NCBI RefSeq assembly: GCF_001854805.1
Contig: NZ_MBLO01000231.1
Coordinates: forward strand, 1 to 39,403
Source of the DNA: Pseudofrankia coriaricola
GTDB taxonomy: Bacteria > Actinomycetota > Actinomycetes > Frankiales > Frankiaceae
Direction of reading: 5' to 3'
Length of the DNA stretch: 39,403 nucleotides
Position numbers and translations under genes: made by a program. Below, piece by piece: positions 1 through 39,403 of the stretch; the first letter of the stretch is position 1; every line of letters starts with the position of its first letter. The notes under the pieces were generated by a model that saw nothing but the letters and a program-made list of their open reading frames with translations, made no database searches and was not told the origin of the DNA.

Positions 1-133
1 GGCCTGATCTGGGGGGTTGCCTGGCGGCCTGGAAGAGGCGTGGCTTGCCGGGGTGTTGGGGGATCTGGGTGTGGTGCCGTCGGTCGCGCAACGCCCGGCG
101 GCACCCGGCGGGGCCGCCGCGCTACCGGCCGCG

Positions 134-1180
134 CTACCTCCCGAGGAGGCGGCGCAGCCACAGGAGGCGGGCGGCCTTGGCCTGGCGGGCGAGGGCGGTC
201 TGGGGGGCGATCATGTCGAAGCCGTGGAAGCCGCCGGGCCAGACGTGCAGCTCGGCCTGGCCGCCCGCCCGCCAGATGCCGCTCGCGTAGGCGACGTCCT
301 CGTCGCGGAAGGTCTCGGCCGAGCCGACGTCGATGTAGGCCGGCGGCAGCCCGGACAGGTCCGTCGCCCGCGCCGGCGCGGCGTAGGGGGACACATCAGG
401 CCCGCCGCGCGCGGGGCCGAGCAGCGCGCCCCAGCCGGTCTCGTTGGCGGAGCGGTCCCAGACGCCGCGGCCGGCCATCTGGACGGCGGACGGGGTGTCG
501 TTGCGGTCGTCGAGCATCGGGGACGTGAGCACCTGGCCGGCGAGCGCCGGGCCGCCCCGGTCGCGGGCGAGCAGCGCCAGCGCGGCGGACAGCCCGCCGC
601 CGGCCGACAGGCCCGCGAGGATGAGGCGGTCGGGGTCGCCGCCGAGCTCGGCGGCGTGGTCGGCGGTCCAGCGCAGGCCGGCGTAGCAGTCCTCGACCGG
701 CGCCGGGTGCGGGTGCTCGGGCGCGAGCCGGTAGTCGACCGAGACGGCCACCAGGCCCAGCTGCTGGGCCCAGTCCAGGACGCCCGGCAGCCCCGTCCGG
801 AAGTCTCCGATGATCATTCCTCCGCCGTGGGAGTGGTAGATCATGGGCTGGGCGGTGCGCGGGTCGGCGCCGGCCGCCTCGATCGTCGCCGCCGTCGGGC
901 GGCAGACGAGCAGCGCCACGTCGGGCGCCCCGGCCGGGCCGGGTACGGACACCTCGCTGATCTCGAACGCCCCACCCCTGGCCAGGTCGTCGTTCGTCAG
1001 TCCGGTCGCGACACCGCCGTCGCCACGTAACCGGGGGATCATGTCCGGGGTGATCGCCGAAGGCAGGAACTCGGCGATCGACTCCACGATGGCGGCCATC
1101 TCCGCGTCGAACGGCGGCGGCGGCCCGACTGACGCGGGTTCCGCGCTCGGCGCGGGGACAGGTGGCGTTGCGATCGTCAT
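134..1180 (-). CDS. alpha/beta hydrolase, HSL-type esterase
   Basis: A 348-residue serine hydrolase of the hormone-sensitive-lipase (acetyl esterase) family, expected to cleave short-chain carboxylic esters in the cytoplasm. The oxyanion motif HGGG lies at about residues 118-121, the nucleophile Ser at about 192 in GLSAGG, and the catalytic His at about 319 in GGFHGFD. The acidic residue is probably in the segment around DVGSAETFRDED. Length is normal for the family. No signal peptide is visible. The ATG is preceded by GAGGAG-rich sequence. The gene is divergent from lon across about 260 bp and has no obvious operon partner, so the physiological substrate cannot be named. Confidence 0.9.
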   Translation of the reverse strand: MTIATPPVPAPSAEPASVGPPPPFDAEMAAIVESIAEFLPSAITPDMIPRLRGDGGVATGLTNDDLARGGAFEISEVSVPGPAGAPDVALLVCRPTAATIEAAGADPRTAQPMIYHSHGGGMIIGDFRTGLPGVLDWAQQLGLVAVSVDYRLAPEHPHPAPVEDCYAGLRWTADHAAELGGDPDRLILAGLSAGGGLSAALALLARDRGGPALAGQVLTSPMLDDRNDTPSAVQMAGRGVWDRSANETGWGALLGPARGGPDVSPYAAPARATDLSGLPPAYIDVGSAETFRDEDVAYASGIWRAGGQAELHVWPGGFHGFDMIAPQTALARQAKAARLLWLRRLLGR

Positions 1181-1373
1181 GGCTGCTCCTCGGCTCCTCT
1201 GCTGCCCGGCGGCGAGCGTCGCGGCTGGTCAGCAGCATCCATCCACTGGCGCCGGGGCGCGACAAAACGGGGCGAGCGCTCCCAGCTGGGCAGGCCCGGC
1301 CACCCGCGGCTGTCTGTTCGGTCTCGGCGAACAGGCACGGCGGCCGGCGGGGAACAATGACTGGCTCCGATGA

Positions 1374-1394
1374 CTTGAGTCGATCAGTGTCAAG
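1374..1394 (+). promoter_or_regulatory. HspR-binding HAIR-like element upstream of lon
   Basis: The sequence reads CTTGAGT-N7-TGTCAAG. The known HspR operator (HAIR) is CTTGAGT-N7-ACTCAAG, so the left half matches fully and the right half 5 of 7. It sits about 50 bp before the lon start, as expected for an HspR-repressed heat-shock promoter. HspR control of lon is established in Streptomyces; the assignment here is by sequence similarity. Confidence 0.65.
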
Positions 1395-1444
1395 TTCTCT
1401 GGGCTTGGCGATGACCGCTCTGTTGACCGTGAGGGATGTGCTTC

Positions 1445-3988
<2,544 letters not shown>

Positions 3989-4009
3989 GCAGCGGCACCC
4001 GGTGACCCA

Positions 4010-4046
4010 CGGCCGGCCGGTGGACGAACGGTCCACCGGCCGGCCG
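4010..4046 (+). terminator. lon transcription terminator hairpin
   Basis: A perfect 16-bp inverted repeat with a 5-nt loop (GAACG), starting 21 nt after the lon stop codon. No T-tract follows, which is usual for actinomycete terminators. Confidence 0.75.
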
Positions 4047-4179
4047 TCGGCGTCGTGTGCCGTGTGCCGTGGCGATGTCGCCACGGGGTCGTGCCGCGTC
4101 GACGCTGTTTCACCGTCGGCGTGGTTACCCGTTGGTGTCGGGTGGCATCTCGGTTGGCGACGTCTCCTTTGGTGGATGA

Positions 4180-4201
4180 AACATCACGGTGAGATGATGT
4201 T
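4180..4201 (+). promoter_or_regulatory. candidate operator ahead of VOC gene
   Basis: Inverted repeat AACATCA-N8-TGATGTT, ending about 10 bp before the GTG start of the VOC gene. The AT-rich arms stand out in this sequence. A TTACCT-like -10 follows directly, so the site would overlap the promoter. The binding protein is unknown. Confidence 0.4.
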
Positions 4202-4210
4202 ACCTTAGGG

Positions 4211-4642
4211 GTGTCGGCTGTACAGGACGGTGGGGGAGTGCTTGCTGACGCTGAGCTAATTGCCTTTGTGCCGACGGTTGATCTCGACCGGGCGCTGAAC
4301 TTCTACCAGGGCGTCCTCGGGCTCCCGCTGCTGGAGGAGACGCCGTCGGCGGCGGTGTTCCAGGTGGCCGGGACCATACTGCGCGTCAGCACGGTGCGCG
4401 AGGTCATGCCCCAGCCCTTCACGACGCTCGGCTGGAGGGTGGAGGACATCACCGGCGCCGTGCGCTGGCTCACCGACCGGGGCGCGCGGGTCAACCGCTA
4501 CGACGGCATCGACCAGGACGGCCTTGGTATCTGGACCTCGCCGGACGGTGACCGGATCGTGTGGTTCAACGATCCGGACGGTCACACATTGTCGGTAACC
4601 CAGTTCTCCGGCGGACCCCTTCGAGGTGAAGCGCGTTCCTGA
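4211..4642 (+). CDS. VOC-family (glyoxalase/bleomycin-resistance fold) protein
   Basis: A 143-residue single-domain vicinal-oxygen-chelate protein. The N-terminal half has the typical strand-helix pattern AFVPTVDLDRALNFYQGVLG, and the C-terminal half ends with the characteristic WFNDPDGHTLSVTQF. Members include glyoxalases, dioxygenases and antibiotic-binding proteins; the substrate cannot be deduced. The GTG start has no clear ribosome-binding site, and a -10-like TTACCT lies only a few bases upstream, so the mRNA may be leaderless. An in-frame GTG at 4238 is an alternative start. The gene stands alone behind an AT-rich palindrome. Confidence 0.85.
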   Translation: MSAVQDGGGVLADAELIAFVPTVDLDRALNFYQGVLGLPLLEETPSAAVFQVAGTILRVSTVREVMPQPFTTLGWRVEDITGAVRWLTDRGARVNRYDGIDQDGLGIWTSPDGDRIVWFNDPDGHTLSVTQFSGGPLRGEARS

Positions 4643-4838
4643 ATGATTCCGGTCCCGGGCCGCCGTGGCCGGCCGTCGGCCGCACGATTCTGGATTTCGG
4701 AGCCGTTCCGTCACCCGACGACCACCCAGACGCCATTCCGGCGTATCGGCGCGGACACCGGCAGGTACGGATATCGGCCAGAATGGCCCGGGGATTGCGC
4801 GCCGGGGCGGCGTCCGAACGGATATCGGCCCCGCCCGT

Positions 4839-5561
4839 TCAGCGACCGGAACGCGCGAGTCCCGTGCGGGTCGCGGCGCCCGACGGGCCCGTCGGGACCG
4901 GGGGCGGCCCCACCGACGGGCGCAGCAGCTGAGCCGGCACGCCCGCCCAGATCTCGCTGTCGCCGACCCCGCTGACCACGGCCGCGCCCATGCCGATCAT
5001 CGACCAGGCGCCCACCGTCAGCCCCTCGCGGACGGCGCAGTTCTGCCCCAGGTAGGCCCCGGCGCGCACCCGCACGGAGCCGGCGAGCGTCACCGCCGCG
5101 CAGACGCTCACGTAGTCCTCGACGACGACGTCGTGGGCGAGCACCGCGTTCGGCATCACCGCGACGTGCTGGCCGACGGTCACGTCCGCGGTGAGCACGA
5201 CACCCGCGAGCAGCACCGAACCGGCCCCGACGGAGCACGAGGGCGGTACCACGGTGCGCGGGTGAATCACGCTGGTGTAGCGGTCGGCGCCGATGCCCAT
5301 CTCCTCGAGCCGGTGACGCAGCACGGCGCGCGAGCGCCCACGGCCGGGCCCGAGCAGTAGGCGGGCCCGCGGGTAGTGGGCCACCCGTTCCAGGCCGCCA
5401 AGTACCTGGGCGCCCCCGATCGGGGCGCCCCACAACGCCGGGTTGTCGTCAAGGAAGCCCACGACGTGGTGCTCACCGGACGCGCGGGCGGCCTCCGCCG
5501 CCTCCCGGGCCAGGCCACCAGCGCCGACGATGAGCAGCGGGACGGGCCCGGCGGCGGTCAT
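4839..5561 (-). CDS. NeuD/PglD-family sugar O-acyltransferase
   Basis: A 240-residue left-handed beta-helix acyltransferase. The N-terminus is a Rossmann-like PglD domain (LLIVGAGGLAREAAEAA, then VVGFLDDNP). The remainder carries hexapeptide repeats from about residue 95 on, with the active-site His probably in VLAHDVVVEDYVSV. Relatives transfer acetyl groups to amino sugars during sialic-acid, bacillosamine or surface-polysaccharide synthesis. No sugar-biosynthesis genes are adjacent, so the acceptor is unknown. The ATG is preceded by AAAGGAC. The protein ends in a short Gly/Arg-rich tail. Confidence 0.87.
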   Translation of the reverse strand: MTAAGPVPLLIVGAGGLAREAAEAARASGEHHVVGFLDDNPALWGAPIGGAQVLGGLERVAHYPRARLLLGPGRGRSRAVLRHRLEEMGIGADRYTSVIHPRTVVPPSCSVGAGSVLLAGVVLTADVTVGQHVAVMPNAVLAHDVVVEDYVSVCAAVTLAGSVRVRAGAYLGQNCAVREGLTVGAWSMIGMGAAVVSGVGDSEIWAGVPAQLLRPSVGPPPVPTGPSGAATRTGLARSGR

Positions 5562-5985
5562 GCTGTCCTTTATACGGCTTCAGCCGTTCAAAGGCGCTCC
5601 GAGGTATTCCGCGCAGGCATGACGCGCCTCGTTCATCCGCCGTGAAGAGTCCACGGACGGCGCGAGGGATCTCAATCGCGAGGGGCCTCAGTATCGTTGC
5701 ACACGGAACATCAGCCGCGGCACCGCGACAATCATGGGCCCGCCGGCCAGTACCGCCCGGCGGAACGGTTACCCCGCGCGACATTCGTGCGACGAGACAC
5801 TTGGTACGGAGCCGATCCGCTCACCATTGTGGGGCCGGCGAGCGATGCCCGAACCTGGCCCGGGCATCGCCCGGCCAGGCCTGGCGTGGCCTTGTGCATG
5901 CCCTCCCGGGCGATCGGCCAGCCCGGTCTCGGCCCGAGCCGCGGACGCCGCGACGCCTCGGCCCGGGATGGTCAGGAGGCCCGGG
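5562..5985. other. intergenic region
   Basis: 424 bp between the acyltransferase start and the zinc-ribbon stop. No convincing gene was seen on either strand. The only structure noted is the hairpin at 5842-5870. Confidence 0.5.
5842..5870 (-). terminator. probable terminator of zinc-ribbon gene
   Basis: A 10-bp perfect stem (GCGATGCCCG with its complement) and a 9-nt loop, about 115 nt downstream of the zinc-ribbon stop. Further GGCCGG/CCGGCC pairing flanks it. Confidence 0.45.
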
Positions 5986-6327
5986 TCAGGACGAGAACAG
6001 CGCGTTGAAGAAGCCGCCCTGCCCGTGGCGGCCGTGGCCGCGCCCGTGGCCGAACACGCCATGGCTCGCCTGGCCGCCGTGGCCCCAGGCTGGCTGACCG
6101 TAGGCGGGCTGGCCATAGGCGGGCTGGCCGTAGGGCTGCCCGGCCGGCGGCGGGGCGGGCGGAGCCGGCTGCGCCCACTGCGACTCCAGCCGGGTCAGCG
6201 CCTCCAGCTCGCCATAGTCGAGGAAGATCCCGCGGCAGCCGTCGCACTGCTCGATCTGGACACCGTTGCGGTTGTAGGTCCGCATCATCGCGTGGCACTT
6301 GGGACACTGCATCGTCGGTTGGCTCAT
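5986..6327 (-). CDS. TFIIB-type zinc-ribbon protein
   Basis: A 113-residue protein with an N-terminal zinc ribbon: Cys 8, 11, 28 and 31 (MQCPKCHAMM and QCDGCRGIFLDYGELE). This is the Pfam zf-TFIIB pattern found in many small uncharacterised bacterial proteins. Residues about 50-113 are low complexity: Pro/Ala, then four near-identical YGQPA-type units, then a Gly/His-rich stretch ending FFNALFSS. The function of the family is unknown; zinc binding is predicted from the four cysteines. The ATG is preceded by a GGTAGG-like site. It appears monocistronic. Confidence 0.85.
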   Translation of the reverse strand: MSQPTMQCPKCHAMMRTYNRNGVQIEQCDGCRGIFLDYGELEALTRLESQWAQPAPPAPPPAGQPYGQPAYGQPAYGQPAWGHGGQASHGVFGHGRGHGRHGQGGFFNALFSS

Positions 6328-6547
6328 GTGTACCTACCCATCGAGGGAGGCGGGCTCGTCGGGTCCGAAGCCTACTGACCTCGCACCCTCTACATCGCTG
6401 TCAAATGTACGACTCGCGCCAGGTCTTGCCCGCCGCCGAGCCGCCGCCGCCGAGCGGCCGCGCCGCCGCCAGGCTGCCGCCGCGATGGGACGGCGTCTGG
6501 TGCCGCATCAGCCAAGGTCGGCCCGGTGGCATCGCCGCATCGTGGGC

Positions 6548-6623
6548 TTGACCAGCGGTTCTGTACTCGGATCCGAACGGGCGAGGCCCGGAGCACGGAT
6601 CCGAGTACAGTCCTGGCGATCTT
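6548..6623 (-). repeat. 76-bp stem-loop repeat, copy A
   Basis: Read on the minus strand, this aligns without gaps to 9572-9647 at roughly 77% identity. It contains a perfect 15-bp inverted repeat (CTGTACTCGGATCCG at 6561-6575 and its complement at 6596-6610) around a 20-nt spacer. It starts about 38 nt after the stop of the APH-like gene, so it could also terminate that transcript. Confidence 0.7.
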
Positions 6624-6660
6624 GCGTGGCGAGCGCGGGCGAACGTTGCCGAGAACGGCA

Positions 6661-7941
6661 CTACGAGAGCATCCGGCGGCAGCAGGTGACGAACGCATGG
6701 CCCAGCGAGTCCAGCCCATCGGGGCCGACACCGTCGCCGTCGCCGTCCCTGCCGTCGCCTTCCTGCCTGTCGCCGTCCGGCTCGCCAAGGTCCCGGCGGC
6801 TCTCTCGGGGCCCGCCCGCGGCGCTGTTCTCGTACACGTCGTGGCCGACCCTGTCCCGGTCACCATCGGAGGCCGTCGGCAGCGACGCGGTGAGGGCACG
6901 GGCGGCGTACTCGACGACCAACGTCCGGGCGGGCACGTCGACGGCGGGCCAGGGATCGCCGTCAGTGGACAGCGCCGGCCCGCCGGCGGCCCGATAGGTG
7001 TCGACGAACCGCGCCCACACCGCGGGCGGCAGCAGCCCGGCGGCGAACCAGGCAGCGGGCCTGGCCAGGTCCCATGCCGGGTCGCCGACCCCCAGGTCGT
7101 CGATGTCGACCAGCCGCCATCCGTCAGAGTCGGTCCTGACCAGCTGACCGAGGTGCCAGTCGCCATGGATCAGCGTGACGGGCCGGCCGGGCCGCGCGGT
7201 CGCGACCGCGTCCCGGTCCGGCAGCGCGCGATAGGCGGCCAGCACCGCGTCCCGCGCCGAGCCGCCGGAGACCGGGACGCCTCCGGCCGCCTGCGCCCCC
7301 TCGGCCGCCGGCGGCCGCGCGGTCTTCGGCGCCCCCGCGACCGCGGGTGCCGCAGCCGGAGGCAACGTCGCTGCCTGGCGCCGGAGTGCCTCGACCGCGG
7401 GTGCCAACCGTCTGCGCGGGTGCGCGGCCAGGGCCGCGATGCCCGTGGGACATGGCGCGGTGTGCAGCCGGGCCAGCAGCGCGGCGGCCTGCTCCCACGG
7501 CGCGTCGTCCGCGTCGTCCGGCCCGAGCGCCACGCCGAACGGCCAGGCGCTGACCCAGCGCCCACCGACTCGGGCCGCATAGCCGCCAAGCTCGGCGCCC
7601 GGGACCGGCAGCGGCGCGAGCAGGGCCGCGGCGAGGCAGGGGTCGGCCGCGGCGAGCAGCCGGGCCGCGAGCGCGGCCGGGTCGACACCGGCCTGGTGCG
7701 CCTTCAGCACCACACCCCCGCGCCGGACCACCAGCCGGTCATGCCGCCGCGAGATCACCTCGACGGCTTCGCCACCGTCACCGCCCGGCCCCACCAACCG
7801 GGCGGCTAGCGCGGCCATGCCGTCCAGAAGCGTCCGGGCCGCTGTCGCGTCCGGCGGTGCGGCGGCCAGGGGCCCGTTGGCCTCGCCGGCCGCGCTGGTC
7901 GCCCTCCCCGCCGGGGTCGTCCGCGCAGGTGTGCCGTCCAC
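6661..7941 (-). CDS. aminoglycoside-phosphotransferase-like kinase
   Basis: A 426-residue protein-kinase-like phosphotransferase (APH family). The catalytic loop is LIHGDWHLGQL, with the catalytic Asp after HG, and the metal-binding motif is VDIDDLGVGDPAWDLA. The N-lobe Lys is in GGVVLKAHQAG. Substrates of the family include aminoglycosides, choline and homoserine; none can be assigned here. A Pro/Ala-rich insertion precedes the catalytic loop, and the C-terminal 60 residues are Asp/Gly-rich and probably disordered. The GTG at 7941 was chosen because similarity begins shortly after it; the open frame extends upstream without family features. Confidence 0.8.
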   Translation of the reverse strand: MDGTPARTTPAGRATSAAGEANGPLAAAPPDATAARTLLDGMAALAARLVGPGGDGGEAVEVISRRHDRLVVRRGGVVLKAHQAGVDPAALAARLLAAADPCLAAALLAPLPVPGAELGGYAARVGGRWVSAWPFGVALGPDDADDAPWEQAAALLARLHTAPCPTGIAALAAHPRRRLAPAVEALRRQAATLPPAAAPAVAGAPKTARPPAAEGAQAAGGVPVSGGSARDAVLAAYRALPDRDAVATARPGRPVTLIHGDWHLGQLVRTDSDGWRLVDIDDLGVGDPAWDLARPAAWFAAGLLPPAVWARFVDTYRAAGGPALSTDGDPWPAVDVPARTLVVEYAARALTASLPTASDGDRDRVGHDVYENSAAGGPRESRRDLGEPDGDRQEGDGRDGDGDGVGPDGLDSLGHAFVTCCRRMLS

Positions 7942-8071
7942 CCTGTGATTCAACCAACCCGGCCGGGATCGCAGCCGCGTCCGCGGGACCGCGCGGCCGC
8001 GCGGCCGACCAGGTGCGGTTCCCGGCAACGTTCGCCCGACCGGCGGTCGGGACTTGCCAAGCGTCCTAACG

Positions 8072-8081
8072 CGATATATCG
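8072..8081 (+). promoter_or_regulatory. AT-rich palindrome upstream of padR gene
   Basis: CGATATATCG, a 10-bp perfect palindrome in a short AT-rich island about 195 bp before the PadR start. PadR-type repressors often bind AT-rich palindromes in their own promoters, so this is a candidate autoregulatory operator or promoter core. Confidence 0.4.
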
Positions 8082-8276
8082 TGAGCGTGTCACTGAAACA
8101 CTGGTGAGCTCCAGACAGGCAAACGCCCGGGAGCGAGCCAGGTGCCGGTGGCTCTCGTGGGAGGCGCCGGGCTCGGCTGGCGCGCTTGGCCGCGCCGATC
8201 GGATACCCGTCGGACGCCCCCACGCACCTACCTCCATCAGCGCGCATACGCGCACATTCCGCAAGGAGACACCACC

Positions 8277-9155
8277 ATGAAGTTCGATCATCGTGATTGG
8301 CCCGGACCACGCCCGGAGGAGGAGCCCGGCCCGCGCGGCGGCGGCCGGCGGCACCACGGCCCGTTCCGCCGGCACGGCCACGGGTTCGCGCACCACCCCG
8401 GTCCTGGCATGGGCCCGTTCCCAGGCCCAGGCGCGGGTCCGTTCCCTGGCCCCGGCCTCGGGGTGTTCGGTGGACCGCCGCCCATGGGAGCGATGCCTCC
8501 CGGCCCGGTGCCCCCGGGCGGGCCGGGGCCCTGGACGGCCGGGCCGTGGGGACGACGGGGGCGCCCGGGTGGCGGCCGCGGCCGCGCCGGCCGCGGCGAC
8601 GTCCGCGCCGCCGTGCTGCTGCTGCTCGCCGACGCGGACGGCCCGATGCACGGCTACCAGCTGATGCAGGCGATCGCCGAGCGCACCGGCGGCGCCTGGC
8701 AGCCCAGCCCCGGCGCCGTCTACCCGACGATCAGCCAGCTCGAGGACGAGGGCCTGGTTACCGTCACCGCCGATGGCGGCCGGCGCCTGGTCACCCTCAC
8801 CGAGGCTGGCCGGGAGCACGTCACCGCGAACCGCGCGGCGCTCGGGGACCCGTTCGCCGGGTTCACCGCCCGCGCCGGCGGCGGCGCCAGCCTGATCGGC
8901 CCGGTCCAGGAGCTGCACGCGGCCACCTGGCAGGTCGCGAGGACCGGCGACGCCGACCAGATCGCGGCCGCCCACAAGATCCTCACGGACGCTCGCCGGG
9001 CGCTGTACCTGATTCTGGCCGGCGAGCCCACCGCCGAGTCGGCCGGCGACTCCGCCGAGTCGGCCGGCGACTCCGCCGAGCCGGCCGCCGAGCCGGCCCC
9101 GGAGCCGCCCGCGGCATCCGCCTCGGGTGGCGCCGCGCCCGCCGCCGGCGAGTGA
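8277..9155 (+). CDS. PadR-family transcriptional regulator
   Basis: A 292-residue regulator. The winged-helix PadR domain spans about residues 105-185 (VRAAVLLLLADADGPMHGYQ, then GAVYPTISQLEDEGLV and RLVTLTEAG). It is followed by a short helical dimerisation region containing ELHAATWQVARTGD. The first 100 residues are unusual: His/Arg-rich, then repeated PGPG and GPFPGPG units. The last 45 residues contain tandem ESAGDSA repeats and a Pro/Ala tail. The ATG at 8277 has AAGGAG eight bases upstream. PadR proteins usually repress nearby transport or stress genes, but none is adjacent, so the target is unknown. A very stable hairpin follows the stop. Confidence 0.88.
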   Translation: MKFDHRDWPGPRPEEEPGPRGGGRRHHGPFRRHGHGFAHHPGPGMGPFPGPGAGPFPGPGLGVFGGPPPMGAMPPGPVPPGGPGPWTAGPWGRRGRPGGGRGRAGRGDVRAAVLLLLADADGPMHGYQLMQAIAERTGGAWQPSPGAVYPTISQLEDEGLVTVTADGGRRLVTLTEAGREHVTANRAALGDPFAGFTARAGGGASLIGPVQELHAATWQVARTGDADQIAAAHKILTDARRALYLILAGEPTAESAGDSAESAGDSAEPAAEPAPEPPAASASGGAAPAAGE

Positions 9156-9179
9156 CCACCGGCGCTGGCGAGTAGCTCC

Positions 9180-9220
9180 CGGCGGAGTCCGGCCCGTCTC
9201 CGGCGGGCCGGACTCCGCCG
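9180..9220 (+). terminator. padR terminator hairpin
   Basis: A perfect 16-bp stem (9180-9195 with 9205-9220) and a 9-nt loop, 25 nt after the PadR stop codon. Confidence 0.75.
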
Positions 9221-9302
9221 TTCCGTCAGCAGCTCTAAAGCCTTTCTTAAGGCGCAGCCAAGATTTGCCGCTCATTCTGAACGACGAGGCCCTTCTCACA
9301 AA

Positions 9303-9352
9303 CCCGGTCGGGCGTCGCGCGCAGGGCTCCCTGCGCGCGACGCCCGACCGGG
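9303..9352. repeat. 50-bp near-perfect palindrome
   Basis: Two 24-nt arms (9303-9326 and 9329-9352) are exact reverse complements around the dinucleotide CT. It is intergenic, about 80 bp past the PadR terminator. As RNA it would form an extremely stable hairpin; as DNA it could extrude a cruciform. Its role is unknown. Confidence 0.75.
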
Positions 9353-9571
9353 CCCCCTCCACGGCCTCTCCGGTGGATCTCGTCAGGGCGGCCCTCGACG
9401 GTAGCCGGACGCCAGTTCGCATGCCCAGCCAGCGATCACCGGTGCTCGGCAGGCAATGCTCGGCCCGTGATCGTCGTGCGGGTATGCCGACTAACGCCAC
9501 ATATCCCGATTTGCCTCTTTTGCGCATACCCCGTCCGCGATCTACGTGGCTCACCGGCTTCAGGAGCGCCG

Positions 9572-9647
9572 AAGATCGCCGGGGCTGTGCGCCGATCCGA
9601 ACGCCAGGCCCCGCCGGTTCGCATCCGCGTACAGTTCCGCCGGTCAA
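9572..9647 (+). repeat. 76-bp stem-loop repeat, copy B
   Basis: Homologous to the reverse complement of 6548-6623, ungapped at roughly 77% identity. The stem arms (around CTGTGCGCCGATCCG and CGCATCCGCGTACAG) are less perfect than in copy A. The two copies are inverted and bracket the APH-like and PadR genes. Confidence 0.7.
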
Positions 9648-9731
9648 ACTGACAGTGCGACAAGGTCACCGGCCAGCCTTGCTTGAAACGGCATCAGGCT
9701 GATCCGGTGAAGCTCTGGGCGTCGGCTAAGA

Positions 9732-9771
9732 ACAAAGCAGCGCGCGGCCCGGCGGCCGCGCGCTGCTTTGT
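9732..9771 (-). terminator. cold-shock gene terminator
   Basis: A perfect 18-bp stem with a 4-nt loop, 18 nt beyond the stop of the cold-shock gene. On the minus strand the right arm ends in TTTGTTCTTA, so it resembles a classical intrinsic terminator. Confidence 0.85.
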
Positions 9772-9788
9772 CTGAGGTCGAGGGGTCG

Positions 9789-9992
9789 TCAGACGGGCTG
9801 AACCTTGTCAGCCTGCGGACCCTTCTGGCCCTGCACGATCTCGAACTGCACGTTCTGTCCCTCGTCAAGCGACTTGTAGCCGTCCGACATAATCGCCGAG
9901 AAGTGGACGAACACGTCCGGACCGCCACCGTCCACGGAGATGAATCCGAAACCCTTCTCCGCGTTGAACCACTTGACGGTACCCTGAGCCAC
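9789..9992 (-). CDS. cold-shock protein, CspA family
   Basis: A 67-residue single-stranded nucleic-acid-binding protein, a complete one-domain OB fold. It has the RNP1-like motif GFGFI and the RNP2-like motif VFVHFSAI, preceded by [11 protein letters not shown]. It is expected to act as an RNA chaperone during cold shock or normal growth. The GTG start has AAGGAG seven bases upstream. The gene is monocistronic, with about 350 bp of non-coding sequence upstream (long leaders are usual for csp genes) and a strong terminator downstream. Confidence 0.97.
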
Positions 9993-10346
9993 GAGCGTTC
10001 TCCTTGCTACTTTCCCGGCAGACGTCCTTCGTCTCCCGGTCTCGCGCCGGCCGAGGAGCGCCCCACGTCCGGCCGTTCCGTTCGACGATGCATGACGTTC
10101 ATACAGCGGGGAACCGGTAACACCACCACCCTACCCGCCATCGGCACTGGCGGTCCTGTCGTGGCCCGACCGGATCCCGTCCGTTTGCACGCTCCTGGGG
10201 TGCGAATGGGGTAATGGCCGCGCACACGGCCGACCCGGCACCTCTGGACAGACGGACCAGTTCGGCCGATGGGAACCGCGGGACGGCGGGCCACGAGTCC
10301 AGGCCGCAGCCGCGCGATGGTGTGGGTCCGGCAGCCAGGCCGGTGG
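9993..10346. other. intergenic region / probable csp leader
   Basis: 354 bp between the cold-shock gene and the stop of the upstream split-barrel gene. No gene was seen. It probably carries the csp promoter and a long 5' leader, but no clear promoter hexamers were identified. Confidence 0.4.
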
Positions 10347-10784
10347 TCAGCGCGAGGCCGGTGCCCAGGGGCCGACGCCGCCGATGCGCTGGACGGAGTA
10401 CTGGACGGAGTAACGCACGGTGTAGCCAGGCCCCTTCGGTGCCAGGAACTCGGCGTCGGGGGAGATGTAGACCTTCGCCAGCCGGTTGAGCAGGTCCCAT
10501 GCGTCGTCGGTCGGCTGAATGGTGGCCCGCGCATGCACCACGGCGTACTGGCTCATGAAGATGCCTGGCGCGCGCGGCGCGTCGAAGGACAATACCGCCC
10601 GCGGGTCCTGGTCGAGGTTGCGCAGCTTCGTGTACCACGACATATGTCCGCTGACCAGGTCATCGCCGTCGGGCCCGATCCAGATCACGGTCACCTGTGG
10701 GCTTCCATCGGGGTTGATGGTGCTGAGGTGAGCCATGGGCCCGGATTCGACCAGCTCTCTCAACGTGGGTGGCAGACCATTCAC
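10347..10784 (-). CDS. PPOX-class (F420/FMN) split-barrel oxidoreductase
   Basis: A 145-residue split beta-barrel protein of the pyridoxamine-phosphate-oxidase superfamily, probably F420-dependent (Rv1155-like). Key segments are GPMAHLSTINPDGSPQVTVI, WYTKLRNLDQDPRAVLSF and the C-terminal RIGGVGPW. Members reduce diverse substrates with F420H2 or bind flavin or heme; the substrate is unknown. The GTG at 10784 follows an AAAGGAG site. Near the C-terminus a 12-bp direct duplication produces YSVQYSVQ, where relatives appear to have one unit. It is probably co-transcribed with the upstream frameshifted gene and the second split-barrel gene. Confidence 0.85.
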   Translation of the reverse strand: MNGLPPTLRELVESGPMAHLSTINPDGSPQVTVIWIGPDGDDLVSGHMSWYTKLRNLDQDPRAVLSFDAPRAPGIFMSQYAVVHARATIQPTDDAWDLLNRLAKVYISPDAEFLAPKGPGYTVRYSVQYSVQRIGGVGPWAPASR

Positions 10785-10902
10785 ACCGTGCTCCTTTCCG
10801 CATGCCGGTGTGCTGTGCCATGAGATTTCCGGCATGGATGCCGGGTGACGGCCATGCCACCGTGGTGAGCCCGCCGGGTGAGGCCTGCCCGGCGGGAGGG
10901 CA

Positions 10903-11397
10903 TCAGCGCGGGGCCAGGATGATGACGGGGATTTCGCGGTCTGTCCAGCCCTGATACCTCGCGAAGTCGGCGTAGAGGTCGACCAGTCGCGGCCACAGGC
11001 CGGCCCGTTCCTCGGGCGAGGCGACCCGGCGAGGACGGGGACATCCCGCCGGCCCTTCAGATGGACCTGAGTCCCGGGGTGGGCGATCAGGTTCAGATAC
11101 CACTGCGGGTTCTTCGGCAGCCCGCCCTGGGAGGCCACGACGACCAGATCGTCACCGGACCGTGGGTACAGGAGCGGGGTGGTGAACAGCTTCCCGGACC
11201 TGCGGCCGCGGTGCTCCAGAAGCAGCGTCGGCGCCGGCCGGCGGAAACCGGCCCCGACACGCGCCACTTGCCGCCGACGCGCCCATTGGTCAGCTTGAAG
11301 ATCCTCACCTGGTTCTGGCCATGTACTTGATGGCCATGGCCGTCGTGGGGGAGTCCAGGCCGTTGGGGGCCTCCTCGGGCAGGGAGAAACGTGCCAC
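10903..11397 (-). pseudogene. frameshifted DUF385/Ddn-type nitroreductase
   Basis: A gene for an F420-dependent nitroreductase-family (Ddn-like) protein spread over three frames. In order: ARFSLPEEAPNGLDSP to MARTR ending at TGA 11305-11307; VRIFKLTNGRVGGKWRV; VGAGFRRPAPTLLLEHRGRR through GGLPKNPQWYLNLIA; then RVASPEERAGLWPRL to IPVIILAPR at 10903. Junctions lie near 11305, 11263 and 11030. Each is repaired by adding one base, and together the three restore the original frame. This is either a decayed gene or the result of sequence errors. The intact order of conserved segments makes the family call firm. Confidence 0.8.
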
Positions 11398-11420
11398 CGA
11401 AGCTCCTGAAAGTGAGCGGC

Positions 11421-11936
11421 CTACAGGGTGTCGGACGCGGCGTGATGGGGGGCGGTCGTCCCCCCGAGGGGTATCGGGCTCATGCCGAGCTTGCGATGAT
11501 CCCAGGAACGGGTGCGCTGGACGTCGAAGCGTACGGCGATGCGCTTGTGGAGCATGAATTCCACAAGCGGCTTCGCCTCGTCGCTGTAGGGCCCGTTGTA
11601 GCGCTCCCAGACATTCACGCCGACGGCCCACAGCGCCTCGGGGTCGTCCACGATCTCGGCTCGGCCCTCCATCGAGACTCCGCGCAGCGTGTCATAGGTC
11701 AGGCCGTCCTCCATCAGGACGGTGACCCGCGGGTCGCGGCGGATGTTGAGCGCCTTCTGCGCCTTCGCCTTCGTCTCGAACCACAGCACTCCGTCGAGGA
11801 CGGCGAACCACATCGCGACGGCGTGCGGATGGCCGGCCGGCCCGAGCGAGACCAGCGTCGCCGTGCGTCGCGTCGCCACATAGGCCGAGATCTCCTCGGC
11901 CGTCATCTCGACCTGGGACCGCCGATTTGCTCCCAC
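11421..11936 (-). CDS. PPOX-class F420-dependent split-barrel protein
   Basis: A 171-residue protein of the same superfamily as the gene at 10347. Core segments are ISAYVATRRTATLVSLGPAG, HAVAMWFAVLDGVLWFETK, IRRDPRVTVLMEDG and VSMEGRAEIVDDPE. The last 20 residues are not conserved. Such proteins are typically F420-binding reductases or oxidases of unknown substrate. The GTG at 11936 was chosen for the AGAGGAT site upstream; an ATG at 11906 is possible. It lies 23 bp upstream of the frameshifted Ddn-like gene in the same direction, so the three genes look like one small F420-related operon. Confidence 0.82.
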   Translation of the reverse strand: MGANRRSQVEMTAEEISAYVATRRTATLVSLGPAGHPHAVAMWFAVLDGVLWFETKAKAQKALNIRRDPRVTVLMEDGLTYDTLRGVSMEGRAEIVDDPEALWAVGVNVWERYNGPYSDEAKPLVEFMLHKRIAVRFDVQRTRSWDHRKLGMSPIPLGGTTAPHHAASDTL

Positions 11937-12536
11937 CTGATCCTCTTTCTCTTCATGCGCTGTCTGCGTCGGTGTCGGTCTGCGTGCCACTTGTGCCGCC
12001 GACACCGGCCGGCACAGTGCCCCTGGGCCAGGGCCGACGGGGATCGACGTCACGATGCCGACGATGGCCTCTCGATGGTCGAGCAGCCTCGTCGGCGCCA
12101 GACAGGCGTGGGGTGCGATGTCCCTGCGCGGACCCGCCGATCATGGGTCGACCAGGCCGCCCGGGGGATCCATGGTGAGGAGACGATCCGGGGGTACCCA
12201 GGGGGCGGGAGCTGCGCACGGCGACGTAGTGACGGCTCGCGTGCCGCGGCAGAGCCTCGTCCGCCGCCTGCTCGCCGGTCCGCCGCCGCGTAGCTGACGA
12301 AGAAGTCGTACTCCCACGCAGGCTCCGGCCCGTCCGGTATTGCCCGAGAATGCCACAGAGCGTGGTCACAAACACGTCGGCATCTTCCGGGAGCACGAGG
12401 CCGGCCGCTCTCTCGCCGGAGACCGGAAGATCAATTGCCCGAGCTCGTGACCTGTGCAGACGAGGAACGGAGATCGCGCTCACCGCGCCTCCGACGCGTC
12501 CGCATGCGCCGGTCAGAGCAACCTGACAAAGCCCTG
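11937..12536. other. gene-poor region with decayed sequence
   Basis: About 600 bp with no intact gene. Its only recognisable content is a short TIR-domain scrap at 12275-12337 on the minus strand. Flanking frames contain stops and unrelated low-complexity peptide. Confidence 0.5.
12275..12337 (-). pseudogene. TIR-domain N-terminal fragment
   Basis: One minus-strand frame reads DGPEPAWEYDFFVSYAAADR, the characteristic first strand and loop of bacterial TIR domains (EYDFFVSYA.ADR). The expected continuation (WAEWIAW and the catalytic Glu region) is absent in all frames, and no start codon with a ribosome-binding site precedes it. It is read as a remnant of a TIR effector gene. Confidence 0.4.
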
Positions 12537-12908
12537 CTAAGAGACATAGCGCAGCCGGAGCGCCTGGCGCGGGCAGGTGTCGGCGGCGCGGCGGGCGTGC
12601 GCCGCCATGGGCGGCGGGACCGGGATGTCGCGACTCGGGCGGCCCGGGGGGAGCTCGCCGTCACGGGCGGCGGCCGCGCGGGCCGCGTCCTCGCGGGAGA
12701 CCGGGTAGCCCCAGCGGTCCTGGGCGAGCACCTCGGGCAGCAGCTCGACGCACCAGCCGCGGCCGTCGCACGCGGTCCAGTCGACGGTGAGCAGCCAACT
12801 CGTCGGCGGCTTCACCGCGGCGCGGGCGCCGCCGCCCGCATGCGTGGCCGTCTCCGACTGAGCCGGGCCGCGTGAACTGGCTGACCACTGCGATGATCCA
12901 CTGGACAT
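12537..12908 (-). CDS. ferredoxin, [3Fe-4S] single-cluster type
   Basis: A 123-residue protein whose core resembles the small single-cluster ferredoxins of actinomycetes: LLTVDWTACDGRGWC (C-x5-C spacing), VELLPEVLAQDRWGYPV, then ARRAADTCPRQALRL with the last cluster Cys followed by Pro. Three cluster cysteines in this arrangement usually bind [3Fe-4S]. Such ferredoxins deliver electrons to cytochromes P450 or reductase-like membrane proteins. It is longer than the usual 65-80 residues, with a 40-residue N-terminal extension and a Pro/Arg-rich insertion between the Cys groups. No P450 is adjacent. The start codon is ATG with GGAAGG nearby; a later start is possible. Confidence 0.72.
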   Translation of the reverse strand: MSSGSSQWSASSRGPAQSETATHAGGGARAAVKPPTSWLLTVDWTACDGRGWCVELLPEVLAQDRWGYPVSREDAARAAAARDGELPPGRPSRDIPVPPPMAAHARRAADTCPRQALRLRYVS

Positions 12909-13236
12909 TGCTGGGTCCTTCCGGCTGGTGTGGGGCTCAGGACTGCGCCGGCGGTTCGGTGGCGGGCGCCGCCACGTCAGGAACTACCCGCGTCGCTGCG
13001 TCACAGCACCTGGAATGACGGCGAGCACGTGACGGAAACGATGCAGCGGCCGGCCCTATGCGCCGCCAGGTCCGCGGTGAAGACGCGCAGCGTGGTGCGG
13101 ACGAGCCGGGCAGCAACGATCGAGGCATCACCGTCAGAGTGGGCGCCTACCCTTGGAGCTGACTGAACGCGCGCTGTGTGCAGGCCCGGAGACGTGTCAG
13201 CGATCCGACTGCCCGTCACCCGCCCCGTTCCCCGGC
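12909..13236. other. intergenic region
   Basis: 328 bp between the ferredoxin start and the lutC stop. No convincing gene or hairpin was recognised. The ferredoxin promoter probably lies here. Confidence 0.4.
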
Positions 13237-13995
13237 TTACTCGACGAGGACGACCTCCAGCGTGCGGGGGCCGTGGACACCCTCGACGCGGTGGAGCTCG
13301 ATGTCGCTGGTGGCGCTCGGCCCGCTGATCCAGGTCAGCGGGCGGGTCGCGCGGCCGGCGGCGCGCAGGCGCGCGAGCGCGTCCGGCACACCGGCGACCA
13401 CCTGGTCGGCGCGCACGACCACCAGGTGGTAGTCCGGGACCAGGGACAGCGCGCGGCGGCCCTGCCCGGGCCCGCCGTCGAGCACGATCGTCCCGGTCTC
13501 GGCGATCGCCAGCGCGCAACCGGTCAGCACCCCGTCGAGCACATCCAGCTCGGCGGCCGTGAGCGGCGGCTCGTCGTCGACCGCCTCGATCCCGCGCGCC
13601 GCGGCGAGCCAGCCGGCCGGCAGACCCGGTGGGCGGACCAGGCGCCGCGCGCCGCGCTGGGTGAGCGCATCCGCGACGGCGGCGGCTATATCTCCGTCGT
13701 CGTTCCCGTCGTTCCCGTCGTTCCCGTCGCTCGCGTCATTCGTCGGGCCGGCGGGTGCGGCCGGTCCAGTTGGGACCCGGCGGACGAGCGCGTGGTAGTC
13801 GACGAGCCGGCCGGCCAGCAGCTCCAGTAACGCCTCCCGTGGCGCGTCCGCCGCAAGGCTCGGGGAACCGTCGCCGGCGGTGCGGTAGTCCCGGGAGGCG
13901 GGCGGTGCGGCCGGCCGGTCGGCGAGCGCGGCGCGCACCCGGGCCAGGACCTCTGCCCGCGCGTCATCAGACGGCGATGGGTCTGTCCGACTCAT
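13237..13995 (-). CDS. lutC: LutC-type lactate utilization protein (LUD domain)
   Basis: A 252-residue LUD-domain protein, the third component of the LutABC L-lactate oxidase system that converts L-lactate to pyruvate. Diagnostic segments are ALAIAETGTIVLDGGPGQGR, LSLVPDYHLVVV and WISGPSATSDIELHRVEGVHGP. The N-terminal half contains the interdomain repeat DGNDGNDGND, encoded by a 9-bp tandem repeat near 13700-13730 that may vary in copy number. The ATG overlaps the lutB stop by one base (TGATG), implying translational coupling. It is the last gene of the lut/rha cluster. Confidence 0.93.
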   Translation of the reverse strand: MSRTDPSPSDDARAEVLARVRAALADRPAAPPASRDYRTAGDGSPSLAADAPREALLELLAGRLVDYHALVRRVPTGPAAPAGPTNDASDGNDGNDGNDDGDIAAAVADALTQRGARRLVRPPGLPAGWLAAARGIEAVDDEPPLTAAELDVLDGVLTGCALAIAETGTIVLDGGPGQGRRALSLVPDYHLVVVRADQVVAGVPDALARLRAAGRATRPLTWISGPSATSDIELHRVEGVHGPRTLEVVLVE

Positions 13996-15704
13996 CACGG
14001 CGTCCTCTCGTCCGGCTCGTCCGGCGCGTCTCGGCCGCCCGGGGCGTCTTGGCCGATCCGCGCATCCTGGAGGTCCCGCGCGCCCGGTGCGTCCGGGTCG
14101 TCCAGTGGGTTCGACGCGTTCGGGCCGTCCAGCGGGTCTGGCGCGTTCAGGCTGTCCGGCGCGTCCGGGCCGTCGGGGCCGGACCGCTGGCGCGACCAGC
14201 GGTCGCGGAAGGTCTCGGCCGGGGGGAGCGGCAGGTCGCGGCTGGCGGTCCAGGCGGCCAGCGGTGGTGGCAGCCGCCCGATCGCGCCGCGGCGGCGCCC
14301 GAGCAGCCGGCCGAGGCGGGCGGCGCGCAGGGCGCGCGCCCAGCGGTCCGGTTTCGCCATCGTCCAGGCGGCCGCGGCCATCACAGCCCGTTCGGGCTTG
14401 GGCGGGTGGCCGGCGCCGCGCCCGGCGTCCACCACCTTGGCCCGCAGGTGGACCAGCATGGACGGGATGTCGATCGCGACGGGGCAGGCGTCCAGGCAGG
14501 CCCCGCACAGCGTCGACGCGTACGGCAGCGACGGGTTGTCGGCGACGCCGGCGAGCTGCGGGGACAGCACCGCGCCGATCGGGCCGGGGTAGACCGACCC
14601 GTAGGCGTGACCTCCGGTCCGCTCGTAGACGGGGCAGACGTTCAGGCAGGCCGCGCACCGGATGCAGCGCAACGCCGCCCGCCCGGCCGGGTCCGCGAGC
14701 GTCGCCGTGCGGCCGTTGTCGAGCAGCACCAGGTGGAACGCGCGGGGGCCGTCGCCGGGTGCCACACCTGTCCACATCGACGTGTACGGGTTCATCCGCT
14801 CACCGGTCGCCGAGCGGGGCAGCAGCTGGAGGAAGACCTCGAGGTCGCGCCAGGTCGGGACGATCTTCTCCAGGCCCATCACGGTGATGAGCGTGTCGGG
14901 CAGCGTCAGGCACATCCGGCCGTTGCCCTCGGACTCGACGACGGCGAGCGTGCCGGTCTCGGCGACGGCGAAGTTCGCCCCGCTGATCGCGACCCGGGCC
15001 GACAGGAAGCGCTGCCGCAGGTGTCGGCGGGCGGCCTCGGCGAGCGCTCGGGGCTCGTCGGTCAGCCCGGGTGGCGCGGGGACGCCGCCGGACGCGCCCA
15101 TCTCCCGGGCGAAGATGTCTCGGATCTCGGCACGGTTGCGGTGGATCGCCGGCACGACGATGTGGCTTGGCCGGTCGTGGCCGAGCTGGACGATGAGCTC
15201 GGCGAGGTCGGTCTCCCAGGCCGCGACGCCGGCGTCGGCGAGCGCCTCGTTCAGGCCGATCTCCTGGGTCGCCATCGACTTGACCTTGACGACCTCGGTG
15301 GCGCCCGCGGCGCGGACGAGGTCGACGACGATCCGGTTCGCCTCGTTCGCGTCGCGCGCCCAGTGGACGACGCCGCCGCGCGCGGTGACCTGCTCCTCCA
15401 GCTGGACCAGGTAGTCGCCCAGGTGCGCGAGCACGTCGTCCTTGATCGCGGCGCCGGCCGCGCGCAGCTGGTCCCAGTCGTCGAGCTCGGCGACGACGCG
15501 TGCCCGGCGCCCGCGGATCGTGCCTGTCGCCTTCCCGAGGTTACGGCGCAGCTGGGCGTCACCGAGCGCCCGGCGCGCGGCCACCGGGAACGGCTCGTCG
15601 CCGCGCAGCATCCCCACCCCGCGTGGCGCCGTCGGCGGCACCACCGCCGGCAGCCCCAGAAACGTCGCCGGGGAGGCCCCCGCCGGCCCGCTCGCCGCCG
15701 TCAC
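13995..15704 (-). CDS. lutB: LutB-type iron-sulfur lactate oxidase subunit
   Basis: A 569-residue protein with a LUD-like N-terminal domain followed by a ferredoxin-type domain with two Cys clusters. Cys 347, 350, 353 and 357 lie in CIRCAACLNVCP, and Cys 400, 403 and 407 in CGACLDACP. The conserved block VKVKSMATQEIGLNEAL and the LUD motif AISGANFAVAETGTLAVVES are present. It is the central electron-transfer subunit of LutABC. It is about 90 residues longer than typical LutB; the extra sequence is mainly a C-terminal Asp/Pro/Gly/Asn-rich tail (residues about 505-569). The GTG start follows GGGGGCGG. Its leader carries the 44-bp palindrome at 15725-15768. Confidence 0.94.
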   Translation of the reverse strand: MTAASGPAGASPATFLGLPAVVPPTAPRGVGMLRGDEPFPVAARRALGDAQLRRNLGKATGTIRGRRARVVAELDDWDQLRAAGAAIKDDVLAHLGDYLVQLEEQVTARGGVVHWARDANEANRIVVDLVRAAGATEVVKVKSMATQEIGLNEALADAGVAAWETDLAELIVQLGHDRPSHIVVPAIHRNRAEIRDIFAREMGASGGVPAPPGLTDEPRALAEAARRHLRQRFLSARVAISGANFAVAETGTLAVVESEGNGRMCLTLPDTLITVMGLEKIVPTWRDLEVFLQLLPRSATGERMNPYTSMWTGVAPGDGPRAFHLVLLDNGRTATLADPAGRAALRCIRCAACLNVCPVYERTGGHAYGSVYPGPIGAVLSPQLAGVADNPSLPYASTLCGACLDACPVAIDIPSMLVHLRAKVVDAGRGAGHPPKPERAVMAAAAWTMAKPDRWARALRAARLGRLLGRRRGAIGRLPPPLAAWTASRDLPLPPAETFRDRWSRQRSGPDGPDAPDSLNAPDPLDGPNASNPLDDPDAPGARDLQDARIGQDAPGGRDAPDEPDERTP

Positions 15705-15724
15705 GACCCGCCCCCGCCGACGAT

Positions 15725-15768
15725 CTGTGTCATCTCAGCGTGCCTATAGGCACGCTGAGATGACACAG
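15725..15768. repeat. 44-bp perfect palindrome, lutA-lutB gap
   Basis: A perfect inverted repeat with 22-nt arms (starting CTGTGTCATCTCAGCGTGCC) centred on CCTATAGG. It ends 21 nt upstream of the lutB GTG. In the lutAB transcript it would fold into a long hairpin next to the lutB ribosome-binding site. Confidence 0.85.
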
Positions 15769-15798
15769 TCGCTGCCCCCAGCGGCGAACTGTGGTGGA

Positions 15799-15822
15799 TG
15801 AGCCTGCCTATAGGCAGGCTCA
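15799..15822. repeat. second CCTATAGG palindrome, lutA-lutB gap
   Basis: A perfect 24-bp palindrome, TGAGCCTGCC-TATA-GGCAGGCTCA. It shares the CCTATAGG centre and the right flank (GATGACACA) with the palindrome 64 bp away. The left flank (GTGGTGGA) has diverged from the matching GTGTCATC. Confidence 0.8.
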
Positions 15823-16026
15823 GATGACACACTTCGACGTCCGAGCCTGGCCGGGGCGGACGGCCACCGGCCGAGAGGACTGGCGGGGCCGTGGCCGGCA
15901 TACCAGCTTTCCCCGTTCCGCCCGTCCACGGCCCGCTCAGCCGCACACGCTCCAGCACTGTGCGTGTCCGGCTCCGCTGGTCGTCGGCCTGGCGGCGCCC
16001 AGGCGCCTGACCGGCACCCGGCCGGG

Positions 16027-16812
16027 TCATCGGGCAGCCCGCGCGGTGGATGCCGCGGGCGGCGCGGCGACAGGGGACGCGGTGGTGGCCGTGGACGCGA
16101 GGATCTCCGCCAGGTGAACGGGTCGGACGCCGGTCCGCAGCCGGGACAGGCCTCCGCCGATGTGCATGAGGCAGGACGAGTCGCCGGCGGTGACGACCTC
16201 GGCGCCGGTGGACAGCACGTCGCGCATCTTGTCGGCGAGCATCGCCGTCGAGGTGTCCGCGTTCTTCAGCGCGAACGTGCCGCCGAAGCCGCAGCATGAC
16301 TCCGCGGCCGGCAGCTCCACCAGGTCGAGACCGGCGACGGCGCGCAGCAGCCGCGCCGGCGCGTCGCCGACCCGCAGCAGCCGCAGCGAGTGGCAGGTCG
16401 GGTGGTAGGTGACCCGGTGCGGGTAGTAGGCCCCGACATCGGTCACGCCGAGCACGCCGACCAAGAACTCGGACAGCTCGTAGGTGCGCGACGCGAGGTC
16501 GGCGGCGGCCGCGGCCAGCGCCTCGTCGCCGGCGGCGGCCGCCAGCGTCGCGTACTGGTGGCGCACCGAGCCGACGCAGGACCCGCTCGGCGCGACGACC
16601 GCCTCGTAGCCTTCGAACGCGCCGACGTGCCGGCGCACCAGCGGTAGCGCCTCGCGGGCGTAGCCGGTGTTGATGTGCATCTGGCCGCAGCAGGTCTGCG
16701 CCAGCGGCATGTCGACCTCGTGGCCGAGGCGCTCCAGTACCCGCACGGTCGCGTCGCCGACGTCCGGGAACATCCCGTCGACCAGGCAGGTGACGAACAG
16801 TCCGATCCGCAT
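16027..16812 (-). CDS. lutA: LutA-type (Fe-S)-binding protein (CCG domains)
   Basis: A 261-residue protein with two cysteine-rich CCG domains: TCCGQMHINTGYA near residue 40 and ESCCGFGGTFALKN near 180. Further conserved Cys are in PSGSCVGSVRHQY and YHPTCHSLR. This is the LutA component of the L-lactate oxidation complex (related to the GlpC and heterodisulfide reductase subunits). The ATG at 16812 lies 4 nt after the rhaB stop, and its GGAGCTGAG ribosome-binding region overlaps the end of rhaB, so translation is probably coupled to rhamnulokinase. An Ala/Thr-rich tail ends the protein. It is separated from lutB by 322 bp that hold paired palindromes. Confidence 0.94.
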   Translation of the reverse strand: MRIGLFVTCLVDGMFPDVGDATVRVLERLGHEVDMPLAQTCCGQMHINTGYAREALPLVRRHVGAFEGYEAVVAPSGSCVGSVRHQYATLAAAAGDEALAAAAADLASRTYELSEFLVGVLGVTDVGAYYPHRVTYHPTCHSLRLLRVGDAPARLLRAVAGLDLVELPAAESCCGFGGTFALKNADTSTAMLADKMRDVLSTGAEVVTAGDSSCLMHIGGGLSRLRTGVRPVHLAEILASTATTASPVAAPPAASTARAAR

Positions 16813-16816
16813 CCGC

Positions 16817-18331
16817 TCAGCTCCCTCCGGCGCCGCCGCGCCACGGCGGGCTCGGCATAAGGACCGTCCTGGTCCTCGTCGGTTCGTACCGCGTCGGCGG
16901 GGCCGTGGCACGGACCAGCGCGCGCAACGCCTCCAGACTGACGTCACCGCCGCCCGCCCGCCGCCCGCCGGGAGCGCCGAAGGCGCCGTGGGCGCGGGCC
17001 TGGACCAGCACGTTGCCGAGCGCGGTCGCCTCCGCCGGGCCGGCGAGCACCGGCAGGCCGAGCGCGTCCGCGGTCAGCTGGCACAGCAACTCGTTGCGCG
17101 ACCCGCCACCGACGAGGTGCACGACGTCGACGCGCCGGCCCGACAGGTGCTCGGCGGCGCGCACCGCCCGCGCGTAGGCGGCGGCGAGGCTGTCCAGGAC
17201 GCAGCGGACGATCTCGGCCGGGGTCCGCGGCTCGCGCTGCCCGCTGGCGCGGGCCGCGGCGACGACGCGGGCCGGCATGTCGCCGGGTGGCAGGAACTCG
17301 GGGGCGTCGGGGTCGACCACCGGGCCGCTGGGCGGCAGCGCCGCCGCCTGGCCCAGCAGGTCGGCCAGCGCCCACCGGTGCCCGGCGCGCCGCCACGTCC
17401 GCAGGCACTCCTGCAGGATCCACAGGCCCATCACGTTATGCAGGTAGCGGGTCCGGCCGTCGACGCCCGCCTCGTTGGTGAACTGGGCGGCGCGGCTGTC
17501 CTCCGTGAGCACCGGCGCGTCGAGCTCGACGCCGACGAGCGACCAGGTGCCGCATGAGATGTAGGCCCAGTTCTCGCCCTCGGCGGGCACGCCGACGACC
17601 GCCGACGCGGTGTCGTGCGAGCCGACCGCCGTGACCGGTGTCCCGGCGGCGAGCCCGGTCTCCTCGGCCGCCTCGGGGCGCAGCCCGCCGACGACCGTGC
17701 CCGGGGTGACCAGCGGCGGCAGGATCTCGGGGCGGATCCCCGCGAGCCGGGCGAGCGACGCCGACCAGGTCCGGTCGTGCGCGCCGAGCAGGCCGGTGGT
17801 CGACGCGTTCGTCACCTCCGCGGCCCGCTGCCCAGTCAGCCAGTAGGCCAGCAGGTCCGGGATGAGCAGCAGGGTCGCCGCGGCGCCCAGCGCGCCGCGG
17901 CCCGCCGCCGACTCGGCGGCGAGCTGGTAGAGCGTGGTGAACGGCAGGAACTGCAGCCCATTCGCCGGGTACAGCGCCGAGGGGGAGGTCGCGGCGTGCA
18001 CCGCGTCGAGAACCGCCTCGCCGGTCCTGGCGTCGCGGTAGTGGTGGGGGAGGCCGAGCAACCGGCCGGCGCCGTCGAGCAGGCCGTAGTCGACGGCCCA
18101 GGAATCGACGCCGATGCTGCGCGGCTGCCCGTGTGCCTCGCCGAGCGCCCGCAGCCCGGCGAGGATCTCGAGGTAGAGGTGCCCGACGTCCCAGTGCAGG
18201 CCGTCGGGCAGCCGCAGCGGCGTGTTCGGGAACCGGCGCACCTCGCTCGCCTCCAGCCGGCCAGGGCCGACATGCGCGGCGAGCACCCGCCCGCTGGAGG
18301 CCCCGAGGTCGACGGCGGCGAACAGACTCAT
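16817..18331 (-). CDS. rhaB: rhamnulokinase
   Basis: A 504-residue FGGY-family sugar kinase that phosphorylates L-rhamnulose at C1 using ATP. Identity rests on the N-terminal phosphate loop AAVDLGASSGRV, the substrate-region motifs LHWDVGHLYLEI and GVDSWAVDYGLLD, the ENWAYISCGTWSLVGVE block typical of rhamnulokinases, and the C-terminal ADP-binding VVHLVGGGSRNELLCQLTAD. Length matches the family. The ATG at 18331 was chosen because conserved sequence begins at once; the upstream in-frame sequence is repetitive Arg/Pro peptide. A 187-bp GC-rich, internally repetitive spacer separates it from the aldolase gene. The lutA start follows after 4 nt. Confidence 0.95.
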   Translation of the reverse strand: MSLFAAVDLGASSGRVLAAHVGPGRLEASEVRRFPNTPLRLPDGLHWDVGHLYLEILAGLRALGEAHGQPRSIGVDSWAVDYGLLDGAGRLLGLPHHYRDARTGEAVLDAVHAATSPSALYPANGLQFLPFTTLYQLAAESAAGRGALGAAATLLLIPDLLAYWLTGQRAAEVTNASTTGLLGAHDRTWSASLARLAGIRPEILPPLVTPGTVVGGLRPEAAEETGLAAGTPVTAVGSHDTASAVVGVPAEGENWAYISCGTWSLVGVELDAPVLTEDSRAAQFTNEAGVDGRTRYLHNVMGLWILQECLRTWRRAGHRWALADLLGQAAALPPSGPVVDPDAPEFLPPGDMPARVVAAARASGQREPRTPAEIVRCVLDSLAAAYARAVRAAEHLSGRRVDVVHLVGGGSRNELLCQLTADALGLPVLAGPAEATALGNVLVQARAHGAFGAPGGRRAGGGDVSLEALRALVRATAPPTRYEPTRTRTVLMPSPPWRGGAGGS

Positions 18332-18518
18332 CGCGCCCTCCCCGCCATCGGCGGCCCGGCCGTCTCCGGCCCGGCCGCCGGCGGCCCGGCTGGGCAGCCG
18401 GCGGCGGGAAAGGCCGCAGCTGAGCGGCCGGCGGCGGGAAGGGCCGCGGCGGGGAGGGCGGCGGTTGGACGGTCCGCGGCCAGGCGGTCGGCGGTTGGGT
18501 GATCGGTCGGTTGCGAGG

Positions 18519-20630
18519 TCATCGGAGGAAGGCTGCGGCGACACCGGCGTCGACGGGGATGTGCAGGCCGGTGGTGTGGGAGAGGTCGCCGGCGGTGAGG
18601 GCGAAGACGGCGTTCGCGACGTGCTCGGGCAGCACCTCCTGCTTGAGCAGGGTGCGCTGCGCGTAGAACGCGCCGAGCTCGGACTCCGGGACGCCGTACA
18701 CGGCGGCGCGCTTCGCGCCCCAGCCGCCGGCGAAGATGCCGGAGCCGCGGACGACGCCGTCGGGGTTGACGCCGTTGACGCGGATGCCGTGCTCGCCGAG
18801 TTCGGCGGCCAGCAGCCGCACCTGGTGGGCCTGGTCCGCCTTGGCCGCGCCGTAGGCGATGTTGTTCGGGCCGGCGAACACGCCGTTCTTGCTGGCGATG
18901 TAGACGATGTCGCCGCCGAGGCCCTGGTCGATCATGATCCGCGCCGCCTCCCGGGCGACCAGGAACGACCCGCGCGCCATGACGTCGTGTTGCAGGTCCC
19001 AGTCGGCGGTGGTCGTCTCCAGCAGCGGCTTGGAGATCGACAGCCCGGCGTTGTTGACGACCAGGTCGACGCCGCCGAACGCGAGCGCCGCGGCGGCGAG
19101 CCCGGCGGCGATCTGCTCCTCGTCGGTGACGTCCGCGGCCACCGCCACGGCCCGGTCGGCGGGCCGCGCCGCGGTGGCGCCGATCTCGGCGGCCACCTTC
19201 TCGGCCGCGGCGCCGTCCCGGTCGGCCACCGCGACGCACGCACCGTCGGCGGCCAGCCGCAGGGCGATCGCCCGGCCGATGCCGGAGCCGCCGCCGGTGA
19301 CGAACGCGACCCGGCCCGCGAGCGGGCGAGGCTTCGGCATCCGGGCGAGCTTGGCCTCCTCCAGTGCCCAGTACTCGATCCGGAACTTCTCCGACTCGTC
19401 GATCGGCGCGTACGTCGAGACGGCCTCCGCGCCGCGCATCACGTTGATCGCGTTGACGTAGAACTCACCGGCGACCCGAGCGGTCTGCTTGTCGGCGCCG
19501 AACGAGAACATGCCGACGCCGGGCACGAGCACGATCGCCGGGTCGGCGCCGCGCATCGGCGGGCTGTCGGGGGTGGCGTGCCGCTCGTAGTAGGCGCGGT
19601 AGTGGTCCCGGTAGGCGGTGTGCAGCGCGCGCAGCCGGTCGGCGACGGCGTCGAGGGGCGCGTCCGGGGGCAGGTCGAGCACCAGTGGGCGGACCTTCGT
19701 GCGCAGGAAGTGGTCCGGGCAGGAGGTGCCGAGGGCGGCGAGCCGCGGGTGTTCGGCGTGCGCGAGGAAGTCGAGCACGGCGTCGGCGTCGGTGAAGTGC
19801 CCGACCATCCGCCGGTCCGTGGACGCGAGCCCCCGGATGACCGGGGCTAGGGCGGCGGCCCTGGCTCGCCGCTCGGCCGGCGGGAGCGCGCCGAAGCCGG
19901 CGACCGGCGGGCCGAACGGCTCGGCCTTGCCGTGCTCGGCGAGGAACCGCGCCGCCGTCTGGATGATCTCGAGCGCGTTCGCCTCGCACTGGGCCGACGT
20001 GGCGCCCCAGGCGGTGATGCCGTGCCCGCCGAGGATCACGCCGATGGCGTTCGGGTGCTCGCGGGCGACGGCGGCGATGCCGAGGCCGAGCTGGAAGCCG
20101 GGACGCCGCCACGGCACCCACACGACGCGATCGCCGAAGCACTCGGCGGTCAGCCGCTCGCCGTCGGCCGCGGTGGCGAGCGCGATCCCGGCGTCCGGGT
20201 GCAGGTGGTCGACGTGGGCGGCCTCGACCAGGCCGTGCATGGCGGTGTCGATCGACGGGGCGGCGCCGCCGCGGCCGTGCAGGCAGTAGTCGAACGCGGC
20301 GACCATCTCGTCCTCGCGGTCCTCGCCCGGGTAGGCGTCGACGAGCGCGCGCAGCCGGTCCAGGCGCAGGACGGCGAGGCCGGCGGCCTTCAGGGTGCCG
20401 AGGTCGCCGCCGGAGCCCTTCACCCACAGCAGCTCGACCGGGCCGCCGGTGACCGGGTCGGTCTCGGTGCCCTTCGCCGACGTGTTGCCGCCGGCGTAGT
20501 TGGTGTTGCGGGGGTCCGCCCCCAGCCGGTTCGACCGGCCGAGCAGCTCGCCGACCACCGTCGTAGCGTCCGTCCCGGCGGCGCGGCCGGTCCCGCTTGC
20601 CGCGGCCGGTCGCGCTGGCTGCTCGTTCAT
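18519..20630 (-). CDS. rhaEW: bifunctional rhamnulose-1-phosphate aldolase / SDR dehydrogenase (RhaEW type)
   Basis: A 703-residue fusion. The class II aldolase domain (about residues 20-425) has zinc-ligand motifs HVDHLHPD (His about 142 and 144) and LGGHG (about 200-204), and would cleave L-rhamnulose 1-phosphate to dihydroxyacetone phosphate and L-lactaldehyde. The short-chain dehydrogenase domain (about 435-703) has the nucleotide motif TGGGSGIG (445-452), NNAG (527-530) and a Ser581-Tyr594-Lys598 catalytic set in YGAAK. In related fusions this domain oxidises lactaldehyde to L-lactate. The fusion channels the product toward the LutABC genes downstream. The ATG has a weak GGGAC site upstream. 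Confidence 0.94.
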   Translation of the reverse strand: MNEQPARPAAASGTGRAAGTDATTVVGELLGRSNRLGADPRNTNYAGGNTSAKGTETDPVTGGPVELLWVKGSGGDLGTLKAAGLAVLRLDRLRALVDAYPGEDREDEMVAAFDYCLHGRGGAAPSIDTAMHGLVEAAHVDHLHPDAGIALATAADGERLTAECFGDRVVWVPWRRPGFQLGLGIAAVAREHPNAIGVILGGHGITAWGATSAQCEANALEIIQTAARFLAEHGKAEPFGPPVAGFGALPPAERRARAAALAPVIRGLASTDRRMVGHFTDADAVLDFLAHAEHPRLAALGTSCPDHFLRTKVRPLVLDLPPDAPLDAVADRLRALHTAYRDHYRAYYERHATPDSPPMRGADPAIVLVPGVGMFSFGADKQTARVAGEFYVNAINVMRGAEAVSTYAPIDESEKFRIEYWALEEAKLARMPKPRPLAGRVAFVTGGGSGIGRAIALRLAADGACVAVADRDGAAAEKVAAEIGATAARPADRAVAVAADVTDEEQIAAGLAAAALAFGGVDLVVNNAGLSISKPLLETTTADWDLQHDVMARGSFLVAREAARIMIDQGLGGDIVYIASKNGVFAGPNNIAYGAAKADQAHQVRLLAAELGEHGIRVNGVNPDGVVRGSGIFAGGWGAKRAAVYGVPESELGAFYAQRTLLKQEVLPEHVANAVFALTAGDLSHTTGLHIPVDAGVAAAFLR

Positions 20631-20679
20631 CGTGTCCCAAGTCCCTTCGTGTTCTGGTGGGTCCGGTTCTGGCGGGCCT

Positions 20680-20715
20680 GGCTCCCGCGCTTCGGGCGGC
20701 TCCCGCGCTTCGGGC
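20680..20715. repeat. 18-bp tandem duplication
   Basis: GGCTCCCGCGCTTCGGGC occurs twice in direct tandem in the 88-bp gap between the isomerase-like gene and rhaEW. It probably arose by slippage. Confidence 0.7.
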
Positions 20716-20718
20716 GGG

Positions 20719-22266
20719 TCACGCGCCGCCGCCGCCGGGGCCGACGACGACGAGCTCGATGCCGAGCAGGTCGGCGACGGCGGCGAGGTCGGCGGCGCGG
20801 TGGCCCGTGCCGAGTGCCCAGTGGTGGTCGACGCCGGTGGCCGACCAGGCGTCGACCCACTCGCCGGGGTCGCGCCCGAAGTCGACCCGCGACGTCGTGT
20901 TGCCGATCCGCAGCAGCGGCCCGTCGACGACCGTGCCCTCGGCCGCGATGAACCGGAACGTGCCGTCGCGCAACTGGCCGAGACCGAAGGCGGTCACCGG
21001 GCCGTGGGCGACGTCGAACTCGACGGACACGCCCCAGCCGCGCTTGCCGTGGTAGGTCCCGAGCCCGCGCAGCAGCGGCCGGCGGGCGCTGATCGCCAGG
21101 TGCGCCGGGCCGTCGTGGCCCATCTCGACGACGCCGTCGCGGAAGTTCAGCGCCTGGATCTCGGTGAACGAGCCGCCGGCGCCGAGCCGGTCGAACATCA
21201 GCATGGCGAGGCTGGCGCGCAGCTCGTACTCGCCGCAGACGGGGATGCCGCGCGCGGTGAGCAGCGACGCGCCGAGGATCAGCCCGGCGCCGACCCGCTC
21301 GTGCTGCTCGCCGTCGAGGCCCCGGTGGTAGTAGGCGAGCGAGTCGAGCGCGAAGTCGTCGACCAGCCGGTCGAGCGCGACGGAGACCCGGGCGCCCCAG
21401 CGCAGGTCCCCGCCCGCGACCGACTCGTCGAGGGTGAACACCTCGCGGGCGAGCGCGAGCCGGGCGTCGGTCTCGGCGTCGGTCACCTTCTCGACGCGGA
21501 CTCGCAGGTCGTCGACCTCCAGGATCTCGACGTGCCCGCCGAGCTGGGCGGAGACGAGCGTCGGGTCGGTGGCGACGTCCATCATCCCGGGGTAGAGGTG
21601 GCCGAGCAGGCCGTGCCGGCCCGTGCGCAGCGCGGCCCGCACCCCGGCGGCGCGTACCCAGCGCTCGATTCGGCGCCACGCCCGCTCGTCGGCGAGGTAG
21701 CCCGAGACGGACCGGAACTCGACGCCGCAGCGGCGGAACGCGTTCGCCATCTCGGGCAGGGGGCAGGCGCCGCAGTAGGCCAGCCAGTCGCCGGTGTCGA
21801 AGGTGTCGTGGTCCATCGCCTCGGTCGGCTGCAGGTTGAGCAGGAGGACCGGGGCCCCGGCGCGCTGCGCGATCGGGACCAGCATGCTCGCGGTCATGTA
21901 GGTGGTGAGGAAGCCGACGATCAGATCGCAGTCCGCGGCCCGCAGCCGGTCGGCGGCGCGTGCGCCCTCCTGCGCGTCCGAGATGAAGCCGACGTCGACG
22001 ACCTCGCAGTCGAGCGCGGACAGCCGGGCCGAGACCTCGCGCGCCGACTGCTGGAGCCTGGGCAGCAGCGCCGGGAACTGCGGCCAGTAGGCGCCGAGCC
22101 CGCCGGCCACGAGGCCCACCCTGGTCGGGCGGGGCGTGACCCGCGCCAGCCCGGCGGCGAGGCCGGACACGCCTGGCGCCATCGGCGTGCCCGGCGCCGC
22201 CGGCGTCGGCGCGTTGGTCGTCGCCGCGCTCGTGGTCGTGGCCGTGGTTGTGGTCGTGGATGTCAT
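20719..22266 (-). CDS. L-fucose/L-arabinose isomerase-family protein
   Basis: A 515-residue protein of the L-fucose isomerase-related family (COG2407 type). Recognisable segments are RVGLVAGGLGAYWPQFPAL, DCDLIVGFLTTYMTASMLV, PVLLLNLQPTEAMD, IPVCGEYELRASLAMLMFDR and a C-terminal GVDHHWALGTGH. Such proteins interconvert aldoses and ketoses with a divalent metal. It sits between rhaI and rhaEW, so it may act on L-rhamnose, L-fucose or another deoxy- or pentose sugar as a second isomerase. The exact substrate is inference. The ATG at 22266 has AGGAGG nine bases upstream. The first 30 residues are Thr/Ala-rich low complexity. Confidence 0.85.
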   Translation of the reverse strand: MTSTTTTTATTTSAATTNAPTPAAPGTPMAPGVSGLAAGLARVTPRPTRVGLVAGGLGAYWPQFPALLPRLQQSAREVSARLSALDCEVVDVGFISDAQEGARAADRLRAADCDLIVGFLTTYMTASMLVPIAQRAGAPVLLLNLQPTEAMDHDTFDTGDWLAYCGACPLPEMANAFRRCGVEFRSVSGYLADERAWRRIERWVRAAGVRAALRTGRHGLLGHLYPGMMDVATDPTLVSAQLGGHVEILEVDDLRVRVEKVTDAETDARLALAREVFTLDESVAGGDLRWGARVSVALDRLVDDFALDSLAYYHRGLDGEQHERVGAGLILGASLLTARGIPVCGEYELRASLAMLMFDRLGAGGSFTEIQALNFRDGVVEMGHDGPAHLAISARRPLLRGLGTYHGKRGWGVSVEFDVAHGPVTAFGLGQLRDGTFRFIAAEGTVVDGPLLRIGNTTSRVDFGRDPGEWVDAWSATGVDHHWALGTGHRAADLAAVADLLGIELVVVGPGGGGA

Positions 22267-22362
22267 GGTCGGGTTCCTCCTTCCGGGGCGGCCGGGCGGG
22301 CGCCGGTCAGGGTGTCTGCTTCGCTCCGTCGCCCGCGCGCTCCGGCCCCGTACTCCGGGGTT

Positions 22363-22402
22363 CCTGCCGGATCGGCGGAGCTTGCGTAGCCGATCTGGCA
22401 GG
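22363..22402 (-). terminator. hairpin directly after rhaI
   Basis: 14-nt arms (CCTGCCGGATCGGC and its partner) pair with one mismatch around a 12-nt loop, starting 7 nt after the rhaI stop. It is probably a partial terminator or an RNA-processing/stability hairpin inside the operon, because the next gene follows in the same direction. Confidence 0.6.
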
Positions 22403-22408
22403 TCCGGC

Positions 22409-23578
22409 TCAGGCGCCCCAGCCTGCCTGCTGGCCGCCCGCGCGCTCGGCGACGATCCGCTCGGCGTAGCCGGAGCGGCGGTAGGCGGCGGTCGGGTCGG
22501 GGTCGAGGCCCGCGTCGGCGCGCAGCTCGGCGAGCAGCGGGCGGACGTCGGTGTTGTAGGCGTCCATGAGGATGGCGTTCGAGCCGAGGACGTCACCGGC
22601 GTGCTGGGCGGCGCGCAACGCGTCCCGGTCGACGAGCAGCGCCTTGGCGGTCGCTTCCTGGACGTTCATCACCGAGCGGAGCACCGCGGGGATCTTCGGC
22701 TCGATGTTGTGGCACTGGTCGAGCATGAACGCGATGCCGCCCGCGAGGGCGTCGGCGCGGACGATCTCGTACATGATGCGGAACAGCTGGAACGGATCTG
22801 CGGAGCCGACCATCAGGTCGTCGTCGGCGTAGAACCGCGAGTTGAAGTCGAACGCGCCGAGCCGGCCAGCGCGCAGCAGGAACGCGACGATGAACTCGAT
22901 GTTGGTACCCGGCGCGTGGTGGCCCGTGTCGATGCAGACGGCCGCCTTCGGCCCGAGCTCGACGCAGTGCGCGTAGGAGGTGCCCCAGTCGGGGACGTCG
23001 GTGGCGTAGAACGCGGGCTCGAAGAGTTTGTACTCGAGCAGCATCCGCTGCCCCTCGCCGAGCCGGTCGTAGACCTCGCGCAGCGCCTCTGCGAGCCGGT
23101 CCTGCCGGTCGCGCAGGTCGTCCTGGCCGGGGTAGTTCAGGCCGTCCGAGAACCACAGCTTCAGGTCGGTCGAGCCGGTGGCGTCCATGATGTCGACGCA
23201 TTCCAGCAGGTGCTTGACCGCCTTGTGGCGGATGCGCGGCTCCGGGTTGGTGACGCTGCCCAACATGAAGTCGGGGTCCTGGAAGACGTTGGAGTTGATG
23301 GCGCCGATCCGGACGCCCTGGTCGCGGGCGTAGGCCGCGAGCCCGTCGTAGTCGTCGACCCGGTCCCAGGGGATGTGCAGGGCGACGCTCGGCGCGGTCC
23401 CGGTGTACCGGTGTACCTGCGCGGCGTCCGAGATCTTCTCGAACGGGGTCCTGGGCACGCCCTGCTGCGGGAACACCTTGAACCTGGTCCCGGAGTTGCC
23501 ATAGGCCCATGACGGGGTCTCGATCTGCAGCGAACGCAGGCCTGTCTTCACAACATCCGTCGGGTTCGCCATCGTCAT
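22409..23578 (-). CDS. rhaI: L-rhamnose isomerase
   Basis: A 389-residue (beta/alpha)8 xylose-isomerase-like enzyme of the RhaI class, catalysing L-rhamnose to L-rhamnulose with a divalent metal. Landmarks are IETPSWAYGNSGTRFKVF at the N-terminus, HIPWDRVDDYDGLAAYA, LLEYKLFEPAFYATDV, VCIDTGHHAPGTNIEF and DFNSRFYADDDLMVGSADP; these hold the metal-binding Glu/Asp/His residues. Size fits the family. AAGGAG precedes the start; the ATG at 23578 is four bases from it and the ATG at 23569 is an alternative. It lies between the mutarotase gene and the second isomerase-like gene. Confidence 0.95.
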   Translation of the reverse strand: MTMANPTDVVKTGLRSLQIETPSWAYGNSGTRFKVFPQQGVPRTPFEKISDAAQVHRYTGTAPSVALHIPWDRVDDYDGLAAYARDQGVRIGAINSNVFQDPDFMLGSVTNPEPRIRHKAVKHLLECVDIMDATGSTDLKLWFSDGLNYPGQDDLRDRQDRLAEALREVYDRLGEGQRMLLEYKLFEPAFYATDVPDWGTSYAHCVELGPKAAVCIDTGHHAPGTNIEFIVAFLLRAGRLGAFDFNSRFYADDDLMVGSADPFQLFRIMYEIVRADALAGGIAFMLDQCHNIEPKIPAVLRSVMNVQEATAKALLVDRDALRAAQHAGDVLGSNAILMDAYNTDVRPLLAELRADAGLDPDPTAAYRRSGYAERIVAERAGGQQAGWGA

Positions 23579-23767
23579 CACGCTCCTTGGGTCCGGCGCC
23601 GTCGGGGCGCCGGGGGCGGCGTCGCGGACGTCGGTGGGTAGACGACTGGGACCGGGCCGAGCCGAGGCCAGCTGGGACCGGACCGCGGCAAGCCGCCGCG
23701 GGTCCGGCGGGCTCGGCGCCCGCCGGCCGGCCCGCTCGGGTCGCGCTGGCGCGGTCGGGTCGTCTCG

Positions 23768-23785
23768 TCTGTCCGGCCGGACAGA
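23768..23785 (-). terminator. hairpin directly after rhaM
   Basis: TCTGTCCGGCCGGACAGA, a perfect 18-bp palindrome 15 nt downstream of the rhaM stop. It may trim or protect the upstream transporter-rhaM mRNA segment. Confidence 0.45.
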
Positions 23786-23800
23786 AAGGATGGGGAGGGG

Positions 23801-24121
23801 TCAGTCCAGGTGGAAGACTTCGGTGAGCGGTTGCATGGCCTCGTCGGGGCCGCGGCCGTCGATGCCGGTGAAGAAATCGGTCATCTCCTTCTGCCAGCGT
23901 GTGTTCACCTCGGTCGCGGCCATCGCCGCCTGTGCGGCGGCCAGGTCCGGCGACTCGACGTACCCGATGAGCAGGCCGTCGTCGCGCAGGAAGAGCGAGT
24001 AGTTGTGCCACCCCGCGGCCCGCAGCGCGTCGAGCATCTCCGGCCAGACGGCGCGGTGGCGCTCGGCGTACTCGACCAGGCGGTCCGGCCGAACCCGCAG
24101 GGTGAAGCAGTACCGCCGCAC
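23801..24121 (-). CDS. rhaM: L-rhamnose mutarotase
   Basis: A 106-residue protein of the RhaM/RhaU family, which interconverts the alpha and beta anomers of L-rhamnose so that the isomerase receives its preferred form. The family signature is clear: RYCFTLRVRPDRLVEYAERH, then VWPEMLDALRAAGWHNYSLF (the last part holding active-site residues), GYVESPD and RWQKEM. Length is typical (about 104). The GTG start follows GGAGGGAG. It lies between the binding-protein gene and rhaI, with about 220 bp of non-coding, GC-repetitive sequence on each side. Confidence 0.95.
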   Translation of the reverse strand: MRRYCFTLRVRPDRLVEYAERHRAVWPEMLDALRAAGWHNYSLFLRDDGLLIGYVESPDLAAAQAAMAATEVNTRWQKEMTDFFTGIDGRGPDEAMQPLTEVFHLD

Positions 24122-24344
24122 GGCGATCTTCTCCCTCCGATGTCCCGTTCAGGCTGGTTCGCGCCCCGGTTACTCCGGTGGCGCCGGTTGCCGTGTCGCC
24201 CGGTCCCGCCCGTCGCGCCGGGTACGCCCGCCGCGACGGTCCCGGCCCTCGCGACGGACGCGCCCGACGCGACGGACACGCCGCCGCGAGGCCGGCCCGC
24301 CGGCCGCCCGGGCAGGGCGACCGGCGCGCCAGACGCGCTCAGAA

Positions 24345-25427
24345 TCAGAAGTCGAACTTGTCGATGTTGTCGGCGCTGAAGACCGTCGGCGGGCCGAGGA
24401 CGATCTCGCCGTCCTTGCCGATCGTGTACTTGCCGAGCTTGCCGGCGGTGAACGTCTCGCCCTCGGCGCCCGTGATCTGGCCGGAGGCCAGCGCGACGCC
24501 GGCGTAGGCCGCCAGGTAGCCGATGTCGGCCGGGTTCCACAGCGCGAACTGCTTGACGGTGCCGTCCTTGACGTACTCGCGCATCTGGTTCGGGGTGCCG
24601 AGGCCGGTGACGACGACCTTGCCCTTGTAACTGGAGCTGCTCACGTACCGGGCGGTCGCCGCGATGCCGACCGTGGTCGGTGAGACGATCGCCTTCAGGT
24701 TCGGGTACGACTGCAGCAGGCCCTGCGCCTGCTGGAACGACGTCTGGTCGTCGTCGTTGCCGTAGGCGATCTTCACCAGCTTCAGACCGCTGTACTCCGG
24801 CTTGGCCAGCTCGGTCTTCATGACGTCGATCCAGGCGTTCTGGTTCGTCGCGTTCGGGGTGGCCGACAGGATCGCGATGTCACCCTGGCCGCCGACCAGG
24901 TCGCTGGTCATCTTCACCAGGCCCTCGCCGATGCCCTGCGTGGTCGCCTGGTTGATGAACACGTCGCGGCAGTCCTTCGCCGCGTCCGAATCGAAGGCGA
25001 CGATCTTGATGCCGGCGGCGGACGCCTGCTTCAGCGACGGGCAGACGGCGTTCGGGTCGTTCGCCGCGATGCCGATGACGTCCTGCTGCTGCTGGATCAG
25101 CGTGTTGATGTAGCTGACCTGCGACGACGCGGACGCGTCGTTCGGCCCGACCAGCTTGTACTCGCCCTTGAGGTCGCCGAGCGCAGCCTTGCCGCCGCTG
25201 ACCTCGATGTCGCTGTAGGGGTTGTTGAGCTGCTTCGGCAGGAACGCCATCTTCACGCCGGTCTTCAGCGTCGCGTTCGGGTTGGCGCTCGCCGCGGCAC
25301 CGCCCGACGTGGCGCCGCTGGAGGTGGCGTCGTCCTTCGACGTGCCGCCGCAGGCCGCGAGGCCGACCGTCAGCGCGACTAACGCCGCGGCGGGTAGGAG
25401 GAGTTTTCTGGACCGGCGTGGCTGCAT
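24345..25427 (-). CDS. rhaS: sugar ABC transporter substrate-binding lipoprotein (rhamnose)
   Basis: A 360-residue periplasmic-binding-like lipoprotein (type 1 fold, CUT2 family). The signal peptide has the lipobox LAAC with lipidated Cys at about residue 26, then a Ser/Gly/Ala linker. Core segments are AFLPKQLNNPYSDIEVSGGK, QQDVIGIAANDPNAV, VAFDSDAAKDCRDVFINQA and AIVSPTTVGIAATARYV, characteristic of rhamnose-type RhaS proteins. It would sit on the outer face of the membrane and deliver rhamnose to the permeases. The ATG at 25427 was chosen because the signal peptide begins there. A 266-bp gap with an inverted repeat lies upstream, so it may have an extra promoter. Confidence 0.92.
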   Translation of the reverse strand: MQPRRSRKLLLPAAALVALTVGLAACGGTSKDDATSSGATSGGAAASANPNATLKTGVKMAFLPKQLNNPYSDIEVSGGKAALGDLKGEYKLVGPNDASASSQVSYINTLIQQQQDVIGIAANDPNAVCPSLKQASAAGIKIVAFDSDAAKDCRDVFINQATTQGIGEGLVKMTSDLVGGQGDIAILSATPNATNQNAWIDVMKTELAKPEYSGLKLVKIAYGNDDDQTSFQQAQGLLQSYPNLKAIVSPTTVGIAATARYVSSSSYKGKVVVTGLGTPNQMREYVKDGTVKQFALWNPADIGYLAAYAGVALASGQITGAEGETFTAGKLGKYTIGKDGEIVLGPPTVFSADNIDKFDF

Positions 25428-25564
25428 GGCTGGGGGAGTCCCTTCGGAGTGGCCGCTGGCCGCCAGACGGTCGGCGTGACCGTGACCGCTGGCGGGCGGT
25501 AAGGCGGTAAGGCGGTGGAGCGGTGGAGGCGGATGGGTCGCCACGGGTTCGCCGACCTCCCTTC

Positions 25565-25603
25565 TGATCACATCCAGTAGCAAACGACTACCTAGTGTGA
25601 TCA
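25565..25603 (-). promoter_or_regulatory. inverted repeat upstream of rhaS (candidate internal promoter/operator)
   Basis: TGATCACA and TGTGATCA lie 23 nt apart, with an inner GTAG/CTAC pair. The AT-rich stretch is unusual for the region and is about 140 bp before the rhaS start, in the longest gap of the transporter genes. It could be an operator or promoter that boosts binding-protein expression. Confidence 0.45.
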
Positions 25604-25693
25604 ACGATGGGCGGGTCGAACGGAGCCTGTGGGCGGTGCCCGGTGGACGTGGGGTGGGCGGTCGGTGGCGGGGTGGTCGGCGTGACCCGGCGG

Positions 25694-26848
25694 TCAGGAA
25701 CCGGGCAAGGGTGGAGAGAGGGGCGTTGGCCTGCGGTGTCGGGCGCGGGAGACCGCGGCCCTGGTCCGGCGGATGAGGTTCGGGACGAGTACCGACACGA
25801 CGAGCAGCGCGCCGGTGACGACGTTCAGGGACTCGTTCGAGACGTCCGACAGGCGCATGGCGTTCTGCAGTGCGGCCAGCAGCACGACCCCGCCGAGCAC
25901 CCCGGGCAGGGTGCCGCGGCCGCCGAAGATCGAGACCCCGCCGAGCAGGACGGCGGCGACGACCGCGAGCTCCAGACCGGAGCCGTTGTCGGCGCGGGCA
26001 CTGGAGTAGCGCAGCGTCCACAGCACCCCGGCGAGCCCCGCGACCGCGCCGGTCACGACGTAGAGCCAGAACTTCAGCCGGCCGACGCGGATCCCGGCGA
26101 ACCGGGCCGCCTGCTCGCTGGCCCCGGCGGCGAACGCCCAGCGGCCCACCGGCGTCGCGTGCAGCACGACGGCGAACACCACCGCCAGCGCGGCCAGCGG
26201 GATCAGGACGTTCGGCACCGCGGAGCCGCCGACGGTGCCTGTGACCCAGTTCGTGTACTGGGCTGGGAAGTCGGCGACGGCGGTGTCGCCGAGGACGACG
26301 AGCGCCAGCCCGCGGAAGAGCGCCAGCGTGCCGATCGTCACGGCCAGTGACGGCAGCCGAAACACCGTCACGAACAGGCCGTTCACCGCGCCCAGGACCG
26401 CCCCGAGCACGATGCACAGCGGGATGATCGTTTCGATGGTCATCCCGTGGTTCCACAGGCTGCCCATCACCGCGCTGGACAGGCCCAGCGTGCTGGCCAC
26501 CGACAGGTCGATCTCGCCGGTCACGATCACGAACGTCATCGGCAGCGCGATCAGCGCGATCGGCAGCAGGTCGAGGACCAGGAACGTGAAGTTGCGCGAT
26601 GTCCCGAAGTTCTCGACCGACGCGGAGGCGACGACGATGACGAGCACCGCGAGCACCACGACGCCAAGGTCCCAGCTCGCCAGCCGGCCCAGCTGTGCTC
26701 CCGGGCCTTGCCGCGCTCCCCGGCCCGCGGCCGGCGGCCCGGCGCGGCCGCCACCCGCGGGCGGCGCGGCGTCGGCGAGGCTGTCGGCGGTAGCAGCGGC
26801 AGCGGTGGCGGTGGCGGTGGCGGCCGGCCGGTCGCTGTCAGCGGACAT
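25694..26848 (-). CDS. rhaQ: sugar ABC transporter permease (CUT2)
   Basis: A 384-residue inner-membrane permease of the BPD_transp_2 (ribose/rhamnose) family. About 8-10 hydrophobic segments begin at VVVLAVLVIVVASA. Typical motifs are FVIVTGEIDLSVAS, SLAVTIGTLALFRGLAL and VAAVLLGGVSIFGGRGTLPG. The first 55 residues are Ala/Gly/Pro-rich and cytoplasmic. Its start overlaps the 3' end of the preceding permease by 11 bp, so the two are probably translated together as the heterodimeric channel. The symbol rhaQ versus rhaP is arbitrary. Confidence 0.92.
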   Translation of the reverse strand: MSADSDRPAATATATAAAATADSLADAAPPAGGGRAGPPAAGRGARQGPGAQLGRLASWDLGVVVLAVLVIVVASASVENFGTSRNFTFLVLDLLPIALIALPMTFVIVTGEIDLSVASTLGLSSAVMGSLWNHGMTIETIIPLCIVLGAVLGAVNGLFVTVFRLPSLAVTIGTLALFRGLALVVLGDTAVADFPAQYTNWVTGTVGGSAVPNVLIPLAALAVVFAVVLHATPVGRWAFAAGASEQAARFAGIRVGRLKFWLYVVTGAVAGLAGVLWTLRYSSARADNGSGLELAVVAAVLLGGVSIFGGRGTLPGVLGGVVLLAALQNAMRLSDVSNESLNVVTGALLVVSVLVPNLIRRTRAAVSRARHRRPTPLSPPLPGS

Positions 26849-27884
26849 GGGAGCCCCTCTTCTTCAGCGCCGCCGCGACCCGCGCGGCGATCAGCCGGTC
26901 GATCCCGATCGCGAGCAGGATCAGCGCGCCGACGATGGCCTGCTGCCAGAACTGGTCGACGCCGAGCACGGGCAGCGCGCTGCCGATCGTCGTGAGCAGC
27001 AGCGCCCCGAGCGCCGCGCCCCACACCGAGCCGCTGCCGCCGAAGATCGCGACACCGCCGACGACGACCGCCGCGACGACGTTCAGCTCGTAGCCGTTGC
27101 CCGCGGCGGCGTCGACCGTGCCGAACCGGGCGGCGAACAGCACGCCGGCCAGGCCCGCGAGGGTGCCGCTGGCGAGGAAGGCGGCCAGCGTGCGCCGGCC
27201 GACCGGGATGCCGGCGAGCCGCGCCCCGTCGGGGCTCGACCCCAGCGCGTAGAGCTGGCGCCCGGCCGGGTAGGACCGCAGCACGACGCCGGCGACGACG
27301 AGCACGGCGACGGCGATGAGCACCAGGTACGGCACGCCGAGCACCGTCGCGGTGCCGAACTTCAGGAAGCCGTCCGGCAGCTCGTCGGCGTTGATCTGGC
27401 TGCCGCCCGCCCACAGGTAGGCGACGCCCCGGTAGGCGTACAGCGTCCCGAGCGTCACCACCAGCGCCGGCACGTCGCCGAACCGGACGAGCAGGCCGTT
27501 GACCAGGCCGCAGCCCGCGCCGACAGCGATCCCGACCAGGACCGCCACGATGATCGGCATGCCGGGATGGTTCATCAGCAGCGTCCCGGCCGCGAACGCG
27601 GACAGGCCGAGCACCGAGCCGACCGACAGGTCGATGTTGCGGGTGATGACGACGATCGTCTGGCCGACCGCGAGCACGCCCAGGATGGCGGCGCCGAGCA
27701 GGATGTCGCGGATCGACTGCGAGTGCACGAAGCTGGGATGGCCGATGGCGGTCACGAGGACCAGCAGCGCCAGCGCCAGCACGATGCTGATCTCGCGCGC
27801 CCGCAGCACCCGCTCCAGTACGGACGTCCGCGCGGGCATCGCGCGCGCCGGCATCGTCCGGACGGAGTCCTCAACGGTGGTCAC
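26838..27884 (-). CDS. rhaP: sugar ABC transporter permease (CUT2)
   Basis: A 348-residue inner-membrane permease paralogous to the next gene. Hydrophobic segments start with ISIVLALALLVLVTAIG. Family motifs are TIVVITRNIDLSVGSVLGLS, PALVVTLGTLYAYRGVAYL and VGGVAIFGGSGSVWGAALG. The GTG at 27884 overlaps the ATPase stop by four bases (GTGA), implying translational coupling. It forms the membrane channel with the second permease, powered by the ATPase encoded upstream. The choice between rhaP and rhaQ is by order only. Confidence 0.92.
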   Translation of the reverse strand: MTTVEDSVRTMPARAMPARTSVLERVLRAREISIVLALALLVLVTAIGHPSFVHSQSIRDILLGAAILGVLAVGQTIVVITRNIDLSVGSVLGLSAFAAGTLLMNHPGMPIIVAVLVGIAVGAGCGLVNGLLVRFGDVPALVVTLGTLYAYRGVAYLWAGGSQINADELPDGFLKFGTATVLGVPYLVLIAVAVLVVAGVVLRSYPAGRQLYALGSSPDGARLAGIPVGRRTLAAFLASGTLAGLAGVLFAARFGTVDAAAGNGYELNVVAAVVVGGVAIFGGSGSVWGAALGALLLTTIGSALPVLGVDQFWQQAIVGALILLAIGIDRLIAARVAAALKKRGSHVR

Positions 27885-29458
27885 AGTGCGACCTCCACGC
27901 CCTTCTCCGCCGGCTGCTCGCCCGCGGCCGAGGTCGCCCCGGTCGTCGCGGCTTCCCGCTTCCGCTGGCCGACAGCGGCGAACATCACGGACTCCTCGGT
28001 GGCGTCCGCGCGGTCGAGCTCGGCGACCAGCCGGCCCTCCCGCATCACCAGCACCCGGTCGGCCAGGCCCAGCACCTCTGGAAGCTCGGACGAGACCATC
28101 AGGACGGCGACGCCGTCCTCGGCGAGACCGGAGATCAGCCGATGCACCTCGGCCTTCGTCCCGACGTCGATGCCGCGGGTCGGCTCGTCCACCATCAGGA
28201 CCCGGGGCAGAGTCGCGAGCCACTTGGCGAGTATGACCTTCTGCTGGTTGCCGCCCGACAGGGTCGACACCGCGTCGGCCAGCCGGCCGTACTTCGTCTG
28301 CAGCCGGGCCGTCCATTCGGCGGCCGCGCGCCGCTCGGCGCCGCCGAAGAGCAGCCCGAGGCGGGCGAGCGCCCCGGAGCGCGGCAGGGTGACGTTGCGG
28401 GCGATCGAGGCGTCCATGACCAGGCCCTGCAGCCGCCGGTCCTCCGGCACCAGCGCGAGCCCCGCGGCCATCGCCGCGCGCGGCGACCCCGCGCGCAGCT
28501 GGCGGCCGTGGACGCGAACGGTGCCCGCGTCGCGGGGGTCGACGCCGAAGACCGCCTGCGCGACCTCGGAACGCCCGGAACCGACCAGGCCGGCGAGTGC
28601 GACGATCTCGCCCGCGCGCACCTGGAAGGAGACATCCCGGAAGACGCCGTCGCGGCGCAGGCCGTCGACCTCCAGCACGACGTCGCCCGGGGTCGTCGAC
28701 CGCCGCGGGTAGAGCGTGGACAGGTCGCGGCCGACCATCCTGCGGACCAGGTCGTCGACGGTCAAGCCGGCGAGCGGGTCCGTCGAGACGTGCCGGCCGT
28801 CGCGCATGACGGTTACCCGCTGGCACAGCGCGGTGATCTCCTCGAACCGGTGCGAGATGAACAGCACGGCGGCGCCCCGGTCGCGCAGCGAGCGAGCGAC
28901 GGTGAACAGGCGCTCGACCTCGACGGTCGACAGCGCGGCCGTCGGCTCGTCCATCACGAGCACGCGGGCGTCCGCGGACAGCGCCTTGGCGATCTCGACG
29001 AGCTGCTGATCGGCGATCGACAGGCCTCGCGCCGGCCGGGCCGGGTCGATGTCCACGCCGAGCCGCTCGAACAGGGCCGTCGCGTCCCGGACCATGCGTG
29101 CCCGGTCGATCGCGTGGAACCGGCCGCGGGGTGGCTTCGCCATCGCGATGTTCTCGGCGACGGACAGGTCGGGGAAGAGCGTGGGCTCCTGGTAGATCAC
29201 CGCGATACCGGCGGCCCTGGCATCGGCGGGGGAGCTCAGCGCGAGCGGGGCGCCGTCCATCTCGATCGTGCCGGTGTCGGGGCGGTGTACCCCGGCGAGC
29301 ATCTTGACGATCGTGGACTTGCCGGCGCCGTTCTCGCCGACCAGGGCGTGCGCCTCGCCTGCGTAGAGAGGGAACGAGACGTCGCGCACCGCGGCGACTG
29401 CCCCGAAGGACTTGGAGACGTCGCGCACCGCTAACAACGGCGCCTGCTCTGCGGGCAT
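27881..29458 (-). CDS. rhaT: sugar ABC transporter ATP-binding protein (CUT2, two NBDs)
   Basis: A 525-residue cytoplasmic ATPase with two fused nucleotide-binding domains, as in ribose/rhamnose importers. NBD1 has Walker A GENGAGKST, the signature-like LSIADQQLVEIAKAL and Walker B VLVMDEPTAAL. NBD2 has a degenerate Walker A (GLVGSGRSE), a canonical signature LSGGNQQKVILAKWL and Walker B VLMVDEPTRGID. The degenerate second site is usual in CUT2 ATPases. It is the first gene of the cluster, with ATG after GAAGGGGTGAG and a LacI-type operator just upstream. It is divergent from the regulator. Confidence 0.94.
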   Translation of the reverse strand: MPAEQAPLLAVRDVSKSFGAVAAVRDVSFPLYAGEAHALVGENGAGKSTIVKMLAGVHRPDTGTIEMDGAPLALSSPADARAAGIAVIYQEPTLFPDLSVAENIAMAKPPRGRFHAIDRARMVRDATALFERLGVDIDPARPARGLSIADQQLVEIAKALSADARVLVMDEPTAALSTVEVERLFTVARSLRDRGAAVLFISHRFEEITALCQRVTVMRDGRHVSTDPLAGLTVDDLVRRMVGRDLSTLYPRRSTTPGDVVLEVDGLRRDGVFRDVSFQVRAGEIVALAGLVGSGRSEVAQAVFGVDPRDAGTVRVHGRQLRAGSPRAAMAAGLALVPEDRRLQGLVMDASIARNVTLPRSGALARLGLLFGGAERRAAAEWTARLQTKYGRLADAVSTLSGGNQQKVILAKWLATLPRVLMVDEPTRGIDVGTKAEVHRLISGLAEDGVAVLMVSSELPEVLGLADRVLVMREGRLVAELDRADATEESVMFAAVGQRKREAATTGATSAAGEQPAEKGVEVAL

Positions 29459-29471
29459 CTCACCCCTTCAA

Positions 29472-29483
29472 TGAAAGGTTTCA
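29472..29483. promoter_or_regulatory. LacI-family operator at the rha promoter
   Basis: The plus strand reads TGAAA-GG-TTTCA within TCAATGAAAGGTTTCAATG. LacI/PurR-type regulators favour palindromes such as TTGAAACGTTTCAA. It lies 14-25 bp upstream of the rhaT start, so a bound repressor would block the operon promoter. The divergent gene encodes a LacI-family protein, the likely ligand. Confidence 0.65.
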
Positions 29484-29637
29484 ATGCTGTGACCAGCGCA
29501 ACTTAGCTGGCGTCCCGAACGGTGTCAAGGTCCGGGTTACTGCCCGGTTGGGCGCTTCGGTTGTGTCGCCGCGGGGGCCGTTCTGTACTATCCGCTCGTC
29601 AGGCGACGTGCATCGGTGCCTCGTCGGCGCGGTGGGG

Positions 29638-29741
29638 TTGGCGCGGTTCCTCGATTCGCGTGCTTCCCCAGCTGGCGTGGTTCCTCGGTTGGCATGGCGC
29701 GGTTGGCACGGTTCCGTTGGCGCAGTTCAGCTGGCACGTTT
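29638..29741. repeat. array of degenerate TGGCGCGGTT boxes
   Basis: About seven variants of TGGC(G/A)(C/T)GGTT occur in roughly 100 bp of the rhaT-rhaR divergent region, for example TTGGCGCGGTT, GCTGGCGTGGTT, TTGGCACGGTT, TTGGCGCAGTT and GCTGGCACGTTT. Spacing is irregular (about 9-33 bp). They may be regulator-binding sites or a degenerate slippage tract. Confidence 0.45.
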
Positions 29742-29760
29742 CAAGGATTCGGGGAGCGGC

Positions 29761-30954
29761 GTGGACGAGGCCGAGCAGGCACCACCCGAGGGCGGCGAGC
29801 GCTCTCGCGTGGCGGCAGCCGTGCCTGCGCGGTCCGCCGTGCCGGCGCAGCCTTCCTCGGCCCGCCTGTCCGGCTCGAGCCCCGTAGCGGGCCGGCCTGT
29901 CGCGGGCACGCCCGTCACGAGTACGGGCCGGGCGGTGAGCGTCAGCCGCGCCGCCGGCATCAAGGAGGTTGCGGCGGCGGCGGCGGTGTCGCTCGGCACG
30001 GTGTCCAATGTCCTGAACCGGCCGCAGCTGGTCAGCCCGCGAACCCGGGCCCGGGTCGAGCGGGCGATGGAGGAACTCGGCTTCGTCCGCAACGAGTCGG
30101 CACGGGCGCTGCGCGCCGGCAGCAGCCGGATCCTCGCCTATGTGATGCTCGACCCGTCGAACCCGTTCTTCACGGACGTCGCCACCGGGATCGAGGAGGT
30201 AGCCGCGGCCGCCGACCTGTCGGTGTTCCTGTGCAACAGCGGCGAGGACGCGGCCCGCGAGGCCCGCTACCTGGACCTGCTCCTGGAGCAGCGCGTCCAG
30301 GGCGTGCTCATCACCCCGGTCGACGCGGTGAACGAACGGCTGCGCACCCTGCCCGCGCGCGGCACCCCGGTCGTGCTCGTCGACCGGGTCGCCGGCGCCG
30401 GCGAAGGCTGCTCGGTGTCCGTCGACGACGTCCTCGGCGGCGAGCTCGCCGCCACCCATCTGCTCGAGCGCGGCCACGAGCGCATCGCGTTCATCGGCGG
30501 TCCGGACACCCTCAACCAGGTCCGCGACCGGCGCGCCGGCGCGCTCCGCGCCCTGGAACGCGCCGGCCTGCCGCCGGACCGGCTGACCGTGCTCGCAACC
30601 GGCGCGCTCACCGTCGCCGAAGGCCGGGGCGCCGCCGAACGGCTCGTCGGTCTGCCCGCCGCGCGCCGTCCCACCGCCGCGTTCTGCGCGAACGACCTGA
30701 TCGCGCTCGGGCTGTTGCAGATGTGCGTGCGCCTCGGCGTCGCCGTCCCCGGGGACTGCGCGATCGTCGGCTACGACGACATCGACTTCGCCGCGGCCGC
30801 CGCCGTCCCGCTTACGTCCGTCCGCCAGCCCCGCTACCTCCTCGGCCGCACCGCCGCCGAACTGCTCCTCGACGAGGCCAACAACCCGGCCCACGAGCAC
30901 CAGGCCGTCCAGTTCACCCCTGAGCTTGCGGCCCGCGCCTCCACCGTCGGCTGA
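29761..30954 (+). CDS. rhaR: LacI-family regulator of the rhamnose cluster
   Basis: A 397-residue repressor. The helix-turn-helix is IKEVAAAAAVSLGTVSNVLN (about residues 67-86), followed by the hinge region and the ligand-binding domain (YVMLDPSNPFFTDVATGIEE, RVQGVLITPVD, FIGGPDTLNQVRDRRAG, FCANDLIALGLLQ, VGYDDIDFA). Divergent orientation from the transporter operon and the palindrome in the shared promoter region imply that it represses the rha/lut cluster and is released by rhamnose or a derivative. The GTG at 29761 has GGGGAG nearby. It gives a 65-residue Pro/Ala/Ser-rich extension before the HTH; a GTG at 29935 would remove most of it. The symbol is functional inference. Confidence 0.88.
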   Translation: MDEAEQAPPEGGERSRVAAAVPARSAVPAQPSSARLSGSSPVAGRPVAGTPVTSTGRAVSVSRAAGIKEVAAAAAVSLGTVSNVLNRPQLVSPRTRARVERAMEELGFVRNESARALRAGSSRILAYVMLDPSNPFFTDVATGIEEVAAAADLSVFLCNSGEDAAREARYLDLLLEQRVQGVLITPVDAVNERLRTLPARGTPVVLVDRVAGAGEGCSVSVDDVLGGELAATHLLERGHERIAFIGGPDTLNQVRDRRAGALRALERAGLPPDRLTVLATGALTVAEGRGAAERLVGLPAARRPTAAFCANDLIALGLLQMCVRLGVAVPGDCAIVGYDDIDFAAAAAVPLTSVRQPRYLLGRTAAELLLDEANNPAHEHQAVQFTPELAARASTVG

Positions 30955-31747
30955 CCGGCGCGGTGAGCGTTCCCGTTGCCGGGTGGGTTTGTCCGTCGAG
31001 GGCGGGACAGGCCTTCGCCCCTGCCCTCCGTGCGTGCCGAGGCCTCGTGGGCCTCGGCCGCCAGCCGGACTGCCCCGGGTCGGTTCAGGAGAGGCAGGTG
31101 GCGGTGCGGGTGCCAAGGCGGCAGGCGGCGCCGGGCGGGGCACTGCCGCCGGCATCGATGCCTTCGCGGAGAGATGCCTTCGCAGACCCACTGGGCACCA
31201 TCCGCGGCGCGCCGCCCGGCCACCCGTTCATACACGTGGCGGGTCTGACAGGTGGACGGGCGTCGGTAACGAACTCGATACCGGCTTTCGTCCGCGAGTT
31301 CGTGGCACGGACAAAAACGACGGCGGATTCTTCAGGAGAAGACCCTCAGACCTCTCCTCGTGCCGGCGGTCCAGCCATTGACAGGCGAACCGCGGGTGTT
31401 CGCCTGCGCCCGGAGCTGGTATCTGCTCGCGGAGTCCACCGGCGGCAGTAGTCACGCTGTGTGACACCAGTGAGGGGCAAAAGGCCCTGTGGGTGACCGT
31501 GTGGCCCATGCATCGCGCCGTCGCGGGGAGTCGGACAACGGCGACATCGGCTGACAAGACCATGCGGGCCCGCGCCGGCCTTGGCCCTTTTCGCTGTCGT
31601 TCGCCCGATCCCCGTGCCCGCCGGGACTTCCGGAATTGTGCGACAGAAAGTGTTCGCCGAAATACATGGCGCGGCATTGCTCCGGGTAGCCTTTCGACCG
31701 GACGGACAGAGAACTCAGGGGACACATCTTGAAAGAGAGGTTCTCCT
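30955..31747. other. intergenic region
   Basis: About 790 bp between the LacI-family gene and the secreted-protein gene. Both strands have open frames, but none has family resemblance or codon bias suggesting a gene. It holds an 8-bp-stem hairpin at 31037-31057 and small inverted repeats (CGAACTCG/CGAGTTCG at 31270-31302; GTCAC/GTGAC near 31452-31466). The promoter of the secreted-protein gene is presumably near 31680-31730. Confidence 0.45.
31037..31057 (+). terminator. possible terminator of the LacI-family gene
   Basis: CCGAGGCC-TCGTG-GGCCTCGG, an 8-bp perfect stem about 80 nt downstream of the regulator's stop codon. Confidence 0.4.
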
Positions 31748-32116
31748 ATGCGAATCCATCGAACGGCAGGGCTTCTGGCTTCCGTTGGAACGGCCGGCGT
31801 GCTGGCCGTGGCGGCGGCGGTGCCGGCAAGCGCGGACCTGAACGATCCGACGGTTACGATCCGGGGCGTCGCGACGTGTGCTGTGGGTGTTCCGACGGCT
31901 GTTTCGATCAACACCGACCCACCGGTCGAGAACCGGACCACCGGGGTCGGGCCGACCGGTGTGTACTCGGTGACCCTGTCCAACGTCCCGCCGTTCGGCA
32001 AGAAGGCCAGGGCGTCGGTCAGCTGCTCGGTTCCCGCCGCCAACTTCCAGAACACCTTCGTCGTGGATCGTCCGCCGGCCCCGGGCGACACCATCCTCAC
32101 CGTGAACCTCGCCTGA
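31748..32116 (+). CDS. small secreted protein of unknown function
   Basis: A 122-residue protein with a Sec signal peptide: positive start MRIHR, hydrophobic core GLLASVGTAGVLAVAAAV, predicted cleavage after ASA. The mature part of about 92 residues is a probable beta-rich domain with two cysteines (VATCAVG and VSCSVPAA) that could form a disulfide. No family was recognised. The ATG at 31748 has GAGAGG eight bases upstream. The gene is monocistronic and ends in a strong terminator. It lies beside another secreted-protein gene (RCC1 repeats) on the opposite strand. Confidence 0.8.
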   Translation: MRIHRTAGLLASVGTAGVLAVAAAVPASADLNDPTVTIRGVATCAVGVPTAVSINTDPPVENRTTGVGPTGVYSVTLSNVPPFGKKARASVSCSVPAANFQNTFVVDRPPAPGDTILTVNLA

Positions 32117-32176
32117 CCTGACCTGACGGAAGATACCTGTTACGTTAGCCGGTTTTCCGTCCGCCCATGATGCGCA

Positions 32177-32211
32177 GAGGCGGCCTTCGCGGCTCCCGCG
32201 AAGGCCGCCTC
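32177..32211 (+). terminator. terminator of the secreted-protein gene
   Basis: A perfect 16-bp stem with a 3-nt loop (CTC), about 60 nt after the stop codon. Confidence 0.78.
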
Positions 32212-32372
32212 GTCGTGCCCCGAACCCACACCGACCGAACTCGTGCCGCCGCGCCGGGTCAGAATCTGCCAGGGTCGGCGGGCCAGAATCCCGGGTGCGG
32301 CGAGAATCCACCGGCTCGCTCGCGCCGGCCGGCGGCGTGGTTTTCGTCGCGGTGGCGTGCCAACCGGGTGAC

Positions 32373-32614
32373 TTACTGGCCGGTCTCGGCGGTGTGCTGC
32401 CCGTAGAGTTCCCGCACCTCGTCCTCGGTGAAGTCACCGAGCCGCAGCGACTCGACTTTCACATTGAACGGGCTCGCCGTGCCCCGACGGTTCGGGTCGC
32501 CACCCGAAGCGGCCTTATAGGCACGTACGTCCGCAGGCCGCAGAGGGCTATTGCGGCGGGGAAATTCGCGGGACGGTCGTTGAAGCCGTCGCGCAGCTGA
32601 CGCAGCGGCCGGTT
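32373..32614 (-). pseudogene. AAA-like ATPase remnant
   Basis: Minus-strand fragments match the middle of the AAA-like ATPase family common in Frankia: NRPLRQLRDGFNDRPANFPA then AIALCGLR in one frame. After a one-base deletion near 32520 the next frame reads DVRAYKAASGGDPNRRGTAS, PFNVKVESLRLGDFTEDEV and RELYGQHTAETGQ, then a TAA stop. No Walker A or B region and no start are present. It is a decayed internal fragment of about 80 codons. Confidence 0.6.
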
Positions 32615-32634
32615 CCCGTCGCGATTCCTGGATT

Positions 32635-32672
32635 CTCGCTGCTACCCGGGTGACAGGCCGGGTAGCAGCGAG
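32635..32672 (-). terminator. RCC1-protein gene terminator
   Basis: A perfect 15-bp stem (CTCGCTGCTACCCGG and its complement) with an 8-nt loop, about 57 nt downstream of the stop at 32729. Confidence 0.75.
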
Positions 32673-32728
32673 TCCGCTGTAGTCATCCGGTCAGCGGGTG
32701 GTGCGCCCGGACGGGTGCGAGGCCCGTC

Positions 32729-33946
32729 TCAGTACACCGCGTACCCGCTGAGGCCGCCGCCGGCGATCGCACTGATGTCGTGCAGGCCGGTGACCTTTGC
32801 CGGGGTCGGGCGGTTGGTGGTGGTGCCGTTCCCAAGCGCGCCGCCGGCGCCGGATCCCCAGGCCCACACAGTGCCGTTACCGCGCAGCGCATACCCGGTG
32901 TAGGCGCCGGCCGCGATGGCGGTGACCCCGGTCAGGCCGGAGACCTGGACCGGGGTCGGGCTGTTCGTCGTGGTGCTGTCACCAAGCTGGCCTTCGTAGT
33001 TGTACCCCCACGCCCAGACCGTGCCGTCCCCGCGCAGCGCATACCCGCTGTTGCTGCCAGCCGCGATGGCGATGATCTGGGTCAGGCCGGCGACCGGCAC
33101 CGGGGTCAGGCTGTTCGTCGTGGTGCCGTCACCAAGCGCGCCGAAGCTGTTGGATCCCCAGGCCCAGACCGTGCCATCACCGCGCAGCGCATATCCCCGG
33201 TACACACCGCCGGCGACGGCGGTCACATCGGTCAGGCCGGAGACCTGCACCGGGGTCAGGCTGTCCGTCGTAGTGCCGTCACCAAGCGCGCCGGCGTTGT
33301 TGAACCCCCAGGCCCAGGCGGTCCCGTCGCTGCGCACCGCGTACCCGGTGTGCAGACCGCCGGCGACGGCGGTCACATCGGTCAGGCCGGAGACCTGGAC
33401 CGGGATCGAACGGTTGATGGTGGTGCCGTCGCCGACGGCGCCGTGGTTGTTCAGCCCCCAGGCCCAGGCGGTCCCGTCGCTGCGCACCGCGTACCCGTTG
33501 TGGGCGCCGGCCCCGACGGCGATCACATCGACCAGGTCGCTGACCTGCACCGGGGTCAGGCGGTCGGTGGTGGTGCCGTCACCGAGCTCGTTGTGTGAGT
33601 TGTCACCCCAGGCCTGGACGGCGCCGTAGGCCATCGCGTACCCGGTGCTCTCGCCGGCCGCGACGGCGGTGATTTCGTCTATGCCCGTGGTCTGGACTGG
33701 CGTCAGGCGGCCCGTGGTGGTGCCGTCGCCGAGCTGGCCCTGGCCGTTGGCGCCCCAGGCCTGTACTGTGCCGGGCCCTGGGAGCCCGCTCTGGCCAGGA
33801 AGCACCAAGGGCGCCGGCGCCGGTTTGTCCCGTGTCAGGACCGCCGGCCCGGTCGTGGCAGCTGTCGCGGCCATGGGTAGGACGATCACCCCTACGGCGG
33901 CCAGCACCGCCGAGCACATCCCTGTTCGCCATTGTCGCTGAGACAT
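32729..33946 (-). CDS. secreted RCC1-repeat beta-propeller protein
   Basis: A 405-residue exported protein. The signal peptide covers about residues 1-30 (hydrophobic VLAAVGVIVLPMAATAA). From about residue 60 there are seven consecutive repeats of about 50 residues, each with a VWAWGxNxxGxLGDGTTT core, a TPVQVSGL turn and an AVAAGxxxGYALRGDG end. Seven such RCC1/BNR-type repeats are enough to close a seven-bladed propeller. Its function is unknown; extracellular binding or adhesion is plausible. The repeats are very similar at DNA level, so copy number could change by recombination. The ATG at 33946 has AAAGAG upstream; an earlier in-frame start would hide the signal peptide. Confidence 0.88.
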   Translation of the reverse strand: MSQRQWRTGMCSAVLAAVGVIVLPMAATAATTGPAVLTRDKPAPAPLVLPGQSGLPGPGTVQAWGANGQGQLGDGTTTGRLTPVQTTGIDEITAVAAGESTGYAMAYGAVQAWGDNSHNELGDGTTTDRLTPVQVSDLVDVIAVGAGAHNGYAVRSDGTAWAWGLNNHGAVGDGTTINRSIPVQVSGLTDVTAVAGGLHTGYAVRSDGTAWAWGFNNAGALGDGTTTDSLTPVQVSGLTDVTAVAGGVYRGYALRGDGTVWAWGSNSFGALGDGTTTNSLTPVPVAGLTQIIAIAAGSNSGYALRGDGTVWAWGYNYEGQLGDSTTTNSPTPVQVSGLTGVTAIAAGAYTGYALRGNGTVWAWGSGAGGALGNGTTTNRPTPAKVTGLHDISAIAGGGLSGYAVY

Positions 33947-33990
33947 GTCTGCTCTTTCTGTCCGAAGGACAGGCCACATCCCCCCGTGGC

Positions 33991-34022
33991 CGCTCTGTGT
34001 GTTACTTCTATTACACAGAGCG
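33991..34022 (-). promoter_or_regulatory. inverted repeat in the RCC1-gene promoter region
   Basis: CGCTCTGTGT and ACACAGAGCG, a perfect 10-bp inverted repeat, flank a 12-nt AT-rich centre that reads AATAGAAGTAAC on the minus strand and contains a TAATAG-like -10. It lies 45 bp upstream of the ATG and is a candidate promoter/operator. Confidence 0.5.
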
Positions 34023-34242
34023 TTGTCGGCGAGCGGATATGTTGACCAGGCGTGCCCGTGTTGCGCCATAGCGTGTCGTCCAGTCGAGGCGAGACGGCCA
34101 GAACCCGACATACGGCCTCCGCCGCGAACGGTCGATGACGCGGCGTGATCGCGTTGAGTCCGGAGGCTCGTCCGGCCAGATGCCGGGGCGGCGGGTTCGC
34201 CCGGCAGGTTCGCAAAGCCGGCCGGTTCGCAAAGAAGGCCTG

Positions 34243-34350
34243 CGTCTCGACGAAGCGGAGGACGTCGCAAGTCTCGCGGACATCATCCGCTCGAAAGGGA
34301 CCGCAGGCCGGGCGAAGGACCTCATCCTGCCGCCGATCCGCTGTGAGTGA
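34243..34350 (+). pseudogene. nucleotidyltransferase C-terminal fragment
   Basis: A plus-strand frame ends with DEAEDVASLADIIRSKGTAG then RAKDLI and a TGA at 34348. This matches the end of small nucleotidyltransferases (AbiEii- or antitoxin-like), where VASLxDIIRSKxxAxRPKDLxxLP is typical. The upstream catalytic part is missing. The fragment's end runs into the 71-bp repeat. Confidence 0.45.
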
Positions 34351-34416
34351 TCCTGGGGACAACGGCCGCCGGGTGTGCGAAGGAAGATCATTTTCGCACA
34401 CTCTTTGGCCCTCTAG
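34346..34416 (+). repeat. 71-bp direct repeat, copy 1
   Basis: Identical to 36199-36269 at 70 of 71 positions. It holds a hairpin with a 9-bp stem (GTGTGCGAA with TTCGCACAC) around GGAAGATCATT, then CTCTTTGGCCCTCTAG. It begins in the last codon of the nucleotidyltransferase fragment. Confidence 0.9.
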
Positions 34417-34853
34417 GCGGCTGACCAGCTCGCACGACAGCACGACGACTACGCCCTGAGCGTGGACGCCCTCCAGGTCGACCTTCCCCCCAGGAACCGA
34501 CAGCTAGAGCTGGCACCGGAGCAAATCAAACGTCGCCCGTACGTACTATTTCTGTGGAAGCGACGCCACAGCAGCCCGGCGCGGGCATATGACCCGAGTC
34601 ACCATTTGCTATGCAGTTCGTCGTTTCGCTGCGGCCGCGGCCACTGCCGACCTCGGCCATCTGGTCGCGGTCATGGCGCGATCATGCCGGACCCCGGCCT
34701 CCGTACCCGGACTTGTCCTGATCCCGACACCTCGACCCCAGGTCCGGGACGCGAACGTGCAGGTGGCCGATGGGACGGGCATGGGTGTGGCTCGCGCCGC
34801 ATCAGGGCGTCGTCGGTTGTCCAGGGCCGGCGGGTGGGGCTGAATGAGGCGGC
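34417..34853. other. intergenic region
   Basis: About 440 bp upstream of the amidohydrolase. An open frame from 34462 has no recognisable family and unconvincing codon use. No promoter elements were confidently identified. Confidence 0.4.
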
Positions 34854-36200
34854 ATGAGGACGTTGGTGCGGGGTGGGGTCGTGTTGCCGATGGCGCCGAG
34901 GCGGGCGCTGCTGCAGCCGGGATCGGTGCTGTTCGACGGGACGGAGATCCTCGCCGTCGGGACGGTGGAGGAGGTCGACGCCGACCCGCGGGCGGCCGGG
35001 CCCGATGTCGAGGTGATCGACGCGGCGGGGTTCGCCGTGCTGCCGGGGCTGCACAACTGCCACCTGCACTCCGGCCTGCTACGCGGGACGGCCGAGGGGC
35101 TCGCCCTGTTCGACTGGCTGCAGACCTACGTCGACCCGGCCCACCGGGCGCTCACACCCGAGATCGCCGAGGCGGCGAGCTGGCTGTGCTACGCCGAGGC
35201 GGTCCGTTCCGGCACCACCTCGGTCATGGACATGTGGCGTTTTCTCGACGGCTCGGCGCGCGTCGCCGGGCAGCTCGGCCTCAGGGCCACGCTCGTGCCG
35301 TATGTCGCCGACGAGGAGGGATACGACTACTTCGAGTCGATCGACTCGACCCGGGCGCTGCTCGCCGCGCACCGCTCGTCGTTCGACGGCCGGGTCCGCT
35401 CCTGGGTCGGCCTGGAGCACCTCTTCTACTGCACCGAGCGCGCCTTCGCCGACGCGGCCGCGCTCGCCGCCGAGTACGACACCGGCCTGCACGTCCACTC
35501 CAGCGAGAGCCGCTGGGAGGTCGAGGAGTCGCTGCGCCGCTATGGTCACCGGCCGCTGGCGGAGATCGCCCGGCGCGGCGCGCTCACGGACGGACGGGCG
35601 GTCGTCGCGCACTGCGTCTGGCTCGACGACGCCGAGATCGAGCTCATCGCCTCGACCGGCACCCGGGTCGCCCACTGCCCGGCGTCGAACATGAAGCTGG
35701 CCTCCGGCCCGGCGCCCGTCCCGAAGCTGTGGTCCGCCGGCGTCACCGTCGGCATCGGCAGCGACGGGGAGAAGGAGAACAACAACCTTGACCTCCTCGA
35801 GGAGGTGAAGATGGCGTCGCTGCTGCAGAAGCTCGTCGCCCTCGACCCGACCGCCGGCGACCCGTGGGACATCCTTGCCATGGCCACGATCGAGGGCGCA
35901 CGCTGCCTCGGCCTCGCCGACATCACCGGCAGCCTCGAACCGGGCAAGCGCGCCGACGTCATTACCGTCGACCTGCGCAAGCTGCACACCACTCCGCTGC
36001 TGTCCGGACCGGACGCCAACGTGGCCGCGCATCTGGTCTTCTCGTCCTGCGGCCAGGACGTCGACAGCGTCTGGGTCGACGGCCGCCGCCTGCTCGCCGC
36101 CGGCGAGCTGCTGACCTGCGACGAGGCCGCCGTCCGCGCCCGCGCCCAGTCCGCCGCGGAGGAGCTGTTCGCCCGCCGCGCCGCCCTCGCCCCCCGTTAG
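34854..36200 (+). CDS. amidohydrolase, MtaD/AtzA-like deaminase family
   Basis: A 448-residue metal-dependent hydrolase of the AtzA/TrzN/MtaD group (5'-methylthioadenosine/S-adenosylhomocysteine or guanine-type deaminases and chlorohydrolases). The metal site is built from H70 and H72 in HNCHLHSG, the His in LHVHSSESRWE, the His in VVAHCVWL and the Asp in GIGSDGEKENNN. The C-terminal LEPGKRADVITVDL is typical. The substrate, probably an aminopurine-like compound, cannot be fixed; SDGEKENNNLD is a variant of the more common S(D/N)GxxxNNxLD pattern. The TAG stop lies within the first bases of repeat copy 2. The gene is bracketed by two 71-bp direct repeats and stands alone. Confidence 0.9.
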   Translation: MRTLVRGGVVLPMAPRRALLQPGSVLFDGTEILAVGTVEEVDADPRAAGPDVEVIDAAGFAVLPGLHNCHLHSGLLRGTAEGLALFDWLQTYVDPAHRALTPEIAEAASWLCYAEAVRSGTTSVMDMWRFLDGSARVAGQLGLRATLVPYVADEEGYDYFESIDSTRALLAAHRSSFDGRVRSWVGLEHLFYCTERAFADAAALAAEYDTGLHVHSSESRWEVEESLRRYGHRPLAEIARRGALTDGRAVVAHCVWLDDAEIELIASTGTRVAHCPASNMKLASGPAPVPKLWSAGVTVGIGSDGEKENNNLDLLEEVKMASLLQKLVALDPTAGDPWDILAMATIEGARCLGLADITGSLEPGKRADVITVDLRKLHTTPLLSGPDANVAAHLVFSSCGQDVDSVWVDGRRLLAAGELLTCDEAAVRARAQSAAEELFARRAALAPR

Positions 36201-36269
36201 TGATCCTGGGGACAACGGCCGCCGGGTGTGCGAAGGAAGATCATTTTCGCACACCCTTTGGCCCTCTAG
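36199..36269 (+). repeat. 71-bp direct repeat, copy 2
   Basis: The same element as 34346-34416 with one change that lengthens the stem to 11 bp (GGGTGTGCGAA at 36224-36234 with TTCGCACACCC at 36246-36256), followed by TTTGG. It starts inside the amidohydrolase stop codon and may act as its terminator. Confidence 0.9.
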
Positions 36270-36425
36270 ATCCACGGGACCAGCCGCTTGCCGCGCCTGG
36301 CTGTGGGGCGGCCTCATGATCTGGTGGATTCCTCTCTGCTCCAGGCCGGAAAGTCCACCGGATCATGGAGGCGCCGCCCGTTCGCCAGGGCGCGGCCCGT
36401 CCCCGGTGAGCCGATACTGCTCGGC

Positions 36426-36448
36426 TGATCCGCGGAGCCCGCGCGGAT
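36426..36448 (-). terminator. possible GlcG-type gene terminator
   Basis: GATCCGCG and CGCGGATC, an 8-bp perfect stem with a 7-nt loop, 45 nt downstream of the stop. Confidence 0.45.
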
Positions 36449-36493
36449 CCCGTGGACAGGGCACCAGACCCGGGCGGACTGGCGGCCGGACGG

Positions 36494-37114
36494 TCAGAGC
36501 GCGGCGGCCGCGGCCCGGGCGACGGCCTGGTCGTCGTCGGCGGTGCCGCCGCTGACCCCGACCGCGCCGACGACGAGCCCGTCGCGTATCAGCGGGACGC
36601 CGCCGACGGGCCTCGCGGCCCGCCCCCGGCCGCTGACGTCGCCGAACCGGTCGTCGTCGGGGACGTGGCCGCGACCGGCACCGCCGCGGTACCCATTCTC
36701 GAGGTAACCGCCCTTGTCGTATCCGCCCTCGTCGTGCCTGTCGTGCCCGTTCGCGTCGTGCCCGTTCCCGCGGCGCCCGCCCCCGTCAGGATGGTCCGCG
36801 TGGAACCCGTCCGACCGGTAACGGTCCGCGTGGTGCCCGTTGTCGGCCTGCTCGGGCCCGCGGAAGCGGGACACGCTGGCCGCCGCGAGGTCGCGTACCC
36901 GCTCCTCGGCGGGCCGGGAGCGCCCCGCGTGGGCGGTGACCGCCTTGTTGATGGACACGTCGACGCTGCCGACCCAGGCGCCGTCCATCCGTACGTGCGA
37001 CACGAGGTTGCCGCCATCGTCGACGACGGCGATGTTCATCGGCTGGCCGAGCTCGCGCGCCCGCCGCTCGCCCGCCGCGATGACCCGGCGTGCGTCGGAC
37101 AGTGACAAGGTCAC
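36494..37114 (-). CDS. GlcG/HbpS-family protein with His/Asp/Gly-rich insertion
   Basis: A 206-residue protein of the GlcG/HbpS (heme-degrading/heme-binding-like) family. The N-terminal part (LSDARRVIAAGERRARELGQ, MNIAVVDDGGNLVSHVRMDG, GSVDVSINKAVTA) and the C-terminal part (PVGGVPLIRDGLVVGAVGVS, GGTADDDQAVA) are well conserved. Between residues about 88 and 165 lies an unusual low-complexity insertion rich in His (8), Asp, Gly, Arg and Tyr, which replaces the short family loop and is longer than in the usual 135-145-residue members. It could bind metal or be disordered. The GTG start follows GAGGGGGGA. Substrate and partner are unknown. Confidence 0.8.
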   Translation of the reverse strand: MTLSLSDARRVIAAGERRARELGQPMNIAVVDDGGNLVSHVRMDGAWVGSVDVSINKAVTAHAGRSRPAEERVRDLAAASVSRFRGPEQADNGHHADRYRSDGFHADHPDGGGRRGNGHDANGHDRHDEGGYDKGGYLENGYRGGAGRGHVPDDDRFGDVSGRGRAARPVGGVPLIRDGLVVGAVGVSGGTADDDQAVARAAAAAL

Positions 37115-37280
37115 GATCCCCCCTCACCTTCCACTGACGGGTCTCGTCGCCCCGTCGGCGCCGCCCCCGTGCCCTGCTGTGAATCTGGGCGGTCTGCCCG
37201 TCGCCGACGCTAGATCCGTCCGCGCCGCGGGGCGCCGTGCGCCACGTGGCACACCTGTCGCCCAGCTGGCGGCGGGGTGA

Positions 37281-37317
37281 GCGGTGGTCGTGGGAGGAGG
37301 GCTGCCACGACCACCGC
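37281..37317 (-). terminator. terminator of second VOC gene
   Basis: A perfect 13-bp stem (GCGGTGGTCGTGG and its complement) with an 11-nt loop, 33 nt after the stop at 37350. Confidence 0.7.
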
Positions 37318-37349
37318 GGTGTTCACCCGGCGGGCAGGACGCGCCCGGC

Positions 37350-37748
37350 TCAGGACGCCGGCGGGGCGAAGAACTCCAGCGCTATGCCGTCCGGGTCCTT
37401 GACGGCGAGGCCGGAGCCGTAGTGCGCGTCGACGATGTCGCCGTGCTTGATGTCCAGCTGCTCCAGCCGGTCGCGCCAGCTCTCCAGCTCGGCGCGATCC
37501 GCGCAGCCGAACGCGACATGGTCGAGGCCGGCCCGCCGCGGGCTGAACTCGCCCGCCCAGGTGCCCTCGGGGAACTGGTGCAGGCCGAACAGCTGCCCGC
37601 CGTCCAGGGCGTAGACGACGTGGCGGAACGGACCGGTGTCCTCGTCGAGCACCGGCTCGGCGCCGAACAGACGGGTGTACCAGGGGACGCTGGTCACGAG
37701 GTCGGTCACCGTGACGGCGACGTGCGTAACCGCGGGGAAGGACGTCAT
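37350..37748 (-). CDS. VOC-family protein (glyoxalase-like)
   Basis: A 132-residue vicinal-oxygen-chelate protein. It begins VTHVAVTVTDLVTSVPWYTR LFGAEPVLDE and ends DAHYGSGLAVKDPDGIALEF, both classic VOC segments. Likely metal ligands are the His in THVAV, the His in LDHVAFG and the Glu in ALEFF, so it probably binds a divalent metal. Substrate unknown. The ATG at 37748 has AGGAG eight bases upstream. It is monocistronic with its own terminator and is not closely similar to the VOC protein at 4211. Confidence 0.88.
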   Translation of the reverse strand: MTSFPAVTHVAVTVTDLVTSVPWYTRLFGAEPVLDEDTGPFRHVVYALDGGQLFGLHQFPEGTWAGEFSPRRAGLDHVAFGCADRAELESWRDRLEQLDIKHGDIVDAHYGSGLAVKDPDGIALEFFAPPAS

Positions 37749-38144
37749 CGGACGTCTCCTCTCTTGAGTCTCGTCTGAATCTCGTCGAGAAATCTCATCG
37801 GGCCGCTCCGGCGTGGAGTGCCGGAACCGGACGTCGCTGAAGCTAGGAAAGGCGACTTCCGCCGAGCTTCTTCGGGCCTGTCGGGGCCGCGACCGCGTCG
37901 GGGAAGGCCCAGGGAAGGTGCGGGTGAGCCGGGCTCGCGTCGGTCCGCTCGTGTGGGTCGGGGGACTGCGTGAGTCGAGCTCGTGTGGGTGGTCTGGGAG
38001 CAATACGGCGGTTGTCGGCGCGGAAGGTGTCGGGAAGGCGACCGCTGTCGTGGTTTCGCGGCGGGCCGGACCGGCCTCACCAGGCCGACAATCGTCGTCA
38101 TGGCGCTGGCTGAACGGGCACCGGTTGTCCTGGGGTGGCCCGAG
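37749..38144. other. intergenic region between divergent genes
   Basis: 396 bp between the VOC gene and the SARP-type regulator, which are divergently arranged. Both promoters must lie here; no clear operator was recognised. Confidence 0.4.
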
Positions 38145-39403
38145 ATGGAGATCCAGCTGCTCGGCGGCTTCGAGGTGACGCTGCGGGGCGCCCCGGCCGG
38201 TGGCGGCCGCGGGCGCGTCGAGGTGCTGCCCGAGGAGGTGTGGCGCCGCCGGCAGGCGGCGGCACTGGTGAAGCTGCTGGCGCTGGCGCCAGCGCGGCGG
38301 CTGCACCGGGAGCGAGTGCTCGACGCGCTCTGGCCCGACGTTCCCGTCGACGAGGCCGCGCCTCGGCTGCACAAGGCGGCGCACTACGCTCGCCGCGCGC
38401 TGCGCGACCCGGAGGGAGTTCTCCTGCGCGGCGAGGTCGTCACGCTCTGTCCGGACCGGGACGTGACCATCGACGTGCGCGTTTTCGAGGACCTGGCCGA
38501 GCGCGCCCTTGGCATTGACGGCACCGGTGGGCGTCCGCCGCGTGCCGCCGCCCGCGCGGCCGATAACCGGAACCTGCCTGGCGTCGGACCTGGCCCCGCT
38601 ACCGACGCGGTTGCCGGCGTGCGTCCTGGGGATCCACACGCCGCCGGCCCGCTCGACGCCGGCCGGCGGTCCGGCGGTGCTGGCGGGGGCGACGGGGCCG
38701 CCACGGCGGAGTCGGCGCTGGCGGCGCGCGCGGTGGACGCCTACGGCGGGTCGCTGCTGCCCGACGACCTGTATGAGCCGTGGACGCAGGCCGACCGCGA
38801 CCGGCTTCGGCTGCTCTACCTGCGGCTGCTGCGCGCCGCCGGCCGCTGGGACCGGGTGCTCGCCGAGGACCCGGCGGACGAGGAGGCCCACCTGGCGCTT
38901 ATGCGCGGGTACGTCGCCCGCGGTGAACGGCACGCGGTGCTGCGCCAGTTCGAGCGGATGGACCGGGCGCTGCGCCGCGAGCTTGGCGTCGGTCCCGGGA
39001 CCGATGCCCTCGCGCTGCGCGCCGCCGCCCTGGTCGCCCCACCACCTCCGGTGATATTGCCCCCGGCCCCGGCCCCGATCCCTACGCCCAGGCCGGCGCC
39101 GGCAGCCGCGGCCGCGACGCCCGAGGCCGAGGCGTCGGCGACCCATCCAGCCGCTCCCTCGTCGACAGACCAGGCGTCAGCCGAGGCGGAGGCGGAGGCA
39201 CCGGCGGCCGGCGGCCGGCGGCTCGACAGCGGTCGGTCTGATGGCGAACGGCGCGCGGGCGCGCGGGCTGACGCCCCGCGGGGTGCGCAGGTGGGCCTAC
39301 GGACTGGTCCGCGGCCTCCCGACAGCGTGGCCGCCGCGGACGGCCTGGTCGGGCGGGACGCGGAGCTGCGGTCGGTTGAGCACGTGCTCGCCCAGGTCGG
39401 GGC
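38145..39403 (+). CDS. SARP/AfsR-type transcriptional regulator (3' end outside window)
   Basis: The N-terminal 419 codons of a larger regulator. MEIQLLGGFEVTLRG starts an OmpR-type winged-helix domain (QAAALVKLLALAPARRLHRE, VLDALWPD, APRLHKAAHYARRAL). The bacterial transcriptional activation (BTAD) domain follows (YGGSLLPDDLYEPWT, RDRLRLLYLRLLRAAGRW, ADEEAHLALMRGYVARGERH, LRQFERMDRALRRELG). It is interrupted by a Gly/Ala/Arg-rich insertion. After a Pro/Ala-rich linker, LVGRDAELRSVEHVL marks the start of an AAA/NB-ARC-like ATPase domain at the window edge. Such proteins usually control secondary metabolism or development. The ATG at 38145 fits the family start; 38100 is an alternative. Confidence 0.85.
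   Translation, partial: MEIQLLGGFEVTLRGAPAGGGRGRVEVLPEEVWRRRQAAALVKLLALAPARRLHRERVLDALWPDVPVDEAAPRLHKAAHYARRALRDPEGVLLRGEVVTLCPDRDVTIDVRVFEDLAERALGIDGTGGRPPRAAARAADNRNLPGVGPGPATDAVAGVRPGDPHAAGPLDAGRRSGGAGGGDGAATAESALAARAVDAYGGSLLPDDLYEPWTQADRDRLRLLYLRLLRAAGRWDRVLAEDPADEEAHLALMRGYVARGERHAVLRQFERMDRALRRELGVGPGTDALALRAAALVAPPPPVILPPAPAPIPTPRPAPAAAAATPEAEASATHPAAPSSTDQASAEAEAEAPAAGGRRLDSGRSDGERRAGARADAPRGAQVGLRTGPRPPDSVAAADGLVGRDAELRSVEHVLAQVG

Follow-up and report, generated by a model that had tools for sequence, protein, structure and literature searches.

The lutABC genes of Bacillus subtilis form a stand-alone lactate operon. The locus described here carries the same three gene families in the same order, lutA-lutB-lutC, but joined to genes for rhamnose breakdown. 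It was found in Pseudofrankia coriaricola, a soil actinobacterium, whose genome comprises 11.2 Mb in 280 contigs. Lactate oxidation genes have been connected with rhamnose before: according to the accessible text of Rodionova et al. 2013 (PMC3870299), the RhaR regulons of certain RhaEW-bearing Actinomycetales and Rhodobacterales include lldD and lldEFG, those RhaEW pathways are probably extended to pyruvate, and the RhaEW of Chloroflexus yields lactate and DHAP in vitro. The lldEFG genes are the same as lutABC, whose products form a general system for lactate utilisation (accessible text of PMC6955870).

Compared with the Actinomycetales RhaR regulon as it appears in the accessible text of PMC3870299, the locus shares a LacI-type RhaR, an ABC transporter, the RhaEW fusion, lactate oxidation genes and pyruvate as the inferred end product. 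Its additional features are an isomerase of predicted AraA fold next to RhaI and, between lutA and lutB, a palindromic element; no description of the isomerase was found in that text. The locus is real and can be regarded as an ordinary rhamnose operon, extended to lactate oxidation in a manner already published. The word 'Frankia' is absent from the accessible main text of PMC3870299, and the present locus adds a Frankia-like family to the cases in which rhamnose breakdown probably extends to pyruvate. The loose ends of interest are the substrate of the isomerase and the family of palindromic elements.

Gene content and order

The window, i.e., the whole stretch of DNA analysed, is 39,403 bases long, and the gene block lies on its minus strand between 29458 and 13237, with all genes in one direction. 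The features, listed in the order of transcription after the divergent regulator and the operator, were as follows.

29947–30954, plus strand: LacI-family regulator, candidate RhaR (Pfam LacI HTH and Peripla_BP_3), divergent from the operon; the start at 29947 is approximate, being set from the profile match
29472–29483, no strand assigned: LacI-type operator TGAAACCTTTCA (minus-strand reading), 13 nt before the ATPase gene, the first of the block
27881–29458, minus strand: CUT2 sugar ABC transporter ATPase (Pfam ABC_tran, two stretches)
26838–27854, minus strand: CUT2 permease 1 (Pfam BPD_transp_2)
25694–26848, minus strand: CUT2 permease 2 (Pfam BPD_transp_2)
24345–25427, minus strand: rhamnose-binding protein of the RhaS type (TIGR02637, 399 bits, cut-off 342)
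23801–24121, minus strand: rhaM, L-rhamnose mutarotase (Pfam rhaM, 109 bits, cut-off 23)
22409–23581, minus strand: rhaI, L-rhamnose isomerase (TIGR02635, 632 bits, cut-off 531)
20719–22266, minus strand: sugar isomerase of predicted AraA fold (weak AraA and SftI profile matches)
18519–20630, minus strand: rhaEW, rhamnulose-1-P aldolase / lactaldehyde dehydrogenase fusion (TIGR02632, 1069 bits, cut-off 568)
16817–18331, minus strand: rhaB, rhamnulokinase (best match TIGR02627, 418 bits, below the cut-off of 528; FGGY_N and FGGY_C)
16027–16812, minus strand: lutA (Pfam CCG, two stretches)
15718–15838, no strand assigned: dispersed palindromic element of 121 nt (CM match, 117 bits, E 1.1e-27; the copy is also among the 13 rows of the model)
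13995–15704, minus strand: lutB (TIGR00273, 458 bits, cut-off 445; LUD and 4Fe-4S domains)
13237–13995, minus strand: lutC (LUD domain at 88 bits, match confined to the profile's second half)

RhaS, RhaI, RhaEW and LutB scored above their curated cut-offs. For RhaB, rhamnulokinase models were the top matches with 418 and 375 bits, under the respective cut-offs of 528 and 639, and Pfam placed the protein among the FGGY kinases. RhaM passed the Pfam cut-off and reached 67 bits with TIGR02625, below the NCBIfam cut-off of 100. The locus resembles the RhaEW type of pathway in that both the aldolase/short-chain dehydrogenase fusion (TIGR02632) and rhaI are present, and the LutABC/LldEFG type of lactate system in that a CCG-domain LutA, a LutB with LUD and 4Fe-4S domains and a LUD-domain LutC occur together; models specific to LutA or LutC gave no match in the family searches. 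No Rfam match was obtained within the window at the gathering threshold.

The identities of the genes by family and their order were thus observed directly, and the gene content, order, single strand and span given in the earlier note were borne out by the coordinates and the family searches. The same holds for its two tight junctions: the stop codon of rhaB ends at 16817, lutA begins at 16812 and 4 nt lie between them, and base 13995 belongs both to the TGA that ends lutB and to the ATG of lutC, an overlap of one base. At six further junctions of the block, apart from lutA-lutB, the gaps measured 88 to 245 nt. In the gap that separates permease 2 from the binding protein (25449–25693), an imperfect inverted repeat (TGATCACA...TGTGATCA) was seen to fold as a hairpin.

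Proposed pathway

Judging from the genes present, the CUT2 transporter would bring in L-rhamnose, which RhaM and RhaI would convert to L-rhamnulose and RhaB would phosphorylate. RhaEW would then split the phosphorylated rhamnulose into DHAP and L-lactaldehyde and oxidise the latter to L-lactate, from which LutABC would form pyruvate. The divergent LacI-family RhaR would repress these genes through the single operator. We consider it very likely (probability about 0.86) that the block is an actinobacterial L-rhamnose operon of this kind, repressed at one operator by RhaR and leading from rhamnose to DHAP and pyruvate; the likelihoods given to other readings below are not exclusive of this pathway. 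Under the preferred reading, the LacI protein would bind the operator, the whole block would be co-transcribed, the 322-nt lutA-lutB gap included, rhamnose would induce it, and flux would follow the route above.

A conserved putative LacI-type operator

The motif TGAAANNTTTCA had a single exact match in the 39,403-base window, at 29472–29483, where base composition leads one to expect 0.0006, and the window contained no site with one mismatch. A promoter-like pair, TTGACA-17-TAAGTT, picked out by eye, lies just upstream. Within the window, no operator with at most one mismatch was found before lutA or lutB or in the gap between them. Among the window ORFs scanned, the LacI-type gene was the sole regulator recognised next to the block, and its adjacency to a palindromic operator agrees with the Actinomycetales RhaR (LacI) regulon in the two features compared.

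The same site recurred in relatives, for which we used the best-scoring 80 RhaEW loci among the matches listed (genome contigs), a sample rich in Streptomyces. In 70 of the 80 loci, a rha, transporter or lacI gene had a site with at most one mismatch in the 400 nt preceding it; exact operators lay at such positions in 58 loci, and 10 loci had none. Total counts in the 80 loci were 126 sites with at most one mismatch and 61 exact sites, versus 2 and 0, respectively, in one mononucleotide shuffle. These shuffle counts, together with the 0.0006 sites expected and one found in the window, led us to reject chance occurrence. The operator-like site and its recurrence in relatives were observed directly; L002 and many other loci listed have it before the ATPase gene. 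Among the 12 family loci besides the window, eight had the exact operator, one (L122) begins inside the operon, and three (L128–L130) had neither operator nor lut genes. G008 and G023 each had an additional exact LacI-type site before rhaEW, within the operon (L123:9656 and L124:9224, respectively).

Only in L072, of the 80 loci, did the 400 nt preceding lutA contain a site; there lutABC is divergent from the transporter and the operator lies between lutA and the transporter. With operators near rha, transporter or lacI genes and close to lutA in this locus only, lutABC usually appears, by position, to depend on a rha promoter or to be carried along behind lacI.

lut genes in the rhamnose loci of relatives

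Gene neighbourhoods in the 80 loci were counted using tblastn at 1e-8 and flanks of up to 10 kb. rhaB was followed directly by lutA on the same strand in 39 loci (34 of them from Streptomyces), and nine further loci carried lutA and lutB elsewhere, giving 48 of 80 in total. The two genes lay on the strand opposite rhaEW in eight loci, seven times directly after lacI and once (L072) divergent from the transporter, and lutABC followed rhaEW in one (L071). Of the 48 loci with both genes, 45 also had lutC, which was not seen in L018, L027 and L038. No lut genes occurred in the flanks of 24 loci; seven more were without lut genes but incomplete, and one was partial at a contig end. The distance between rhaB and lutA in the 39 loci was 44–231 nt between tblastn ends, so the 4-nt spacing of the window is not established as general.

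A search of the genus, family and class recovered full-length RhaEW in 13 of 41 genomes, the source genome included, and the closest named relative among the matches listed was Pseudofrankia asymbiotica, whose RhaEW was 96% identical. The 13 family loci, window included, comprised seven with rhaB followed by lutA, three with lutABC behind lacI and three with no lut genes in the stretch examined. LutB was matched at E <= 1e-20 in 14 of 25 genomes, once in each; G014, one of the three family loci without lut genes, had no LutB match at this threshold in the 25-genome search, which excluded G017 and G020. The entire 11.2-Mb genome of P. coriaricola likewise had a single LutB match at E <= 1e-20, the copy in this block. 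The clustering of rha and lut genes is not due to chance, given that the sole LutB match at this threshold sits here and that a like neighbourhood is found again in several actinobacterial families.

The earlier note had proposed comparing the rhaB-lutA adjacency across the family, where separation in all relatives would have counted against it; the adjacency is kept in the seven loci above. Its further claim, that the lut coupling stands out since rhamnose clusters are usually described as ending at lactate or lactaldehyde, is not supported, because such coupling was already reported in 2013 (accessible text of PMC3870299) and because 48 of the 80 best RhaEW loci had both lutA and lutB. As to one regulated unit running from rhamnose to DHAP and pyruvate, which the note had also put forward, the gene order, the single conserved LacI-type operator and the recurrence in relatives lend it support, and the unit itself is something that we infer from sequence. 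Against the preferred reading may be set the 24 of 80 loci and three of 13 family loci without lut genes, the 10 of 80 without an operator, and the scores of RhaB and RhaM below their NCBIfam cut-offs. Overall, the published view that RhaEW-bearing actinobacteria can carry rhamnose breakdown on to pyruvate gains support from this independent comparison.

An isomerase of predicted AraA fold

The gene adjoining rhaI (20719–22266) encodes a protein of 515 residues that scored 42 bits with the AraA model NF002795 (cut-off 622) and 41 bits with the SftI (sulfoquinovose isomerase) model NF048012 (cut-off 700). Membership in either family was rejected, as both scores were far under the cut-offs. An AlphaFold model built from 12 sequences (the best among five, with a mean pLDDT of 78 versus 63–70 for the remaining four) gave a TM of about 0.78 to AraA, at about 20% identity, and of about 0.68 to FucI. 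The predicted fold is thus that of the L-arabinose isomerase / L-fucose isomerase superfamily, and the sequence is remote from AraA itself. The metal ligands of AraA are two Glu and two His. The isomerase has E369, H384 and H481/H482 at positions aligned to Glu/His in AraA chains, and these residues are invariant in the 12 sequences; the first metal-ligand Glu is offset by 2 in the AraA alignment, and E346 is invariant in the 12 sequences.

A reading that we hold possible, leaning against it, is that a second sugar, 6-deoxy or related, is broken down by the operon in addition to rhamnose and enters through this isomerase. The predicted AraA fold is in its favour, as is the distribution of the gene: it occurred in 14 of the 80 best RhaEW loci, all 14 with rhaI, and the window copy was 74–96% identical to those of the 11 loci aligned with it (L017, L030 and L058 were left out of the alignment). 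The remaining 66 loci, by contrast, gave no match to the isomerase in the stretch examined, and within the family it was present in G001, G003, G004, G005, G006 and the window but was not seen in the stretches examined of G002, G007, G008, G014, G017, G020 and G023. A tentative proposal, which we regard as rather unlikely, is that actinobacterial rhamnose operons have in this isomerase a second entry point not yet described; if it is true, L-rhamnose and another 6-deoxy sugar would both be funnelled via RhaB, RhaEW and LutABC to DHAP and pyruvate.

The lutA-lutB gap and the palindromic element

Between lutA and lutB lies a gap of 322 nt (15705–16026), absent from the earlier note, which holds the 121-nt palindromic element. 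A covariance model (CM) derived from 13 copies, among them that of the window, matched 53 times in this genome, 46 in G005, 92 in G006, twice in G004 and 20 times, more weakly, in G014 (both strands counted); the other 20 of the 25 genomes searched had no CM match. These counts are lower bounds because 144 candidates were scored per genome, and the number of sites is nearer half that of the matches because the palindrome often matches both strands. Compensatory changes exceeded those in shuffles (covariation score 0.276 versus 0.173, reached by 0 of 500), for copies that are related and a structure taken from the same alignment.

Since a gap of this length holds a strong palindrome, lutBC could be expressed separately. 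The block would then consist of two units, rha-lutA being transcribed from the RhaR promoter and lutBC either from a second promoter or from a transcript processed or attenuated at the element. The element occupies the same place between lutA and lutB in three species (the window, G005 and G006). Between tblastn ends, the lutA-lutB gap measured 407 nt in L002 (the same place as G005), against 0–104 nt in the other 38 of the 39 loci with rhaB followed by lutA, and 103 nt in G004. We nevertheless judge two units improbable, as the element family is dispersed, so that its position here may be a functionless insertion, the gap holds no operator-like site, and one would expect LutA, LutB and LutC to act jointly.

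Other lactate genes

A further point against the preferred reading, a rhamnose operon extended to pyruvate, concerns other lactate enzymes. FMN_dh, the LldD superfamily, had five near-full-length and three partial matches elsewhere in the genome; therefore, LutABC may not be the sole route for lactate. The lactate permease family PF02652 had no match in the genome, which is weak evidence because the same search found the family in only four of 14 control genomes. That LutABC serves external lactate, its place beside rhaB being historical, would suit a general lactate utilisation system (accessible text of PMC6955870) and the single genomic LutB, but is highly unlikely given the repeated association with rha loci in several arrangements, the LacI-type gene as the only regulator identified beside the block and, weakly, the permease result. 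The translation of LutB (13995–15704) has a low-complexity, Asp/Pro-rich C-terminal tail, and a small single-cluster ferredoxin (Fer4_15) is encoded past lutC on the same strand, at 12537–12908.
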